This document shows positions 1-64,000 of a stretch of 64,000 bases of DNA, piece by piece. This DNA is from Candidatus Mailhella excrementigallinarum. Its GTDB lineage: Bacteria > Desulfobacterota > Desulfovibrionia > Desulfovibrionales > Desulfovibrionaceae. Below the pieces are notes generated by a model. The model saw nothing but the letters and a program-made list of their open reading frames with translations, searched no databases and had not been told where the DNA came from. The stretch covers positions 157,743-221,742 of the forward strand of contig CALUUZ010000003.1 of assembly GCA_944324075.1 (NCBI GenBank), in the 5' to 3' direction. The translations under genes and the position numbers were made by a program. Within the stretch, counting starts at the first letter, position 1. Each line of letters begins with the position of its first letter.

Positions 1-1
1 G

Positions 2-775
2 CATTGCAGCGAGCACATCCCCGGCGGCATCGAGCTGGGCTTCTTCGACGTCATCGGCTTCAGCACGCTGGTGGACTCCCTGAGCGCAGTCAGAAAGTTC
101 GTCTTTGAGGAAAGGCGCGTCTCCATGGACGAACTGATCCGGGCGCTGGACTGCAACTTCGAGGGCATGGAACCCCTGCGGCGGCTGCTTGGCTCGGCTC
201 CCCGCTTCGGCAACGCCGATCCGTATGCCGACGCCATCGGCAAGGCCGTGGATCGCGCGGCGCAGGATTACTGCCGCAGGTACATGGCGGAAACCGGCCT
301 GCATATCGACATCCGCACCGTTTCCGTCACCGCCAACGTGCCGCACGGCAAGGAAGTCGGCGCGCTGCCCAACGGCCGCAAGGACTGGATGCCGCTTTCC
401 GACGGCTCCTCTCCGTCGCACGGGGCGGACGTGAAAGGCCCCACCGCCACGCTGATTTCGCAGTACAACAGCAAGAACTGGGACTACACCGAACGCGCCG
501 CGCGTCTGCTGAACATCAAGTTCTCGCCCAAGTGCCTGGAAGGGGAGGAAGGCTCCCGCCGTCTGGTCAGCTTCATCCGCGCCTTCTGCGACCTCAAGCT
601 GTGGCATCTCCAGTTCAACGTCATCAACAGGGAAACTCTCGTTGCCGCGCAGGACGAGCCGGACCGCTACAAGGGACTGATCATCCGCATCGCCGGATAC
701 AGCGCCTATTTCACCGAACTCTCCCGCGATCTTCAGAATGATCTCATCGCCCGCACCGAACACGGGTCGATCTAG
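2..775 (+). CDS. Glycyl-radical enzyme, C-terminal part (GRE1)
   Basis: Partial gene: the reading frame is open from base 2, so only the last ~257 residues are present. It carries the glycyl-radical loop R-I-A-G-Y-S-A-Y-F near the end (about bases 685-720), where the activase makes the stable glycyl radical. The preceding PNGRK and PLSDGSSPSHG segments are typical of the PFL2/dehydratase branch. It is clearly a paralogue of the complete GRE2 at 12269-14770, with the same 127-residue spacing from a conserved Arg (IRTVSV) to the radical Gly. The next gene is an activase, so the two form an enzyme/activator pair. The substrate cannot be read directly; resemblance to isethionate sulfite-lyase is inferred through GRE2. 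Confidence 0.9.
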   Translation, partial: HCSEHIPGGIELGFFDVIGFSTLVDSLSAVRKFVFEERRVSMDELIRALDCNFEGMEPLRRLLGSAPRFGNADPYADAIGKAVDRAAQDYCRRYMAETGLHIDIRTVSVTANVPHGKEVGALPNGRKDWMPLSDGSSPSHGADVKGPTATLISQYNSKNWDYTERAARLLNIKFSPKCLEGEEGSRRLVSFIRAFCDLKLWHLQFNVINRETLVAAQDEPDRYKGLIIRIAGYSAYFTELSRDLQNDLIARTEHGSI

Positions 776-990
776 AGCATTTCAATATTGATTGAAATGC
801 TCCGCGGAGCCGTGCAAGGCGAGATTCGTCTCCGCACTCGTCCGCAAAGCGCTCCGCGCTGACGGCCGGGAGCGGCGCGACGCCGGATCGGCCGCAGTTC
901 TCCTGCGGCTTCCGGCTCCGGCTTCAGGCGTGAAACCTGCGAGTCGGAACACAGTATCCGGCTCGCAGATGCCTTCAATCACAAAACGCT
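776..990 (-). repeat. Dispersed ~175-200 bp repeat, family A, copy 1
   Basis: Noncoding stretch between GRE1 and its activase. It begins inside the stop codon region (TAG-AGCATTTC) with the palindrome GCATTTCaatattgattGAAATGC, contains GGCTTCAGGCGTGAAACCTGC and ends near AAAACGCTC. The same segments recur at 17.7, 33.4, 34.6, 37.0, 39.6, 40.7 and 56.3 kb. An open frame runs through it into the activase but has no ribosome site and is not counted as coding. Confidence 0.75.
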
Positions 991-1073
991 CCCGACAGGA
1001 GCAAACGGCGGGGAATCTCCCTGAAAAAAGGAGTCCCCGCCACATCCGCGACAATTCTTCCCACGGAGCCGCC

Positions 1074-2000
1074 ATGCCCTCATACCCCGACGCCACCGGC
1101 CTTATCTTCAATATCCAGAAATATTCCGTCCACGACGGTCCGGGCATCCGCACCATCGTCTTCTTCAAGGGCTGTCCCCTGCGCTGCCGGTGGTGCAGCA
1201 ACCCCGAATCCCAGAGCATGAAAGAGGAACTCGGCTACAACCGCGACAAGTGCCTTGCCTGCGGAACCTGCGTCCGCGTCTGTCCGGAAGACGCCCTGAC
1301 TCTTTCGCCCGAAGGCGTGAACATCGACCGGACCCGTTGCAGCATGGATCAGCTCTGTTCCCGCGCATGCCCCGCCGAGGCGCTCACCGTGTACGGCACG
1401 CGCCGCTCTGTGGAGGACATCCTGAACGACGTGGAACAGGACAGCGTCTTTTACGCCCGTTCCGGCGGCGGCATGACCCTGAGCGGAGGCGAGCCTCTGG
1501 CCCAGCCCGAATTTGCCCTTGCCCTGCTGAGCGAAGCCCGGAAGCGCCGCATCCACCGCGCTCTGGAAACCTGCGCCTTCGTGCCCGAGGAAACCATGCT
1601 CCGCGCCGCCGAACTGCTGAACTATCTGCTCATTGACATCAAATGCATGGACAGCGAAAAGCATCGCAACGGAACCGGCGTTCCCAACGATCGCATTCTC
1701 TCCAATATCCGGGCCGTGCGCGCGGCCTTTCCCTCCCTGCCGATCCATATCCGCACGCCTGTCGTGCCCGGCTTCAACGACAATGACGAGGATATCCGCG
1801 CCATTGCGGAATTCGTGCGGGAAAGCGGCTGCGCCCGGTATGAGCCGCTGGCCTACCACCGCCTCGGGACACAGAAATATCGCTTCCTGGGGCTGGACTA
1901 TCCGCTCGGGGACAAGGAACTCTCTGAAGAGCGCTTTGAGCGCCTCAGGCAGATCGCCGCCTCCCTCTGCCCTGCGCCGCACGGCGAAGGCGCGGCCTGA
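1074..2000 (+). CDS. Glycyl-radical enzyme activase (radical SAM) for GRE1
   Basis: 308 residues. It uses S-adenosylmethionine and an Fe-S cluster to install the glycyl radical on its partner. Near the N-terminus are the activase signature (SVHDGPGIRT) and the radical-SAM motif C-P-L-R-C-R-W-C. Two ferredoxin-like cysteine groups follow (CLACGTCVRVCP and CSMDQLCSRACP), the insert typical of activases for non-PFL glycyl-radical enzymes. The SGGEPLAQPEF motif comes next. I start at the ATG at 1074 (ACGGAG upstream) because the longer open frame runs back into repeat DNA. It lies downstream of GRE1 on the same strand and is related to the second activase at 8841-9752. Confidence 0.93.
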   Translation: MPSYPDATGLIFNIQKYSVHDGPGIRTIVFFKGCPLRCRWCSNPESQSMKEELGYNRDKCLACGTCVRVCPEDALTLSPEGVNIDRTRCSMDQLCSRACPAEALTVYGTRRSVEDILNDVEQDSVFYARSGGGMTLSGGEPLAQPEFALALLSEARKRRIHRALETCAFVPEETMLRAAELLNYLLIDIKCMDSEKHRNGTGVPNDRILSNIRAVRAAFPSLPIHIRTPVVPGFNDNDEDIRAIAEFVRESGCARYEPLAYHRLGTQKYRFLGLDYPLGDKELSEERFERLRQIAASLCPAPHGEGAA

Positions 2001-2008
2001 TCGCGCGG

Positions 2009-2040
2009 ACGGCCCCCGATCGCCATGGACCGGGGGCCGT
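2009..2040 (+). terminator. Hairpin after the activase
   Basis: Perfect 10-bp inverted repeat, ACGGCCCCCG and CGGGGGCCGT, with a 12-nt loop, a few bases after the activase stop codon. The following T-run is weak (cgtattt). It sits between two convergent genes and may serve both. Confidence 0.6.
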
Positions 2041-2098
2041 CGTATTTCCGGGAAAATGCGGCTGAAGACTTGCGGCAGCCGCAGGGCCGTTTCAGACG

Positions 2099-3325
2099 TC
2101 ATGCGTCCTGCATGCGTCTGTACCTGCGCAGGATGTCGCGCAGGCGATCCAGCGGAAGGGCGTGGGCCACGCGCCCCCTGATGCCCCTTGTGGTCGTCGC
2201 CATGCACAGGGCATTGACAATGGCCTCATGCGTGGCCTCCACCGTGGCGGTGAACAGGGGGTTCATCCGCGCATGGTTCAGCGTCTCCACGCTGAACCGC
2301 TCCCCGGAATTGTCAAGCCTGTTTGCAGTGGAAAAGGCGACAAAGATATCGCCCGAGCCGTCGGCGGCTGTGCTTCCCGTGATGCCCACGCCCAGCCCGG
2401 CGCGTCGGGCGAGCCGCTTGCACTGGTCGGCCAGCAGGGGCGCGTCGGTAGCCACGACGACAATGATGGAGCCATCCCCCTGATACGGCCTGACCGGTTC
2501 CGTGGGATTGTCGCGTCCCGGCACTTCCGAAACGGGAATCTCCTGCCCTACCGGCGCTCCGGCAATGGTCAGTTCGGGCCGGCGGCCGTAATTGGCCTGT
2601 ACCAGAACGCCCACCGCATATCCCCCCTCCTCTTTGGGAAGAACGCGCGAACTTGTGCCGATGCCGCCCTTGAACTCATGGCAGCACATGCCCGTTCCGC
2701 CGCCCACGCAGCCCTCGGCAACCGGCCCTGCCGCCGCGCTGTCCAGCGCGGCGACCACATGCTCCGGCCGGACATGGAACCCGTTGATATCGGAAAGAAA
2801 GCCGTCCCATGTTTCCGCCACGACCGGCAGCATCCAGTCCAGCGCTCCGGGGTACTTGCGACAGTAGTAGTCGATGACCGTGTCGCGCACCACGCCCACG
2901 CTGTGCGTATTGGTCAGCATGATGGGGGAGCCGAGCAGCCCGGACTCCTCCACCCACCATGACCCGGTCATCTCTCCGTTGCCGTTCAGGCTGTGCATGC
3001 CGGCATAAAGAGGATGATTAATGACGTCATCGCAGGGAATGATGGCGGAAACGCCGGTACGCGCGATGCCGCTCACGGGGCCGGGGCCGTCCTTGATCAC
3101 GGTGGCGTGCCCTACCCTGACGCCCGCCACGTCGGTAATGGCATTGTATTTTCCGCACGGATAGCGGCCGATGCTCAGCCCCAGTTCCCTCGCGCGCATG
3201 CGCTTTCCCGGAATGATGGGCGCGGAAGCGGCTTCCGCGGCAGCCGCCGGAGCGGCGGAAACAGCGGAAAGGGCGCCAAGCGCGGCGACAGCCACGGAGC
3301 CTTTGATGAAATCTCTGCGGATCAT
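2099..3325 (-). CDS. P1-family (DmpA-like) aminopeptidase, Tat-exported
   Basis: 408 residues. P1-family proteins (L-aminopeptidase D-Ala-esterase/amidase, Ntn-hydrolase fold) cleave themselves into two chains and hydrolyse N-terminal amino acids or amides. The N-terminus, M-I-R-R-D-F-I-K-G plus a hydrophobic alanine-rich stretch ending in AAAAEA, is a twin-arginine signal, so the enzyme should act in the periplasm. The family core is visible as GGGTGM..., FKGGIGTSSR (self-cleavage region) and QANYGRRPELTIAG. The start at 3325 has AGGAGG upstream; the longer frame lacks this. It is the last gene of a dctP-dctQM-peptidase operon, so it may process a peptide- or amide-like substrate before or after TRAP uptake. 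That link is inference. Confidence 0.88.
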   Translation of the reverse strand: MIRRDFIKGSVAVAALGALSAVSAAPAAAAEAASAPIIPGKRMRARELGLSIGRYPCGKYNAITDVAGVRVGHATVIKDGPGPVSGIARTGVSAIIPCDDVINHPLYAGMHSLNGNGEMTGSWWVEESGLLGSPIMLTNTHSVGVVRDTVIDYYCRKYPGALDWMLPVVAETWDGFLSDINGFHVRPEHVVAALDSAAAGPVAEGCVGGGTGMCCHEFKGGIGTSSRVLPKEEGGYAVGVLVQANYGRRPELTIAGAPVGQEIPVSEVPGRDNPTEPVRPYQGDGSIIVVVATDAPLLADQCKRLARRAGLGVGITGSTAADGSGDIFVAFSTANRLDNSGERFSVETLNHARMNPLFTATVEATHEAIVNALCMATTTRGIRGRVAHALPLDRLRDILRRYRRMQDA

Positions 3326-3363
3326 GCTTCCTCCTGAATGTTCTGAAAATATTTCGGATATGT

Positions 3364-3402
3364 CAGTCCCGCGCGGCGGCATCATGCCGCCGCGTCGGAC
3401 TG
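3364..3402 (-). other. Strong intercistronic hairpin between dctQM and the peptidase gene
   Basis: CGCGGCGGCA-tca-TGCCGCCGCG (3372-3394), with outer arms CAGTCC/GGACTG. There is no T-run on the minus strand, so it looks more like an mRNA-stability or processing stem than a terminator. Confidence 0.6.
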
Positions 3403-3433
3403 ATGGGAAACCCCGCTTTGCGGCGTTTGCGCC

Positions 3434-5275
3434 CTACATGCTCCGGGTCAGGAGCAGGCTGATTTCGGGGAACACGATGACCGCCACCAGCACCACGAGC
3501 AGCACGCCCAGCATGGGCAGAACCTCACGGCTCATGGCCCCCAGACTGCATCCGCTGACGCTGCTCGCCACGAACAGGTTCGGGCCGACCGGGGGCGTCA
3601 CGAAGGCGATGGCCAGGTTCAGGGTCATGATCACCCCGAAATGAATGGGGTCCACCCCGAGCGACACCATGATCGGCACCAGAATGGGCGTGAGAATGAT
3701 GGTGGCCGGGGCCGGCTCCATGAAGGTTCCGATGAACAGCAGGAACAGGTTGATGATGATCAGCACCACCCACTTGTTTTCGGAGAAGCCGAGCATGATG
3801 TGCGCCACCTGCTGGGGAATGGACTCGATGGCCACCACAAAGCCGAAAATACCGGCCATGGCCTGAAGCATGATGACCACCGCGCTGGTGACGCAGCAGT
3901 CCACCATGATGGAAACGAAATTGGACCGATTAATCCCCTTGTACACAAATATGCCCACCAGCAGACCGTAGGCCGCGGCTATGGCGGCGGATTCCGTGGG
4001 GGTCATCACTCCCCCGTAAATGCCGCCGAGAATGATCACGGGAACCATGAGGCCCCATTTGGCGTTGTTGACGGCCTTCAGCAGACGTGGCAGGCTGAAC
4101 CTGCGGTCTTCCCCCTTCCAGCCGCGCTTCCGGCAGTAGAAATAGCTGTAGACCATGAGCGCGCCTCCGGTGAGTATGCCCGGCAGAACGCCCGCCATGA
4201 ACAGCTTGCCGATGGATACCTTGGCCAGCACCCCGTAGACGATGAAGGGGTTGCTCGGCGGGATGAGCACGCCGATGATCCCCGCGCAGGCCACGATGGT
4301 GGCGGAAAACACCTTGCCGTATCCGCGCTCCACCATGGCCGGAATGCTCATCATGCCGATGGCGGCCACGGTGGCCGGGCCGGAACCGCTGATGGCGGCG
4401 AAGAACATGCAGGTCAGAATGGTGGCCATGGCCATGCCGCCGTACATGCCGCCCACAACCTCGTCCGCCAGTTCGAAAAGCTGACGGCTGATTCCTCCCA
4501 CGCCCATCATGATCCCCGACGCGATGAAAAAGAATATGGCGAGAAAGGGGAAGGAGTTGAGCGAGGAATAGGCGACCTGGGCCACGTTCCCCCACGGCAG
4601 ATCCCCGGAACAGGCAATGGCCGCAAGCCCCGACAGGGCAAGGCAGACCGCGATGGGAATGCCCAGCAGAAGAAACACGACCAGGCTCAGCATGAGCACG
4701 GCTATGGTGCTTGCATCCACCCGGAGGATCATGGGCGCGGCCAGCACCGCCAGAACGGCGAACCCGATCAGCGAATCCTTCGCGCCGCACACGCGGATCT
4801 GACGGACAAGATTCTGGATCAGGCGCACCGCCATCAGTCCGAAGCTGACGGGCAGCGAGAGATAGCAGATATAATAGGGCAGACGCAGGGCGGTCGTGAG
4901 CTGGGGAAAGCGCATCTGCATGGCGATGGTCTGACAGGAAAGAACGATAATCACCAGCGCCAGCACAAGGAACGCGCCCTCGTTGATGATCCAGAAGATG
5001 TTCTGCCCCCGTTCGCCAAAACGGCTGACCAGAGCATTCACGGAAAGGTTTTCCCGCTTCCTGATTGCAATGGGCACGGCCAGATATGACGACCAGATAA
5101 AGCACATGAGGGAAAGCTCTTCAGCCCAGGCGGTATTGCCCTCCATGCCGAAGATATCGGAAAAGACATAACGGAACAGCACCTGCCATGTAATGAGGGT
5201 GATGGAAACCAGCAGACCGACGATCAGAAAGGGTTTTTCGAAATTCTCATCCAGCCAGTGAAGAAATGCGCGCAT
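3434..5275 (-). CDS. TRAP transporter fused small and large permease (DctQM)
   Basis: 613 residues, an inner-membrane permease of a tripartite ATP-independent periplasmic transporter. Roughly the first 170 residues are the four-helix DctQ module (MRAFLHWLDENFEKPFLIVG, with the Q-module WAEELS motif). A linker helix leads into the ~430-residue DctM module, which has repeated long hydrophobic helices and family signatures such as GSGPATVAAIG and IPPSNPFIVYG. Fused QM proteins are common for C4-acid and sulfonate TRAP systems. The start at 5275 removes a basic non-conserved extension. It lies just downstream of dctP on the same strand and shares its predicted sigma-54 promoter. Confidence 0.92.
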   Translation of the reverse strand: MRAFLHWLDENFEKPFLIVGLLVSITLITWQVLFRYVFSDIFGMEGNTAWAEELSLMCFIWSSYLAVPIAIRKRENLSVNALVSRFGERGQNIFWIINEGAFLVLALVIIVLSCQTIAMQMRFPQLTTALRLPYYICYLSLPVSFGLMAVRLIQNLVRQIRVCGAKDSLIGFAVLAVLAAPMILRVDASTIAVLMLSLVVFLLLGIPIAVCLALSGLAAIACSGDLPWGNVAQVAYSSLNSFPFLAIFFFIASGIMMGVGGISRQLFELADEVVGGMYGGMAMATILTCMFFAAISGSGPATVAAIGMMSIPAMVERGYGKVFSATIVACAGIIGVLIPPSNPFIVYGVLAKVSIGKLFMAGVLPGILTGGALMVYSYFYCRKRGWKGEDRRFSLPRLLKAVNNAKWGLMVPVIILGGIYGGVMTPTESAAIAAAYGLLVGIFVYKGINRSNFVSIMVDCCVTSAVVIMLQAMAGIFGFVVAIESIPQQVAHIMLGFSENKWVVLIIINLFLLFIGTFMEPAPATIILTPILVPIMVSLGVDPIHFGVIMTLNLAIAFVTPPVGPNLFVASSVSGCSLGAMSREVLPMLGVLLVVLVAVIVFPEISLLLTRSM

Positions 5276-5409
5276 GAAGACCTCGCAGCGAAAGCGCGTG
5301 CCGCGCCTGTGGAGTTTGCGGGCGGGCCGCCCGGAGAGGAAACGGCCTGCCCGCGTCAGGAGCATGTTGCGTCCATGTGTATCCGCCGGGTATGTACGCC
5401 GGGCGGAGT

Positions 5410-6414
5410 CTATTTCTGGGTTGCCGTCAGCAGGGAATAGAATGTGGGGTCGATCTGCGGCACAAAGCTGTCATATACGGGCTTTACCGCCTCAAGGAAG
5501 GCGGCGCGGGTTTCCGCCGGGAAGGGATGGATGGTCATCCTGTTCTGTTCGCTGTATTTCAGGCCGTCGGCGTCCATCCTGTCCACCAGTTCCTGACCGA
5601 AGGCGCAGGCTTCGGAGGCGGCTTTCCTCAGGGCGGCCTGAACATCGGAAGGCAGGGAGTCCCAGTAGGATTTGCTGATCACGCCGACCATGCAGGTGAA
5701 GCTGTGGGAGGTGGGCAGGGTATAGTGCAGCACGTCGCCGCGGCGGCTTGTGTAGTAGTCCGCAAGGCTGAGCAGCTCGCCGTCGATGGTTCCCTGCTGG
5801 AGCGCGGTGTAGATTTCCGCGAAGCCCATGGGGGCGGGAATCATTTTCAGGGTTTCGGCCAGCATGTTGTCCACGGGGGAAGCCGTGGTGCGCATCTTGA
5901 CACCCTTCAGGGAAGGCAGATCGGGAATGGGGCGCTTGTTGGTCATGTAATGACGGTTGGGGCAGTCCGCGTACACCAGCGCCATCAGGTTCACCTTGGC
6001 CAGCTGTTCGTTCATGTAGCGGCCCAGCTCGCCCTCGTTGAGTTCCCTGTACAGAGCTTCCTTCTTCGCGGGATCGATGATGAAGGGAAGATCAAAGGCC
6101 ATGGCCGAGGGCCAGAAGATGCCCAGATTGGACGTTCCGCAGCCGCCCATCTGGAGGTCGCCGCGCTGGGCGGATTCGGTTACTTCGCGGTCGCCGCCGA
6201 GTACGGCGCTTTCATACATCTTTACGGCGACCTTGCCGCCGGAATGGGCGGAGGCCAGTTCCCCGAACTTTCTGAAGGTCTGGGAATACACGGCGTCCGG
6301 GGCGCCGTCGTGCGCGAAGCGGATGTTGTGTTCAGCGGCTGACGCGGGGCAGGGAGCCGTGCCCAGCATCAGCGCCAGGAGAGAGAGAGAGAGAGAGAGA
6401 GAGAATTTTGCCAT
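5410..6414 (-). CDS. TRAP transporter substrate-binding protein DctP (with TC repeat in signal peptide)
   Basis: 334 residues; a secreted periplasmic solute receptor that delivers substrate to the downstream DctQM. The signal peptide is followed by mature HNIRFAHDGAPDAVYSQ, and the family core (KMRTTASPVDNML, FAEIYTALQQGTIDGE) is present. In this core a conserved Arg normally binds the carboxylate or sulfonate of the ligand. The start at 6414 has AGAGG upstream. The hydrophobic core of the signal peptide is written as Ser-Leu repeats encoded by 13 TC dinucleotides (6379-6404). Gain or loss of one unit would shift the frame and abolish the protein. It is divergent from the sigma-54 activator. 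Confidence 0.93.
   Translation of the reverse strand: MAKFSLSLSLSLLALMLGTAPCPASAAEHNIRFAHDGAPDAVYSQTFRKFGELASAHSGGKVAVKMYESAVLGGDREVTESAQRGDLQMGGCGTSNLGIFWPSAMAFDLPFIIDPAKKEALYRELNEGELGRYMNEQLAKVNLMALVYADCPNRHYMTNKRPIPDLPSLKGVKMRTTASPVDNMLAETLKMIPAPMGFAEIYTALQQGTIDGELLSLADYYTSRRGDVLHYTLPTSHSFTCMVGVISKSYWDSLPSDVQAALRKAASEACAFGQELVDRMDADGLKYSEQNRMTIHPFPAETRAAFLEAVKPVYDSFVPQIDPTFYSLLTATQK
6379..6404. repeat. (GA)13 / (TC)13 dinucleotide tract inside dctP
   Basis: Thirteen perfect GA units on the plus strand, read as TC on the coding strand, directly after codon 4 of dctP. Such tracts are prone to slipped-strand mispairing. The current length keeps dctP open. Confidence 0.97.
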
Positions 6415-6486
6415 GGCCGAACCTCTGCTGTTGAAGGTTGTCATCCGGCGCGGCCCGGTTTGCGCCGCGCCGATGCAGAGGCAAAA

Positions 6487-6501
6487 GCAATCTTCATGCC
6501 A
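6487..6501 (-). promoter_or_regulatory. Sigma-54 (-24/-12) promoter for the dctP operon
   Basis: On the minus strand: TGGCAT, 5 nt, TTGC, matching the RpoN consensus TGGCAY-N5-TTGC. It is about 73 bp upstream of the dctP start. The divergent neighbour encodes a sigma-54 enhancer-binding protein, which fits. Confidence 0.75.
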
Positions 6502-6820
6502 AAAATCACATATCGCATATCATGGGAAAATAATATATTTTTATCGAGAACAAGAGCAGGGCTCGTCCTCCTTTTCAGGACACTTATGTCCTTTTTCAAT
6601 ACATTATACCCTTGACAATGTATTGATTCAGGTCATAACAAAACATCCTGTCTTTACGGGGACCGCAAATGTGAAATACGCCGCACAGCCCCCCTGAGGC
6701 CCGCTGATGTATTCCGCGAATAAATCAGCTCCATGCCAAAGAGGCAAAATCCTCTTTGAAAAATGTACGCCAACCCGTTAATTTTACAAGAAAAGCAAGT
6801 TTTTCTCTCACGACTTGCGG

Positions 6821-6868
6821 GCGGTCTTGCGGAACAAGACCGCAGGAAACGCTGATTAACGCGTTTCC
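6821..6868. promoter_or_regulatory. Two palindromes upstream of the sigma-54 activator gene
   Basis: GCGGTCTTG-cggaa-CAAGACCGC (6821-6843) is followed by GGAAACGC-tgattaac-GCGTTTCC (6845-6868). The second has identical arms and 8-nt spacing to a palindrome at 11227-11250. They lie in the ~450 bp divergent region and are candidate activator or repressor sites. The rest of that region is AT-richer and holds no gene. Confidence 0.5.
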
Positions 6869-6894
6869 CTGAACCACCGGAAAAAGGAGGCTCC

Positions 6895-8805
6895 GTGACG
6901 TATCAGACCACAGCGCATGGGAACCAGCCCCCGCGGGAAGAAGATGAGGCAAGGCTCCGCGTCGTGAAGCCGGAGCTTCCTGAAGGCTGGCGGAAAAGCC
7001 TGACCGCCCGCGCCGCGGGATGCGGTTCCGAAGACGCCCTGCCTCCGTCCGGGCTGAACACTGTTCTCGAGGCGAATCACGAAGTCCTGCAGGCGGCCGT
7101 CCCGATCATGAAGGAATATGAGGAATGCTTCATGCGGGAGCGCGGGCTGCTGGCCCTGCTCTCTCCCGACGGGGTTCTCCTGCACGGGACGGGAGACGCG
7201 GCGCTGGCGGAATCCGCGGGATTCCGCCCCGGAACCGTTCTGCCCGGAACGGTTCGGCCCGAAGCAGTTTCGGAGAAAGGCCGCGGGGAAGACGCCTCCG
7301 CCCGCTGGGGCTGCTGGATCGAACCCCTGCGCGGCGGCAAGCGCCGGATAATGGGCTTTCTTGCCCTGCTCCTCCCCCGCGCGGCCTGCCACGCCGCAAC
7401 GCCCGCCCTGCTCCATGCCATTGCCGCCAACATCAACAATCAGCATCATGTCCATGATCTGTTGAGCGATCAGTCCGCAGTGCTTGAGCTGCTGACGGAC
7501 GGCGTTGTCATTCTTGACCGGAGGGGAGGCATCAAGGCGGCCAACGCCCACGCCCGGCGCATGCTGGATATTCCGGGAGAAGAAAACACCTCCCTCGGCC
7601 CGATTTCCGACTTCGTGCGGGACGGCGCGCCCTTCATGCAGATTCTCGGGCAGAAGCGGACTGTCATGGACGAGGAGGCCACGCTCCGCGTCGGGAACGC
7701 GCAGAAACGCTATATCCTTTCCGCGTCGTTCATACCGGAGGACAAGGGAGTGGTCTGCACTCTGGCCGAAACCGCCCGGATGCAGAAGTTCGCCGTGCGC
7801 ACGGCCGGCTCGAAGGCGATCTACAGGTTCTCCGACATTCTGGGGGAATCGGACGTCATCGTCAACGCGGTGCAGCTTGCCCGGGTGGCCGCGCAAAGCG
7901 ACATCACCACCCTGCTCCTCGGAGAGAGCGGCACGGGCAAGGAACTGTTCGCCCATGCCATCCACAACGGCAGCGCCAGAAAGAGCGGCCCCTTCGTCGT
8001 GGTCAACTGCGGGGCGCTGCCGCGCGATCTCGTGCAGTCGGAACTGTTCGGCTACGAAGCCGGAGCCTTTACCGGGGCTGCAAAAAACGGCAAGCCCGGC
8101 AAATTCGAGCTGGCGGACGGGGGAACCATCTTTCTGGACGAAATCGGAGAAATGCCCATGGAGGCCCAGACCAACCTTCTGCGTCTCATTCAGAACAAGG
8201 AGGTCGCGCGCGTGGGCGGCACGACCACCAAAAGCGTGGACGTGCGCATTGTGGCCGCCACAAACCGGAATCTGAGCGAGGCCGTGGCGCGCGGCACCTT
8301 CCGCTCCGATCTCTTTTACCGCCTCAGCGTGCTGGTCATCAACATCCCGGCCCTGCGCAGCCGCTCTTCCGACATCGCCGCTCTGGCCGCCCACTTTCTG
8401 CGCAAGTACGCCTCGGCCCTGAACCGTCCCATCACGGGATTCGCTCCGGAAGCTCTTCAGGCCCTGCGGCACTATTCCTGGCCCGGCAATATCCGCGAGC
8501 TGGAAAACATCATCGAACGGGCGGTGAATGTGGCCAAAAGCTCTCTCATCGCCGCTTCCGATCTGCCGGATTTCCTGTCGCTGCGACAGGAAATCCCGCG
8601 CGAAGACCAATCCTCTCCCGAAGATGCCTATACGGGAGACAATTTGTATATGCAGGAATGCCGGGCCATCATCAATACCCTGAGCCGCTGCAACGGCAAT
8701 ATCCGCCTCGCCGCGCAGGAACTCGGCATCGCGCGCAGCGCCCTGTACGGCAAGCTGACGCGCTTCGGCATCGATTACGCGAAGTTCCGGAACAGATACA
8801 GGTAG
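6895..8805 (+). CDS. Sigma-54-dependent enhancer-binding regulator
   Basis: 636 residues starting at GTG (AGGAGG eight bases upstream). An N-terminal sensory part (about 1-200) is followed by a PAS-like domain (LTDGVVILDRRGGIKAANAH), which probably reads a small ligand. The AAA+ domain has Walker A GESGTGKE near residue 343 and the sigma-54-contacting GAFTGA at 390-395. The C-terminal Fis-type helix-turn-helix begins around NIRLAAQELGIARSALY. There is no receiver domain, so it is not phosphorelay-driven. It lies between, and likely controls, the TRAP operon (divergent, sigma-54 promoter) and the GRE2 operon (convergent). The architecture resembles activators of other glycyl-radical degradation clusters. 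Confidence 0.92.
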   Translation: MTYQTTAHGNQPPREEDEARLRVVKPELPEGWRKSLTARAAGCGSEDALPPSGLNTVLEANHEVLQAAVPIMKEYEECFMRERGLLALLSPDGVLLHGTGDAALAESAGFRPGTVLPGTVRPEAVSEKGRGEDASARWGCWIEPLRGGKRRIMGFLALLLPRAACHAATPALLHAIAANINNQHHVHDLLSDQSAVLELLTDGVVILDRRGGIKAANAHARRMLDIPGEENTSLGPISDFVRDGAPFMQILGQKRTVMDEEATLRVGNAQKRYILSASFIPEDKGVVCTLAETARMQKFAVRTAGSKAIYRFSDILGESDVIVNAVQLARVAAQSDITTLLLGESGTGKELFAHAIHNGSARKSGPFVVVNCGALPRDLVQSELFGYEAGAFTGAAKNGKPGKFELADGGTIFLDEIGEMPMEAQTNLLRLIQNKEVARVGGTTTKSVDVRIVAATNRNLSEAVARGTFRSDLFYRLSVLVINIPALRSRSSDIAALAAHFLRKYASALNRPITGFAPEALQALRHYSWPGNIRELENIIERAVNVAKSSLIAASDLPDFLSLRQEIPREDQSSPEDAYTGDNLYMQECRAIINTLSRCNGNIRLAAQELGIARSALYGKLTRFGIDYAKFRNRYR

Positions 8806-8835
8806 CCGGAGCGGGGTATTCTTCCCGCTCCGGCT
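8804..8835. terminator. Bidirectional terminator between convergent genes
   Basis: Perfect 12-bp inverted repeat AGCCGGAGCGGG-gtattctt-CCCGCTCCGGCT in the short gap between the activator and the activase. It starts at the stop codon of the activator gene. Confidence 0.7.
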
Positions 8836-8840
8836 GATGT

Positions 8841-9752
8841 TCAACGCGTGAACGCGGCCAGCCTGTCCCGCAGCCTTTTCATGAACGGTTCGTCCGCCGT
8901 GACCTCACCCATGAGCCAGGGGCGGCCGATATAGCCGTATTTCGGCATGCCCAGGCGGTGATAGGTCAGAACCTCATATCTGACCGTGGGGCGATCCGGC
9001 AGCATGCGGCGTATGCCCATGATTTCCTCCTCGCTGTCGTTGAAGCCGGGAATGACCGGCGTGCGGACAAGCACGGGCAGGTCGGGAAAATGGGCAAGAA
9101 CATGGTTGAGATTCTTCAGAATCTGTTCGTTGCCGTGGCCCGTATATTCCCTGTGTCTGGCCGGATCGAGGCTCTTGACGTCAAAAATGAGGGAACTCAG
9201 CAGCCGGCAGGCCTGATCCAGAACTTCCGTGGGGTACTGCCCGCAGCTTTCGATGGTCGTATGCAGGCGGGCCTTCCTTGCCTCGCGCAGAAGCGCGAGA
9301 GTGAAATCGGGCTGCGCGAGCGGTTCGCCGCCGGAGATGGTCAGGCCGCCGCCGGATCGGGTATAGAACACGTCATCCTCTTCCACCCTTTTCATGATGT
9401 CGGCAACGCTGCGCTCTTCCCCGTAATATGACTGCGCCCCGGTGGGGCAGCGGCGCACGCAGCCGCCGCAGTCCGTACATTTTGCGCGATCATAGCGGAT
9501 AAGCCCGTCTTCCGTCAGGGTCAGGCCGCCGGTCGCGCAGGCTTCGACGCAGCGTCCGCAGACCGAAGCGCCAAGGCAGCGGTTGGGGTTGAAGGCGCGT
9601 TCGGGCCGGAACTGCTGCGATTCGGGGTTGCTGCACCAGCGGCAGCGCAGCGGACATCCCTTGAGAAACACCACCGTGCGGATGCCGTCGCCGTCATGAA
9701 CGCTGAACCTCTGTACGTTGAAAACAATACCCTTGCGGTCTCTGTCCTGCAT
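8841..9752 (-). CDS. Glycyl-radical enzyme activase (radical SAM) for GRE2
   Basis: 303 residues. It has the activase signature SVHDGDGIRT, the radical-SAM motif C-P-L-R-C-R-W-C and two ferredoxin-like clusters (CGRCVEACATGG; CTDCGGCVRRCPTG). SGGEPLAQPDF and the C-terminal YEVLTYHRLGMPKYGYIGRP follow. AAAGGAG precedes the ATG. It is the last gene of the minus-strand run GRE2, amidohydrolase, MATE, activase, so it most likely charges GRE2. It is paralogous to the activase at 1074-2000, but the two are clearly diverged. Confidence 0.93.
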   Translation of the reverse strand: MQDRDRKGIVFNVQRFSVHDGDGIRTVVFLKGCPLRCRWCSNPESQQFRPERAFNPNRCLGASVCGRCVEACATGGLTLTEDGLIRYDRAKCTDCGGCVRRCPTGAQSYYGEERSVADIMKRVEEDDVFYTRSGGGLTISGGEPLAQPDFTLALLREARKARLHTTIESCGQYPTEVLDQACRLLSSLIFDVKSLDPARHREYTGHGNEQILKNLNHVLAHFPDLPVLVRTPVIPGFNDSEEEIMGIRRMLPDRPTVRYEVLTYHRLGMPKYGYIGRPWLMGEVTADEPFMKRLRDRLAAFTR

Positions 9753-9782
9753 GGTTCTTCTCTCCTTTATGAAAAGGCTGCA

Positions 9783-11144
9783 TCAAATTTCCGATGAAGA
9801 AGGCCGGGGCGAGAGCTTTTTCTTCACATAATGGACAAAATACACGGTGCTGGCGAGCGAGGCGATGATGTCGCTCACGGGTTCCGCCGCAATGACGGCG
9901 CAAACCCTGTCTTCCGCGAAACCGGGGAGAATGTAGATCAGCGGAATGAGCAGCATGCCCTTGCGGAAGAAGGCGAAGAACAGGGAGAGCTTGCCGTCGC
10001 CCAGAGCGTTGTAGCTGTCCTGGCTCACGATGGTCATGCCCAGGAAAAAGCAGCCGCAGATATACAGCCGGAGCATGGGCGCGGCCTGTTCGACAAGCGC
10101 CTGATCCGGCGTGAACAGGCTCACGAAAAAACGCGGAAACGCCACCAGCAGGCATGTGCAGATCAGCGAATACAGCAGCGTGGCCTTACCGGCCAGCCAT
10201 ATGGTTTCCTTCACGCGGCCGTAGTCGCCCGATCCGTAGTTGAAGCTGACTATGGGCTGCGCCCCCTGATAGATGCCGATCATCGGCAGCAGGACAAGCT
10301 GGAATATCGAAGCCAGAATGGCCATGGCGCCCACCGCGATATCCCCGCCGAAACGCGCGAGCTGAGTGTTGAAGCTGAGCAGAAGAATCCCCTCGGTGGA
10401 AATCATGAACGCCGGGGAAGAGCCGAGAATCACGATGCGCCGCACAAGATCCCCGCGCGGCGGCAGGAAGCGCGGCCGCACGCGGAGCAGCGCCAGCGGT
10501 CCGCGGTAGAAACGCACCACCCAGAGAAAGGAAACGAACTGGGCGATGACCGTGGCAATGGCCGCTCCCCGGATGCCCATGTCCAGCGCGAAAATGAAAA
10601 CCGGGTCGAGAACGATGTTGACCACCCCGCCGATCAGGGGCGTCATCATGCCGATTCTGGTAAAGCCCTGCGTATTGATGAAATAGTTCAGGCCCAGACT
10701 GGTCTGAAAGAAAAAGGTGCCGAGGCTGTAAATGCGCAGATAATCCTCGGCATAGGGAAGCGTCGCCTCGCTTGCGCCGAACAGCAGAAGCAGCGGCTCG
10801 CAGAAAATCTGAATCCCGGCCGTGATCAGAAGTGATGAGGCCAGCAGCAGGAACAGGCTGTTCGACATGATGTGATCGGCCTCGTCCTGATCATTCGCGC
10901 CCATGCTGATGCCGCTGAGCGGAGCGCCGCCTCTCCCGAACAGGCTGGTCACGGCCAGAATGATGGTCACGATGGGCATGCACACGCCTATGGCGGTCAT
11001 GGCGGCCGCGCCGTCGTCCATGTGCCCGATATAGATGCGATCCACCATATTGTAGCACAGGGTAATAAGCTGGGCCAGCATGGCGGGAACGGCCAGCGAC
11101 AGAAGAAGACCCGGAATTCTGCCTACGGCCAGCCTGTTCTCCAT
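9783..11144 (-). CDS. MATE-family efflux transporter
   Basis: 453 residues, about 12 membrane helices in two similar halves, typical of the multidrug and toxic compound extrusion family (Na+ or H+ antiporters). The family pattern is visible in SLAVPAMLAQLITLCYNMVD near the N-terminus and GGVVNIVLDPVFIF in the middle. AAGGAGG precedes the ATG. It lies between the amidohydrolase and the activase in the GRE2 operon. It may export a product or toxic by-product of the GRE2 pathway; that role is inferred only from position. Confidence 0.92.
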   Translation of the reverse strand: MENRLAVGRIPGLLLSLAVPAMLAQLITLCYNMVDRIYIGHMDDGAAAMTAIGVCMPIVTIILAVTSLFGRGGAPLSGISMGANDQDEADHIMSNSLFLLLASSLLITAGIQIFCEPLLLLFGASEATLPYAEDYLRIYSLGTFFFQTSLGLNYFINTQGFTRIGMMTPLIGGVVNIVLDPVFIFALDMGIRGAAIATVIAQFVSFLWVVRFYRGPLALLRVRPRFLPPRGDLVRRIVILGSSPAFMISTEGILLLSFNTQLARFGGDIAVGAMAILASIFQLVLLPMIGIYQGAQPIVSFNYGSGDYGRVKETIWLAGKATLLYSLICTCLLVAFPRFFVSLFTPDQALVEQAAPMLRLYICGCFFLGMTIVSQDSYNALGDGKLSLFFAFFRKGMLLIPLIYILPGFAEDRVCAVIAAEPVSDIIASLASTVYFVHYVKKKLSPRPSSSEI

Positions 11145-11226
11145 ACGAAACCTCCTTGCGGCGGGGCGTAAAAATGCCGGGGAGAGTTCGGGAAATCAAT
11201 CCATGCTCTCCCCGGCGGACTCTTCA

Positions 11227-11250
11227 GGAAACGCATTGCTCAGCGTTTCC
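11227..11250. promoter_or_regulatory. Palindrome GGAAACGC-N8-GCGTTTCC (second copy)
   Basis: Arms are identical to those at 6845-6868, with the same 8-nt spacing and a different spacer (attgctca). It lies in the ~170 bp gap between the amidohydrolase end and the MATE start. Neither strand has a T-run after it, so an operator is more likely than a terminator. Confidence 0.45.
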
Positions 11251-11317
11251 TCCACATTGCAGCGAACGCCATGACAGCTTCCATGTCCGCCGGCACCCGC
11301 TCCTCCGCGGTCAGCGC

Positions 11318-12145
11318 TCAGATGTTCAGGAACTTCTTCGCGTTGCCGTACATCACCTTTTCCAGCACGTCTTCCTCAAGGCCGAGCGCTCCGGTCACGT
11401 CAAGGGCTTCGCTCAGGGGCGTGAACGGATGCGCGCTGCCGAAGAAGACCTTGTCCGCCAGACGCCTGTTGATGACGGGCACATAGAAGTCCATCCACAT
11501 GTTCATGGTCACGTCGGAAATATCCATGAACACGTTTTCGTTGCGGAACACCGTGGCAAGCGCTTCCTGCGGGAAGTTCCAGGCCGCATGGCTCATGACG
11601 ATGCGCAGTTCCGGGAAGTCCGAAGCGACGCGATCCACCAGTACGGGGCTGGTGTTCTTCATGGGCACGCGCGGCATGGGCGCGGGGCCGGTGGTCATGA
11701 TCACGGGCACGTTCAGCTCGCAGCAGACGGTATACAGAGGATAGAAACGCGCGTCGTCCAGAGGCATGCGGCAGATATCCGCGTCGATGGAGGCGCCGAC
11801 GAAACCGTCTTCAAGCACGGCCTTCTTGAAAGCGTTGATGCCGGGCATTCCCTTGTAGGGATCGAAGCCGTAAAAGCCGATCACCTCATTGGGGAAGGCC
11901 TTCATCGCCTCAAGCACGCCGGGGTTGGAAGAGGCCGCGCGGGACACGGTTTCGCAGTCGCGGCCGTTCATGACGAACTTTTCCCCGCCCAGGCTGTGGA
12001 ACATGGCTATCTCTTCCTCGAGCGTGGGTGCCGGGCCGCTGCCGAAGCCGGTTTCCGCGACAAAACCGCTGAATGCGGGATTGTTCACGATGGAATCAAT
12101 AACGGCCTTGACGCAGGGACGAAAACGAAAATCGATAAATTTCAT
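11318..12145 (-). CDS. Amidohydrolase-2-like protein lacking the N-terminal HxH
   Basis: 275 residues with the outline of the amidohydrolase_2 family (TIM barrel): a late SHAAWNFPQEAL segment and FGSAHPFTPL, where family members usually have FGSDxP. The first strand, where metal-binding family members read D-x-H-x-H, here reads F-I-D-F-R-F-R-P, so both usual metal-ligand histidines are Arg. Either the protein binds metal differently, is not hydrolytic, or acts on a negatively charged substrate. It is the second gene of the GRE2 operon. The start at 12145 is chosen by family length; neither this ATG nor the one at 12157 has a strong ribosome site. Confidence 0.8.
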   Translation of the reverse strand: MKFIDFRFRPCVKAVIDSIVNNPAFSGFVAETGFGSGPAPTLEEEIAMFHSLGGEKFVMNGRDCETVSRAASSNPGVLEAMKAFPNEVIGFYGFDPYKGMPGINAFKKAVLEDGFVGASIDADICRMPLDDARFYPLYTVCCELNVPVIMTTGPAPMPRVPMKNTSPVLVDRVASDFPELRIVMSHAAWNFPQEALATVFRNENVFMDISDVTMNMWMDFYVPVINRRLADKVFFGSAHPFTPLSEALDVTGALGLEEDVLEKVMYGNAKKFLNI

Positions 12146-12170
12146 GAATATTCCCATGGAGTTGGAGGCC

Positions 12171-12198
12171 AGCCTCCCCGGCATGATCCGGGGAGGCT
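12171..12198. terminator. Hairpin between GRE2 and the amidohydrolase gene
   Basis: AGCCTCCCCGG-catgat-CCGGGGAGGCT, a perfect 11-bp stem without a T-run. It is likely an mRNA processing or partial-termination stem that lets GRE2 be expressed above the downstream genes. Confidence 0.5.
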
Positions 12199-12225
12199 GT
12201 GCGGTTAAGAAAAGACAATCGGACA

Positions 12226-12262
12226 CTCTGCTGCAGAGCCGTGCTGACGGCGCTGCGCGTAC
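12226..12262. repeat. Relic of a MITE left end
   Basis: The stretch ctctgctgcagagccgtgct and the following gacggcgctgcgcg match the left end of the MITE at 18112 (ctctgtcatggaaccgtgtt, then gacggcgttgcgcg). No right end is seen. Confidence 0.4.
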
Positions 12263-12268
12263 TGAAAA

Positions 12269-14770
12269 TCAGACCGACTGCTGTTCCGTGCGGTCGATGA
12301 GGTCGTTCTGGAGGTCGGTGTTCAGATCCACGAAGTAGGCGCTGTATCCGGCGATGCGCACCACCAGGTTGCGGTACTTGTGCGGGTCCTTCTGCGCCGC
12401 GATCATGGTTTCGCGGTTGATGACGTTGATCTGCAGATGCCACACGCGCAGGTCGATGAAGCTGCGGAACAGATCCACCAGCTTCTGCGTGCCCTCGTCG
12501 CCCTCCACCGTCTTGGGAGCTATCTTCATGTTCAGCAGGCGGCAGGCGCGGTTGGGCGCATTCCAGTTTGTGCTCTTGTACTGGGAAAGCAGCACGGCAG
12601 TGGGACCGCTCATGTCGGAGCCGTGCGAGGGCGAACTGCCGTCGGACAACGGGGTCCACGCCTTGCGGCCGTTGGGCATGGCGCTCACGAACTTGCCGTG
12701 GGGCACGTTGGCCGTCACGGACGTGGTGCGGATTTCAATGGGCTGCACGCCGTAGTTTTTGGCATAGTGCGCGGTGAAGTCCAGCGCGCTCTTTTCCACC
12801 TGCTTGTACAGGTTGTCCGCGTAGTCGTCGCCGTTGCCGAAGCGCGGCGCGCGCTGGAGCATGGCCTGCAGGGCTTCCTTGCCCTCGAAGTCGCAGTCCA
12901 GAGCTTCCAGCAGCTCCTGCATGGTGAGGGAGCCTTCCTCAAACACCAGCTTCTTGATGACGGAAAGCGAGTCCACCAGCGTCCCGAATCCGATAGCGTC
13001 GAAGAAGGCCAGATCCAGCGCGCCTTCGGGGGCCTGATCGCTGTTCAGGTCGACGCAGGATTCCACGCACAGGTTGTGCAGGCCGGAGGCCAGCGGGCTG
13101 GCGAAGTACTTGGCGCGGGTATGATGGATGGTGTCCTGCAGCACAAAGGCCGTGGTGATCAGATTGTTCTGCTGGGCCACATAGGCATCCCAGAATTCTT
13201 CCCAGGTCTTGAAGGAGCAGGGATCGCCGCTTTCAAAGGTGAACACCCCGTCGCCGAACTTCTTCAGACGGCCGTTGCGCAGCGTGAGTTCGAGAGCGGC
13301 GCAGAGGTTCACCTGCGTGCCGGGGCTCATGTAGCTTTCGCGGTTGATCAGACGGGTTTCGTTGCAGCCGCTCACCACATAGTCGTACACTTCGCTGACC
13401 GGAGCGCCCTTGGCCAGCATGCGGGGAATAAGTTCCTCGTCGTTGACCAGCTTGGGATAGCCCTGCCCCTGCTTGATGGTTTCCGCGATATCCCAGAGGT
13501 ACCGCTTGGGCGAACGGGTATGCACGCGCACGGCCAGGTCGGGATAATGGGTAGGAAACTCGCGCTTGGAGCGCAGCAGCAGATAGGTCAGTTCGTTGGT
13601 GGCGTCCTGACCGTCGGGAGTCTGCCCGCCGATGGTCACGGCTTCCCAGTGGGCGAAACCGGCCTGGGTGTCCATGACCCCGGGAGAAAGAGGCAGCTCG
13701 ATGAACTGCGCCATCTGGCACCACATGCAGCCGAGAATTTCCAGGGCCTTCTTTTCCGTCAGCACGCCGGACTCCATGTCCTTGCGGTAGTAGGAAATGA
13801 GCTGCTGATCCATGCGGCCGTTGGAAATAATGCAGCCGGTGCGCTGTTCCAGGCGGGAGAACGCCTGCGCGAACCAGTGGGCCTGCACGGCCTCATGGAA
13901 GGTGCGAGCAGGATTCTCCGGCACCCATTCGCAGCGTTCCGCAATTTCCAGAAGTTCCTGACGGCGCGCGGGGTCCTTTTCCACGGCGGCCTTTTCCCTG
14001 GCCAGCTCGGCATGGCGGCGCGCCCAGACCACCACGGCGTCGCAGGTGAGCATCACCGCTTCCAGGAAGGGAATGCGGTTCACGATATTGTACGGATCCT
14101 TCTGATCCAGAGCCTCAAGACGACGCCTGGCATTTTCCTTCACTCCCTTGAAACCGAGCTTCAGCACCTTGTCGAAGTCCAGAACCCACTGGAGACTGGA
14201 ACGCAGGGAGGAGGATTCCGCCACCACATAGCGGGGCTGAAGCCCTTCCTTGTCGCCGTAAGCCATGCGCTTGCAGCGTTCGGGCATCCTCTTGAACAGC
14301 TCGTGATGGTAGGTCTTGCCGTTCCAGTATGCGCCGATCTCGTTGACGATGACGTCGATGTCCTCATCCATGACGCGGATGGGGGGATTCTCGCGGGTGG
14401 CGAAATCGTCCAGAACGCTCTTGTAGAAATCCCCGTCCAGTTCGGGATACAGAATGCCGTAGCGGCAGTTGTCCCGGCCGAGACGTCCCACAATGAGCTG
14501 GGTATCCTCAATATAGACAGGCATTTTCTGCGCGACATTCATCAGCGCCTTCGCCCAGCGGAGTGTCAGATGCTGTCCCTCGGTTTCCCGCATGGACTCG
14601 GTGAAATACCTGGCGCGCTCCACGTCGATGACGGGAGGAGTGCAGTCAAACGATTCAAGCATGTCGATGACGCGGGGCTGCTCGGCACGGAACGGACTGG
14701 GCTTGCCCTTCGCGGCGTCCTCAATCCATTGCTCCTGCGGAGTACAGCAACAACAACCCATATCGAGCAT
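12269..14770 (-). CDS. Glycyl-radical enzyme GRE2, IslA-like (candidate sulfonate lyase)
   Basis: 833 residues. GAGGAG precedes the ATG at 14770; a longer frame exists but this start gives the family's usual length. Visible catalytic elements are Cys469 and Glu471 (SGCNE thiyl-radical loop) and Gly808 in RIAGYSAYF. Arg190, Gln194, Trp375 and Arg681 occupy the positions, within 1-3 residues, that I recall as R189, Q193, W374 and R678 in isethionate sulfite-lyase, whose C468, E470 and G805 match too. The recalled F682 is Val685 here. This points to a relative that breaks a C-S bond (or removes water) from a hydroxy-sulfonate, perhaps bulkier than isethionate. It heads an operon with an amidohydrolase-like protein, MATE exporter and activase. 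The substrate is unproven. Confidence 0.9.
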   Translation of the reverse strand: MLDMGCCCCTPQEQWIEDAAKGKPSPFRAEQPRVIDMLESFDCTPPVIDVERARYFTESMRETEGQHLTLRWAKALMNVAQKMPVYIEDTQLIVGRLGRDNCRYGILYPELDGDFYKSVLDDFATRENPPIRVMDEDIDVIVNEIGAYWNGKTYHHELFKRMPERCKRMAYGDKEGLQPRYVVAESSSLRSSLQWVLDFDKVLKLGFKGVKENARRRLEALDQKDPYNIVNRIPFLEAVMLTCDAVVVWARRHAELAREKAAVEKDPARRQELLEIAERCEWVPENPARTFHEAVQAHWFAQAFSRLEQRTGCIISNGRMDQQLISYYRKDMESGVLTEKKALEILGCMWCQMAQFIELPLSPGVMDTQAGFAHWEAVTIGGQTPDGQDATNELTYLLLRSKREFPTHYPDLAVRVHTRSPKRYLWDIAETIKQGQGYPKLVNDEELIPRMLAKGAPVSEVYDYVVSGCNETRLINRESYMSPGTQVNLCAALELTLRNGRLKKFGDGVFTFESGDPCSFKTWEEFWDAYVAQQNNLITTAFVLQDTIHHTRAKYFASPLASGLHNLCVESCVDLNSDQAPEGALDLAFFDAIGFGTLVDSLSVIKKLVFEEGSLTMQELLEALDCDFEGKEALQAMLQRAPRFGNGDDYADNLYKQVEKSALDFTAHYAKNYGVQPIEIRTTSVTANVPHGKFVSAMPNGRKAWTPLSDGSSPSHGSDMSGPTAVLLSQYKSTNWNAPNRACRLLNMKIAPKTVEGDEGTQKLVDLFRSFIDLRVWHLQINVINRETMIAAQKDPHKYRNLVVRIAGYSAYFVDLNTDLQNDLIDRTEQQSV

Positions 14771-14814
14771 AACAGAACTCCTCGAAAAAAAAGGTTCACA
14801 TTGCCCTTTCTCTT

Positions 14815-14829
14815 TCATAAACTGTGCCA
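14815..14829 (-). promoter_or_regulatory. Tentative sigma-54-like promoter for GRE2
   Basis: On the minus strand TGGCAC is a perfect -24 element, but the -12 element at 5-nt spacing reads ATGA rather than TTGC. It is about 45 bp upstream of the GRE2 start. Confidence 0.3.
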
Positions 14830-14907
14830 TCCCCCGGCATATTGCGGCAACAAGGTGTGATTGCTCGACTTTTCTGATAATTTCCGCCATATGCAAGATG
14901 CGGAGAA

Positions 14908-14947
14908 ATGTTCTTTATCAGTACATGTATGTCCTGATAAAGAACAT
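14908..14947. promoter_or_regulatory. 40-bp palindrome upstream of GRE2
   Basis: ATGTTCTTTATCA, 14 nt, TGATAAAGAACAT: perfect 13-bp arms, AT-rich in a GC-rich genome, about 140 bp upstream of the GRE2 start. No T-run follows on either strand. The distance suits an enhancer site for the sigma-54 activator; another regulator is possible. The remaining gap up to 15101 holds nothing else recognisable. Confidence 0.6.
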
Positions 14948-15101
14948 ACGCGCTTTTAATCTCACGCTTTCGGGACAAGCCCCGCGCCCGGGCGGAACAC
15001 GTCTGCAGGATGCTTGCCATTGCCTGTTCCGGCGGCTACCCTGCCTGTCATTCACCCTGACGACGTGCCCCGCCGACGCGGGGCCTTTCCGGAGGCGACC
15101 T

Positions 15102-16217
15102 ATGCGCACCTTCCTTTTTCTCCCGCCCCTTCCGCGCATGAGCGGAGGGCTGGCCGTACTCGTGAACATGGGCGCGGAACTGGCCGAAGCGGGCCATGCC
15201 GTCTTTTTCGTTCTGCGCGAAAGGCCGGAGAATATACCATGGCGTTCCGCCCTGCCTGCCTCCGTGCCGCTTCTGATCTGGCGGGGGAACGAACTTGAGC
15301 ACACCGTTCCGGACAGACGCCCTCCCGCCCTGCGGCCGGAGGACATCTGGCTTCTGCCCGAAGGCTGGCCGCTTGCCCTGCTTCCCGGCCTGCGGGCAGG
15401 GGCGAGAGTGGTGCTGTATGTGCAGAACTGGGCCTATCTGCTCGCGGAACTGCCCGACGGACTGAAACTGCCCGCCCTGCCCGTCCGCTATCTTGCCGTA
15501 TCCCGCCCTGTGGCATGGCATGTGCGGGACATGACGGGCAAAACGGCGGAACTCCTGCGCCCCGGCATCGACCGCGCGTTCTTCCGCCCGTCGGGCTCCT
15601 CCCCTTCCGAAGCGGAAAACGAAGATGAAGCGGAGCTTCCCCGCATCGCCTGGATGCCGCGCAAGAACAGCGCGATGGCCCGGCAGATCCGCGCCATCAC
15701 CGACGCGCGCATCATCCGCCGGGGCGGAACCCCTCCCCAGTGGCTGGAAATACGAGACAGGTCACGCGAGGAAGTGGCCGCCCTTCTGCGCAGCGCGGAT
15801 ATCTTTCTTGCCACGGGTTTTCCCGAAGGATGCCCCCTTCCCCCGCTGGAAGCCATGGCTTCGGGCTGCGTGGTGACAGGGTTCAGCGGTTTCGGGGGAT
15901 GGGACTACATGCGCTCGCCGGTGGAGCTGCACGCAGGCAGGGCACGGGGCGACACTCCGGCATGGCTGCCCCAGCCGCTGCGCAGCGAACTGCGCGGCGA
16001 CGAGCGCCCGGGAAACGGCCTGTGGGCGGCGGACGGCGATGTCATCGGCGCATCCTTCGCGCTTGATAAAACCCTTGCGCTGTGGGAAGAACAGGGCGAC
16101 GGGTGGGACGCCCTGCTCGGCGGCGCGGCGGACACCGCCGCTCTGTATGACCTTTCCGCACACCGCGCCGCGCTCCTTGCTCTGTGGGCACGGGCGGCTG
16201 GCTCCGACTGTTTCTGA
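15102..16217 (+). CDS. Glycosyltransferase-like protein (GT4 fold)
   Basis: 371 residues. It begins with MRTFLFLPPLPRMSGGLAVL, a GT-B N-terminal pattern with a donor-side glycine-rich loop. The C-terminal half contains ADIFLATGFPEGCPLPPLEA and MASGCVVTGFSGFGGWDY, the GT4 E-x7-E-type region that binds the nucleotide sugar. It probably adds a sugar to a surface glycan in the cytoplasm. GGAGG precedes the ATG at 15102; a longer open frame reaches back into the GRE2 control region and is not coding. It stands alone, not in a glycan cluster. Confidence 0.82.
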   Translation: MRTFLFLPPLPRMSGGLAVLVNMGAELAEAGHAVFFVLRERPENIPWRSALPASVPLLIWRGNELEHTVPDRRPPALRPEDIWLLPEGWPLALLPGLRAGARVVLYVQNWAYLLAELPDGLKLPALPVRYLAVSRPVAWHVRDMTGKTAELLRPGIDRAFFRPSGSSPSEAENEDEAELPRIAWMPRKNSAMARQIRAITDARIIRRGGTPPQWLEIRDRSREEVAALLRSADIFLATGFPEGCPLPPLEAMASGCVVTGFSGFGGWDYMRSPVELHAGRARGDTPAWLPQPLRSELRGDERPGNGLWAADGDVIGASFALDKTLALWEEQGDGWDALLGGAADTAALYDLSAHRAALLALWARAAGSDCF

Positions 16218-16319
16218 AGCATATCCGCGCAGCCTGGCGAAGCCGGAAGAGAGAGGCCGCAATTCTGCCCGGCCCCGGACATTTCATCAAGAATTTCCTT
16301 ATGTTTTGAAACCTCCACC

Positions 16320-16445
16320 CCTTCAGGGGGAAAAGCTCTGTTGACAAAAGGGCAAAGCCGGTGAAATTCTTTGCCTTCCCCCCTCCCGTCAGGGAGGAGC
16401 AATCCGCACGCCCCCTGTCCGTCGGCCGCTTCAGTCCGTCGGCGG
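16320..16445 (-). repeat. Dispersed repeat family B, copy 1
   Basis: Read on the minus strand, it has a GGACTGA region, then AGGGGGCGTGCGGA, CTCCCTGA, TTCACCGGCTTTGCCCTTTT and GTCAA. The same order of blocks occurs on the plus strand at 41895-42000. It fills most of the 265-bp gap between the glycosyltransferase and tatD-like genes. Confidence 0.6.
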
Positions 16446-16482
16446 ATGAGGCGACTGTGGACTGAAACATAGCGGAGTACAC

Positions 16483-17349
16483 ATGTCATCAGCAAAACAT
16501 GCAAAGGAACGCGCAAGGGAGGCCGGGAAGGAACGCCCTCTGCCGGAAAGCCTTTCCCTGCCCCGCGTCGGGGCCGACAGCCATGCCCATCTTGACTCCG
16601 ACCAGCTGTGGCCGGAGTTCGAGTCCGTACTGGAAAGAGCCGCCCGCGCCGGGCTTTCCCATATCGGGCAGGTTTTTCTCCGTCATTCGGCGTATCTCGA
16701 CAGGCGGGAACTCATGGGAAAGCCCCGCCCCGGCCTGCCGGAGCTTTTTTTTCTGCTCGGCATCCACCCCTGCGACGGCCTGACCGTCACTGAGGAGGAA
16801 TGGCCTGCCATTGAAGAAGATTTCCGGCACGACGACCGCCTGCGCGCGGTGGGGGAAATCGGCCTCGATTTCTACTGGAAGGAGTGCCCCCGCGACGTGC
16901 AGGAAAGGATTTTCCGCCTTCAACTGCGTATCGCGGCGCGGCTGGATCGCCCCGTGGTCATACATTCCCGCGACGCCTTTGCCGATACGCTGCGGGTGCT
17001 GGACGACGAGGGTTTCGCCGGGCGGCCGCTGCTCTGGCACTGCTTCGGCGGAGACGAGGACGCCGCCAGGGCGCTTCTGAACCGCGGCTGGCACATTTCC
17101 CTGCCCGGCCCCGTGACCTATCCCGCCAACAGCGCGCTGCGCGACGCGGTACGTATCATCCCCGGCGATCGACTGCTGGTGGAAACCGACTGTCCCTATC
17201 TCGCTCCTGTACCCTGGCGGGGCAGGCGAAACGAACCCGCCCTCTGCGCCTTTACCGCCGCGGCGGTGGCCGAAGTCCGGGGCGAGGCCGCGGACGAGCT
17301 GTGGGCAAGGTGCGGAGACAACGCCCGGCGCTTTTTCGGAATCGCCTGA
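16483..17349 (+). CDS. TatD-family metal-dependent DNase
   Basis: 288 residues. TatD proteins are TIM-barrel metal-dependent hydrolases that act as 3'-5' exonucleases on DNA, or as D-aminoacyl-tRNA deacylase-like enzymes. The metal site is visible as DSHAHLD near residue 33, GEIGLDFYW, VVIHSRDA, WHCFGG and VETDCPYLAPVP. A basic ~25-residue N-terminal extension precedes the usual start. It is a single gene with no operon partner. Cytoplasmic housekeeping or repair is likely; the exact substrate is not shown by sequence. Confidence 0.9.
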   Translation: MSSAKHAKERAREAGKERPLPESLSLPRVGADSHAHLDSDQLWPEFESVLERAARAGLSHIGQVFLRHSAYLDRRELMGKPRPGLPELFFLLGIHPCDGLTVTEEEWPAIEEDFRHDDRLRAVGEIGLDFYWKECPRDVQERIFRLQLRIAARLDRPVVIHSRDAFADTLRVLDDEGFAGRPLLWHCFGGDEDAARALLNRGWHISLPGPVTYPANSALRDAVRIIPGDRLLVETDCPYLAPVPWRGRRNEPALCAFTAAAVAEVRGEAADELWARCGDNARRFFGIA

Positions 17350-17548
17350 CCGCCGTTCGCCGGCTTTCCCTGCGGGGAACGGAAAACCGGATAGTCCGGC
17401 CGGAAATATTTTCTCTTATCTGTCCCTATAGATTTGCCGGCTTTTTCCGAAAGGAAAAATATGGATATATGAACGCAACCGCTCCGACGCCGGAGCGTGT
17501 CCGGTTTCGGGGCTGACGCTCCAGTCCGGTCAACTCACGGAGGTTTTT

Positions 17549-17737
17549 ATGACTCTTGGCGGAACCAGTCTGATGGCCCCGGCCCAGGCGGCCATGGGGG
17601 CGCTGCAAAGCGCTCTGGATACTCAGGCCAGTCTTGTGGGCCAGTTGCTCAACGGCGGAGCCCTGAATACGGAGGGCATGATAAATGCCGCACTGGCGGA
17701 AGCCGGAAAAGGCACAAAGCTGAATCTGACGGTCTAG
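17549..17737 (+). CDS. YjfB-like putative motility protein
   Basis: 62 residues, with GGAGG before the ATG. The middle reads ALQSALDTQASLVGQLLNGG, close to the small YjfB/putative-motility family (short proteins of unknown action, often in flagellated bacteria). No flagellar gene is next to it. The stop codon TAG overlaps the beginning of a family A repeat (TCTAGAGCG). The upstream 200 bp hold no other gene. Confidence 0.6.
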   Translation: MTLGGTSLMAPAQAAMGALQSALDTQASLVGQLLNGGALNTEGMINAALAEAGKGTKLNLTV

Positions 17738-17919
17738 AGCGTTTTGCTGTTGAAAACAGCTGCCAGCAAGGCCCCCATGCTCTGACCCGCAGGGTTCACA
17801 CCCGAAGCCGGAGCTATATGCCGCAAGAGAATTGCAGCGACACCGGAGGAGGGACGGCGCGGCGGAGTCCCGCATCGCCCCGCCCGACTCCGGGAGCATT
17901 TTCAAACCGAAAATGCTCC
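17736..17919 (+). repeat. Dispersed repeat family A, copy 2
   Basis: Starts at the stop codon of the YjfB-like gene with AGAGCGTTTTGCTGTTGAAAA. It contains GCCGCAAGAGAATTGCAGC and ends with the palindrome GAGCATTTTC-aaacc-GAAAATGCTC. Confidence 0.75.
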
Positions 17920-18111
17920 AGTACCGTATAAGAGTGGATGCATCGCATTCAATGACAAGAGCGCTTCGTCGAAAACGCGGTTTCGGCTTGTTCACGATGG
18001 TAATCCGTTACGCGGAACCATGATCTGTTTCTTCCGCGGCACAACTGTCCCGAGGAAATGCAGCCTGCGCCGGGCGGAGCATGATGTTCCGCCCGGCGAT
18101 TATTTTTTTAA

Positions 18112-18420
18112 GGCTCTGTCATGGAACCGTGTTGACGGCGTTGCGCGGGGTACATCGTTTTACTTCGGCACAGGCGACAATATTCATTGCCACAAAGCAG
18201 CCCGTTTCCACACGGGCGAAAGACAGCATGTATCCACGGCTGGCTCGCTTGATCCTTTGTGCGGCGAAGCCGCACAAAGGATCCGCTCCGCGAGATATTG
18301 CTTCCGCTCCTCGCCCCCTCCATGCCGCATTGCCATGCGGCGGGAAGTGTCGTTCCATAGCTTGCCGCGTTCGCGCCTCCGGCGGTCAATGATATGTTCA
18401 GCACTATTCCATGACAGAGC
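18112..18420. mobile_element. MITE with terminal inverted repeats and 8-bp target duplication
   Basis: 309 bp. The left end GCTCTGTCATGGAA and right end TTCCATGACAGAGC are exact inverted repeats. Both flanks carry TTTTTTAA (18104-18111 and 18421-18428), an 8-bp target duplication. There is no transposase gene. Inside is a perfect hairpin, GATCCTTTGTGCGGC-gaa-GCCGCACAAAGGATC (18251-18283). The end sequence and 8-bp duplication recall IS6-type elements (GGCTCTGT...), so it may be mobilised by such a transposase elsewhere. The right half resembles 42010-42125. It fills most of the gap before the GGDEF gene. Confidence 0.8.
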
Positions 18421-18479
18421 TTTTTTAATTATAATGAAGTATTCATGTTCCAGCCATAAAAGCATATGCTCTTTCCCCT

Positions 18480-19868
18480 ATGAAATCCCGCAAGACTGCA
18501 CCTGTGTTCATGCGTAACTCACCGCTCTATGTCCCCATGCTGGCCATTCTCACGGCAGTGGAACTGGTGCTGGCCTTTTCCGCCTTCGGCTACATCATTG
18601 TTCCGCCTGTTTCCCTGACGTTCATGACCCTTCCGGTTCTCGTGGGCGCGATGCTGTTCGGCCCTGCGGAGGGTCTGTTCCTCGGCTGCGTGTTCGGGCT
18701 GACAAGCCTGTGGAAGGCATCGGTAACGGCCACAGCCCATGCTGATCAGATATTTTCGCCGCTTATCAGCGGTTCGCCCGTATCCAGCCTTCTGCTCAGC
18801 GTGGGAACGCGGATGCTCTTCGGCTTTCTGGCAGGCTGCCTTTTCCTTGCCGTCAGAAAAATGCGCTGGAAGAAAACGGGAATCGTGCTTGCGGCCTGCC
18901 TGGCGGACTTTCTTCACTCCATGCTGGTGCTGCATGCCATGCAGTTCCTGTTTCCCGATGTGGGTTTTACCCTTGAATCCGGCTTTTCCAGACAACTTTC
19001 CCTGAGCAGACAGATGAGCAGACTTGTTGTGGGACTCCTTGTTCTGGCCGTCTATCTGGCCGCCGGGTCCAGGGCTGCGCGCGGCCTTGGCGACGAACTG
19101 GGCAGAGCGGAAAGGATAGCCGCGCATCCCCATGCCCTGCTGGGCCTTGGAAGCCTCATCTCCCTGATGTTCCTGCTGGCGATAGGGCTGCTGCATCATT
19201 TTTACGGCCGGACGGAAATCCTGCTGCGACAGAACGGCGTTGTCATTTCCCCGGAAACCCTGAGCCGCTTCTGGCAGCTCGGAACGCAGTTTCTGGTGGC
19301 TCTTGTCGCCCTTTTCCTGATCGTTGGCACAGTGCTGATGCTGCTCGAAAAGTATTTGCTGGAGATGGCTCAGCAGGCCAAGCGCGACATGATGACCGGC
19401 CTGTATAACAAGATGACCCTGACGCGCCATGTCGATTCCGCCCTGAGCGGCAGCCGAAGTTCCGGTTTTCTGCTTCTTCTTGATGTGGACAACTTCAAAC
19501 GGCTCAACGACACCTATGGGCATCCGGCCGGCGACAGGGTTCTGGTGGCCGTAGCCGGTATTCTTCAGGACCGTTTCGGCAGATGCGGAATTGTGGGCAG
19601 GCTTGGAGGGGATGAGTTTGCCGTCTATGCAGGCGGAATGTCCGCAGCCGATATGCGCGCGGGGGCGGAATTCGTGTGCCGGAGCTTAACAGAGCTGACA
19701 CTGGAGGGAGTGGAAGGAGTATCCTGCAGCATCGGCATCGCATTCTGCGCCGGAAAGCAGGGATTTTCAGACGCATACTCTTCAGCGGATCAGGCGCTGT
19801 ATCGTGCCAAGGGACTGGGAAAAAACCGCTACGCTTTTGAAGAACGCCCTTTTCCGGTTGAAGTCTGA
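18480..19868 (+). CDS. ECF-transporter S-component-like membrane domain fused to GGDEF
   Basis: 462 residues. The first ~200 form five or six hydrophobic helices with an ECF-type S-component look (FMTLPVLVGAMLFGPAEGLF, FADFLHSMLVL-like). Two more helices follow (about 215-235 and 265-290), then a cytoplasmic GGDEF diguanylate cyclase domain with GGDEF at 376-380 (RLGGDEFAVY) and DVDNFKRLNDTYGHPAGD. No RxxD inhibitory site is seen just before GGDEF. It likely makes cyclic di-GMP in response to a small molecule bound in the membrane domain. An S-component used as a sensor is unusual; binding of a vitamin or similar ligand is inference. The ribosome site is weak. Confidence 0.85.
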   Translation: MKSRKTAPVFMRNSPLYVPMLAILTAVELVLAFSAFGYIIVPPVSLTFMTLPVLVGAMLFGPAEGLFLGCVFGLTSLWKASVTATAHADQIFSPLISGSPVSSLLLSVGTRMLFGFLAGCLFLAVRKMRWKKTGIVLAACLADFLHSMLVLHAMQFLFPDVGFTLESGFSRQLSLSRQMSRLVVGLLVLAVYLAAGSRAARGLGDELGRAERIAAHPHALLGLGSLISLMFLLAIGLLHHFYGRTEILLRQNGVVISPETLSRFWQLGTQFLVALVALFLIVGTVLMLLEKYLLEMAQQAKRDMMTGLYNKMTLTRHVDSALSGSRSSGFLLLLDVDNFKRLNDTYGHPAGDRVLVAVAGILQDRFGRCGIVGRLGGDEFAVYAGGMSAADMRAGAEFVCRSLTELTLEGVEGVSCSIGIAFCAGKQGFSDAYSSADQALYRAKGLGKNRYAFEERPFPVEV

Positions 19869-20163
19869 ATATGCAGTGTTTCCCTGCCTCATTCCCGATT
19901 CTGTTTCAAACGGTTATTACATAATAATTCAATAATGTTACACTAAACCCGCACCAAGTATCATGGTGCAGGGGCAAAGAGCGCCTTCCTGCTTCGGCTC
20001 TTGCCCGCATGTGCCCAACACACCGAAATTTCATCTTCCCTTTGCCTCCGGGCGTTTTTTTGTTACCATCGCATCCGGCACGCTGTACACAGAGACCTGT
20101 TACGCGGTCACTCCATGCGCTGACACGGCGCACACTCCCGTAAGGGTAAAGGAGTTGGCCGCC

Positions 20164-20373
20164 ATGAAACGCATCATCGTCCTGGCGCTGCTGACGTTCC
20201 TTTGCTTGGCTCTCCGGGCTTCGTCCCGGATGCAGGTAAAACAACGGCCTCCGTCCGGCTGGCACCGGGCGGAGGCTAAAACAAAACGGCATCCGCTTAA
20301 CACGTGGAGCGCGTATAACGCGCCGTGTCCGTCGGGTTGGTGTTGGAGCACCGGCCCGACACCTTTTTTATAA
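20164..20373 (+). CDS. Small hydrophobic-N-terminus protein in a structured transcript (toxin candidate)
   Basis: 69 residues; AAAGGAG ten bases before the ATG. It begins MKRIIVLALLTFLCLALR, a short basic start plus one hydrophobic helix, then a basic, Trp/Pro-rich tail. No family is recognised with certainty. The coding RNA is strongly folded: a 12-bp stem at 20247-20276, GCGCGT-ata-ACGCGC at 20309-20323 and a terminator hairpin overlapping the 3' end. This layout resembles type I toxin genes. No antisense promoter could be identified by eye. It could equally be a noncoding RNA with a chance frame. The preceding 295 bp (19869-20163) hold no recognised gene. Confidence 0.35.
   Translation: MKRIIVLALLTFLCLALRASSRMQVKQRPPSGWHRAEAKTKRHPLNTWSAYNAPCPSGWCWSTGPTPFL
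20325..20369 (+). terminator. Rho-independent terminator of the small transcript
   Basis: An imperfect stem of paired blocks GTGTC/GACAC, CGGG/CCCG and GGTG/CACC, followed by TTTTTTA. Confidence 0.7.
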
Positions 20374-20434
20374 GCATTCCGGCGGGAGTATGCAAGTCTC
20401 GCGTTGCCCCGCGCGAGGAAAGGAAAAATATTAT

Positions 20435-21511
20435 TTACCGTTTACCTCGTAAACGATCCCACCATATTCTGAATGTTCTGTGCGCTGTGTGAAGTCTGTT
20501 CAGTAATGAATAGTTCAGTTCCATTCCCTGTTCGCGTAAGTATTTTACCGCTTCAGCATCAGAGTCCGAACCAAATGCCATCATTTTATTGACAAAAAAT
20601 AAATCCCATTCAGATCGAAAATCACGTTCTATCCCATCTTTGCGAGCCAATGACGACAAAATATCACAATATGTTTCCCGTACCTTCTTCATTTTTGCGA
20701 GGGTTCGCTCACGAATTTCCTGCGGCGAAATGGGCAGAGATATCGCTTTTTGTACTGCTTCCGCTACAGCTTCCGGGGTCGGCTCCGTCCAAACAACATA
20801 GTCCGGGTCAAAAAAGGCTTCCCTGCCTCCGACACTTGGTGTCGTCACCACGGGCAAACCGCACAGCAGGTACTCCGTCGCGGCGAAACATGCCCCCTCT
20901 TCTGCGGAAAGAATAAGCCCGCATCCGCTTTGGGCATAAATCTCACAAATTTGATCCGTATTATATCTTTGCCAAGTACTCCCATCAAACTGAGGGAATG
21001 ACATATAAGGCAGTGACAAAATATGCTTTGCATATTCCTCACTCTGGCTTACCCCTTTTACAAGATATGTGACAAGACAACAATTTGGAACATTTTTTGC
21101 CAATTCTATACGCTTATAGGGAGACATATGAGCATTCATAACAGCATTATATTTTTTATTATTTTTAATAATAGTATATTTATTCTCATCTAAAAATGCG
21201 TTTTGGTTACAAAATTCAGCATTTATATTATTTTTACGAAAAATATCAAGTTCACCATATTCATTTGCAAGAAAAGTAATAGAAATAAAAGGGTATTTAT
21301 GAATATATTTTTTGTATTCTTTTTTAAAACGTTCAATCCTATCAGGTATTAAATGCCAATCTAGTGAAAAAATAAAATGTATTTTTTTATATTTTCCAGA
21401 ATTTAAATAAGGAACAAGACGCTTTATAATTGAAAGATGCCCACCTAAAGTATAACTATGAATAATTAATGGTTCTTTTGAAACAAGAGTGAAAGGGAAT
21501 GGAAGATTCAT
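20435..21511 (-). CDS. Glycosyltransferase-like protein, AT-rich N-terminal half
   Basis: 358 residues. The C-terminal half has the GT4 nucleotide-sugar region (LSAEEGACFAATEYLLCGLP followed by VVTTPSVGGREAFFD). The N-terminal half begins with an SYTLGGHLSIIKRLVPYL segment and is rich in Lys, Asn and Ile. Base composition changes inside the gene: the 5' half is far richer in A/T than the 3' half and the surrounding genome, pointing to a horizontally acquired or recombined N-terminal domain. It probably transfers a sugar to a surface polymer; acceptor unknown. It stands next to the prophage remnant and may be phage or island cargo. Confidence 0.75.
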   Translation of the reverse strand: MNLPFPFTLVSKEPLIIHSYTLGGHLSIIKRLVPYLNSGKYKKIHFIFSLDWHLIPDRIERFKKEYKKYIHKYPFISITFLANEYGELDIFRKNNINAEFCNQNAFLDENKYTIIKNNKKYNAVMNAHMSPYKRIELAKNVPNCCLVTYLVKGVSQSEEYAKHILSLPYMSFPQFDGSTWQRYNTDQICEIYAQSGCGLILSAEEGACFAATEYLLCGLPVVTTPSVGGREAFFDPDYVVWTEPTPEAVAEAVQKAISLPISPQEIRERTLAKMKKVRETYCDILSSLARKDGIERDFRSEWDLFFVNKMMAFGSDSDAEAVKYLREQGMELNYSLLNRLHTAHRTFRIWWDRLRGKR

Positions 21512-21616
21512 AGTTACCTCAACACGTTATAAATATATTTTCAAATAACTTTAATATTAGTGTTAATCAATCAAAATTTTTCTTGGCTGTGTTTTAGGTT
21601 GGGATTGCATCCATGA

Positions 21617-21695
21617 TGCCGGGTGTCCCCGATATGTCCAAGCCGAAAGGCTAAAGGCGGAGAGCAGCTCCAGAGGCTGTTTTCAACATCCGGCA
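21617..21695 (+). ncRNA. Structured 79-nt RNA-like element, copy 1
   Basis: The closing stem TGCCGGGTGT/ACATCCGGCA encloses an inner CCG/CGG pairing, a hairpin AGCC-GAAA-GGCT and a hairpin CAGC/GCTG. CCGATATGTC and TAAAGGCGG are conserved with copy 2 at 28412-28492, where the hairpin stems differ in sequence but still pair. It lies about 45 bp upstream of the ribosome site of the broken Bro-N gene. A further hairpin, GCATTTTC/GAAAATGC, follows at 21693-21715. Confidence 0.5.
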
Positions 21696-21725
21696 TTTTC
21701 TATTAGAGAAAATGCCTTGTGAACC

Positions 21726-22430
21726 TTGAAAAGTTCCTCAGGAGGCATCATAAACACTTCCCTTACTTTCAACGAGATTTCGTTCACTCCCGTCACCCAT
21801 GAAGACAGCCCTTGGATTCGCACCGTTGAATTGGCGCGTGCGCTGGGCTATAAGCGGCCTGATATCCTAACAAAGCTGTACACCCAAAATGCCGATGAAT
21901 TCACCCCCCCCCTGACATAACACAACCAATTGAAATCGTTTATAATACCGAATCAATATTCCCGGTCAAGGCCCGTATTTTCCCTTCGTGGATGCCACCT
22001 TCTGATGATGTTTTCCCGCACTCCTGTAGCCAAGCAGTTCCGTCGCTGGGTTCTAGATGTGCTGGACAAGCTGGAGGAGGAAGAACGCACCAAGACCGAA
22101 CTTGTCAAAAATCTCGACAGGTTGCCTTTCCTTTTCCCCTCTCATCGCTCCGAACTGAAAGGCATCGTGAACGCGAAGATCTCCACCTATCCGGCATCCG
22201 TTCAGGGCAAGGCGCGGCCGGAAATATGGACACGGTTCAACCGGCATTTCCGGATTGCGGAATACTCCCAGCTTCCGACGGAACGCATGGCCGAAGCGCG
22301 GGATTACCCGTTCCGCCTTTATCGTGAAGGCGACGAAAGCCTTTGCTTGAAACGCCTCCTGGCAAAGCCCGTCAAAGCCCCTATTATAAAGATTGGAGCG
22401 GAAGATGCGACAAACATCCTCCGCCCTTTC
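21726..22430 (+). pseudogene. Broken Bro-N phage antirepressor
   Basis: The N-terminal Bro-N domain is recognisable (TSLTFNEISFTPVTHEDSPW, then WIRTVELARALGYKRPD). CAGGAGG is followed at start-codon distance by ATA (21751) instead of ATG. The frame breaks at a run of nine C (21904-21912); one extra C would restore EFTPPPDITQPIEIVYNTESIF. A second break near 21978 returns to the first frame at FSLRGCHLLMMFSRTPVAKQ. The C-terminal region (RFNRHFRIAEYSQLP) then loses similarity after AEARDY. Intact homologues are phage regulators that relieve repression. The end is approximate, at a terminator-like stem. Confidence 0.7.
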
Positions 22431-22434
22431 TTTA
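22398..22434. terminator. Terminator-like hairpin between convergent prophage genes
   Basis: GCGGAAGATG-cgacaaa-CATCCTCCGC (one mismatch) followed by CCTTTCTTT on the plus strand. Confidence 0.5.
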
Positions 22435-22456
22435 AGGAATCACTTTTTCCTGTCCA

Positions 22457-22940
22457 TCAAGCCCCTGTCAGTGTGGCCCTGTCTACCGTGACAGACTCTA
22501 CGGCCTGCACCTCTTCCACGCTCTGCGCCGTCTGCACCTGTTCACGCAGGGCGCGGTTCTGCTCCTGCACCTGCCGCAGCGTCACAAAGATTACATTGCT
22601 TTTTTCCAGTTCGTCAGCGATCAGGAGAGCCGCATCAGTTTCCGCCGTCAACGTCGCGGGGGTGAGCATGGCCAGCCACAAGGTCAGTGGTTGAACGTAT
22701 CAGTTCGGCGTCGATGGCGGCCATGGCCCGGTCAAGCTCCTCCGTCTTGCGTTCTTTCGCCTGCGTCAGCAGTTCTTCTTCCGTAGGTACGGTAGGCGCG
22801 GGTTCGTCTGTCACCTGCTCAGGGTGCTTCTGCGCATAAGCGTCAATTTCTTCCCAAAGAGGCTTCCATACACTCATGCCAAGTGCGTGATATGGCAAAT
22901 TATTTCTCACAATAATGTAAGAACCGTCGGGTCGCCGCAC
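22457..22940 (-). pseudogene. Phage tail-fibre assembly-type protein, frameshifted
   Basis: The N-terminal part (MRRPDGSYIIVRNNLPYHAL; WKPLWEEIDAYAQKHPEQV) is read in one frame. After IRSTTDL near base 22680 the sequence continues in another frame as WLAMLTPATLTAETDAALLI with a C-terminal coiled segment (QVQEQNRALREQVQTAQSVE). Together they make one ~160-residue protein of the tail-assembly chaperone type seen after tail-fibre genes in Desulfovibrio prophages. The family assignment is tentative; the frame break is visible. Confidence 0.55.
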
Positions 22941-22983
22941 TATATTGAAGTTTTTTCAATTGTTCATAAGGCAATCCTTATTG

Positions 22984-23481
22984 CTACGCCGCCGCATCTG
23001 GTCCCAGATGATTGCACCGTTCCACCAGGTAGATCCTCTGTAACAGAATGAAAGTCTGATGTATTAGTGTCAATACGGAATACCCGCCACGTACCACCTG
23101 CGGGTAGCGTCCAACTGTCGGCACTCTCTGTTCCCTGCATTGCGACGCCAGATGGAATACCCCTGAAAGTTCGCTACTCCCCCCCACCACCAAGAATCTC
23201 CTGCCGGCGGTTATGGCGTAGAAAAATGCGTATTGTATGCGTGTGCTGTCCGTGCCATCGCCGTGTTGGCGCATTTCGCGCAAACTGTAAATGCCGGAAC
23301 CACTCGCAGGGACGTTCACCCACGCATTTGCGTAGTAATCCCCTACGTACAACACGCCGTTTATGTCCTGATTATCCGCCATAATTTCCGCGCCTAAAAC
23401 AATATTTGTCGAGGCGGCGCGCTCCCACGAGATGTCAAAACTACCGGCAGTAAACGTGTTGAATTGGCCGTTTGCACACAA
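22984..23481 (-). pseudogene. Phage tail-fibre fragment, frameshifted
   Basis: A tail-fibre-like sequence (GVLYVGDYYANAWVNVPASG; FFYAITAGRRFLVVGGSSE) runs until about base 23165, then is lost in this frame. It continues in another as RGIPSGVAMQGTESADSW and GGTWRVFRIDTNTSDF. A G-run (plus-strand C-run near 23175) lies just before the break. It is in the same frame as the truncated TipJ upstream, from which it is separated by a stop codon and five codons, so the two look joined by a deletion. Confidence 0.6.
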
Positions 23482-23496
23482 TGGACGCGTAGCCTG

Positions 23497-24375
23497 TTAC
23501 GAAGGATCAACGGCTTCCGGCGCGGGCACCAGCCCGGTCTTGCCCGGCGCGTCGGAAGCGGGAGCTATGAAGGTAATCACGTTGTCCGGAAACAGCGTCA
23601 CCGGACTGCCCGCAGGCACAAACTCCACCTGCACATTGTCGTATGCCGAGTCCACGCCGCCGGAAGCGCGCCAGAACACCGTATCCCCGAAGCTCATGCT
23701 TTCCACATCGTAGTTTCCCCGGCCCAGCGCGTACACGAAATAGCCGTACTGCTCGTTTTCGATGTACTGCACCCAGGGCGTGGCGATGTAGTCCGGGGTG
23801 ATTTGCATGCGTCCGAAGCCTTCCGGCTCCGGCTGATACAGGCGGGCCTGATTGCCCGATGAGTTGATGTTGTAGGTGGGGGACGCCGTGGCCGCGTCAT
23901 AGGCCCCGGACAGGCCGGACGGCACGCCGGAAAAGCCGCCGAGCGCACCCACAAGCGCCGTCGCCCCCATCATGATCGCGCCGTTGACTATACTGGAAAG
24001 AATCATACCGCCCGCAGATAATCCCAGCGCCCCAAAGCTGCCGGTCATCCCCAAACTCAAGGCCAACTGTCCGCCCGGAGTGAAAGCCAGCACCACCGCC
24101 GCCACCACGCCCAGAATCGCCGTGAGCGGATTGCTCCCGCCCCCGCCGCCCATGGGCAGTTCCACGAAAATCACAATCGCATGCGGCGCGACGGGCAGGC
24201 TCCAGCCGTCATTTTCGCGCAGAACAGGCTGTCCGCCCGCAACGGCAATGGTCGGAGCCAGAAATTCCTCGCTCTCCGGATGCAGCAGGCCAGCCAAATC
24301 GCGCAGGGCAAGCGGCCCTTCCGCCGTCACCCGCCGCCGGATCTGTCCGCCGCAAATCAGTACAGCCTCAGGCAT
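23497..24375 (-). CDS. Phage tail tip protein (TipJ-like), truncated
   Basis: 292 residues, the N-terminal part of a host-specificity (lambda J-like) tail tip protein. It has VPAPEAVD-type ends, a glycine-rich hydrophobic segment (LGVVAAVVLAFTPGGQLALS) and the conserved GNQARLYQPEPEGFGRMQ...TPWVQYIENEQYGYFVYALG block. Complete family members exceed 1000 residues. Here a TAA at 23497-23499 ends the frame, and tail-fibre sequence follows in the same frame. It therefore looks like the stump of a deleted gene, and I doubt it is functional. It overlaps the NlpC/P60 gene by 8 bp, as in intact tail operons. Confidence 0.75.
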   Translation of the reverse strand: MPEAVLICGGQIRRRVTAEGPLALRDLAGLLHPESEEFLAPTIAVAGGQPVLRENDGWSLPVAPHAIVIFVELPMGGGGGSNPLTAILGVVAAVVLAFTPGGQLALSLGMTGSFGALGLSAGGMILSSIVNGAIMMGATALVGALGGFSGVPSGLSGAYDAATASPTYNINSSGNQARLYQPEPEGFGRMQITPDYIATPWVQYIENEQYGYFVYALGRGNYDVESMSFGDTVFWRASGGVDSAYDNVQVEFVPAGSPVTLFPDNVITFIAPASDAPGKTGLVPAPEAVDPS

Positions 24376-24832
24376 GCAGCCACCCCCGTTCCGTCAGCGC
24401 GGCGTCCATGCGTTCGTGCCGGTACCAGCGCAGGGCGCGATAGCCGGAGGCCAGCAGTTCGCCCGGGCCGGACAGATGCACGCCCACGCGCTGCTGACAG
24501 TGCAGGATCAGCAGACCGTCCGCCGTCATGCAGGCGATGCCGCAATGATCCTCGTAGCGATTACGACTCAGGAACACGGAATCGAACTCGCGCGGAGCCT
24601 CCCCGTCCGGCAGGGGCCGCAGGCCGTAGAAGCCCGGAAGCATGCTGTCGATGCAGTCTTTCAGCACGCGGGCATCCGGCGCGGGCACGGGCGGCGTCTC
24701 GATGCCCAGCAGGTCAAGATGCACGGCGCGCAGAAGTTCCCCGCAGGTATAACTCTCCGGCGGATTCGGCACGCCCGCCCAGGGCTTGCCCAGATAGCGC
24801 AGATGCCAGTTTTCCGGTGATGTTACGCGCAT
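24368..24832 (-). CDS. NlpC/P60-like phage tail assembly peptidase
   Basis: 154 residues, similar to lambda gpK-type proteins that have an NlpC/P60 cysteine-peptidase fold. The catalytic Cys is probably that in ESYTCGELLRAVHLD (residue ~30) and the His that in DHCGIACMTADG; a hydrophobic LLILHCQQRVGVHL strand follows. It may trim the tail tip or act on peptidoglycan during DNA entry. It is between the DUF1833 and TipJ genes, the usual order in lambda-like tail modules. The reading frame is intact. Confidence 0.75.
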   Translation of the reverse strand: MRVTSPENWHLRYLGKPWAGVPNPPESYTCGELLRAVHLDLLGIETPPVPAPDARVLKDCIDSMLPGFYGLRPLPDGEAPREFDSVFLSRNRYEDHCGIACMTADGLLILHCQQRVGVHLSGPGELLASGYRALRWYRHERMDAALTERGWLHA

Positions 24833-24841
24833 GCCGCCCCC

Positions 24842-25384
24842 TCATCCCCTCACCAGCGCCGGATACCTGCCCGGCGTGTACAGCCGCCCGAACGGCAGAT
24901 TAATCCAGTCCAGCACCGTGCCCGTGGCCGTCAGATCGCCCGTGGCCGCGTCAAGATACGGTGAGCCGATATGTATGCCCGGCCATGCCTCCGCCGGGCC
25001 TTCCTCCTCCCGCCCGAGAACATAGCCGCGATATATGGCCGTGATGCTTCCCCCGCCCAGCGCCGCCGCCTCAAGGTCTTCATCGAAATAATCCCCCACG
25101 CCGCAAATGCGCAGGTTCACTTCGCCGGGCGTGTTCTCGCTCTTTTCCGGCAGGGAAATGTCAAAGGGCAGGCCGATGAATTCCGCCAGCGCGCCGGGGT
25201 CATACGCCGCGTCGTCCTCCAGGCGCAGCATGAAGCGGCGCGGCTCCGGCTCCAGCGGCCAGCGCGCCACCCGCGCGGGCTGCGTGAACGATTTGTGATT
25301 CAGTTCCAGGGTGTGCAGCATCTGCACTTCCACAGGGGCGGAAGCGTAGGCTTCCGCAACGGCTTTTTGCAGAAGGTCGTTCAT
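24842..25384 (-). CDS. DUF1833-family phage tail protein
   Basis: 180 residues. The pattern matches DUF1833 minor tail proteins: an N-terminal helix (LLQKAVAEAYASAPVE), then the beta-rich HTLELNHKSFTQPARVARWP and a late DWINLPFGRLYTPGRYP. The start at 25384 has AAGGGAG at good spacing; a second ATG at 25402 is less well placed. It lies directly upstream of the NlpC/P60 gene, with no gap for another gene. It corresponds by position to lambda gpM/gpL. Confidence 0.7.
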   Translation of the reverse strand: MNDLLQKAVAEAYASAPVEVQMLHTLELNHKSFTQPARVARWPLEPEPRRFMLRLEDDAAYDPGALAEFIGLPFDISLPEKSENTPGEVNLRICGVGDYFDEDLEAAALGGGSITAIYRGYVLGREEEGPAEAWPGIHIGSPYLDAATGDLTATGTVLDWINLPFGRLYTPGRYPALVRG

Positions 25385-25401
25385 GGCATACTCCCTTGAC
25401 A

Positions 25402-25572
25402 TTATCTCCCGAAATTTTCAGGAAAACAGATGGTCATCCGAAGCGGGGTACGGCGGTAACAGTGAGCGCCTTTCTGCCGAAATTCACTCATGGTGCCGCA
25501 TGTTCCGGCTATACCCATGAACCCGGCAAAGGGAAGTTCGGAACCGTGATTCCAGGAAGACAGCTTGCTCAT
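25402..25572 (-). CDS. Uncertain small ORF upstream of the DUF1833 gene
   Basis: 56 residues from the ATG at 25572, preceded by GGGAGG five bases away. The sequence (MSKLSSWNHGSELPFAGFMG) is not recognised. The remaining gap to 25770 holds no other frame with a ribosome site. Confidence 0.25.
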   Translation of the reverse strand: MSKLSSWNHGSELPFAGFMGIAGTCGTMSEFRQKGAHCYRRTPLRMTICFPENFGR

Positions 25573-25767
25573 GGTTCCTCCCATGTCCTGTTTCGCCCTC
25601 TTGCCCGGCACCATGGAAGGGGAATGCCGGGAAGAGGACGCCGTCGCATGAAGGGCGTTGGCCGGACGCCCGGCGGAATTCGGAAACAGCTTCCACGAGG
25701 ACTTTACTTCCTCATGGTTCCCGTCATTTTACTGCCCTGTAGAGCAAAAAAAAGAAGATGGTCGGAA

Positions 25768-25802
25768 AAAATGAAGGCCGGGGCAAACGCTCCGGCCTTT
25801 CG
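25768..25802 (-). terminator. Terminator of the 73-residue ORF
   Basis: On the minus strand, AAGGCCGG and CCGGCCTT form a stem around a ~10-nt loop, followed by CATTTTTT. Confidence 0.7.
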
Positions 25803-25804
25803 TT

Positions 25805-26026
25805 TTACTCCAGCGGCTCTTCAATGAGCCGACTTGCCGCCTCCTTGTATCGTCCATACGGCAGATCGGTGTGCCTGCATCCGAACCGTTCCCGAATCAT
25901 GGCGAACAGCCTGTGCTTCATGTGCCGGGCTTCGCGCTCCGTATTGGACACCCGTGCCGCTTCCGCATCCATCAGGGCCGGCAACGCACGCTTCCGGAAC
26001 TCGTTGACAAGGGGAGTGATTGTCAT
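25805..26026 (-). CDS. Small prophage protein of unknown function
   Basis: 73 residues, basic, helical (LVNEFRKRALPALMDAEAAR). A strong ribosome site (GAGGGAGGGC) precedes the ATG at 26026, and a terminator follows the stop. It lies downstream of the broken Rha gene on the same strand. No family is recognised; position suggests a phage regulatory or moron gene. Confidence 0.5.
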   Translation of the reverse strand: MTITPLVNEFRKRALPALMDAEAARVSNTEREARHMKHRLFAMIRERFGCRHTDLPYGRYKEAASRLIEEPLE

Positions 26027-26176
26027 GGCCTGCCCTCCCTCATTCACGCACGGGATACATGGCCCGGAGCTTGAGACATGCGTCAAGGGCGTGCGTGGCT
26101 GCGTGCATGTTGTCAACGGCGGTCTGACAGAGTCCCTGGAGGACATAGCAGGCTTCCCGCTCCTGAACGCTGAGGC

Positions 26177-26884
26177 TCAAGGCCCCCCCCCGCCGGGATG
26201 ACACTCCATGTGGACGATGTTGCGCATTCTGCCGCAATGCGTGACAAGCTCCCGCAGTTCCGCAATGGCGTCGGGGATGCGGCGATCTTCAATGGACGGA
26301 GGCGCGGACGGCACGGCGGGAAGCGCGTCAATCCTGCCCTGCATGTATTTGCTGGCCTCTTTGACCTGCGCCACGGTAAGGGCATCCGCAGAAGCCGCGC
26401 CGAAATGCGCGTTCACCCGAGCCCGTGCGGCGGCATAGTGAATCGGGGCCATGCCTACCCATGTGTTGATGATGGCCGTGATGGCTTTCCGCTCCGGGTC
26501 GGTGCGCTTGGAAATGGGAGAAGGTTCGGGAGTGGGGCTTGCCTGTCGTCCTTCCGATTCTTCCCGCATGGAGTTGAAGGCATCAATGTACGCCAGCTTC
26601 ATGCCCAGAGCCTTCTTGCCCGTGTAGCCCATCACCAAGAGGATGAAGCCATCGAAAAAGACGGTATACATGGGCGTTTTTCACCTTTGGCATCCATGTA
26701 TTCAACCTCTGCAAAATTGCGGGCGTTGAATTCTTCCGGGCAGGTATAAGGACAAATTACGGATAGACTTGATTACATCATCATGCCGCTTGTCAAAATG
26801 TTCGGCGATGTCAAGGGAGGTAGTGGCCGGACGGCCTTCAATAAGAGAAACGGAGGGAACGGAGAGGACTTGGGCCTGTGTCAT
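26177..26884 (-). pseudogene. Broken Rha-family phage regulator
   Basis: The N-terminal Rha domain (TTSLDIAEHFDKRHDDVIKS) starts at 26884 with GAGG upstream. After IRNLSLY (about 26750) the frame is lost. The expected sequence continues in a second frame (CPEEFNARNFAEVEYMDAKG), then returns at base ~26672 to the first frame as MYTVFFDGFILLVMGYTGKK and ALGMKLAYIDAFNSM, typical of Rha. Two compensating shifts therefore disrupt about 25 codons. The C-terminal half (KAITAIINTWVGMAPIHYAA) is intact. Rha proteins regulate lambdoid phage development. Confidence 0.7.
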
Positions 26885-27007
26885 ACTGAACCTCGTAGGT
26901 TTCTTGTTGGCCCCTTGCAAAATACAGCCACACTTTCGGGACTGGCATCCGCTCGTAGAGGAATTCTCAGGCTCCATGAAACGACAACGCCACAAAACAT
27001 AAAAAAG

Positions 27008-27691
27008 TCAAGAAGAACGCTGCCCCGCGGAGGCGGTCGCAACCTTGTATATTTGTTCAGTTTCAGCAACAACTATGATGGGTAAGTTTTCCAATTTTTG
27101 CTGCTGTTCCACAATTTTTTTGAAGTCCTCCAAACGGGTTATCGGCTCCCCAATTTGCACGGCAGTCCCCACGAAGGAAACCATAATCATTCCATTACCT
27201 CTTGTGGCTTCGGTTATGGAAATATTGGCTCCTGATATGAAGTTTGCACCCATTTGCGCGGTCTGGAATTTCGCCATAGATATAGCGCTTTCTTCACCGA
27301 GCCGAATTTTTTTGAGGTAACTTCCAGACTCTATTCCCAAGAAATCTGTCCATGCAGATGTGATCTCTGTCAATGGTCCGGTGCCAATGACGGAGTAACC
27401 TGTCACTATTCCTTTGATTTTGTCATCCCACTTATGATCATGGGGAGTTGTGGAAACAGAGACCTCACGGAGCAAGGCATTTTTTGTTTCTTCAACTTGC
27501 TTTGCAAGCTCATTTTTCTGTGCTTCGACCTCTTTCAGCAGATTATCCTTCAAGCTGGAACAGCATTTTTCGCAAATGCCAGAAACATCTTTCCCGTAGG
27601 CCGCGAAATCACGTTTTGTGCTGTCGCACACGATTTTTGCCGACATGAACCCGGAAAACTTCTTGCCGCAGACGGAACAACTTTCGCTCAT
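27008..27691 (-). CDS. Zinc-finger plus YbjQ-like domain protein, copy 1
   Basis: 227 residues. The N-terminus has two Cys pairs (C-S-V-C-G-K-K and C-E-K-C), a likely zinc ribbon, followed by a coiled segment (LLKEVEAQKNELAKQVEETK). The C-terminal part is a YbjQ/heavy-metal-binding-like domain (IKGIVTGYSVIGTGPLTEIT; ATRGNGMIMVSFVGTAV). YbjQ proteins form pentameric rings of unknown function. It is divergent from a paralogue of the same design at 27807-28391. The pair interrupts the prophage tail operon, so it is probably moron or island cargo. Function unknown. Confidence 0.65.
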   Translation of the reverse strand: MSESCSVCGKKFSGFMSAKIVCDSTKRDFAAYGKDVSGICEKCCSSLKDNLLKEVEAQKNELAKQVEETKNALLREVSVSTTPHDHKWDDKIKGIVTGYSVIGTGPLTEITSAWTDFLGIESGSYLKKIRLGEESAISMAKFQTAQMGANFISGANISITEATRGNGMIMVSFVGTAVQIGEPITRLEDFKKIVEQQQKLENLPIIVVAETEQIYKVATASAGQRSS

Positions 27692-27806
27692 ATAAACATC
27701 CTTTTGACTGAAAAACGCACAACTATCTGGTTAAGTCAAGGAAAATTAACTTGCCGAACAAGACATCTTTCAATAAATTTTCTCGAAATCGTCTTGAGGA
27801 GACAAT

Positions 27807-28391
27807 ATGGCCAGTAATCATTGTCCTGTCTGTGGAAAAAAGGTTGGAGGACTAACAGGAGAAGCTCTTCCTTATCCACGTCTCATCGAAGAAGCAACAT
27901 CCTTAGGCGTGAATCAAGATTATATTTGTTTAAACTGCTTAGAAAATGCGGTAAATGAATACAAAAAAATACATCCTCTACCAGAAGGCAAGGAGTCATC
28001 ACTTCAAAATATTATATATAAGGGTTTAAAAAAAATATTTATTTCTCCATCTACCGTCCCTGCTGAAGCTCAAGAACTTGGGCTTATTACTGGATATTGT
28101 ATTCTTGGTACAGGGCCACTAACCACTTTAGTCTCATCTGTTACAGATACTTTAGGCATAAAATCTAATGCTTACCTTGATAAGGTGCGTCTAGCAGAAG
28201 ATGAAGCTATAGATATGCTGAAACTAAATGCTCTTAAAGCAGGTGGAGATTCCATTTACTGTGTGCATATTAGTCTTGCAGAAGCAACAAGCGGTCACGG
28301 CATGCTTATGGTTTCCGTCTATGGAACAGCGGTCAAAACGCAAAGCCCGGATGAAGATATACAACAAGCAATAGAGACGCTGAAGGACTGA
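27807..28391 (+). CDS. Zinc-finger plus YbjQ-like domain protein, copy 2
   Basis: 194 residues, same architecture as the divergent gene at 27008-27691. The N-terminal Cys pairs are C-P-V-C-G-K-K and C-L-N-C, then comes a YbjQ-like domain (GLITGYCILGTGPLTTLVSS; ATSGHGMLMVSVYGTAV). GAGGAG precedes the ATG. The gene is clearly richer in A/T than its partner and most of the window, so the two have different recent histories or codon pressures. They share a ~115 bp divergent control region. Function unknown; a paired ring-forming complex is only a guess. Confidence 0.65.
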   Translation: MASNHCPVCGKKVGGLTGEALPYPRLIEEATSLGVNQDYICLNCLENAVNEYKKIHPLPEGKESSLQNIIYKGLKKIFISPSTVPAEAQELGLITGYCILGTGPLTTLVSSVTDTLGIKSNAYLDKVRLAEDEAIDMLKLNALKAGGDSIYCVHISLAEATSGHGMLMVSVYGTAVKTQSPDEDIQQAIETLKD

Positions 28392-28411
28392 CTCCTGACT
28401 ATGGATAAATA

Positions 28412-28492
28412 TGCCGGGTGTTCGTAACCGCAAACAGGAGCGGCTTGCCGTCTTTAGGCTTTACGCCCTAGACATATCGGCAACACCCGACA
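28412..28492 (-). ncRNA. Structured 81-nt RNA-like element, copy 2 (inverted)
   Basis: Read on the minus strand, the closing stem TGTCGGGTGT/ACACCCGGCA, the conserved CCGATATGTC and TAAAGACGG, and the hairpin CCGC/GCGG match copy 1 at 21617-21695, with paired substitutions. It fills the gap between the YbjQ-like gene and the membrane protein gene. The outer stem is nearly symmetrical, so the strand is not certain. Confidence 0.5.
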
Positions 28493-28511
28493 TTATAGAT
28501 GAATGATAGTA

Positions 28512-28751
28512 TTATATATCCGTATCTTTTTGGGTATGGTCTGATACTGATTTTTTTGAAAAAAGCTGCTTCTCCAGTTTTGAAAGCTTTTCCCGGCAAG
28601 CCCCAACTTCCCATAGCAAAAAACCAAATATCAATCCTAAAGATCCTGAACCAACCATGCTGTATCTCTCAATATAGCTAAAAAATGCTATACCACAAAT
28701 AACAAAAATAGCACCAATCAGCATGAGAAGAGCACCTAAAATTTGTCCCAT
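28512..28751 (-). CDS. Small two-helix membrane protein
   Basis: 79 residues with AGGAGG before the ATG at 28751. Two hydrophobic helices (GALLMLIGAIFVICGIAFF and GSLGLIFGFLLWEVG) are followed by a charged coiled tail (REKLSKLEKQLFSKK). No family recognised. It lies in the AT-richer cargo between prophage tail genes. Confidence 0.55.
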   Translation of the reverse strand: MGQILGALLMLIGAIFVICGIAFFSYIERYSMVGSGSLGLIFGFLLWEVGACREKLSKLEKQLFSKKSVSDHTQKDTDI

Positions 28752-28834
28752 TCCTATACCTCCTAGCCGTAGGAAAGGCATATCTTGTCTGATTAGTCAA
28801 GAAAATTTGCCCTTTGCTACGCGGCTTGGGATAC

Positions 28835-28972
28835 ATGGTTCAGGTTTCTGACTGCAACGACACTTCCGGTACCATCAAATTTCAATTCAAGCATGAAAAC
28901 GGGCATGATAACCTCGCAGAATTACGGTTTACCCGAATCATGGCTGTACAAAGGCAAAAAGCAAGGACATAA
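28835..28972 (+). CDS. Uncertain small ORF in the cargo region
   Basis: 45 codons (MVQVSDCNDTSGTIKFQFKH onwards) with protein-like composition but only a weak upstream GGGA. It may be a fragment of a larger lost gene. The surrounding 28752-29000 has nothing else recognisable. Confidence 0.2.
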   Translation: MVQVSDCNDTSGTIKFQFKHENGHDNLAELRFTRIMAVQRQKART

Positions 28973-28992
28973 TTGGAAAAACTATATAAGTT

Positions 28993-29059
28993 AATGGTGC
29001 TGCGCGTTAGAGCCGCTACCGATAGGAATCCCCCGACTTTAGGCGGGGGAGGAGGTCAA
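28993..29059 (+). mobile_element. IS200/IS605 right end with tnpB 3' relic (omega-RNA scaffold)
   Basis: A short frame ends in ALEPLPIGIPRL-stop, like the C-terminus of TnpB proteins. It overlaps the hairpin TCCCCCG-actttagg-CGGGGGA (29029-29050), followed by GGAGGTCAA, the classic right end of IS605-group elements and the 3' part of their guide RNA. The rest of tnpB and the left end are gone. Confidence 0.65.
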
Positions 29060-29153
29060 AAGTTCCCCATTCAACCACTCACTCCCGCCTTTACCCAGAA
29101 CCATTGCCCTCTCCTTTTCTCCGCCTGATACCGTTAACCCGAACTCGGGGCAA

Positions 29154-29177
29154 CAAAAAAACCGCCCTGAGGCGGCT
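29154..29177 (-). terminator. Terminator after the tape measure gene
   Basis: On the minus strand CCGCC-tcag-GGCGG is followed by TTTTTTT, about 50 bp after the tape measure stop codon. It implies that the downstream cargo is transcribed separately. Confidence 0.8.
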
Positions 29178-29225
29178 GGAAAGAGGAAAGAGAGAAAGTC
29201 AAGAAAACTCCGAAAACCATGCACT

Positions 29226-32200
29226 CTATCGGTATAACCTGCCCGCCCTGCTCAAACCGCGTGTGCGGTCAAGATGATTGACAAGCTGGCTTTTTCCTGC
29301 CGCATCGCGCTGAACAATACCCGCTTCAATCTGCGTCAGAACAATTTCCATATTCATCCCCCCCTGCCCGTCCGGCGCGGCCGTGGTCTGCGCCTGAACC
29401 TGCTGGCCCGTTTTGTTGATGACGTTGACCGTGATTTGCGGCTTCATGGTCTGCCGCTGTTCCGCAATGAATTTCATGTATTTCGCGGATTCCGCCGCAA
29501 ATCCCCGCTGCGCCTGCTGCATGATGTCATCCATTCCGGACATGGCAAGCCCCAAACGGCCGTTGCTTGCCCGGTCAAGCGGCAGAATGGCCTCCGGCCC
29601 CGCCTCGCCCATGATGCCCCCGCCGCCTGCAAACATGGAGAGATGCCGCCCGAATGAAAAGGCCGTGGGTTGGGTAACGATACTGCCGGAATAGTCCGAG
29701 ATATTGCCGCCGGAGAAAACGCCGCCCTTGGCCCATCCAAATACGGATGAGGGAGACCAGCCGCCGGAAGCCAACCCACCGCTTACGCTCATGCTCGCGC
29801 CCGCGCTCGAACCTCCGCCGAGCAATCCGCCGATCAGCCCTCCCAGAAGTCCTCCGCCGCCCGATTTCCCGCCCGTAAGCGCCTCAAGCAGCGGCGCAAC
29901 CACCATTGCCTGATAAGCGATACGCACCAGATCGCTGATAATACTGTTGGCAAGGTCGGAAAAACCGAGCTTGCCTGTCATGGCAAAATCAACAAAGGCG
30001 TCTTCCAGCCCGCTCAACGTGGAGGAGGTAAAATTCTCAAACTGCCGCCCCATGTTCATGGAATCCGCATAATAACTCCGCATGGCCCGCCTTGCGCCGT
30101 CCCATCCGTCCGTGCTGGCCTCAAGGCGCAATATTTCGGCAAGCTGCTTCCTGTATTCCTCCGGTATTCCTGCCTCTTTCCATGCCTGGGCCTGCTGCTC
30201 TATCAGTTTGTTCACATATTCAAGACCCATCCCGTACCGGCCGGATTTTTCTCTCAATTGCTCGTAAAAATCAGCCTGGATTTGCAGATTCTCACGCGCC
30301 TTCTCCTGCGCTTTTTCCTCGTCTTCTTTCGCCCAGTTCGAGCGGGTGGCCTGCTCGAATTTTTCCAGCCGCTGTGCCGCATCCGCCGCTCCCTTGAGTT
30401 CCTCCCGCAGCTTCGGCAGCGTCCGGTTGGTCAACTCCCATTCCCGGAACTGCTCATCTGTCATGGTCAGGCGGTTTGTCTGCGCTTCAAGGTCGGCCAT
30501 GGCCTGCTCAAGCTCTTTCGCCTTTTTCTTTGCATCCGATAATCCAGACTTTCCGCCCGTGCGTCCGGCGTAAAGATCTTGCAGCCCCTTGGAAAACTGC
30601 CCTATTTTCTCGAAGAGTTTTCTTCCTTCCTCGACTTTGCCGGTCATCATGGCCTGCGCCGCCGCAGAGTTCAGAATTGCCAGAGCAAGCGTATCATAGC
30701 CCTTTGCTTCATCCTCCAGGGCTTTTTTCATGGTTTCGCTCTGTGCGGTTCGTTTCAGAAGCCATTCCGCAGCCTCCTCGGCACCCTGCGGAGCTTTCTG
30801 TCCTGCCTTGTTCACTGCATCCAGCGCGGCGGCAAGGTCGTTGTTGGCTGTGGCGGCTTGCTGTGCCCTATCTGCCTGTTTTTCAGTAGCATCCGTAGAG
30901 CCTTCAATCCTTCTTTCGTTATTTTTTATTGCTACTGCAAGCCTTTCAAATGCCTTAACATTCTCTTGTAACTTTGCAGCCAGCTCGGGATTAGCTTCAG
31001 AAAGTTCATCTAGCTTTAGTGCCGTCTGAACAAAATCAGCATTTCCATCTCTCAGGGCTACAAGAAATTTATTGAATTCCACTATCAGGGGGTCTATTTC
31101 CTTGCCAAAGGAAGATGCGGAAACAACCATGCTATCAACCAGCAGAGTCATTGATTGCATAAGTCTTTCGTAGTCTTCCTGTGCCTTTTTGAGAGACAAG
31201 CGAGCTTGCGCCACGCTTAAATTTTCCACGGATTCAGTTGTGCCGTCAGCAGTTTCCTTTACTTTTTTAAGAGCTTCTTCCGCCGTGGAAAGCGATGCGG
31301 CATAAGTTTTGTTTATTTTTTCCGCTTCACTCTCTTTCGTCGCCAGATACCCAAGCGCCGTAGCGCCAACTGTAAGCGCAACGCCCCACGGGCCTCCGAA
31401 GAAGGCAGACAAGCCGTTCAAGGCCACTCGAAGCCCCGCAAGCGTCACGGCGGCAGCTCGGGCGCGCAAGGTCAGCGTGTTAAGGCTTGCGGCCTGGGCC
31501 GCTGTGCGCGCCGTCGCGGCGGCCTGAGACGCCGCAGCAGCCCTTTCAGTCGCCATTTTCTTCTGCAAGGCCGCATCGGCCTCCCTGATTTTCTGAGCCA
31601 GAGTGCCGAAAACTCCCTGTGCGGAAATATCGGCCTTTATTCCCTGCAACATCTCGGAATTACAGGCAGAACGCGACACTTTCAGCGCAAGAAAGGCCGC
31701 ACCGGCGCTCATGACGGCGGATTCAACATTGTCCAGAACTTCGGTTACGCCAGTATCCCCAAGATATTGATTGAACTCCTTCACTCCTTCGACAAGGGAC
31801 TTGACCGCGAAAAGAATTCCTCCCCCGATTTCTCCCTCTATCTCCATCAGAAGTTCCGCAATATGTTCAAAGTTTCCGCTGATGCCGACAGAACCTTCCC
31901 TCGTGTCGATGACAAGCTCCCGAATTTCCCGCACGGACTGTTTGAGGCTTTCGGAAAGGCCCATGGAAGACTGCCCGGCAAGTACGTCCATCGCCTCGGA
32001 AAGATTGCCGGTTAACCCTTTCCATGTCTGCGCCGCATCCTGCCCGGCAAGCTGAAACGCTTCCAGCTTCTTCATCAGATTTTCGACAAGCGTTCCCTGC
32101 GCTTTCCAGCTCTCAACGGTTTCCCCGGTGATGCCGAGACGGGGAGCAAGAAAATCCTGCGCCCTGTTGATGTTTCCGGTCAGAAGCGCCTCTATTTCCG

Positions 32201-32711
32201 TGCGCATCTGAGCGAGCGGTATCCCCATGGCCTGCATGGCCTGCGCGGCTGCTACGGCAAACGCCGGAATTTCGCTGAGTTTCAGCCCAGCCTGCACCGC
32301 AGGCCCCATGACGGACTGCACTCCCTCGACAAGTTCCTGTGCGGTCGCCGTTGTCTCCAGGCCGAGACGTTGAATTTCCTTCATCATATCAGCGGCAAGG
32401 CCCTGAGCGGCCGCATACTTTTCCGCCCCTTCCAGAGTCCTTCCCTGCGCATCTTCCAGGTTGACCATGGATGTGATCAACGAAGCAATGCCAATCCGGC
32501 CGGATTCCATGTATGAATTGAACTCCGCCCCGCGCCGGACAAAATCTTTCATCGCCCCTATTGTCTTGCAGTGTCCCACAAGGGCAAGCACATTCTGTGC
32601 AGCGTTTTTCAGCGACTGACCAAGTTTGCGGATTTCGCTTTCTGTACTCGAAGCGGCGGAACCTATCTGTTTCAAACATGCTCCCGGGGGGGCAAGTCGG
32701 ACGAGACTCAT
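29226..32711 (-). CDS. Phage tail tape measure protein
   Basis: 1161 residues. It sets tail length and is ejected with DNA. The N-terminal third is alanine-rich helical (GMLQGIKA...; AAASQAAATARTAAQAASL), and the middle holds long coiled segments (KKKAKELEQAMADLEAQTNR). The C-terminal lambda-type module contains FVDFAMTGKLGFSDLANSII, followed by glycine-rich GGGGLLGGLIGGLLGGGSSA and FAGGGGIMGEAGPEAILPLD. The start at 32711 has GGGAGAG upstream; an upstream extension is not conserved-looking. The gene is intact, the largest surviving part of the prophage. Upstream head, terminase and tail-tube genes are missing; a chromosomal GNAT gene follows directly. Confidence 0.93.
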   Translation of the reverse strand: MSLVRLAPPGACLKQIGSAASSTESEIRKLGQSLKNAAQNVLALVGHCKTIGAMKDFVRRGAEFNSYMESGRIGIASLITSMVNLEDAQGRTLEGAEKYAAAQGLAADMMKEIQRLGLETTATAQELVEGVQSVMGPAVQAGLKLSEIPAFAVAAAQAMQAMGIPLAQMRTEIEALLTGNINRAQDFLAPRLGITGETVESWKAQGTLVENLMKKLEAFQLAGQDAAQTWKGLTGNLSEAMDVLAGQSSMGLSESLKQSVREIRELVIDTREGSVGISGNFEHIAELLMEIEGEIGGGILFAVKSLVEGVKEFNQYLGDTGVTEVLDNVESAVMSAGAAFLALKVSRSACNSEMLQGIKADISAQGVFGTLAQKIREADAALQKKMATERAAAASQAAATARTAAQAASLNTLTLRARAAAVTLAGLRVALNGLSAFFGGPWGVALTVGATALGYLATKESEAEKINKTYAASLSTAEEALKKVKETADGTTESVENLSVAQARLSLKKAQEDYERLMQSMTLLVDSMVVSASSFGKEIDPLIVEFNKFLVALRDGNADFVQTALKLDELSEANPELAAKLQENVKAFERLAVAIKNNERRIEGSTDATEKQADRAQQAATANNDLAAALDAVNKAGQKAPQGAEEAAEWLLKRTAQSETMKKALEDEAKGYDTLALAILNSAAAQAMMTGKVEEGRKLFEKIGQFSKGLQDLYAGRTGGKSGLSDAKKKAKELEQAMADLEAQTNRLTMTDEQFREWELTNRTLPKLREELKGAADAAQRLEKFEQATRSNWAKEDEEKAQEKARENLQIQADFYEQLREKSGRYGMGLEYVNKLIEQQAQAWKEAGIPEEYRKQLAEILRLEASTDGWDGARRAMRSYYADSMNMGRQFENFTSSTLSGLEDAFVDFAMTGKLGFSDLANSIISDLVRIAYQAMVVAPLLEALTGGKSGGGGLLGGLIGGLLGGGSSAGASMSVSGGLASGGWSPSSVFGWAKGGVFSGGNISDYSGSIVTQPTAFSFGRHLSMFAGGGGIMGEAGPEAILPLDRASNGRLGLAMSGMDDIMQQAQRGFAAESAKYMKFIAEQRQTMKPQITVNVINKTGQQVQAQTTAAPDGQGGMNMEIVLTQIEAGIVQRDAAGKSQLVNHLDRTRGLSRAGRLYR

Positions 32712-32840
32712 CTCTGCTCTCCCTATCCGCAAGGCGCGCCTGCGGCCAGGGACGCTGCTTCGTCTTCCGGCGAAAAGTCCGCCGGGGCGGCATGCGAACA
32801 CCGTGCAGAGTCCTGCTCTCAGCAGACGACAGAAGCCCCG

Positions 32841-33425
32841 TCAGCGCATTTCCTGTGAAATCATTTCCAGCAGGCATTCCTGCGGAAGTTCCCGGACGGA
32901 CTTCAGGGGAGCAGGATTCTCGTCATATGGCGCGAGCTGCTTTTCATACCACATCACATCATGCCATGTTCCCCTTTTGTATCCCGCGTTGCGGCATATG
33001 CCGACTTCACGGAACCCCAGCGACTCATGCAGGGCCCTGCTTCCGGCATTGGGCAGCGTGACGCGGGCATATGCCGTTCTGACGCCCTGCCGGATCAGTA
33101 TCTCCATCAGCATTCGATACAATCTTTTGCCCAGCCCCCTTGAGGTGTGGTTCCGATCCAGATAGACCGACAGCTCCGCTCCCCACTGGTACGCTTCCCG
33201 CTCCATATACCTGTGCGCGCAGGCGTAACCTGCGATTTGTCCTCCTTCTCCGCACACAAGCCAGGGATACCATGCGGATACGGCGGCGATTCGTTCCGAA
33301 AACTCATGCTCCGAAGGCAGCGCGCACTCAAACGTAACCGGCGTATCCACATATTGCGCATACACGTCCAGCAGCGCCCGGCTGTCGTCCGGAACGACGA
33401 ATCTGATCTCCATCCTCCATGCCAT
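32841..33425 (-). CDS. GNAT acetyltransferase, phosphinothricin/methionine-sulfoximine type
   Basis: 194 residues. GNAT fold with the acetyl-CoA loop RGLGKRLYRMLMEIL and typical Pat/MddA-like segments: VDTPVTFECALPSEHEF, WGAELSVYLDRNH, SRALHESLGFREVG and KRGTWHDVMWYEKQL. It probably acetylates the amino group of a small amino-acid analogue. The start is taken at 33425 (AAGGA five bases upstream); the ATG at 33413 is possible. A family A repeat lies immediately upstream. It is probably just outside the prophage boundary. Confidence 0.85.
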   Translation of the reverse strand: MAWRMEIRFVVPDDSRALLDVYAQYVDTPVTFECALPSEHEFSERIAAVSAWYPWLVCGEGGQIAGYACAHRYMEREAYQWGAELSVYLDRNHTSRGLGKRLYRMLMEILIRQGVRTAYARVTLPNAGSRALHESLGFREVGICRNAGYKRGTWHDVMWYEKQLAPYDENPAPLKSVRELPQECLLEMISQEMR

Positions 33426-33432
33426 CCTTTTC

Positions 33433-33582
33433 GAGCGTTTTGCTTTCGAAAATATCTGTCAGCCAGACCCTGTGTTCCGACCCGCAGGTTTCACGCCGCA
33501 AGTGAATTGCGGCTGCTCCGGCAGCTCTACGGAGTCTCGCCTTGCTCGACTCCGTAGAGCATTTCATGAACGAAAGGCTCTC
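33433..33582 (+). repeat. Dispersed repeat family A, copy 3
   Basis: GAGCGTTTTGCTTTCGAAAA, CCGACCCGCAGGTTTCACGC and GCCGCAAGTGAATTGCGGC are present, ending with AGAGCATTTCATGAACGAAA. The rest of the gap to 33691 is featureless. Confidence 0.75.
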
Positions 33583-33691
33583 AATCCGGCCAGGAACATT
33601 CTGCGGCAGGAGACACTGAAGATACCGATCCCGCCGGAGATCGCGCCTCCGGCGATGAGGGAACACCGCCCGAAAGCCGGAAAGAACCGGA

Positions 33692-34426
33692 CTATTCCCC
33701 TGCCTTTGTGGCCTCGAGCATGTTGCAGCGCACCACCTGCTCCACACGGGAAAGCATGTCCAGGGGGTTGACGCTTTCTCCGTTCCTGATCAGCTCAAAA
33801 TGCAGATGTGGCCCGGTGGTGCGGCCGGTACGCCCCACTTCGCCGATCTGAACACCAGCATCCACCTCTTCGCCCACTTTGGTCATGATCTTGTTCAAAT
33901 GGGCGTACCGGGCGAGATATCCGTCGTACTGGCGGATCTCCACGGTCAGGCCATAGGTGCTGAACCGGCTGGCCCGCACCACCTTGCCGCCCCGGAAGGC
34001 AAGGGCGGCGGACCCGGTGGGAACCCGGATATCCACGCCGTGATGCTGACGTATCCTGCGACGCCGCACCGGATCGCGGCGTTTGCCGTATTCGGAGGAA
34101 ATGATGCCCCCCCGCTCCCGGCAGTGCGGACACTCCTCATTGAGAAGCCCCGGCTCCAGAAACCAGGCGGTTCCCTCCGTGGCCAGAGGTTCATCATGTC
34201 CGCGGGAGGTAGGCGCAAAGTCGGGCGCCTTTTCGGAAGAAAGGGCGACCAGCTCACCGGGGGAAATGGCGGACGCGCTTTCCACCGTGACCGGGCCGCG
34301 GTAGTGCGCAACAAGCCGGCGCACGGCTTCAGCCTGCTGAACTCTGGGAGAGGCGGCGACGCAGCCGCTCAGGGCCGCGCATACAAGAACATATATACAT
34401 GCAGGGAAGAATGGCACTCTTCGCAC
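33692..34426 (-). CDS. M23-family (LytM) peptidase lipoprotein
   Basis: 244 residues from a GTG at 34426 (CAGGAGA seven bases upstream). The signal VPFFPACIYVLVCAALSGC ends in a lipobox L-S-G-C, so it is probably an outer-membrane or periplasmic lipoprotein. The M23 domain has the zinc ligands HHGVDI (first His site) and TGPHLHFEL (H-x-H). YAHLNKIMTKVGEEVDAG is characteristic too. A Cys pair (CPHC) stands before the domain. It either cuts peptidoglycan cross-links or, like NlpD/EnvC, activates amidases. The ATG at 34474 lacks a ribosome site. Confidence 0.88.
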   Translation of the reverse strand: MRRVPFFPACIYVLVCAALSGCVAASPRVQQAEAVRRLVAHYRGPVTVESASAISPGELVALSSEKAPDFAPTSRGHDEPLATEGTAWFLEPGLLNEECPHCRERGGIISSEYGKRRDPVRRRRIRQHHGVDIRVPTGSAALAFRGGKVVRASRFSTYGLTVEIRQYDGYLARYAHLNKIMTKVGEEVDAGVQIGEVGRTGRTTGPHLHFELIRNGESVNPLDMLSRVEQVVRCNMLEATKAGE

Positions 34427-34608
34427 TGGGCATCTCCTGAAACAGATGGAAACCGCCCCGGAAAAGCGTAACATTTCCGGCGCGGGGCGGCGCGGACGCG
34501 CCTTCGGTTCAGCCGTTTGTTATACCGCGCGCAAAGACGAGAGCAAGTTTTTTCATGTACAAATTGTTGAATCCGGCCATAGAGCGGATAAACGCGCGCC
34601 TGGAGCGT

Positions 34609-34771
34609 AGAGCATTTGAAAATATCTGCCGGCCAGGACCCTGTGTTCCGGCCCGCTGGTTTCACGCCGCCGCCGGAGCAGCCGCAACTCACTTGCGGCG
34701 CACAGCTCCGGCGGCGCGGCTTCAGTCTCGCCTCGCTCGAGGCAGAGCATTTCATAAGCAAAATGCTCTAA
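34609..34771 (+). repeat. Dispersed repeat family A, copy 4
   Basis: AGAGCATTTGAAAATATCTG, CCGGCCCGCTGGTTTCACGC and CGGCTTCAGTCTCGC are present, ending with AGAGCATTTCATAAGCAAAA and TGCTCT, which overlaps the stop codon of the RNase II gene. It fills most of the gap after the M23 gene. Confidence 0.75.
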
Positions 34772-36876
34772 ATCTCGCGCGCGGCCATGACGGTCATTTC
34801 CCCGCGCAGAGGGTTCACCTTGCCCAGGCGCACCCTGAACCGCTGTCCGGGAAACACCTTCTCTCCAAACATCTGTCGTCTGGCGCGCGCCATGAGTTGC
34901 AGTTGCGGGAGGCTGATGCTGACAAAGGCGTCGTTTTCCTCCGCGATCACGGCCTCCCAGCGGCATTCCTCGCCGTGGACGCGCGCCTGCTGACGGACAT
35001 GCAGGTACTTCCAGTACCGGGGACGCATGCGCTGCGCCGTGCCCGCCCCGTCCAGCCGCTCGCGCAGGCCCGGAAGCAGGGCCGCCAGTTCCGCGGCGTC
35101 CCGGAGAGGCGCGCCGTTCAGGATCACTCCAAGCGCCTGAGCCTCATTGATCAGATCAGGATAACGGCGCAGGGGAGAAGTGACGGGGCTGTATGCGGAA
35201 ATCCCCATCCCCGCATGCGGGCGCGGCGTCGCATCCAGAGAGGCGGGGGCCATGGCGCGCGCAACTCTGGCAATATCCGGCGCAGAGCGCCACACGCCGG
35301 CGAATTCCCGGGGCACAGCGACATCCTGTGTGCGGAACAGCAGGGGAATATCCTGTTCCCTCGCCCATGCGGCCAAACCGGCATTGGCGAGGATCATCAT
35401 TTCCGAAACAAGAAGCTGGGCGCGCGGCGCGCACGGAGAAAGCGCCAGCGACACTTCAATGTCCGCCCCTTCCCCGGAAAGGGATATGTCCACGTCCGGC
35501 CTTTCGATGATGACCGCGCCGTCCGCCACCCGGCGCTTCCGCCGGGCTTCGGCGAAGGCCAGCCCCAGCCGCAGACGCTCAAGATACGGAACGGCGGGAT
35601 TGTCCGCGTCCTCCTCCGTCAGGGCCGCCTCGCAATCCACATAGCTGAGATTTGCATTCAGGACTGCACGCCCCGCATCCGGTCGGCAGGAAAGAATATT
35701 GCCTTCCGCATCAACCTCGCAGCGCAGAAGGAATACGGAACGCGGCCGCCCCGCAAGCAGGCTGAAAACGTCCGTGCCCAGACGTTCGGGCATCATGTGC
35801 GAATCGCCCTCGGGCAGATAGACGCTGGTGGCGCGCCGCGCCACGGCCCTGTCCAGCGGCGACCCGAAAGGCCAGACCAGCGCCGGACAGGCCAGAACCA
35901 CATCCACAGTCCATCCCCCTTCCGCGCGGGGAGCGATATCAAAGGCATCATCAATATCACGCGTGGACGCGCTGTCTATGCTCAGGAACAGACCGGACAG
36001 GGGCTTCAGTCCGGCGGAAGAACTGCGCGCGGCAAGCGTGTCGATTTCCTCCGCAAAGGCGGAAGACCATGCGTCGCCCTCCTCATATTCCGCACGGGCA
36101 AGCCAGAAATTGTAGTGTTCCGGCACGATGCCCCAGGCCTGAGCCAGCAGGAGGGGCAGATGAGGATCATCCGGCAGATTTTTGGACACCTGTTTCCACA
36201 GAACGTCGTCTTCCTGCGTTTCCGGATCGAGAATCCGGGCGCGGAGCAGACGTTCAAGGCGCGAACGCACCGGTTCGGGCGGAGCGAGCGCGGCGTCGGG
36301 AGCGCCCCGGCGCTGCTGCGAGGCTTCCCACAGCAGACGGAACCATTCCGCCCCTCCGCCGATCAGTTCCTCCCGTTCCCGCCGGGCTTCGGCCTCAAGA
36401 CGGCGGCGCTCCACCTCCTCCGCGCTGAATATCTCGAATTCCGGCGGCTGAAAGCGAAAATGGCTCCTGCAGGCCAGCAGCGCCTGCCCATACGCCGCAA
36501 CGTGATCGGCGTCCGGATTGCTTTCCGTCAGTTCCGCCAGCCACTGTGCGGAGGCCTTTTCCACCTCGCCCTGTGCCAGCTCCCATATTTCCACGGGATT
36601 CACGGAAGCCGCCAGAGCGTCCCGCGCCTGTCTGCGTTCTGCCAGAAGCGCGCAGACCTCATCACGGCTTTTGCCCGCTCCGTACTGAGGGCCGGCCCAG
36701 GGCAGGATGCGGTTTGCGGCCAGAGAGGTTTCCCGCCGGTTGGGCAGCAGCAGACGCAGCCTTCCCCCCTGTTCTTCCATGACCCAGGCGGTTTGCAGGG
36801 TATTGCCCTGCAGAAATTCCACGACGCATCCCGCGCCCGGATACCTGACAAGTCCCGCGTTGCTGCCTGCTGTCAT
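34768..36876 (-). CDS. RNase II-family exoribonuclease (RNB domain)
   Basis: 702 residues. It degrades RNA 3' to 5' in the cytoplasm. The catalytic RNB domain has SIDSASTRDIDDAFDI (metal-binding Asp cluster) near residue 300 and the late YSPVTSPLRRYPDLINEAQ motif. The long N-terminal region (Glu/Arg-rich helices) and a C-terminal S1-like beta segment (FRVRLGKVNPLRGEMTV) complete it. The N-terminal ~60 residues look like a small beta-barrel. GAGAGG precedes the ATG. Its stop codon lies within a family A repeat. It is shorter than VacB/RNase R and appears to be a stand-alone Desulfovibrio-type RNase II homologue. Confidence 0.88.
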   Translation of the reverse strand: MTAGSNAGLVRYPGAGCVVEFLQGNTLQTAWVMEEQGGRLRLLLPNRRETSLAANRILPWAGPQYGAGKSRDEVCALLAERRQARDALAASVNPVEIWELAQGEVEKASAQWLAELTESNPDADHVAAYGQALLACRSHFRFQPPEFEIFSAEEVERRRLEAEARREREELIGGGAEWFRLLWEASQQRRGAPDAALAPPEPVRSRLERLLRARILDPETQEDDVLWKQVSKNLPDDPHLPLLLAQAWGIVPEHYNFWLARAEYEEGDAWSSAFAEEIDTLAARSSSAGLKPLSGLFLSIDSASTRDIDDAFDIAPRAEGGWTVDVVLACPALVWPFGSPLDRAVARRATSVYLPEGDSHMMPERLGTDVFSLLAGRPRSVFLLRCEVDAEGNILSCRPDAGRAVLNANLSYVDCEAALTEEDADNPAVPYLERLRLGLAFAEARRKRRVADGAVIIERPDVDISLSGEGADIEVSLALSPCAPRAQLLVSEMMILANAGLAAWAREQDIPLLFRTQDVAVPREFAGVWRSAPDIARVARAMAPASLDATPRPHAGMGISAYSPVTSPLRRYPDLINEAQALGVILNGAPLRDAAELAALLPGLRERLDGAGTAQRMRPRYWKYLHVRQQARVHGEECRWEAVIAEENDAFVSISLPQLQLMARARRQMFGEKVFPGQRFRVRLGKVNPLRGEMTVMAAREI

Positions 36877-36982
36877 GCCTACCTCTCCCGGATTCCTCCG
36901 GCTCTGACGTTATCCCCCCGGCCCGGCTCGCCGGAGAAGCCCGGAGAATTTCGCCGCTGAAACTGCCTGCCAGTCGGACTCC

Positions 36983-37157
36983 AGGGCGTTTTGCGGTTGA
37001 AAATATCCTGCCGGCCAGAACCCCATGTTCCGGCCCGCAGGTTTCACGCCTCCATCGGAGCCTGACGCCGCAATTGACTTGCGGCTGCTCCGATGTCGCG
37101 GCTTCAGTCTCGCCCTGCTCGACTGAAGCAGAACATTTCATGAGCGAAATGCTCAGT
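36983..37157 (+). repeat. Dispersed repeat family A, copy 5
   Basis: AGGGCGTTTTGCGGTTGAAA, CCGGCCCGCAGGTTTCACGC and CGGCTTCAGTCTCGCC are present, ending with GAACATTTCATGAGCGAAAT. Its end overlaps the stop codon of the YbjN-like gene. Confidence 0.75.
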
Positions 37158-37641
37158 CGCCCGCCACCTCGTCGTGCCACTGGTCAAAGGACACGGCGCA
37201 GGTCTTGAAATAGTCTATCAGCCTGTCCCTGGCGATCCCGCCCGCGAGGTCAAGATCAAGCTCCAGGCAGGGATCGCCCTCGCTGTCCAGATAGGAACGG
37301 GAAAAGCGCTTGCTCCGGTTCCATTCATTCACCTTTTCCAGCGTTGCGGATGTACCGGAAAAGCACACATAGAACTGGATGCTGTGCCCGTCGTCATACG
37401 GGATGATATGACTCTTGAATCCGTTCATCTTCCACAGAACCGAGTCGTCCCCTCCGTCTTCGCCGGGAATCAGCTCCGCCGCGTACCCTTCACTCTTCAG
37501 AGCGGTTGCGACACTTTCCATGCTCAGCGTGTCAAACACTCCCGCGCTCCCCGCGTGGGCAGCCCCCGCCAGAACGGAGAACAGCGCGCCAGCTGCGAGC
37601 GCTCCCCTTTTCCATGTCATCCTCATCAGATTTTCCTTCAC
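37153..37641 (-). CDS. Exported YbjN-domain protein
   Basis: 162 residues starting at GTG (AAAGGA nine bases upstream). A signal peptide (WKRGALAAGALFSVLAGAAHA) predicts export to the periplasm. The rest matches the YbjN fold: a helix with VATALKSEGYAAEL, strands with SVLWKMNGFKSHIIPYDDG and FYVCFSG, and a late helix KVNEWNRSKRFSRSYLD. YbjN proteins are type III-chaperone-like and of uncertain function. Single gene. No regulator domain is attached. Confidence 0.7.
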   Translation of the reverse strand: MKENLMRMTWKRGALAAGALFSVLAGAAHAGSAGVFDTLSMESVATALKSEGYAAELIPGEDGGDDSVLWKMNGFKSHIIPYDDGHSIQFYVCFSGTSATLEKVNEWNRSKRFSRSYLDSEGDPCLELDLDLAGGIARDRLIDYFKTCAVSFDQWHDEVAGD

Positions 37642-37677
37642 CAGGAATTCCTTTACGGCTTGTATTCACAGCCGGTT

Positions 37678-38952
37678 TCAATGCTTGAAGGATCGCTGCC
37701 CGGTGAACACCATCGCCACCTGGGGCGATGCCTCGTTGCATGCCGCCACGACTTCATAATCCCGCAGCGATCCGCCGGGCTGGGCAATGGCCGTCACCCC
37801 CTGGGCAATGGCCGTGTCAACGCCGTCGCGGAAGGGGAAAAAGCCATCGGAAACCAGCACGGAACCGGGCAGCCCCCCGCGTTCCTCGCGGGTGCGCTCA
37901 TTGATCTCCTCCAGCATCCCTGCCGACGCGGCATCCGCCAGAGCCTTCTGCTGCAGTTCATACAGAGAAAGACCGCAGCGACGGAAAGCCAGAACATCGG
38001 CATGTTTGGTGTAGGCCTTATGGATGGCAAGTTCCACGCATCCCACGCGATCCTGCTCGCCGGTGCCGATGGCCACAGTCGCGCCGTCACGGGCGAAAAT
38101 GACGGAATTGGAAGTCACGCCCGCCTCCACCGCCCATGCGAACAGCAGATCTTCCAGCTCTCGCGCGGTGGCCCGGCGGGACGTTGCGGTCACGCCGTCC
38201 TTGCCTGTGCCTGAAGCCGGAATGAAGTCGTCGACGCCGCGGATGCGGTTGACGAAAGACTGCTGGATTACCAGCCCGCCGTCGGTAAGGCTCTTGATAT
38301 CCAGGAAAGGCGTGCCGCAAAGTTCCTCCAGCCGCCCCAGGCCGGGCAGATGCAGGATACGCAGGTTCCTGCGGGCCGAAATGATGTCCACAACGCCCTC
38401 TTCAAAGTCCGGGGCGGCCACCACTTCAAAATACTGGGACGCGATGAGTTCCGCCGTGGCCCTGTCCAGGGGCCGGTTCACCACCACCGCGCCGCCGAAG
38501 GCGGCGATGCGATCACACCAGAAGGCGCGCTCCAGCGCGTCGTGGAGACTGTCGGCCCAGGCCGCGCCGCAGGGATTGTTATGCTTGAGTATTGCAGCCG
38601 CGGGGCGCCCGGTGAGGTATTGCAGGATATTCGCCGCATTGTCCACGTCGGTCAGATTCGTCTTGCCGGGATGCTTGCCCGCCTGGATCATCTGGCCCTC
38701 GGTCAGGGCGGAAACAATGCCCTGCCCCGGCTTACGCCAGCTCTTCCCGGCCACCTCGCTTTCTCCTTCCACCAGCTCATACAGGGCCGCAGGCTGATCC
38801 GGGTTTTCCCCGTAGCGCAGTCCGCGCACTTCACCGCCCACGTTCCATACGCGCTTGCGGTATTTCAGTACCGTTTCCCCAAGGGTGATGGTCATGGTAT
38901 CGGGGAAACCGTCCGCCACAATCTGGCGGTACATCGCTTTGAGGTCGCTCAT
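37678..38952 (-). CDS. purH: AICAR transformylase (PurH, formyltransferase domain only)
   Basis: 424 residues. It transfers a formyl group from 10-formyl-tetrahydrofolate to AICAR in de novo purine synthesis. The core is visible in LRYGENPDQPAALYE, AAILKHNNPCGAA (catalytic Lys-His) and the final SDGFFPFRDGVDTAIAQGV with AIAQPGGSLRDYEVV. Usual PurH proteins (~520 residues) also carry an N-terminal IMP cyclohydrolase (MGS-like) domain; this is absent here, so the last ring closure must be done elsewhere. CGGAG precedes the ATG at 38952; an upstream extension is not homologous-looking. Confidence 0.9.
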   Translation of the reverse strand: MSDLKAMYRQIVADGFPDTMTITLGETVLKYRKRVWNVGGEVRGLRYGENPDQPAALYELVEGESEVAGKSWRKPGQGIVSALTEGQMIQAGKHPGKTNLTDVDNAANILQYLTGRPAAAILKHNNPCGAAWADSLHDALERAFWCDRIAAFGGAVVVNRPLDRATAELIASQYFEVVAAPDFEEGVVDIISARRNLRILHLPGLGRLEELCGTPFLDIKSLTDGGLVIQQSFVNRIRGVDDFIPASGTGKDGVTATSRRATARELEDLLFAWAVEAGVTSNSVIFARDGATVAIGTGEQDRVGCVELAIHKAYTKHADVLAFRRCGLSLYELQQKALADAASAGMLEEINERTREERGGLPGSVLVSDGFFPFRDGVDTAIAQGVTAIAQPGGSLRDYEVVAACNEASPQVAMVFTGQRSFKH

Positions 38953-39219
38953 GCAATCACTCCGGGTTCCGGCGGCCGCCGGGTAAAATGGGGAAGAGAT
39001 CCGCACTTGTATCATAAAGCTCCGGCACGGGCAATTTCCATTTGCCGCCGTCACGCGATGGCGCTATGATAGCCGGGCCGCACGGCGGCAGAAACCCGAT
39101 TTCATCAAAAAGTCCTACCGAAAAGGAACGCTCCCCGTGCCGCCCGCTCGCCAGATGCGGAGCCAGCCGGCGGATAGGGCAGCCGAGGATTTAAACAGAT
39201 ATTCCCAGGGTGCTTTATA

Positions 39220-39597
39220 ATGGAACATATGCTGCTGAAAATGGCCCGTCAGCTTGATGCTCTGGATGAAGCCTCGCTCATGGGGCTATGGGAAAAATAC
39301 ATGCGGATCGTCAGTTGTTTTGAACCGTCACAGCGCTGGCAGGAAGCAGTACTCGTGCTTTCCCTCATTCAGGCCAAGCACTGGAAGAACCAGCTTTTCA
39401 ACGTCCAGTGGGCCGACCGTCTCCGCGGCGGCCGCCGGAACGCACCTTCAGGAATGCCCGATGGCTTTCCCTTTCCGCCGGGAGCCGCGCCCTTTTCACT
39501 GGATCCGCCGGACGGAGACTCCCGGCCGCGCCCGGAAAAGCGGGCGAAGGTTCTGAGCTTCACGCCGGAAGCCTCTTCTTCTGACGACAACCGATAA
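39220..39597 (+). CDS. Hypothetical acidic-tail protein
   Basis: 125 residues. The N-terminal ~65 residues are helical (LLKMARQLDALDEASLMGLW; FEPSQRWQEAVLVLSLIQAK), the rest is Pro/Gly/Arg-rich and probably disordered. Upstream is AGGGTG. No family recognised. A family A repeat follows the stop codon. The upstream gap (38953-39219) has no other gene. Confidence 0.55.
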   Translation: MEHMLLKMARQLDALDEASLMGLWEKYMRIVSCFEPSQRWQEAVLVLSLIQAKHWKNQLFNVQWADRLRGGRRNAPSGMPDGFPFPPGAAPFSLDPPDGDSRPRPEKRAKVLSFTPEASSSDDNR

Positions 39598-39606
39598 CGC
39601 AGGCGT

Positions 39607-39800
39607 CAGAGCATTTTCGGTTTGAAAATGCTCCCCCAAATGTTCCGGATGCCAAGCGAAGCGAGACTGAGGCCGCGACGCCCCCTTCCCCGGTGTCGCC
39701 GCAATTCACTTGGGGCGCACAACTCCGGCTTCAGGCGTGAAACCTGCGTGCCGGAACATGGGGTCTGGCCGGCAGATATGTTCAAGAGCAAACCACTCTG
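39607..39800 (-). repeat. Dispersed repeat family A, copy 6 (inverted)
   Basis: It starts with the palindrome AGAGCATTTTC-ggttt-GAAAATGCTC. TTCAGGCGTGAAACCTGC and GCCGGCAGATATGTTC follow. It sits between the convergent hypothetical and TPR genes. Confidence 0.75.
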
Positions 39801-39801
39801 G

Positions 39802-40620
39802 TCAGACGCCCGGACGGAAACTGCGCCCTGTCCCGTTCCGGCGGCACAGTTCAAGGTTATGGCGCAGCCCTTCCACTGCGGAGCCTGTCGTACGGCCCGC
39901 CAGGGCGTAGCAGTGAAGCGCCTCTTCCAGCGCCACGGCGGCCTCGTCCGGGCGTCCTGCCGCCAGCAGCGCCGTGCCCAGATTGCCCAGACAGAACGCC
40001 GTTTCCGGACCGTCTCCGCACAATTCACGCCGGATCTCCACGGCCTTCCGATGCAGCTCGCACCCGACCCCGGCCTCGCCCCGCTCTTCCGCAATGCGGC
40101 CCAGATTGTTCAGGCAGGTGGACATGTTGAAGCCGCGGGGCTCCAGGCGCTCCAGCACGGCCTTCGCCCGCAGGGACAGCGCTTCGGCTTCCGCCGGATT
40201 GCCCGCCTCATAATAGGAGGCGGAAAGCCGGATCAGGGCATCCGCCACAGGGAGGCTGCCTTCGCCGCAGCGCTCGATCAGCGCGGCCAGAGCCGTTCTT
40301 CCCAGTCCAATGCTTTCGTCATGGCGGCCCACGGCCTGAAGAATGAAGGAAAGATTCTGCTGTGCGCCCAGACTGGCGGGATGTCCGTCCCCAAGCTCCC
40401 GGCGCAGTATCTCCCATGCCTCGCGCAGAGGTTCGACCGCTTCCTCGCCGCGGTTCAGGGCGTGCAGGCATCTGCCCATGCCCTGCAGCAGCAGGGCACG
40501 GCGGGCAGGGGCGTGCCCCCCCGCATCCAGCATATGCGCGAACGCGCGGTGCGCCCCTTCGGCGTCGCCCTGACTCAGCAGCCTTCCGGCCCATTCATAT
40601 TCCGTTTTGAAGGTATCCAT
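39802..40620 (-). CDS. Tetratricopeptide-repeat protein
   Basis: 272 residues made almost entirely of ~42-residue TPR (kinesin-light-chain-type) repeats, for example LGDGHPASLGAQQNLSFILQ, VADALIRLSASYYEAGNPAE and GPETAFCLGNLGTALLAAG. It probably binds protein partners; no enzymatic domain. The start at 40620 (MDTFKTEYEWAGRLL) is chosen because the longer frame runs into a family A repeat. It has a weak ribosome site. It neighbours the DUF4037 and DUF4125 genes, with which TPR genes are sometimes associated in anaerobes. Confidence 0.75.
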   Translation of the reverse strand: MDTFKTEYEWAGRLLSQGDAEGAHRAFAHMLDAGGHAPARRALLLQGMGRCLHALNRGEEAVEPLREAWEILRRELGDGHPASLGAQQNLSFILQAVGRHDESIGLGRTALAALIERCGEGSLPVADALIRLSASYYEAGNPAEAEALSLRAKAVLERLEPRGFNMSTCLNNLGRIAEERGEAGVGCELHRKAVEIRRELCGDGPETAFCLGNLGTALLAAGRPDEAAVALEEALHCYALAGRTTGSAVEGLRHNLELCRRNGTGRSFRPGV

Positions 40621-40719
40621 AATGGTTTCCCGTCGTGCGCCATTCCGATGTTTCAATATTAAGGGAAATTCCTGATGAATGCCGCAAGAAATGCCTGCTC
40701 GCGGAGACTCTGGCGTCCC

Positions 40720-40899
40720 GGAGCATTTTGCCGTTGAAAATATCCTGCCTGCCGGGCGCTGTTTCCGACCCGCAGGTTTCACGCCTGAAGCCGGAGTTGT
40801 GCGCCGCAAGTGAGTTGCGGCGACACCGGAGAGGGGGCGTCGAGGCTTCAGTCTCACTCCGCTCGACTCCGCAGGGCATTTCATGAATGAAATGCCCTA
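40720..40899 (+). repeat. Dispersed repeat family A, copy 7
   Basis: GAGCATTTTGCCGTTGAAAA, CCGACCCGCAGGTTTCACGC and GCCGCAAGTGAGTTGCGGC are present, ending with GGGCATTTCATGAATGAAAT, overlapping the stop codon of the DUF4037 gene. Confidence 0.75.
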
Positions 40900-41850
40900 A
40901 TCCTCCAGCAGATTCATGCGGGCGAGTTCGGGATCGGAAATACGCGCGGCCAGATGCGGGCCGTGCGCCCAGAGCCAGGAATCCGTTTCGGAGGAAAGCC
41001 CCCTTTCCCGCAGCGCCTCAGCAAACCGGGAACACAGAGCCTCCACCTCGCGGCAAACCGCCTCGCCGCCGCTTCCGACAAGGGGCGTCGAGGCGATTCT
41101 TTTCAGCGCATCCGCCGTGTATTCCCCCAGAAACGGCAGATCCCGCCCGATATGCCAGGCCCATTTGTAAAATGGCATATAGCGCCGGTTCAGCAGAAAG
41201 AGCATACCCAGCGCGGCCTCGGCGAAACGGCTTGCCGCGAGCATGGCGCACACGGTTTCGCCGCGCCTCAGCGCACGCGGCAGATTGTACTGACCGGCCT
41301 GTGCCATGTTCATGCAGCGGGCCGCCAGCTTTTTCAGCCACAGATCTCTGGGGTAATATTCCAGCAGGGCCTTGCGCCACGCGGAAAAATCCCCTCTGGC
41401 GTCCATGAAGACCTCGCCATTTGTGCAGGCTGCCAGCGCATGTTCCGGAATGCCCCGCCATTCCCGCCATGTGCGCGGCGCATGGCGCAGGCCTGTAAAC
41501 CGGGCATAGAACTCCTCCACCGCCAGCGGGCCAACCCTCCCCATACGGCATTCAGGCCGCATGCGTGAAGGATATCCGGCAAAGGTCACGGGCAGCTCCG
41601 CCAGGGCGGAGTCCAGCCTGGAGGCGCAGGCGGCGAGGCGATCCGCCGGGAGCCAGATGCAGAACGCCGGCCCCCAGTCATGATCGCGGGAAAGCTCATC
41701 ATCACAGCCGAAACATTCCGAGCCTTCGCCTGCCAGCCCGACAGCCGCGTCGGCCATGATGTCGGGAACCGTCTCGCGCAGGCGGGACTCGCAGGACTGA
41801 AAAAAGGCTCTGGCCAGGGGAAGCCCTCGCGTCTCGGTCATTTCTCGCAT
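40897..41850 (-). CDS. DUF4037 nucleotidyltransferase-like protein
   Basis: 317 residues. The N-terminal nucleotidyltransferase-like motif is visible as G-L-A-G-E-G-S-E-C-F-G, then DDELSRDHDWGPAF, with the expected acidic residues. The DUF4037 C-terminal helical region (YYPRDLWLKKLAARC; LLNRRYMPFYKWAWHI) follows. It is likely to transfer a nucleotide to a small molecule or protein; substrate unknown. GGAGA precedes the ATG at 41850. It is divergent from a DUF4125 gene, a neighbour pair often seen in gut anaerobes. Confidence 0.8.
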   Translation of the reverse strand: MREMTETRGLPLARAFFQSCESRLRETVPDIMADAAVGLAGEGSECFGCDDELSRDHDWGPAFCIWLPADRLAACASRLDSALAELPVTFAGYPSRMRPECRMGRVGPLAVEEFYARFTGLRHAPRTWREWRGIPEHALAACTNGEVFMDARGDFSAWRKALLEYYPRDLWLKKLAARCMNMAQAGQYNLPRALRRGETVCAMLAASRFAEAALGMLFLLNRRYMPFYKWAWHIGRDLPFLGEYTADALKRIASTPLVGSGGEAVCREVEALCSRFAEALRERGLSSETDSWLWAHGPHLAARISDPELARMNLLED

Positions 41851-41889
41851 ATCATGTCTCCACGCATGGTTTGCCCCGTCATGTTCCAC

Positions 41890-42005
41890 CCCGCAGTCGT
41901 CCCATCCGCAGACTGATAGGGGGCGTGCGGACTCCCCTCCCTGAGGGGACGAGTTGCAAAAAGGGATTTCATCGGCTTTGCCATTTTGTCAAGTCCATTT
42001 TCCCC
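41890..42005 (+). repeat. Dispersed repeat family B, copy 2
   Basis: GACTGATAGGGGGCGTGCGG, CTCCCTGAGGGG and TTTCATCGGCTTTGCCATTT follow the same order as the inverted copy at 16320-16445. Confidence 0.6.
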
Positions 42006-42008
42006 CGA

Positions 42009-42130
42009 TGTTCTGTCAGTCGCAATGTTGAAAATATCCCTGACCGCCGGAGACGCGAGCGCAACGGGCCATGGAGCGGGACCTCCCGCCGCGCGCGGCA
42101 GTGCGGCATGGAGGGGGGGCAGCCGGACGA
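42009..42130 (-). repeat. Degenerate MITE fragment related to 18112-18420
   Basis: It begins TTCTGTCA (cf. GCTCTGTCA) and shares TGACCGCCGGAGACGCGAGC, CCCGCCGCG and GCGGCATGGAGGGGG with the right half of the MITE. No second end or target duplication is visible. The stretch from here to 42336 is GC-rich and without a gene. Confidence 0.55.
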
Positions 42131-42336
42131 CGGCCCTGCGCAGGGGCCGTGCCCGCTGCCGAGCAGAGGGAGGCGGGCAGGCATCAAGAGCGGGGGAAAG
42201 GAGCGGAAGCGGGGAGGTTTCAGGAGATAAGGGCGTTTTTGACGAAGGAGAGCGGAAGGGCTTGCAACTGAAAAGAAATCGTGCCATGCACCACCTGTAT
42301 TTCACCGCCGTTCAGCGGCTTTTTTCGGAGAAGCAT

Positions 42337-42948
42337 ATGACCAGGGAACTGATTGAGAATATCGTGGATCGGGAATGGAGCATGTTTGATCGGGTGCGGA
42401 ATGAAGGAGGACGGGCCTCATGTCAGAATGATCCCGCCACCTTCCGCATCATGCGGACCAGCCAGTTCATGACCTGGCCGGAAGACCTGCTGCGCAGCTA
42501 TCTCGCCGATCTGGAAGCTGCCGACCGCGTGGGACGCAACCTGCTGACCGAAAAGTATGCCTTCATGATGGAATCCACCTCACCGTTTGAGTTCCGACGC
42601 ATCCGGCACATGCTGCCTGTTCCGGATCAGGACTCTCTCGCGTGGATCCGGGAAATCGTGAACACCCATGTCAACTGGGAGCGCCGCACCGATCAGGCTT
42701 ATCCTCGCGTCCGTTCCAAGGGCCGCCCCCTGACCAGCGACGAGGATCGCCCCGACGTTACATCTTTTGAAACCTACCTTGCGGGTGAACTGAAAACATG
42801 GTCCAGGTCCACTCTGGCCCGCTATCTGGCCTTTACCCGTGACTGCGTGCGGCAGGGGCGCAACCTTGCCGAGGAAACCGCGGACAATATGGCCCGAGCG
42901 TATGGTTACGCCTCCATGCGTGACGCCGAGGAAAAAAGCGCCCGCTGA
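42337..42948 (+). CDS. DUF4125-family protein
   Basis: 203 residues. The family signature is clear: IVDREWSMFDRVRNEGGRAS, CQNDPATFRIMRTSQFMTW, and the middle YLADLEAADRVGRNLLTEKY with AFMMESTSP. Function unknown; found in many strict anaerobes. I start at 42337 (GGAGA upstream) because homologues begin here; an ATG at 42286 adds 17 residues without a ribosome site. It is paired divergently with the DUF4037 nucleotidyltransferase-like gene, suggesting a shared process. Confidence 0.8.
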   Translation: MTRELIENIVDREWSMFDRVRNEGGRASCQNDPATFRIMRTSQFMTWPEDLLRSYLADLEAADRVGRNLLTEKYAFMMESTSPFEFRRIRHMLPVPDQDSLAWIREIVNTHVNWERRTDQAYPRVRSKGRPLTSDEDRPDVTSFETYLAGELKTWSRSTLARYLAFTRDCVRQGRNLAEETADNMARAYGYASMRDAEEKSAR

Positions 42949-43034
42949 ACTTGCAGCGCCCTTCCTTTCGTCCCCTCCGCTCCGACGCGCCGGAAGAGCA
43001 TTCCCAAAGGCATGACGGTTTGCGCCGTATTTTG

Positions 43035-43059
43035 TGACAATATCCACAATTCATTGTCA
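43035..43059. promoter_or_regulatory. Palindromic operator candidate upstream of the transporter gene
   Basis: TGACAAT-N11-ATTGTCA, perfect 7-bp arms, about 100 bp upstream of the SLC13-like start. A third TGTCA half follows. It could be a repressor or LysR-type site for the diaminopropionate operon. Confidence 0.4.
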
Positions 43060-43156
43060 TTTCCCTGTCAACTGCCCGAGGGGGGAATCACCTCGCCCAG
43101 GCCCGCCGGAACAGCTCCGGGATGTTTCGGCGGCAACAGTAACCGGAGGAGAACCC

Positions 43157-44563
43157 ATGGCACACGCAAACGTCATATCCCGCATGGGAACGAAAGGCTT
43201 CGGCTGGTGCTTCAGCTTCCTGCTGGCCGCCCTTGTAACCTGGGCCTTCCATGATCCCGCCAATGCGGCGCTGAATTACTACTGGTTCGGCACCATCACG
43301 GCCATCGGCATGTTCGCCTTTGATCTGCTGCCCAATTTCGTCGTGGCCGTGCTGCTCCTGATGTACTATATCATCATGGGCGTCTGCGCGCCGGAAGTCG
43401 CCTTCGTGGGCTGGACCACGCCCATCCCGTGGCTGTCCATGTGCGGCATGCTTATCGGCGTTCTGATGGACAAAACCAGACTTTCCCGTCGTATCGCCCT
43501 GTTCGTCGTCAGCCGGGTGGGCACTACCCCCATACGTCTGTACTCGGCCTTTCTGGGAGCGGGCTTTCTGCTCAATGCCATCATTCCCGATATCATCACG
43601 GTCGATATCCTGTTCATGACCATTGCCGGAGGCATGTGCGAGGCGCTCAGGCTTGATCCCAACTCCCGCGCCTCCACCACCCTCATTCTGGCGGCCTTTT
43701 TCGGCGCGACCATTTCCGCCGCCTGTTTCCTGCCCAACAACACCGGCATCATCGGCCTGCTGATGGTAAAGGACATGGGCGTCCCCTTCACCTGGGGCGG
43801 CTTCCTGGTCGAGCAGTTGCCCTACCAGCTTTGCCATGCCCTGCTGGCCTTCGCCATTCTGCATGTCTTCGGCGGCAAGGCCCTGGGCGAAATCATCTCC
43901 CGCTGCCGCGCCAGCGCGGAAGCCGATCTGCTGGAACTCGGCAAAATCCGCCGGGTGGAGAAAAAAACGCTGATCCTCGCGCTCTGCGCGCTGGTGGCGT
44001 TCGTCAGCGAACCCCTGCACGGCATTCCCGGGTATTTCGCCTTCTGCGGTACGGTTCTGCTCGGCTTCACCCCCATCTTCGGACTGATGGACGTGGATGA
44101 TCTCAAGGAAATCCAGTTCCCCATCCTGTTCTTTATCGCAGGCTGCATGGCCATCGGCATCGTAGCCGGTTCGCTGGGCATACCGGCCTGGCTGTCCGCC
44201 AAGATCGTGCCCTATCTGCAGCAAATCGAATCCCTCGCGGGAATCTGCTTCTTCTCCTACTGGGTCGGCATCATTGCCAACCTCGTGCTGACTCCCGTCG
44301 CTGCAGCCACGGCGCTCAGCGTGCCGCTTGCGGAAATCGCCACCAATCTCGGCATCGGCATCAAGCCGGTCCTGTACTCCTTCCTCTACGGCGTAGATCA
44401 GTTCTTTCTGCCCTACGAGCTGGCCCCTGCGCTGATCATGTTCGCCACCGGCTATGTCCGGGTACGCTATCTGCTGCCCCTCATGACTCTTCGCATGATT
44501 CTGGCGGGCTTCGCGCTGCTTTTCGTTTCCTCCGTCGTCTGGCCCCTTATCGGACTTGCATAG
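43157..44563 (+). CDS. SLC13/DASS-like sodium-coupled anion transporter
   Basis: 468 residues with about 12 hydrophobic segments. The two-fold DASS pattern is visible: an N-terminal ...FLLNAIIPDIITVDILF with NTGIIGLL, and a C-terminal FSYWVGIIANLVLTPVAAAT. In known members the two SNT-like motifs bind Na+ and carboxylate; here they are varied, so substrate is open. GGAGGAG precedes the ATG. It is first in a four-gene run with DpaL, YgeY and RidA homologues, so uptake of 2,3-diaminopropionate or a carbamoylated or otherwise modified amino acid is plausible (inferred). Confidence 0.85.
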   Translation: MAHANVISRMGTKGFGWCFSFLLAALVTWAFHDPANAALNYYWFGTITAIGMFAFDLLPNFVVAVLLLMYYIIMGVCAPEVAFVGWTTPIPWLSMCGMLIGVLMDKTRLSRRIALFVVSRVGTTPIRLYSAFLGAGFLLNAIIPDIITVDILFMTIAGGMCEALRLDPNSRASTTLILAAFFGATISAACFLPNNTGIIGLLMVKDMGVPFTWGGFLVEQLPYQLCHALLAFAILHVFGGKALGEIISRCRASAEADLLELGKIRRVEKKTLILALCALVAFVSEPLHGIPGYFAFCGTVLLGFTPIFGLMDVDDLKEIQFPILFFIAGCMAIGIVAGSLGIPAWLSAKIVPYLQQIESLAGICFFSYWVGIIANLVLTPVAAATALSVPLAEIATNLGIGIKPVLYSFLYGVDQFFLPYELAPALIMFATGYVRVRYLLPLMTLRMILAGFALLFVSSVVWPLIGLA

Positions 44564-44649
44564 TCTTGAAGAGCACTTCCGCGTTTTCCGGACAGGTTCG
44601 CCCGGAACGCGGGGCAAAAAAGCTTTCAGCAGAAAAAACAGAGATTTTC

Positions 44650-45867
44650 ATGATGGTCGACATCTGCTACAATTCCGCGCGCAGACCTTTCGGACAGGGC
44701 GCTCCGCTGGACGCCCTCGCGCCTGCAAACACCGGAGACGTACGTGCTTTCCACAGGACTTTCAGGGAGTACGCGCCCACGCCGCTGCACGATCTGCCGC
44801 ATCTGGCCGGGGAGTTCGGCCTGGGCCGCATTCTGATCAAGGACGAATCCCGGCGCTTCGGACTCAACGCATTCAAGGTGCTGGGCGCTTCCTACGCCAT
44901 CGGCAGGTATCTGGCCGAAAAGCTGGGGCGCCCGCTTTCCTCGCTCGACCCGGATCGCCTCCGCGACCCCGTCCTGCGCGAAAAGCTCGGAGATATCACC
45001 TTTGCCACCACCACGGACGGCAACCACGGACGCGGCGTGGCCTGGACGGCCCGGCAGATGGGGCAGAAGGCCGTGGTCTACATGCCCAGGGGTTCCGCCT
45101 CAAGCCGGGTGGAGAATATCCGCGCTCTTGGGGCGGAATGTTCCGTCACCGATCTCAACTACGACGACGCCGTGCGCATGACCTGGGCCAGGGCGCGGGA
45201 GCGAGGCTGGGTCATGGTGCAGGATACCGCATGGGACGGCTATGAGGATATCCCCGCCTGGATCATGCAGGGCTACACCACCCTGGCGGCGGAAGCCCTG
45301 GAACAGATGCGCACGGCGGGTACACAGGCTCCTACCCATGTCTTCCTCCAGGCGGGCGTCGGCTCCTTCGCCGGGGCGGTACTCGGCTGTCTGGCCGCCG
45401 AACTGGGGCCGGACATGCCCGTTTTCGTCATCGTCGAGCCGCACAGAGCAAACTGCATCTATCGCTCTGTCCTGGCTGCGGACGGCAGACCCCATTCCGT
45501 CGCGGGAGATCTCGACACCCTGATGGCCGGTCTGGCCTGCGGCGAACCGAACACCATAAGCTGGCCGCTGCTGCGCGATTATGCGGCTGCCTGCGTTTCC
45601 TGCCCGGACTGCGTGGCGGCTGACGGCATGCGTATTCTGGCCGCTCCCCGCGGCGGAGACGTTCCCGTCCTGTCCGGCGAATCCGGCGCGGTGACCACGG
45701 GCGTTCTCCAGTGGATCATGCAGTCGGAAGAAGGTGCGGAAGCGCGCGAGAAGCTGAGGCTGAACGGGACTTCCACCGTGCTGCTCATCAGCACCGAAGG
45801 CGACACCTCCCCCTCCACCTACAGAGACGTGGTGTGGTTCGGCAGACACAGCCGCTGGAGCGAATAA
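44650..45867 (+). CDS. dpaL: Diaminopropionate ammonia-lyase (YgeX/DpaL)
   Basis: 405 residues, PLP fold-type II. It converts 2,3-diaminopropionate to pyruvate and ammonia. The PLP lysine is in RRFGLNAFKVLGASYA (Lys76). The TTTDGNHGRGVAW segment and the glycine loop region QAGVGSFAGAVLGCL bind the cofactor; EPHRANCIYRS and the final SGAVTTGVL region are typical of the family. The start is taken at the ATG at 44650 (a TTG at 44566 is open but unlikely). The product 2-aminoacrylate intermediate explains the RidA homologue two genes downstream. Confidence 0.93.
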   Translation: MMVDICYNSARRPFGQGAPLDALAPANTGDVRAFHRTFREYAPTPLHDLPHLAGEFGLGRILIKDESRRFGLNAFKVLGASYAIGRYLAEKLGRPLSSLDPDRLRDPVLREKLGDITFATTTDGNHGRGVAWTARQMGQKAVVYMPRGSASSRVENIRALGAECSVTDLNYDDAVRMTWARARERGWVMVQDTAWDGYEDIPAWIMQGYTTLAAEALEQMRTAGTQAPTHVFLQAGVGSFAGAVLGCLAAELGPDMPVFVIVEPHRANCIYRSVLAADGRPHSVAGDLDTLMAGLACGEPNTISWPLLRDYAAACVSCPDCVAADGMRILAAPRGGDVPVLSGESGAVTTGVLQWIMQSEEGAEAREKLRLNGTSTVLLISTEGDTSPSTYRDVVWFGRHSRWSE

Positions 45868-45907
45868 CGCGGGAGCAGCCCGCATCTTTCCATCACAGGA
45901 GAAAACC

Positions 45908-47092
45908 ATGCCCGGAAGGGAACAACAGGAAGAAGTCATCGCTCTCTGTCAGGCGCTCATCCGCCGCCCCGGCGTCTCCGGACGCGAGGACGGCGTGGTG
46001 GCTGAACTTTCCCGCTTTTTCAGGGAAAAGGGCTTTGACGACATTTTCGTGGATGCCTACGGCAGCGTCACCGGCATCATCAACGGCAAACGTCCCGGTC
46101 CGACCATCGTGTTCGACGGACACATCGACACCGTCCCCGTGCCCGATCCCTCCGCCTGGCAGCATGAACCGTATGGAGCGGAACGCGTGGACGGCAGAAT
46201 ATACGGCCGGGGCGCGTCGGACATGAAAGGCGCGGTGGCGGCCATGGCCTGCGCCGCAGCCGGCTTTGCCGGAGCCACGAAACGTGATTTCGGCGGCAGG
46301 CTGTGCGTGGCCGGGGTGGTGCACGAGGAATGTTTTGAAGGCGTCGCCGCCTCGCTGATCAGCGAACGGCTGAAACCGGACTACGTGATCATAGGGGAAG
46401 CTTCGGAGTGCAATCTGAAAATCGGCCAGCGGGGCCGTGCGGAAATCACCGTGGAAACCTTCGGCGTGCCCGCGCACTCCGCCAATCCGGAAAAGGGCGT
46501 CAACGCCGTGCTGCTGATGATGGAAGCGGCGAGAAGCTTTGCCCGCATCACGCCTCCGGAGCATCCCGTGCTTGGAAAGGGTGTTTCCGTGCTGACCGAC
46601 ATCATCTCCACCCCCTATCCCGGCGCATCCGTCGTGCCCTCCGGATGCCGGGCCACCTATGACCGACGTCTGCTCACCGGGGAAACGCGGGAAAGCGTCA
46701 TGGCGCCCTACGCCGCCATTCTGGCCGAGCTGGAGCGCACGACGCCGGGCTTCAGGGGGCGGGCGGTTTTCGCACGCGGGCGCGAGCTGTGCCATACCGG
46801 CAGCGTCATTGAGGGCGAACGCTTCTTTCCGGGCTGGCTGTTCGACGAACAGGAGAATTTCATTCAGAAAACCCTGGCCTCGCTGCGTGCAGCCGGCCTT
46901 GCCCCCGAAGTGACTCATTATTCCTTCTGCACCAACGGCAGTCACTACGCGGGAGAGAAAGGCATCAGGACGCTCGGCTTCGGCCCCTCGCGGGAAAGTC
47001 TCGCGCACACCATCGACGAATATGTGGAAGAGGAACAGCTGCTCAGGGCGCATGAGGGCTATCAGGCCATCTGCAAGGCGCTGACGGAGTAA
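45908..47092 (+). CDS. ygeY: YgeY-family M20 metallohydrolase
   Basis: 394 residues, peptidase M20/ArgE-DapE fold with two zinc ions. Motifs are FDGHIDTVPVPDP (first metal His-Asp), GRGASDMKGAVAAM (bridging Asp), VVHEECFEG (Glu pair), VPAHSANPEKG (dimerisation domain His) and a late TNGSHYAGEKG. YgeY proteins are linked in E. coli and clostridia to the ygeX gene and to purine/selenium-type clusters; the natural substrate is unsettled. CAGGAG precedes the ATG. Here it may free diaminopropionate from an acyl or carbamoyl derivative before DpaL acts. Confidence 0.9.
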   Translation: MPGREQQEEVIALCQALIRRPGVSGREDGVVAELSRFFREKGFDDIFVDAYGSVTGIINGKRPGPTIVFDGHIDTVPVPDPSAWQHEPYGAERVDGRIYGRGASDMKGAVAAMACAAAGFAGATKRDFGGRLCVAGVVHEECFEGVAASLISERLKPDYVIIGEASECNLKIGQRGRAEITVETFGVPAHSANPEKGVNAVLLMMEAARSFARITPPEHPVLGKGVSVLTDIISTPYPGASVVPSGCRATYDRRLLTGETRESVMAPYAAILAELERTTPGFRGRAVFARGRELCHTGSVIEGERFFPGWLFDEQENFIQKTLASLRAAGLAPEVTHYSFCTNGSHYAGEKGIRTLGFGPSRESLAHTIDEYVEEEQLLRAHEGYQAICKALTE

Positions 47093-47234
47093 GGGCGGAG
47101 ACTCCGGCGCAGCGGAAGCCGACCAGACGGCGGCCACGCAGGGCGCCGGCCTGCGGCCGATTGCCGCCCGCTTGCCAGAGTTCGTTCATTCCCCTATCCT
47201 TTTTCCGCAATAATTATCCATCAAGGAGAACTCC

Positions 47235-47609
47235 ATGTTCAAACCCGTTGAAACCGCCCTTGCCCCCGCCGCCGTCGGCCCCTACTCCCAGGGAATCGCG
47301 CTGGACAATCTGGTGTTCAGCTCCGGCCAGCTGCCCATGAATCCCGAAACCAAGACCATGCCCGCCGACATCGCGGAGCAGGCCCGGCAGTCCCTTTCCA
47401 ACGTGAAGGCCGTGCTGGAGGCCGCCGGTTCCGGCATGGACAAGGTGATCAAGGTCAACATCTTCCTTACCGACATGGCCGACTTTGCCAGGGTAAACGA
47501 AGTGTACGCCCAGTTCTTCAAGGCACCCTTCCCGGCCCGCAGCTGCGTGGCAGTAGCCGCCCTGCCCCTCGGGGCCGGGCTTGAAATCGAAGCCGTGGCC
47601 GTGAAATAA
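47235..47609 (+). CDS. ridA: RidA family enamine/imine deaminase
   Basis: 124 residues. It hydrolyses reactive 2-aminoacrylate-type enamines released by PLP lyases, preventing damage to other PLP enzymes. Signature: AAVGPYSQGIALDNLVFSSG, QLPMNPET, and the final PARSCVAVAALPLGAGLEIE with the substrate-binding Arg. AAGGAG precedes the ATG. Its place at the end of the DpaL operon fits removal of DpaL's intermediate. Confidence 0.95.
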   Translation: MFKPVETALAPAAVGPYSQGIALDNLVFSSGQLPMNPETKTMPADIAEQARQSLSNVKAVLEAAGSGMDKVIKVNIFLTDMADFARVNEVYAQFFKAPFPARSCVAVAALPLGAGLEIEAVAVK

Positions 47610-47710
47610 CCCGCGCGGCGCACGGACGACATGGCCCGCGTTCCCGTTTTCCGCCGGGGACGCGGGCTTTTCTGTATCCGGCGCTGTGTACTCTCCCGAT
47701 ATGAATGCGC

Positions 47711-48652
47711 TCAGGAGCGGGACTCTTCCTCCTGTCGGACGAACAGCGCCCGTACCTGCCGGGCCAGGGCGGAGGCGGCGGGGCTCAGACTGCGGTGTCT
47801 GCGGGACACCATGAAGTATTCCAGATCGTCAAGAAAGTGTCCGAGCGGATGGAAGGAGGTCTTTTTCGCGTATGCCGGCAGCATCTTCAGAGACAGCATG
47901 TCCATGATGGCGCAGCCCGCGCCCCTGGCGATATATTCCAGCACGAGATCGTACTGGTTCACCTTGAGCACAGTCCGCCCCGTCAGTCCGTCCAGCTTTT
48001 CCTCCGCCAGAAAGGGCGTATGGATCTCCGCGCCGTCATCCCCCATATAGGTGACAAACGGCAGACGGCGAAGCTGTTCTCTGGTCGGCATCCTGTCCAG
48101 ATCGAAGCCGTGTCTCTTCGGCGTCACCAGAATGAAGGGCGCAGTTCCCAGACGCACGGCCAGAAACTTTTCCGGCCTGCGGGCCAGCGCAAGCAGGGCG
48201 AAGTCCGCGATGCCGTATTCGATGCTCTCCAGCGCCTCGCGGGGAGGGCCTACCCGCAGGGAAACCTGCACTCTGGGGTGAAGCTCCATGAACTCCATGA
48301 TCAGGTTCGACACGCGCTCCTGCTTGAGAATGGTCATGGAACCGGCAACACCAACGCTGCCGGACAGCTCCCCGGAAGCGCAGGAGAGCGTATCCTTCAG
48401 GTCCTCCAGAAGCTCGAAGGCGGAAACGGCCCAGTCCAGAAGCTGCACGCCCTCCGGAGTGATTTCCAGAATGTTGTTGCGCCGTCTGAACAGCATGACG
48501 TTCAGCTGGCGCTCAAGGCATTGCAGGGAATAGGACACGGAAGACTGGCTGCGGTTCATTTTTGCGGCTGCACGGGAGATGCTGCCCGTTCTGGCCACAT
48601 AGTAAAAACCGCGAAGCCACTGAAGGAAATCGCCATTGAACTCGTCGATCAC
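47711..48652 (-). CDS. LysR-family transcriptional regulator
   Basis: 313 residues from a GTG at 48652 (GGAGGAG upstream). The N-terminal winged helix-turn-helix (LQWLRGFYYVARTGSISRAA; SQSSVSYSLQCLERQLN) is followed by a periplasmic-binding-protein-like effector domain. The usual start in this family is a few residues before FLQW, which this start meets. It is the last gene in line after the TRAP dctM on the same strand (152 bp gap) and tail-to-tail with the RidA gene, so it may regulate either operon. Confidence 0.88.
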   Translation of the reverse strand: MIDEFNGDFLQWLRGFYYVARTGSISRAAAKMNRSQSSVSYSLQCLERQLNVMLFRRRNNILEITPEGVQLLDWAVSAFELLEDLKDTLSCASGELSGSVGVAGSMTILKQERVSNLIMEFMELHPRVQVSLRVGPPREALESIEYGIADFALLALARRPEKFLAVRLGTAPFILVTPKRHGFDLDRMPTREQLRRLPFVTYMGDDGAEIHTPFLAEEKLDGLTGRTVLKVNQYDLVLEYIARGAGCAIMDMLSLKMLPAYAKKTSFHPLGHFLDDLEYFMVSRRHRSLSPAASALARQVRALFVRQEEESRS

Positions 48653-48804
48653 GCCGCTCCTCCCGACGCCGAGGCGCCCGCCGCCCGATGCGGCCTGATC
48701 CTCCTCCGGGATCTGCTTAGCATATACGCGAGGCGTCTTCAATGCGTTCTCCCGCTTCCCGCGGATCTCCGCAGACCGCCAAGCGGCCTGCGGAGCGCCC
48801 GCCG

Positions 48805-50112
48805 CTACATGAGCAGGGAAGGCAGAAACAGCGTGATCTGCGGGAAGCAGATGAGCAGCGTCAGATGGATGAAGTCAGCCGCGATGAACGGCACGGCTCC
48901 GCGGAACACCGCGCTCATGGGCACGTTGGCCACGCCCTTGATTACGAAAAGGTTCAGCCCCACGGGCGGCGTGATGAGCCCCATTTCCGTCACGCGCACC
49001 ACCAGAATGCCGAACCAGATGGGGTCGATGTTCATCTGCTGCACCAGAGGGAAGAAAATCGGCACCGTGAGCAGCACGATGGCCATGGAATCCATGAAAC
49101 AGCCCAGCGCGATCAGAATGAGCAGGATGCCGATAATCACGATCAGCGCCGGGGCGTTCAGCGCGGCGATGGAATCCGCCATGACGAAGGGCACGCGGCT
49201 CACCGCGAGAAAATACCCGAACATCATGGCCCCGACCATGATCAGAAAGCCGATGCCCGTGGACTTGACCGCCGCGTCCATGCAGGCGGCGACGAACTGC
49301 CGCTTCGGCATTTTCGTGTAGATGAAGCCCAGCAGCATGGCCGCCATCGCCCCGATGCCCGCCGCCTCGTTCGGGGAGAAAATCCCCGCATACAGGCCGC
49401 CGATGACCAGCACGAAGAGCAGCACCACGCCCCACACCTTTGACAGGGCACGCGCCTTTTCCATCATGGAACAGGGCTCTCCGGCCGGTCCGAGCGAAGG
49501 GGTGCGCCGCACCAGAAGGCCGATGGTGGCTATGTACAGGAGCATCTGGAGTATGCCGGGAATGAACCCGGCCATGAACAGCGCCCCGATGGACTGCTGG
49601 GTAATGATGCCGTAAATGACCATGATGGTGCTCGGAGGAATGAGAATGCCAAGCGTGCCCCCGGCGGCGATGGCGCCGGTAGCCAGCGCGTCGGAATATT
49701 TGTATTTCTTCATTTCCGGCAGAGCCACGACGCCCATGGTGATGGCCGTGGCCACGCTGGAGCCGCAGATGGCGGCAAAGGCCCCGCACGCTCCCACGGT
49801 AGCCATGGCCAGCCCGCCCCTGAGACTGCCCATCATTTTCCGCACCGCCCAGTACAGGTCGCTGCTCAGACCGGACTTGAAGGCGAAGTTGCCCATGAGG
49901 ATGAACAGGGGCACCACGCAGTAGCTGTATTGTATGAAGGTTTCGTACGGGACGTTCTGCAGGAGCGCGACAGCCGGCTCCACGCCGTTGATGGCCGCGA
50001 AGCCGCCCGCGCCCACCAGCAGCATGGCCATGCCGATGGGCATGCGGATGAAAATGAGAAAGATAAGCGCGCCCATGCCGATATAGCCGATTTGTATGGG
50101 AGTCAGACTCAT
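48805..50112 (-). CDS. TRAP transporter large permease DctM
   Basis: 435 residues, about 12-13 helices; ion-coupled import of a small organic acid through the inner membrane. Signatures: GGTLGILIPPSTIMVIYGII, CGSSVATAITMGVVALPEM and RVTEMGLITPPVGLNLFVIK. The ATG overlaps the stop codon of dctQ as ATGA, a sign of translational coupling. It ends a five-gene minus-strand operon with an Fe-S oxidoreductase and a flavoprotein. Confidence 0.93.
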   Translation of the reverse strand: MSLTPIQIGYIGMGALIFLIFIRMPIGMAMLLVGAGGFAAINGVEPAVALLQNVPYETFIQYSYCVVPLFILMGNFAFKSGLSSDLYWAVRKMMGSLRGGLAMATVGACGAFAAICGSSVATAITMGVVALPEMKKYKYSDALATGAIAAGGTLGILIPPSTIMVIYGIITQQSIGALFMAGFIPGILQMLLYIATIGLLVRRTPSLGPAGEPCSMMEKARALSKVWGVVLLFVLVIGGLYAGIFSPNEAAGIGAMAAMLLGFIYTKMPKRQFVAACMDAAVKSTGIGFLIMVGAMMFGYFLAVSRVPFVMADSIAALNAPALIVIIGILLILIALGCFMDSMAIVLLTVPIFFPLVQQMNIDPIWFGILVVRVTEMGLITPPVGLNLFVIKGVANVPMSAVFRGAVPFIAADFIHLTLLICFPQITLFLPSLLM

Positions 50113-50600
50113 AACACATCCTGCGGGTTGGAAGAGGTGAGCGACGTGAGGAACACGCGGGTCTCCACCACGGTCATCAGGACAAAGCAGACAAAAATGA
50201 CGACACCCACAGGCCACCAGGGAATGTACAGAAGGCTTGTGGTGACGCCGTCCTGGTACAGCTCGCGGATCAGGAACAGCGCGCAGACGGCAAGGCCGAA
50301 GCTGAGCAGTGCGCACACAAGGGAGGTGAAGATGACGCAGGCTCTCTGCGCCGGGCGGGGAAACCTGTCGAAAAACAGATCCACGCCCACATGCCCGCGG
50401 TGCCAGGCGCAATACAGGATGACCACGGGCGACAACATGCCCATGAACACCTCGACGATTTCATAGGACCCCTGAATGGGACTGTGAAAGAAATAACGCA
50501 TGCAGACGTCAACGGATATCAACGTCATGAGCGCGCCCAGAAGGCAGGCGCCGAACCACATGACGCCGCGCATGAGCCTGTCGAACAGACGGTTGAACAT
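50109..50600 (-). CDS. TRAP transporter small permease DctQ
   Basis: 163 residues, four helices, with the DctQ-type VDVCMRYFFHSPIQGSYEIV and EVFMGMLSPVVILYCAWHRG (tryptophan/histidine loop) in the first half. It stabilises DctM and docks the receptor. GAGG precedes the ATG. Stop codon overlaps the DctM start. Confidence 0.92.
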   Translation of the reverse strand: MFNRLFDRLMRGVMWFGACLLGALMTLISVDVCMRYFFHSPIQGSYEIVEVFMGMLSPVVILYCAWHRGHVGVDLFFDRFPRPAQRACVIFTSLVCALLSFGLAVCALFLIRELYQDGVTTSLLYIPWWPVGVVIFVCFVLMTVVETRVFLTSLTSSNPQDVL

Positions 50601-50694
50601 GGAACCTCCTCAAAATGCCGGAAGGCGGGGGGCGGATTCCGGCGTGCCGAAGGGCGGCCGTCTCCGGGCGGCCGCCCGTTCAATCGCATATGCG

Positions 50695-51729
50695 CTACAG
50701 GGTCTTTTCACCAGTCAGCACGCCCAGCACCGTTTCGGCGTCCTCGCGGGCGACCTTGCCGCTCTCAAGCGTATCTTTCATCCAGCGCTCCCTGGTCATG
50801 TGCCCGGCTACCTTGTCCCAGCGGGCGCGTTCTTCCGCAGGCAGTTCATATATGGTTACCGCACCCTTTGCCTGCAGGGGTTCGGCCAGCTTCCGTGTGG
50901 CAAAGGAAAAATTCTCCGCCAGCCACAGTGCGCCATCCATGCCGCCGTTCTTCAGCAAAGCGTTCCTTGCCTCATCAGGCAATCTGTCAAACTTTTTCCT
51001 GTTCATGGCAATAGTGAACAGTGAAAACCCGAACGGGGAATTCGTGGTCACATAGGGAGCAACCTCATAAAAGCGGGAACCGTCAATGGTTTCCCAGCTC
51101 GCCAATACCCCGTCGATGGTCTTCTTGGAAAGCGCGTCATACACCTCGGCGTTGCCCATGACCACGGGAACCGCGCCGAGAGCTTCCAGCATCGGCACAA
51201 AGGGCCCGGCCGTGGTTCGTATCTTGAGCCCCTTGAGGTCCTCCAGCGTCCTTACTGGGCGGGATGTGACCAGATTGTTGGAATCTGAAGTGTACAGGGC
51301 GATAATTCGGTTGGCGCTGTAAGGCTTGCTCAGGGCAGGGATCTTTTCGAACAGATCGTTGGCCGTTCTGGTGATGGTCATGGGATCACTGAAGGGCAGG
51401 CTTGGCAGAAAGATCGCTTCGGCCAGCGGATTCATGCCCGCGTACATGCCCATGGGAATCCAGGCGATGTCGGTAATGTTGTTGCGCACGGCGGACCAGG
51501 ACTGCGCGCCCTTGCACAGGGTTTCTCCGGCGTACAGGTCGATGCTGAGCGTGCCGTTGGAATCCTGCTCCACCTTCTCGATCCATTTCTTGATGCCGTT
51601 GTTCGTGCTGAAGGAGTTCTCCGGGTTCTGCAGGGAGAACTTGAGCGTCGTCGGCCCGGCGTGAGCCGCGCCTGCGCAGACGCACAACGCCGCCGCGAAA
51701 AGGACGGCATAACGATGGAACCTGTTCAT
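50695..51729 (-). CDS. TRAP transporter substrate-binding protein DctP
   Basis: 344 residues, exported (signal RYAVLFAAALCVCAGAAHAG). Typical DctP pattern: ENSFSTNNGIKKWIEKVEQD, GLKIRTTAGPFVPMLEALGA (ligand Arg region) and YDALSKKTIDGVLASWETID. GAGGAGG precedes the ATG. Related in family but not close to the dctP at 5410-6414. The ligand is probably an organic acid oxidised by the flavoprotein encoded upstream. Confidence 0.93.
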   Translation of the reverse strand: MNRFHRYAVLFAAALCVCAGAAHAGPTTLKFSLQNPENSFSTNNGIKKWIEKVEQDSNGTLSIDLYAGETLCKGAQSWSAVRNNITDIAWIPMGMYAGMNPLAEAIFLPSLPFSDPMTITRTANDLFEKIPALSKPYSANRIIALYTSDSNNLVTSRPVRTLEDLKGLKIRTTAGPFVPMLEALGAVPVVMGNAEVYDALSKKTIDGVLASWETIDGSRFYEVAPYVTTNSPFGFSLFTIAMNRKKFDRLPDEARNALLKNGGMDGALWLAENFSFATRKLAEPLQAKGAVTIYELPAEERARWDKVAGHMTRERWMKDTLESGKVAREDAETVLGVLTGEKTL

Positions 51730-51792
51730 GTGACCTCCTCGGTGATGCTTGGGCGGGGAGCCGCAAGGCCCCCCCTTGTTTTCGTCGCGCGG

Positions 51793-53529
51793 TTAAAGAA
51801 CCAGATCCCAGTTGTAGTCGGGATCAACGGGAAAGTTGAAATGATCCATGTAATACTTGTACGGTTTTATCCGCATCGTGGATGTATCCAGTACCTCCAT
51901 GCGGGTTGACATGTTGCCGTCCACGCCCTTTTCCACGATGATCCAGCGCAGATCGGGGCTGCGTTTCGGGAAATCCTCGCGGTAATGGCCGGAGCGTGAT
52001 TCCTTGCGCATCAGAGAGGCGCGCAGGGTCATTTCCGTCAGCGTGACGTTGGCTCTGGCCTCCACCAGCTTCATGAGATAGTGCGGGTCCTGCGCGCCCA
52101 TGACGGGCAGAACCTCGTCGCGGACCGCCTCCAAACTTTCAATGGCCTTGCTCAGGCCCCGTCCTGTTTTCAGGATGCGCACATCACACGGAGCCGTCAC
52201 TTCCTGCATGCGGCGGATCACATCCTTGGGACGGATGCCCTCCCTGCCGAGGAAACAGTATACCTCGTCCAGCATCGCGGCGGCACATTCCTCGTCAAAA
52301 CGGACATCATCACTGCCGAGCGCGAAGCGGGCGGCGGATTCCCCGGCCGTGTGTCCGGTGGTGGAAATGGTGCAGTGCGCCCAGCCGCCCATGTACACGC
52401 CGGGATCGATGCTGCGCGCGCGGCCTGCCACAAACAGACCGGGCACGGTAGTCTGGCCGTTGATGTCCGCCTTTACTCCACCGTAGGAAATATGCAGCTG
52501 GGTCATCCATTCCGTCTGCCCGCCGAAGAAATCAATGCCCAGCGCCTTGAGCTTGTCGTCATTGAGCTTCATCCAGCCCGCCGCGGGCCGCATGATTTCC
52601 ACATCCTCCGGCTTCATTTTGCTGGTGTCGAAATAAATGGGGCCGCGTCCGGCGCGGATTTCGCAGGCCATGCCGTGCGTATTATAGTGAGGATCGGCAC
52701 GGGCGCCGATTTCCGGGGCGTAGCGGCGCATGAAGTCCTCACCCTTTGCGTTGAGCAGCAGCGCGCCCTTGGGCAGCAGTCCCGTCTGCCCTTCCCAGGC
52801 GAACTGGGTGGGGACGTTCCAGATTTTGATGAACTCGCAGTTGCGGCAGGCCGCTCCGGCCCGGTAGGCCAGTGCCGCGCCGTCTCCCGCGCAGCTGTTC
52901 TGATGATAGGAAGTTTTCCAGCCGCCGAAGTTTGTAGCCAGAATGACGGCCTTCGCCCTGAAGAAGCAGGGAACGCCGCTCTGGACATGAAAGCCGACCG
53001 CCCCCGTGACCCGGCCGTCCTCCTTCACCAGATCCGTGATCTGGATGCGGCCCAGGCGGCGCACGCCCGCCTTGCGCAGGGCTCCCGCCATGACTTCCGC
53101 CATGTGCGAACCGCCCCTGCCGTAGGGATGATAGAAATAATACCGCATATGCGGCAGCCCCCGCTGGGGGATATACATGAGCCTGCCGTCCGCATCGCGG
53201 GCGAAGCGATGCCCCATTTCCTCATATTCGCGAAAACGGTCGTACGATTCCACCAGAATCTTTTCCAGCACATCCTGTTCGCACAGGCCGTCGTAATAAT
53301 ACACGAGATCGTCCAGCAGATCGTTGACATCGTCTTCCGGCTGCATGCAGATCATGTCCCCGCCGGACATGCTGCCCAGCCCGCCCCAGTCTCGCGGCCC
53401 CTTGTCCACCACCAGCACGTCCCTGACCTGTTTTGCCGCCGTTTTTGCAGCCCAGGCCCCCCCCATGCCGCCGCCTATGACCAGCACATCCGTTGAAAAA
53501 CGGTAGGCATCCCGATACGTTTTGCCCAT
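51793..53529 (-). CDS. FAD-dependent oxidoreductase, fumarate-reductase/AprA-like
   Basis: 578 residues. The N-terminal dinucleotide-binding site is TDVLVIGGGMGGAWAAKTAA. A second FAD region is near RKAVILATNFGG-like AVILATNFGGW; the late GLFVAGRARSIDPGVYMGGW and the C-terminal helical cap complete the succinate dehydrogenase/AprA flavoprotein fold. It probably oxidises or reduces a carboxylic acid carried in by the TRAP system encoded next. AAGGAG precedes the ATG at 53529. The upstream partner (Fe-S protein) would pass electrons. It lacks the membrane anchor genes of complex II. Substrate not known. Confidence 0.85.
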   Translation of the reverse strand: MGKTYRDAYRFSTDVLVIGGGMGGAWAAKTAAKQVRDVLVVDKGPRDWGGLGSMSGGDMICMQPEDDVNDLLDDLVYYYDGLCEQDVLEKILVESYDRFREYEEMGHRFARDADGRLMYIPQRGLPHMRYYFYHPYGRGGSHMAEVMAGALRKAGVRRLGRIQITDLVKEDGRVTGAVGFHVQSGVPCFFRAKAVILATNFGGWKTSYHQNSCAGDGAALAYRAGAACRNCEFIKIWNVPTQFAWEGQTGLLPKGALLLNAKGEDFMRRYAPEIGARADPHYNTHGMACEIRAGRGPIYFDTSKMKPEDVEIMRPAAGWMKLNDDKLKALGIDFFGGQTEWMTQLHISYGGVKADINGQTTVPGLFVAGRARSIDPGVYMGGWAHCTISTTGHTAGESAARFALGSDDVRFDEECAAAMLDEVYCFLGREGIRPKDVIRRMQEVTAPCDVRILKTGRGLSKAIESLEAVRDEVLPVMGAQDPHYLMKLVEARANVTLTEMTLRASLMRKESRSGHYREDFPKRSPDLRWIIVEKGVDGNMSTRMEVLDTSTMRIKPYKYYMDHFNFPVDPDYNWDLVL

Positions 53530-53580
53530 ATGATACTCCTTGACGTTCACTGCGATTATTTAATGTTTGATTAAACTATC

Positions 53581-55194
53581 CTACAGCGTGCGCGGCAACG
53601 TTTCCTTGAAAGGATGCACGTTGATGGCGTCTGCCGGGCAGACAAGCTCGCAGGTGTAGCAGGTCATGCAGTCGTCGTTATAGGTGATATGCGACTTGCT
53701 CCCGCAGGTCATGCAGCGCAGGGATTCCGCCAGCACTTCGTCGAGCCGCAGGCCCCGCCGTATTTCGTCAAAACCGGAACAATTCTCCCTTATCGTCCGC
53801 TCGTGGCGGGGCAGGGAAGCAATGCCTTTTCCGGGCAGTTTTTCCTCCGGTACCAGAGGACGCGCTCTACCGCGTTCGCCCAGAATAACCATGCCACGAA
53901 GGTACCGATCCGCCGAAATCGCGGCCTCCCGCCCACCGGCAATGGCGCGAATGACCGAGGCCGGTCCGGTGGCAATGTCGCCCGCAGCGAACACGGCCTG
54001 TTTTCCTGTTTCGCCCGTCAGACTGTCCGCACGGGCATAGCCGTTGGGCATCATGTCGGCATCCTCATCGAACAGGCCGGATTCCGGGGCCTGGCCGATG
54101 GCGAAAATAATGGTGGAAGCCTCCAGCCGGCTCAGGGCCTGATCGTCAAATTCGGGGGCAAACTTTCCTTCAGCATTGAAAACACGGAGGCATTTGCGTA
54201 ATACCAGAGCCGATGCAGCACCGTTCCTTTCTTCAACCCGCACCGGGCCAACCCCGCAGTTGAATTCCACTCCTTCGCGCACGGCATCGGCAATATTATG
54301 CGGATACGCGGGCAACTGCCCTTCCGCTTCCAGGCTGGCCATGATCACGCGTGCCGCTCCCAGACGTCTGGCGCTGATGGCCGCGTCCACGGCCACATCG
54401 CCGCCGCCCACGACCGCCACCGTGCCGGACAGACGCGGGGCCTCGCCGTAGCGTACGGCGCGCAGAAATTCCAGCCCCCAGAACACGCCGGGAAGCTCAC
54501 CGCCCTCGACCGGAATTTTCCTGCTCCGACTGGTTCCTGCGGCCAGAATCACCGCCCGGCAGCCCCGACGGCGCAGTTCGGCCACACTGATATCCGCTCC
54601 CTTGCCGATTTTGGTATTGAAATGGAAGCGAACCCCCATATCCGTCAGCATGCCGACCTGCTTCCGCACAACCTCGGAAGGAAGCCGGTAGGCGGGGATG
54701 GCGTAGCGCAGCATACCGCCGGCTTCGGGCATCGCTTCGTAGACAACCGCCTCATACCCCATGCAGGTCAGAAACCAGGCTGCGGAAAGCCCGGCGGGTC
54801 CTGCTCCAACCACTGCCACTTTGGCCAGATGAACGCGCGCGGGCTTCACAGCCTCACGTTCAAGATCCCTGTCTCCCAAAAATTGTTCCACCGCGTTGAT
54901 TCCCACCGCTTCATCCACACGGCGCCGAGCGCATTCCGATTCGCAGGGATGAAAGCAGACGCGTCCGGTAATGGCGGGAAAGGGATTGCTTTTCTTCAGA
55001 CATTCCAGCGCGCCGCGTACATCGCCGCGCTGAAGCATGGCCTGGTATCCCCTGATATCCGTGCCGGCGGGACAGGCCCCCATGCACGGGGATACTTCCG
55101 GCTGGTCGGTATCCAGCCGGAATACGTCAAGTCCGCATGATTTGGTACACGTTCCGCATCCGACACATTTGTCGCGATCAATACTGCTGATCAT
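53581..55194 (-). CDS. GltD-like FAD/NAD(P) oxidoreductase with ferredoxin ends
   Basis: 537 residues. An N-terminal 4Fe-4S ferredoxin segment (C10, C13, C16, C20 in DKCVGCGTCTKSCG) is followed by a glutamate-synthase small-subunit-like Fe-S region (PCMGACPAGTDIRGYQ; CFHPCESECARR). Then come the FAD site (GAGPAGLSAAW), the NAD(P) site (GGGDVAVDAA), and a final ferredoxin-type cluster (DDCMTCYTCELVCPADAI). It moves electrons between NAD(P)H, Fe-S clusters and a partner, here probably the downstream flavoprotein. CGGAG precedes the ATG at 55194. It heads the operon. Confidence 0.87.
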   Translation of the reverse strand: MISSIDRDKCVGCGTCTKSCGLDVFRLDTDQPEVSPCMGACPAGTDIRGYQAMLQRGDVRGALECLKKSNPFPAITGRVCFHPCESECARRRVDEAVGINAVEQFLGDRDLEREAVKPARVHLAKVAVVGAGPAGLSAAWFLTCMGYEAVVYEAMPEAGGMLRYAIPAYRLPSEVVRKQVGMLTDMGVRFHFNTKIGKGADISVAELRRRGCRAVILAAGTSRSRKIPVEGGELPGVFWGLEFLRAVRYGEAPRLSGTVAVVGGGDVAVDAAISARRLGAARVIMASLEAEGQLPAYPHNIADAVREGVEFNCGVGPVRVEERNGAASALVLRKCLRVFNAEGKFAPEFDDQALSRLEASTIIFAIGQAPESGLFDEDADMMPNGYARADSLTGETGKQAVFAAGDIATGPASVIRAIAGGREAAISADRYLRGMVILGERGRARPLVPEEKLPGKGIASLPRHERTIRENCSGFDEIRRGLRLDEVLAESLRCMTCGSKSHITYNDDCMTCYTCELVCPADAINVHPFKETLPRTL

Positions 55195-55226
55195 AAAAAT
55201 GCTCCGGTCAGAAATAAAATATTCGT

Positions 55227-55300
55227 GATTGAAAGTATCCATCGGCAGGAACCCCGTGTTCCGACCGGCGGGCGATTTCACGATGAAACCGCTCCAATGT
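55227..55300 (-). repeat. Partial family A repeat
   Basis: TTGAAAGTATCCATCGGCAG and ACCCCGTGTTCCGACC match the left part of family A; the right part is missing. It lies just upstream of the Fe-S oxidoreductase gene. Confidence 0.5.
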
Positions 55301-55336
55301 GAAAAATAGCCCGTGCCTATGTGATACGGAGCGCGC

Positions 55337-55388
55337 GGGGAGGGGTCAAAAGCAAATTTTCGACCCCTCCCCCGAAATTTTCCGGGGG
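55337..55388 (+). promoter_or_regulatory. Two overlapping, mutually exclusive hairpins in the DUF554 leader
   Basis: GGGGAGGGGTC...GACCCCTCCCC (55337-55372) and CCCCCG-aaattttc-CGGGGG (55369-55388) share bases 55369-55372, so only one can form. They lie about 75 bp before the DUF554 start codon. An attenuator is possible. Confidence 0.4.
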
Positions 55389-55461
55389 CGTGCGGAGAGA
55401 TTTTCCGGTAAAGCAGGTTCAGTTTAAAACCGCTCCCGGAACGGGACACAAGGAGGCTGTC

Positions 55462-56157
55462 ATGGTTTTTCCCCTCGGGCCGCTGGTCAACGCGGCGGCC
55501 GTCATTGCCGGAGGACTGCTCGGGCTGGCGCTCGGCGCGCGTCTGCCCGAACGCATGCGCACCATCGTCTTTCAGGGGCTGGGACTGTGCACAATGGTCA
55601 TCGGCATGCAGATGGCGTTCAAGACCGCCTCGCCCGTCATTCTGATCTTCAGCATCCTGCTCGGAGGACTGTGCGGCGAGTCCATAAGGCTGGAGGAACG
55701 CTTCATGCGGCTGAGCGACAGACTCAGGGGCAGACTGCGCTCCGACAACCCCCTGTTCACGGAAGGGCTGGTCAATGCCGCCGTGCTGTTCTGCATCGGA
55801 GCAATGTCCTTTCTCGGCTCATTTGACGAAGGGCTGCGCGGCGACAGAACTCTGGTCTACTCCAAGTCTGTCATGGACGGATTTTCGGCCATAGCTCTGG
55901 CCTCCGCCTATGGCCTGGGCGTTCCGCTCGCGGCTGTTCCGCTGCTGCTGTATCAGGGAGCGCTGGTGCTTTTTGCCGGACTGCTTCAACCCTGGCTCGG
56001 CCCCGCGACGCTCAGTGAAATCACGGCCCTCGGCGGACTGATGGTCATCGGCATCGGCCTGAATCTGCTCAACCTCACGCGCATCTCCCTCACCAACATG
56101 CTTCCCGCCCTTCCGGTCGCCGCCGTCCTGGCCTCGATTTTTCTGGAAGGCGTGTAA
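55462..56157 (+). CDS. DUF554-family membrane protein
   Basis: 231 residues, about seven helices. The family pattern is clear: GPLVNAAAVIAGGLLGLALG, the RFMRLSDRLRG loop, then NPLFTEGLVNAAVLFCIGAM and LGGLMVIGIGLNLLN. Probably a transporter or channel in the inner membrane; function not established. AAGGAGG precedes the ATG. Single gene with a hairpin-rich leader. Confidence 0.88.
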   Translation: MVFPLGPLVNAAAVIAGGLLGLALGARLPERMRTIVFQGLGLCTMVIGMQMAFKTASPVILIFSILLGGLCGESIRLEERFMRLSDRLRGRLRSDNPLFTEGLVNAAVLFCIGAMSFLGSFDEGLRGDRTLVYSKSVMDGFSAIALASAYGLGVPLAAVPLLLYQGALVLFAGLLQPWLGPATLSEITALGGLMVIGIGLNLLNLTRISLTNMLPALPVAAVLASIFLEGV

Positions 56158-56253
56158 CCCGGACTGTCGATCATATCGCAATCATGCAGGGCAGGGACAG
56201 AATCCAGAGGGAGCGCTGTGTCGAGCGGAGCGAAACTCGTCTCTGCCCATCCG

Positions 56254-56436
56254 TAGAGCGTTTTGCTCTCGAAAATATCTGCCGGCCAGACCCCATGTTC
56301 CGGCACGCAGGTTTCACGCCTGAAGCCGGGGCTGTACGCCGCAAGTGAATTGCGGCGACACCGGGAAAGGGGGCGTCGCGGCTTCAGTCCCGCTCTGCTC
56401 GACTGAAGTTGAGCATTTCAATGGTAAAATACTCTA
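56254..56436 (+). repeat. Dispersed repeat family A, copy 8
   Basis: AGAGCGTTTTGCTCTCGAAA, CAGGTTTCACGCCTGAAGCC, GCCGCAAGTGAATTGCGGCG and CGGCTTCAGTCCCGC are present, ending with TTGAGCATTTCAATGGTAAA. The remainder to 56608 holds a GCCCCGG/CCGGGGC stem at 56486-56515 that may stop the gene at 56609-57031. Confidence 0.75.
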
Positions 56437-56608
56437 GCGCGCTTCACGCTTACGGGCAAAAGCGGCGCGCCGGGCATATGATTCCGCCCCGGCCGTCTGC
56501 GGAAACGACCGGGGCTTCGGGAGGGAAGGAGTTCGTCCGGAAAAGGATTATCCGTTTGTCGAAACGCGGGCCATGATTATTTGCCGGAACGGACGAAGCC
56601 GATCCGCA

Positions 56609-57031
56609 TCACATTCTCAGTTCCGGCATGCCGCCGTTTTCCCGGACGCCGCCGGAAGCGCCCCCGGCCGCAGCGGGCCGCAGGGAAAGATGCGCGGGAG
56701 CAGCGCCCGGCCCTTCCGGCGTCGCCTCTCCGCCGCGGCTGAGCATCATTTCCAGACCCGGCACCCATGAGGCGTCCGCATCCGGACTTTCGGAAAAGCC
56801 TGTGGCACGCTTCTCTTCCTCCCCCTCCGCCTCGAACTCATCCGTCAGCGGTCTTTCCGCCACAAGAGCTTCAAGCAGATCCGCCAGCCGCTCCACTTCG
56901 GCCTGCATTGCCCGCTGCTGCGTCGCAAGAAGAGCCAGCGCCTCTCGGTGACGTCGGGCCTGAAAAATCACCAGGAGAAACATCCCCCCGAAAAAAAACA
57001 GAAAAAACAGCAGGAGCGGCAATAACGGCAT
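56609..57031 (-). CDS. Small membrane-anchored coiled-coil protein
   Basis: 140 residues. One N-terminal membrane helix (LLPLLLFFLFFFGGMFLLVI) is followed by a coiled coil (EALALLATQQRAMQAEVERL) and a disordered Ala/Gly/Pro-rich tail. GGAGG precedes the ATG. No family recognised; shape resembles small envelope or division-type proteins. Function unknown. The gap 57032-57368 after it holds no supported gene. Confidence 0.6.
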   Translation of the reverse strand: MPLLPLLLFFLFFFGGMFLLVIFQARRHREALALLATQQRAMQAEVERLADLLEALVAERPLTDEFEAEGEEEKRATGFSESPDADASWVPGLEMMLSRGGEATPEGPGAAPAHLSLRPAAAGGASGGVRENGGMPELRM

Positions 57032-57368
57032 GTCCCTGAAACCTCCATCGTCTGATTGAAGAAATTTTCCGCCGACGCCGCCCTTTTGTCAATCCTCCGC
57101 CTCTCGAGGACTCGCCGCGTCAGCGGGAAAGCCCCTCTTCAACCCGCGGAGCGATAAGCGCTGAAGCTCCTTCAGAAAATCCCGGACGCCTTTCCCGCCT
57201 TCGCGGCAACATGCTCTGCCGTCCGTGCCGGGGTAAAACCACATGCCTGACGCTGCGCCGGGAACATTCCCCGGCGGCCGGGGGGATTGCCATACGCGGA
57301 CGGAGCGGCTAAAGCAGGGAAGGCGCGTGTGCGCCCCTTCCCGACAATCCGATTCCAACGGAGTTTCC

Positions 57369-58688
57369 ATGTCCGCAGATTCCCGTCCGCTGCCCCGTCT
57401 GCTTCTTGCCGACGCGCAAGGCCGGATATACGATGATCCCGACCTGCTCATGCTCTGCCGGCATGGCCGGGAATGGGCGCTGCCCCGCCCGGATGAACTC
57501 ATGCCGCTTCCGCCGGAAAGCGAACTGTTCCTGCTGCCGGGGCGTCACGCCGTGGGGCTTGACCCGGAAAGCGGCGATACCGTCCAGATGGAAGAACTGG
57601 CTGTGGCCGCGTTCATCGCTCCGGCACACACCCTGACCGCGCACCCGGTATATGTCACCGACGACAATGCCCCCACCCTGCCCCTGTTCGCCTACGGAGC
57701 CGTGGGCATGATCGGCGATCGCTTCTACGTCTGCGCAAAAAAGGTGGATCAGGACACGCGGCAGGTTTTTACCGGGATTCCCCGGAAAAAGGTGGAAAAG
57801 GCCGCCCGCGCGCTGATGGCTCAATACCCGGACAACCGTCTTGTCCAGCATCTCATGGGCAACTGCGTGCTGCGTTACGCCTGCCCTGCCGCGCGCAACC
57901 TGTGCCTGGGCCGCTACGAAGCCCCGCTGCCCGTCTCCCGCGTGTGCAACGCGCGCTGCGTGGGCTGCATCTCGTTCAAGGACGAGGAATCCACCATCTG
58001 CGCAACTCCGCAGGATCGCCTCACGTTCACTCCCACGGTGGAAGAGCTGGTGGAAGTCATGTTCCACCACCAGCGCAACGAGCCTGACCCCATTTACTCC
58101 TTCGGACAGGGCTGCGAGGGTGAGCCGCTGACGGAAGAGGAACTGCTCGTGGACACGGTGCGTACCTTCCGCGAACGGGGCGGAACGGGTACCGTCAATC
58201 TCAATTCCAACGCCTCACGCCCCGATGCCGTGGCCAGACTCGGCGACGCCGGACTCAGCTCGCTCCGCGTCAGCATGAACAGCGCCCGGCCCGAAGTGCA
58301 CGCGCGCTATTACCGCCCCCGGAGCTTCACCTTTGCCGATGTGCGCCGCTCCATTCTGGAAGCGCGACGACGCGGCGTGTTTGTTTCCCTCAATCTGCTG
58401 TATTTTCCGGGCATTACCGACTGCGAGGAGGAAATCGCCGCGCTGATCGAACTGGTCAACGCCTGTGATGTCAACTTCATCCAGTTGCGCAATCTGAACA
58501 TCGACCCGGAACTTTACCTCCGTCTGCTGGACGGCATCGCCTTCGGCCCTGCCGTGGGACTCGTCAACTTCCGCAAACGTCTGAAAAAGGCCTGTCCGGG
58601 CCTGAATTTCGGCTACTTCAACCCACATGTTGACGCAAACTGCAAGGATATGCCCGGCAGATTCCATCCTCTGCCGGGAAGGGACTGA
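57369..58688 (+). CDS. Radical SAM protein with N-terminal accessory domain
   Basis: 439 residues. An unusual N-terminal region (about 1-185) precedes the radical-SAM motif C193-x3-C197-x2-C200 (VCNARCVGC), unlike most family members where the motif is near the start. GQGCEGEPLTEEELL is the SAM-binding strand region, and SLRVSMNSARPEVHARYYRP follows. The late segment FISLNLLYFPGITDCEEEI-like (VSLNLLYFPGITDCEEEIAA) completes the barrel. ACGGAG precedes the ATG. Reaction not known. A methyltransferase gene lies convergent just downstream. Confidence 0.85.
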   Translation: MSADSRPLPRLLLADAQGRIYDDPDLLMLCRHGREWALPRPDELMPLPPESELFLLPGRHAVGLDPESGDTVQMEELAVAAFIAPAHTLTAHPVYVTDDNAPTLPLFAYGAVGMIGDRFYVCAKKVDQDTRQVFTGIPRKKVEKAARALMAQYPDNRLVQHLMGNCVLRYACPAARNLCLGRYEAPLPVSRVCNARCVGCISFKDEESTICATPQDRLTFTPTVEELVEVMFHHQRNEPDPIYSFGQGCEGEPLTEEELLVDTVRTFRERGGTGTVNLNSNASRPDAVARLGDAGLSSLRVSMNSARPEVHARYYRPRSFTFADVRRSILEARRRGVFVSLNLLYFPGITDCEEEIAALIELVNACDVNFIQLRNLNIDPELYLRLLDGIAFGPAVGLVNFRKRLKKACPGLNFGYFNPHVDANCKDMPGRFHPLPGRD

Positions 58689-58701
58689 ACGCCTTCGGGG
58701 T

Positions 58702-59505
58702 TCAGCGGCCGTCCGTCCCTTCCGCCTCCGGGCAGGCCGCGCCATCGGCGGCAAGCCCGGAAGAACTCATGGCCGCCTCTCTGGGACGGGCGGCAAGACC
58801 GGGTACGCGCAACGCGCCCACCGGCGTCCCCGCGAGGGGTGTCCAGCCGATCCGCAGGCCGTACGCCGCCCCCAGAGGCAGAGGACCTGTCAGAAAGCGG
58901 GCGTTGCGGCCGGAAGGAAGGGAGGTCTCCGGCGCGGGTGTCCTTTGTCTTCCCGACATGAGAGGAACCCGGCACACGCCGCGCAGGGTCACGCGGCAGC
59001 CCGGCGCGGCGCGGCGGGCTGCCAGCCACAGATCCCAGGGCCAGACCCCGCGCTCTCCGCGTTCCCGTTTCCAGTTTGCCGGAGCCAGAGGATTGGCGCT
59101 CACCATGATGACCCCGTGCGAGGCCACGCGCACGGCCTCCGCGACAACGGCCCGGAGCGCCGCACCACGCGGAACGGAAGACGGCACGACGGACGACGAA
59201 TCAGGCAGCACCGCATAGTCAAAGGAATCATCCTCAAACGGCAGGGAATCCGGCTGTCCAAGGGTGTATTCCACCACCTGTCCGCTCTCTTCCCTGGCAG
59301 CATTCAGGATATCCGGCCCGCTTTCGATGCATACCGCGTCAAAACCGGCCTCCCAGAACAGGGAAGGCGGCACCAGGGGACTGCCTCCAATCTGAAGCAG
59401 TCTGCGTCCGCGCCGCCGCCACGGGGAAAGCAGGTCGTGCAGCAGCTCCCGACGCGCGCGGTCGGGCGCATGGTCACGTCCATCCTCATTCCTGTCCATG
59501 CTCAT
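58702..59505 (-). CDS. Class I SAM-dependent methyltransferase
   Basis: 267 residues. A methyltransferase_11-like core is visible: LLQIGGSPLVPPSLFWEAGF (motif I region, with the usual D/E-x-G-x-G changed), VEYTLGQPDSLPFEDDSFDY (motif II) and VAEAVRVASHGVIMVSANP. The C-terminal ~70 residues are Pro/Ala-rich. The start at 59505 overlaps the end of the upstream gene by 20 bp, suggesting coupled translation. Substrate unknown. Confidence 0.78.
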   Translation of the reverse strand: MSMDRNEDGRDHAPDRARRELLHDLLSPWRRRGRRLLQIGGSPLVPPSLFWEAGFDAVCIESGPDILNAAREESGQVVEYTLGQPDSLPFEDDSFDYAVLPDSSSVVPSSVPRGAALRAVVAEAVRVASHGVIMVSANPLAPANWKRERGERGVWPWDLWLAARRAAPGCRVTLRGVCRVPLMSGRQRTPAPETSLPSGRNARFLTGPLPLGAAYGLRIGWTPLAGTPVGALRVPGLAARPREAAMSSSGLAADGAACPEAEGTDGR

Positions 59506-59788
59506 CCGGCTCCAGCCAGCGCCCCAGCGCGTCGATAATGCGCCGGGCCTGATCCGCGCTGGAAATGGTGAATTTGGACTGCTGGCGGTATTCCCCGGCA
59601 CTTTTCTTGTAACGGCGGATGGTGTATCTGTCCGGGCCGTAGGCGTCCGCTTCGGGCATCCATTCCCGATAACGGAAAAGCACGGTGGCCCATGCTCCCC
59701 TGGACAATATCTCCTTGTCCACTTCCTTTACCCTGAGAATGCCGTCTTCTTCATAATTGACCGTCAATTCGTCAACTGTGCCGTTCAT
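59486..59788 (-). CDS. Small conserved protein, possibly PC4-like
   Basis: 100 residues. Composition and pattern (ATVLFRYREWMPEADAYGPD; RYTIRRYKKSAGEYRQQSKF) faintly recall PC4/p15-type single-strand DNA-binding proteins: beta strands then a final helix (SADQARRIIDALGRWLE). This is a weak resemblance. GAGG precedes the ATG, and the 3' end overlaps the methyltransferase gene on the same strand. Confidence 0.6.
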   Translation of the reverse strand: MNGTVDELTVNYEEDGILRVKEVDKEILSRGAWATVLFRYREWMPEADAYGPDRYTIRRYKKSAGEYRQQSKFTISSADQARRIIDALGRWLEPDEHGQE

Positions 59789-59819
59789 GCAAGTTCCTCA
59801 TCAAGAGCAGGTGATTGAA

Positions 59820-60265
59820 GTTGAAATGCCCCGCCCGGAAGTTCTGCCGCCGAAAATGCCCGCAGGACAGGCGGGAGACGCCGCGCACTCCCTGGCCGTC
59901 AGCGCGGAGCGCTGTATGGATAAGGAGGGCGGAGACGCGTTTCGATCTGCCCGGCTTCAAGAATATTTTCAAAACGAACATGCCCAGATGCCGGGATACC
60001 CCCGACGGCTCCGGAAAGAGCGCGCCGTTTCCGAAGCATAGCCGCACGCGCCCGGTTCGACAAGCACCCTGCGCGCCTTCCCGCCCGCCGCGCGGCGGGC
60101 GGGAAGGCCGTCCATGGCCGGAACATGCCGCCAGTCCTGTTGTTCTCCCTGCGGCGTTCATGCCTGAATTACGAATGTTCGCCGCACTTCCCGCAAGACG
60201 GCCGGAGTCCGCTCCGTCCGACACCCGGAAACTGCCGTAGAGCTTTTTCACGCTGAAATGTTCTA
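59820..60265. repeat. Noncoding, degenerate repeat material related to family A copy 1
   Basis: GCCGTCAGCGCGGAGCGCTG and GGCGGAGACGCG (59895-59940) match, inverted, the 820-890 part of copy 1. GTAGAGC-ttttt..GAAATGTTCTAC (60238-60265) resembles its terminal palindrome. No supported gene between 59789 and 60262. Confidence 0.5.
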
Positions 60266-63034
60266 CAGCAGCTCTCCGTAATGGCGCACATACGCCTTTT
60301 TCAGGCCGGTGGCCAGCATCATGTACAGAATGATGCACGGGACGAGGTAGGCGAAATAGCCGGCGGGCAGAGGCGCGAAGCCCAGCAGATGACCAAGGCC
60401 GGTAAAGGGAATGATCGTAAGAACGGCAATCCCGGTGAACGTCATCAGGGTGAGCGGCGCGGATGCACGGCTCTGGATGAACGGCAGCCTTGGGGTGCGG
60501 ATCATGTGGATGACCAGGGTCTGGCTCCACATGGATTCCACGAACCACCCGGTCTGGAACATGGCCGCATACATGGCCTGGATCTGCTCCAGACGAGCGC
60601 CGTCATACCAGGAAGGCAGATCGCTGTAGAGTATTCCGCCGGAAACGAAGAAAGGACAGAATACAAAGTACATGAACGCATATGTCGTCCAGTCGAAGAT
60701 GGAGCTGGCGGGTCCTATCCAGATCATGAAATTGCCCACGGATGAAGCGTCCCACTTGCGGGGTTGAAGCAGAAACTCCCTGTCCACGTTATCCCACGGT
60801 ATGGCGGTGCAGGACAGGTCATAAATCAGATTCAGAAAAATCAGGTGCACGCTCATCATCGGCAGAAAAGGCAGCAGCGCCGAAGCCGCCAGTACGGAAA
60901 ACATGTTGCCGAAGTTGGAAGAGGCCGTCATTTTTATGTACTTGATCATGTTGGCATAGGTTTTCCTGCCTTCAATGATTCCCTTTTCCAGCACCATCAG
61001 ATCCTTTTCCAGCAGGATGACGTCCGCGCTCTCCCTGGCCACATCCACAGCCGTATCCACGGAAATTCCGATATCCGCGGATTTCATGGCGGCGGCGTCA
61101 TTGATGCCGTCTCCCATGAACCCCACCGTATGTCCGGCGTTTCGCAGCACCGCGACAATGCGGGACTTCTGATCCGGGGTCAGCTTCGCGAACACATCCG
61201 TTTTCCCGGCGGCTGCGGCCAGTTCCTCGTCGCTCATGCTTTCAATCTCGGGCCCCAGCAGCATGTTGCGAACCTGCATTCCTACCTGGGCGCAGATTGT
61301 GCGCGTGACCCTGTCATTATCTCCGGTGAGAATTTTGGTGGTGACGCCGTACTCCTTCAAGGTGCGGAGAGCTTCGGCCGTAGTCTCCTTCGGCGGATCC
61401 AGAAAAGCCAGGTAGCCGATAAGAACCATGCCGCACTCATCTTTCACGCCAAACTCTCCAACCGGCGAAGGATCGGTCTTGTGGGCAACGCCCAGCACCC
61501 GGAATCCCTTTTCGTTCAGCGAATCCACCGTGCCGCGTATGGCGGCTCTCAAATCTTCCGTCAGCGGCCGGACACTGCCCTCGTATTCCGCAAAGGAACA
61601 TACGGCAAGCATTTCTTCCAGGGCTCCTTTGGTCACCATCTGCGTTTTGCCCGCCCTGTCCCGTACCACAGTCGTAAGACGGCGGCGAATGAAGTCAAAG
61701 GGGATTTCATCCACCTTGACATAGTTTTCCGACAGATCGACCAAACGGGCGTCCGCGGCCTCCTCCTCTTCAGTTCTGCTGATGATGGCCAGATCCATCA
61801 GGTTTTTATAGCCGGTCTGGAAATAGCTGTTCAGATACGCATGGCGGAGTACACGCGCGTCCTCGTGCCCCATGACATCCAGATGGTATTCCAGCATCAC
61901 GCGATCCTGCGTCAGCGTGCCGGTCTTGTCGGTGCAGAGCACGTCCATGGCTCCGAAATTCTGGATGGAATTCAGGTTCTTGACGATGGTTTTTTCCCGG
62001 CTCATGGAGACGGCGCCCTTGGCAAGGCAGGTCGTGACGATCATGGGCAGCATTTCCGGGGTAAGCCCTACGGCAATGGAAATACCGAACAGAAAGGCCT
62101 CAATCCAGTCGCCCTTTGTAAGACCGTTGATGACGAACACAAGGGGCACCATGACCAGCATGAAGTGAATCAGCACCCGGGATACCGCGTTGACGCCCCT
62201 GGTAAAGCTGGTTTCCACCGCTTCGCCGGCCACAGCGGAAGCCATGGCCCCGAACAGGGTGCTGTCGCCCACGGCAATGACGACGCCGGTGGCACTGCCG
62301 GAAATGACGCTGCTGCCCATAAAAACGACATTGGCGTACTCCGTGACGGACTCCGTCTCCTTTTCAACCGCATGGGACGTCTTTTCCACCGGCTCGCTCT
62401 CGCCCGTCAGGCCGGACTGACTGACGAACAAATCCTTGGCGGCAAGTATCCGCATGTCAGCCGGAATCATATCCCCGGCGGCAAGATGCACGATATCCCC
62501 CACGACCACCTCGTTCAGGGGAATCTCCTGACTGTCCCGCCCCTCGCGGGTCACGGCACAGGTAGTGGTAATCATGGCCAGCAACCTTTCCGCCGCACTG
62601 CCGCTGCGGGATTCCTGCACAAAACGCAGCATGCCGGAAATGAAGACCATGGTCAGGATGATGACCACGGTAAGACAGTCAAAATCCTCCATGCCGCCGC
62701 CGAACAGCCCGAGCCAGGGAAACAGCATGTCCGTACAGCCGGACACCAGAACAAGGCAAAAGAGAATGGCCGTAAAAGGGTTGATGAACGCCCCCGCCAG
62801 CCTTTGCGGAAGCGATTTCTTCTTCTGCCGCGTCACTGCATTCCTGCCGAAAGCAAGACGGCTGGCAGATACATCTTCTTCAGAAAGGCCGCGCGGAGTG
62901 CTGTTATGGCGTTTGAGCACTTCCATTGCCGGATGTGTGGCCGCATACCGGATGCGCCCGTTCCGCTCATTGCGCAGTGCAGTTTTTTCAGCGGTCAGAT
63001 TCCTGTTCCGAATGCCGCCGGAGTTCCTGTTCAT
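60263..63034 (-). CDS. mgtA: Magnesium-transporting P-type ATPase (MgtA/MgtB)
   Basis: 923 residues, inner-membrane P3B-type ATPase importing Mg2+. Elements in order: an N-terminal cytoplasmic region, TGESEPVEK actuator loop, the phosphorylation site D369-[17 protein letters not shown] nucleotide-binding region, and TGDNDRVTR with [20 protein letters not shown] near the hinge. About ten helices complete it, with the family's late [26 protein letters not shown] precedes the ATG at 63034. Upstream lie a broken mgtC-like gene and a response regulator, a typical Mg2+-stress arrangement. Confidence 0.95.
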
Positions 63035-63240
63035 TGTCTTACCTCCTGTCTTGTTGAGAGGAAGCAAGAATCCTGTTCACGGGAAAAACGGAAAACTCCG
63101 CTTCACGATGAACAGAATGTCCTGCATCAGGGGGGCCATAAACCATCATCGGGGTCCATCGACATCGCCTCCTTTCAGATTTGCGGCGGAGCCTCGCCAT
63201 GCCAGACTCCGCACGCACTTTAAAAAGCAGTGTTTAAAAT

Positions 63241-63690
63241 TCACGTCGGAGCAGCATATGGGGCAGCTCGTGCGGCGTCCGCTTTTCCGATGTGTCCTGC
63301 GTCCAGTCCGGCGAGAGCAAGACATGCCGTCATGCGCCGGACAAAGCTCCCGCTCCTGAACGCCTCCACACCTCCCGTCCAAAACACGATCCCGCAGAGG
63401 GCGATCATGCCGCCTATGTTCCGGCACAAGGGCCGGATGCGGAACCCCGCCTTTTCGCTGGCCGGCATATCTTTCATGCGGCAAGACGGATATGCCCCCT
63501 GCCCGCGGCAGAGACAGCGCCAGCCGCTGCAGGATGGGAAACAGCATGAAAAGGCAGGTTCCCGGGGAAATCGGCACATAGATGCGGATACCGGAGGCAT
63601 GGCCGGTCAACTGGCGCTCCAGCCCGACGCCGAACTCCATAAAGAGCGACAATCCGATACGCGGCATGAAATCTTCATAGACCATGCGGC
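63241..63690 (-). pseudogene. Broken MgtC-like gene
   Basis: One frame begins PRIGLSLFMEFGVGLERQLT and GHASGIR, the MgtC/SapB N-terminal pattern (R-L-x-L-x-x-x-x-G-x-x-I-G-L-E-R). It becomes unlike the family near base 63480, where another frame continues with KDMPASEKAGFRIRPLCRNI and GGMIALCGIVFWTGGVEAF, which fits the later MgtC helices loosely. I read it as one gene with a frameshift. MgtC-type proteins inhibit ATP synthase or modulate Mg2+ uptake, and the position before mgtA is the classical one. Boundaries are approximate. Confidence 0.5.
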
Positions 63691-63782
63691 TCACCTCCGG
63701 CAAAAGCATGGCTTGCCTTGTACAGGACCCCCACGGCAATGCCCATGGTCAGAACCTTGTCATTTCCTTGCGATGGCGCAAG

Positions 63783-63816
63783 AAAAGGGCCGCAACCATG
63801 AAGTCGCGGCCCTGAG
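63783..63816 (-). terminator. Terminator after the response-regulator gene
   Basis: AGGGCCGC and GCGGCCCT arms around a 12-nt loop, with TTTTCTT following on the minus strand. Confidence 0.65.
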
Positions 63817-63865
63817 AAGAAAACTGCCGTGCGGCCGGAGCGTCCCCCCGTCACGAGATGGACGC

Positions 63866-64000
63866 CTACTCTCTGAACTTGTACCCCACCCCCCATATTG
63901 TCAGTATATACTCGGGCGCGTCGGGATCAGGCTCTATCTTTTTTCTCAGCTTGCGGATGAAAGCCATGATGTTGCTGTCATCCATGGGATAGCTGCTGTC
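63866..64000 (-). CDS. OmpR/PhoB-type response regulator, C-terminal end (partial)
   Basis: Only the last 44 residues are inside the window. They hold the winged-helix recognition and wing part: DDSNIMAFIRKLRKKIEPD and YILTIWGVGYKF, the latter the classical R-x-x-x-Y-x-F wing of OmpR-type regulators. It is probably a PhoP/KdpE-like regulator, and control of the neighbouring mgtA is plausible by position. Cut off at the window edge. Confidence 0.88.
   Translation of the reverse strand, partial: DSSYPMDDSNIMAFIRKLRKKIEPDPDAPEYILTIWGVGYKFRE

What the first reader, a model, noticed from the sequence alone, without database searches (positions are those of the whole stretch)
12269..14770. IslA-like glycyl-radical enzyme with altered pocket
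Visible: Arg190, Gln194, Trp375, Cys469, Glu471, Arg681, Gly808. From memory of the published isethionate sulfite-lyase structure, the sulfonate ligands are R189, Q193, W374 and R678 with C468/E470/G805, so nearly all line up with a 1-3 residue offset. The recalled F682 is Val685 here, which should enlarge the pocket. Inference: a sulfonate C-S lyase or sulfonate dehydratase for a bulkier substrate, feeding sulfite respiration. The operon partners (amidohydrolase-like, MATE) are unlike those I know for isethionate or DHPS pathways.
Basis: partly seen in the sequence, partly recalled or inferred. Interest (0 to 1): 0.85.

Follow-up and report, generated by a model that had tools for sequence, protein, structure and literature searches.

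The report
New-clade radical sulfonate lyase
A bacterial gene cluster encodes a glycyl-radical enzyme that keeps the sulfonate-gripping residues of isethionate sulfite-lyase but forms its own branch with changed pocket residues, and it likely frees sulfite from a bulkier, still unidentified sulfonate to feed respiration that would make hydrogen sulfide.

Summary
The 833-aa glycyl-radical enzyme (GRE2, 12269-14770, minus strand) keeps the catalytic and sulfonate-contact residues of IslA (R190, Q194, R681, W375, C469, E471, G808). All three residues that pack against isethionate are changed (F to V685, I to L193, T to C313), and the essential V680 is T683. In a careful tree it is a separate clade (100/100); joining it to IslA or HpsG is rejected (AU p 0.0002 and 0.0007). 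NCBI's "(2S)-3-sulfopropanediol dehydratase" model does not discriminate: all five family paralogs in this genome pass it, the IslA-clade copy scoring highest. The cluster's TRAP receptor is closest to isethionate-binding IseP: the paired arginines and the hydroxyl-binding Asp stay, other ligands become small or hydrophobic, while 15 receptor rows beside IslA or IslA-like GREs keep all 12 IseP positions. The GRE2 and TRAP operons share a palindrome seen nowhere else in the window at 3 mismatches, a likely activator site. This genome has dsrA and no aprA over cut-off. Best reading: a sulfite-lyase for a bulkier hydroxysulfonate, neither isethionate nor DHPS; substrate unknown. The "unfamiliar" amidohydrolase is a regular neighbour of the family and has lost its metal ligands.

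The parts
12269..14770 (-). GRE2, glycyl-radical enzyme, 833 aa
11318..12145 (-). FRFRP-type amidohydrolase-fold protein lacking the usual metal ligands (start set by orthologs at MKFIDFRFRP; the ORF runs on to GTG 12226)
9783..11144 (-). MATE-family transporter, likely product exporter
   Evidence: same position in G138 and G178, DHA2-like MFS in G214
8841..9752 (-). radical-SAM GRE activase (NF048010 458.6 bits over cut-off 430)
6895..8805 (+). sigma-54-dependent activator (PAS, AAA+, Fis-type HTH)
5410..6444 (-). TRAP substrate-binding protein, nearest solved relative IseP, altered ligand positions
3434..5365 (-). TRAP DctQM fused permease
2099..3385 (-). S58 (DmpA/BapA-like) hydrolase with a Tat-like leader (PF10518 21.2 bits, just under its cut-off 22.7); also in G138, not in the G178 and G214 stretches searched
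14930..14946 (.). palindromic upstream element, GRE2 operon
6619..6635 (.). palindromic upstream element, TRAP operon
6487..6501 (-). -24/-12 (sigma-54) promoter-like TGGCATGAAGATTGC, TRAP operon
   Evidence: 1 mismatch
14815..14829 (-). weak -24/-12-like TGGCACAGTTTATGA, GRE2 operon
   Evidence: 2 mismatches; a 2-mismatch site upstream of GRE2 in 5 of 5 loci, own included

Best explanation
GRE2 is an IslA/HpsG-family glycyl-radical enzyme of its own clade that likely cleaves the C-S bond of a hydroxysulfonate larger and less polar than isethionate, releasing sulfite for dissimilatory sulfite reduction. Shown by sequence: intact radical and sulfonate-binding residues, altered packing residues, separate clade, TRAP receptor with anion and hydroxyl ligands kept and most others altered, shared upstream palindrome, dsrA present in the genome. 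Inferred: the TRAP transporter imports the sulfonate; the activase installs the glycyl radical on G808; the C469 thiyl radical abstracts H from the hydroxyl carbon; E471 deprotonates the OH; sulfite leaves and a carbonyl product remains. The sigma-54 activator co-induces both operons. The MATE pump probably exports the desulfonated product, so the sulfonate would serve mainly as electron acceptor. The substrate is unknown.
For: Residues: R190/Q194/R681 conserved, V685/L193/C313/T683 changed (contact roles from PMC8473560 and PMC6453916 passages). Tree: GRE2 clade 100/100, stem 0.6, outside IslA and HpsG; AU p 0.000178 and 0.000706 against union with IslA and HpsG. Fold: best PDB hits 7kq3 (TM 0.94), 5ymr, 6lon. 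Receptor: IseP best at 208 bits against 131 for the next; R164, R185, D85, N106 kept, N217->L, S95->G, Y153->C, S242->T, H244->M, while 15 listed rows (14 distinct genes) beside IslA or IslA-like GREs keep all 12 ligand positions. Regulon: palindrome at up to 3 mismatches hits only 6619-6635 and 14930-14946 in 64 kb, 0.06 expected. GRE2-amidohydrolase pair adjacent in 5 of 5 loci; GRE2-to-DctQM order kept in G138 and G178. Own genome: dsrA over cut-off, aprA not.
Against: No substrate, no assay. Active-site loops of the model have pLDDT under 50 (residues 364-373, 685-692, 807-810), so pocket size is inferred from residue swaps, not measured. In IslA V680A is inactive and F682A is about 50-fold less efficient (PMC8473560), so the swaps could also mean weaker or different chemistry. 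The palindrome pattern was drawn from the same promoters it was then counted on. NCBIfam calls the protein a DHPS enzyme. S58 and Fe-ADH are not constant partners, and G214 showed no SBP match near GRE2. dsrA is not found in 5 of 19 genus genomes, two of them at least 96% complete, though those have family GREs, so family GREs need not always feed DsrAB. Sat was not searched.
Confidence: 0.62

Rival explanations
1. GRE2 is a divergent isethionate or DHPS sulfite-lyase with the known substrate.
For: 51-55% identity to the solved IslA and HpsG chains; NF048011 1245.9 bits over cut-off 1000; fold top hits IslA and HpsG.
Against: AU tests reject clade union; own genome already has an IslA-clade gene whose receptor keeps 11 of 12 IseP positions (C22); receptor and GRE pocket residues both altered; NF048011 also matches the IslA-clade copy (1544.6) so it is not specific.
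Confidence: 0.15
2. GRE2 is a sulfonate dehydratase (C-O cleavage, like HpfG) that leaves the C-S bond intact.
For: GRE eliminases switch leaving groups readily (recalled); HpfG acts on DHPS to give 3-sulfopropionaldehyde (PMC11489063, abstract in the listing).
Against: Scores 446.2 bits on the HpfG model, cut-off 1000; it groups with the C-S-lyase family; own genome type fits sulfite respiration.
Confidence: 0.1
3. The anion is not a sulfonate but a phosphonate, phosphate ester or carboxylate of a hydroxy compound.
For: TRAP receptors use the same Arg pair for carboxylates and phosphates (PMC11668362 passages); N217, a sulfonate contact in IseP, is Leu here.
Against: The R189/Q193/R678 triad is reported as absent from other GREs (PMC6453916, PMC8473560 passages); nearest solved receptor is IseP.
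Confidence: 0.13

Closest known systems
Isethionate sulfite-lyase IslA/IseG (PDB 7kq3, 5ymr)
   Same: Fold (TM 0.94), Cys-x-Glu, Gly loop, Trp375, R/Q/R sulfonate triad, activase, TRAP transporter
   Different: Separate clade; F682->V, I192->L, T312->C, V680->T, I469->N; receptor ligands altered; efflux pump in operon
DHPS sulfite-lyase HpsG (PDB 6lon)
   Same: Family, triad, Cys-rich N-terminus; curated model NF048011 passes
   Different: RYVPI motif of HpsG is RTTSV here; separate clade; the two HpsG-linked receptors of this pattern found read P-E-Q-A-N-G-R-R-N-(L/M)-W-G (L096, L112)
Own-genome GRE1/C2-type paralogs (uncharacterised, L046, L047)
   Same: Sister group (92/90); RTVSV motif; GRE1-linked receptor also has Leu for N217
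   Different: 58% identity; V at the T683 position; C-A-E instead of C-N-E; C2's linked receptor does not share the pattern
IseP isethionate-binding TRAP receptor (8t9t)
   Same: Arg pair, Asp77, Arg78, Asn98, Ala40 kept in the window SBP
   Different: Ser95, Tyr153, Asn217, Asn240, Ser242 and His244 replaced

Membership tests
GRE eliminase | Cys-x-Glu loop and glycyl-radical loop | tested here: met
   C469-N-E471, R805-I-A-G808-Y; PF02901 and PF01228
IslA/HpsG sulfonate-lyase family | Arg189/Gln193/Arg678 triad and Trp374 | tested here: met
   R190, Q194, R681, W375 in 12 of 12 clean clade rows
IslA | groups with 5ymr and 7kq3 | tested here: not met
   AU p 0.000178
IslA | packing residues Phe682, Ile192, Thr312 | tested here: not met
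   V685, L193, C313
IslA | cleaves isethionate | not testable with these tools
   needs assay
HpsG | groups with 6lon | tested here: not met
   AU p 0.000706
HpsG | NF048011 over cut-off | tested here: inconclusive
   passes (1245.9) but so do all five own family paralogs including the IslA-clade one
HpfG DHPS dehydratase | NF048009 over cut-off | tested here: not met
   446.2 of 1000
Metal-dependent amidohydrolase (for the partner) | HxH, strand-5 His, strand-8 Asp | tested here: not met
   RxR, Thr, Ala in 5 of 5 GRE2-linked copies by alignment; strand positions recalled for the superfamily

The most novel reading that the evidence does not exclude
A strip-and-eject sulfonate respiration: a bulky, partly hydrophobic hydroxysulfonate, possibly freed from an amide or ester conjugate outside the cytoplasm by the Tat-exported S58 hydrolase, is imported by a re-tooled IseP-type TRAP system, desulfonated by a further class of sulfonate-lyase GRE, and its carbon part is pumped out by MATE or MFS. 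A metal-less FRFRP amidohydrolase-fold protein, with Arg-x-Arg where metal His-x-His should be, acts as an unrecognised anion-handling partner across the IslA/HpsG family.
Probability: 0.25. Interest if true: 0.82.

Novelty: new variant of a known kind. Interest (0 to 1): 0.62.

Why it matters
Only isethionate and DHPS are established substrates of this enzyme family as far as my paper searches and recall go, and IslA is a known route to gut H2S (PMC6386719, abstract in listing). One genus has up to seven family GREs of at least 50% identity to GRE2 in a genome (G138), and the six proteins I ran from two genomes all pass one substrate-specific model. The range of organosulfonates respired may thus be underestimated. 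Matching changes in enzyme and receptor make the substrate findable by ligand screening of one soluble protein.

Tried and rejected
Rows dropped before counts: P0013, P0014, P0016, P0017, P0018, and on reading P0012, P0019, P0022, P0023, P0024, join one paralog's front part to another's back part (P0023 and P0024 in three pieces) and look like metagenome assembly chimeras. P0015 (long branch), L088 and L089 and the 33-39% GREs were left out of the 40-row careful tree, as were other rows of the 94-row tree to shorten it.

The NCBIfam name was rejected as evidence of substrate. The metalloBSH link was rejected: that enzyme is Amidohydro_3, 101 kDa (PMC13081902 passages), not this PF04909 protein. 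AlphaFold pocket measurement was given up: loops under pLDDT 50. Sulfolactate and other substrates were considered and left open for lack of evidence. A sigma-54 consensus scan alone is not informative (49 hits, 82.6 expected); only position and orthologs give it weight. PNAS 2020 on HpsG was not held, so no HpsG contact residues are claimed. Sat (sulfate adenylyltransferase) was not searched.

Absence in print rests on the paper search in this library only.

Full report
What is there. Window 12269-14770 (-) encodes an intact 833-aa glycyl-radical enzyme, GRE2. Its best solved relatives are IslA from Desulfovibrio (5ymr, 1068 bits), IslA from Bilophila (7kq3, 1019) and HpsG (6lon, 997); the next is at 458. 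A model from 20 aligned sequences (pLDDT 81, pTM 0.87) has 7kq3 as top structural match (TM 0.94), then 5ymr and 6lon.

Residues. PMC8473560 (sections 9-11 and passages) gives Arg189, Gln193 and Arg678 as sulfonate ligands, Cys468/Glu470/Gly805 as catalytic, Trp374 near the Gly loop, Phe682 as packing; V680A was inactive. PMC6453916 (passages) adds van der Waals contacts of Phe680, Ile190 and Thr310 (Desulfovibrio numbers). In GRE2 the ligands and catalytic residues are kept; the three packing positions are V685, L193 and C313, and V680 is T683. In 12 of 12 clean clade rows R-T-T-S-V stands where the IslA rows have R-Y-V-P-F and the HpsG rows R-Y-V-P-I; C-N-E stands where the IslA rows have C-T-E, C-I-E or C-A-E and the HpsG rows C-T-E. 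Position 313 is Cys in 10 of 12 and Thr in 2.

Placement. A quick tree of 94 rows and a careful tree of 40 rows both put GRE2 in its own clade (100/100 in the latter; stem 0.6 changes per site), in the careful tree sister to two uncharacterised paralog types of the same genome (GRE1 and C2; 92/90), and outside the clades that hold 5ymr/7kq3 and 6lon. Several other uncharacterised clades exist in the family. Forcing GRE2 with IslA costs 79 log units (p-AU 0.000178) and with HpsG 61 (p-AU 0.000706). The groups were named after the first tree was seen, which weakens these p values somewhat. Among 288 family genomes searched, 5 carry the clade (G000, G138, G201, G178, G214; 81-100% identity, next 59%).

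Annotation caveat. NCBIfam NF048011, named (2S)-3-sulfopropanediol dehydratase, passes for all five family paralogs of this genome: 1544.6 for the IslA-clade copy, 1329.2, 1294.9 and 1281.6 for three others and 1245.9 for GRE2. The name therefore says little about GRE2's substrate.

Neighbourhood. On the minus strand GRE2 is followed by an amidohydrolase-fold gene, a MATE gene and the activase; further on lie a plus-strand sigma-54 activator and a minus-strand TRAP receptor, TRAP permease and S58 hydrolase. From GRE2 to the TRAP permease the same order recurs in G138 and G178 at 56-97% identity; G201 is cut by its contig end after the amidohydrolase; G214 keeps activator, GRE2, amidohydrolase and activase but has a DHA2-efflux-like MFS protein (148 bits, below its cut-off 230) between amidohydrolase and activase, and the front part of an aromatic-acid-symporter-like MFS protein (below cut-off) after the activase. 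GRE2 and the amidohydrolase are adjacent in 5 of 5. S58 is shared with G138 (87%); an iron alcohol dehydrogenase follows the TRAP genes directly in G178 and follows S58 in G138. Here none stands at that place; the closest own copy is 57% identical and on contig C22.

Regulation. Upstream regions of the GRE2 and TRAP operons in this genome and its relatives show TGTCCTGA-like palindromes (the G178 TRAP upstream stretch showed none by the pattern used). The consensus TGTCCTGAWTCAGGACA with up to 3 mismatches occurs twice in the window, 6619-6635 and 14930-14946, one before each operon; 0.06 expected, 1 of 100 shuffles reaches two. The pattern was read from these promoters, so the test is not independent. 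A -24/-12-like site with one mismatch precedes the TRAP operon, and 2-mismatch ones precede GRE2 in 5 of 5 loci. A single activator for both operons is inferred.

The receptor as independent witness. The TRAP receptor's best solved match is IseP (8t9t, 208 bits; next 131). PMC11668362 (passages) names Arg156, Arg177 and Asn217 for the sulfonate and Asp77, Ser95, Asn98 and His244 for the rest; the 11 residues I checked fall on the printed chain at offset 0. The window receptor keeps both Arg, Asp77, Arg78, Asn98 and Ala40 but has G, C, L, S, T, M for Ser95, Tyr153, Asn217, Asn240, Ser242 and His244. G138 reads the same; G178 differs from it at two positions (Ile for Asn98, Thr for position 153). 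As control, 15 rows beside IslA or IslA-like GREs (14 distinct genes) keep all 12 positions, and the own IslA-linked receptor keeps 11 with Phe for Tyr153. Of five receptors beside GRE1/C2-group GREs, four read A/S-D-R-A-I-T-R-R-L-N-P-H and C2's is unrelated in pattern. In the GRE2 clusters enzyme and receptor thus change together: anion and hydroxyl recognition stay, packing and polar closing residues go. This points to a larger, less polar hydroxysulfonate.

Physiology. dsrA is over its cut-off in 12 of 19 genomes of the genus including this one; 5 of 19 have no match at all, two of them at least 96% complete, and 2 have only sub-cut-off matches. aprA is over its cut-off in 0 of 19 (weak flavoprotein matches in 18; best 381 bits of 642 needed, in G151). 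dsrAB without aprAB is the state reported for Bilophila (PMC8667426 passage). All 19 genus genomes have at least one family GRE match at E <= 1e-150; G138 has seven of at least 50% identity and one at 36%.

The amidohydrolase. It is not: of 28 copies with at least 200 bits in the genus, 23 lie within 10 kb of a listed family GRE; of 6 weaker ones, none. The five strong exceptions have no listed GRE on their contig. It has FRFRP where metal-binding HxH is expected, Thr for the strand-5 His and Ala for the strand-8 Asp, keeping the strand-6 His. Its nearest structure is the uncharacterised BB4693 (3irs, 116 bits). Its role is unknown; two Arg in the metal position suggest anion handling, which is a guess.

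Verdict. The claim I make is a clade of sulfonate C-S lyases apart from the two characterised ones, with an unknown, bulkier substrate. Chemistry, substrate and export of the product remain untested.

Noticed in passing
L048:8823-11312 (own genome C6): A family GRE with C-A-S in place of the catalytic C-x-E, beside an IorA/IorB-like fused oxidoreductase (2040-4577) and genes that look like TctA/TctC (not run through a family library): possibly a different reaction.
   Followed up: partly
window 1-775 and L046:12026-14518: GRE1, a second family paralog 58% identical to GRE2, ends in the window; its TRAP receptor also has Leu for Asn217, and an HxH-type amidohydrolase lies about 8 kb away (L046:3475-4383).
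   Followed up: partly
L089:8971-11511 and L088:3088-5658: Family GREs in G115 with changed sulfonate-contact positions (SMNGCLQW loses the Arg; TQRGGTTW loses the Gln), so likely other substrates.
   Followed up: no
L083, L094, L098, L015: A family GRE lies near a second, more distant GRE (36-39% to GRE2) in the same locus.
   Followed up: no
L085:8992-11565 and 16127-18520: Two very similar HpsG-clade genes about 7 kb apart in G138.
   Followed up: no
P0012, P0013, P0014, P0016-P0019, P0022-P0024: Metagenomic proteins that look like assembly chimeras of paralogous GREs.
   Followed up: partly
window 29229-32801: Lambda-type tail tape-measure protein; the surrounding region looks like a prophage.
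   Followed up: no
window 48808-55449: A second TRAP permease and receptor with a fumarate-reductase-like flavoprotein and a pyridine-nucleotide oxidoreductase.
   Followed up: no
L128:9865 onward: The aromatic-acid-symporter-like MFS gene in G214 appears split between two frames.
   Followed up: no
L081:2831-5165 and L125:1833-5147 (G138): Upstream of GRE2 in G138 lie what look like microcompartment genes and another GRE/activase pair; not run through a family library.
   Followed up: no
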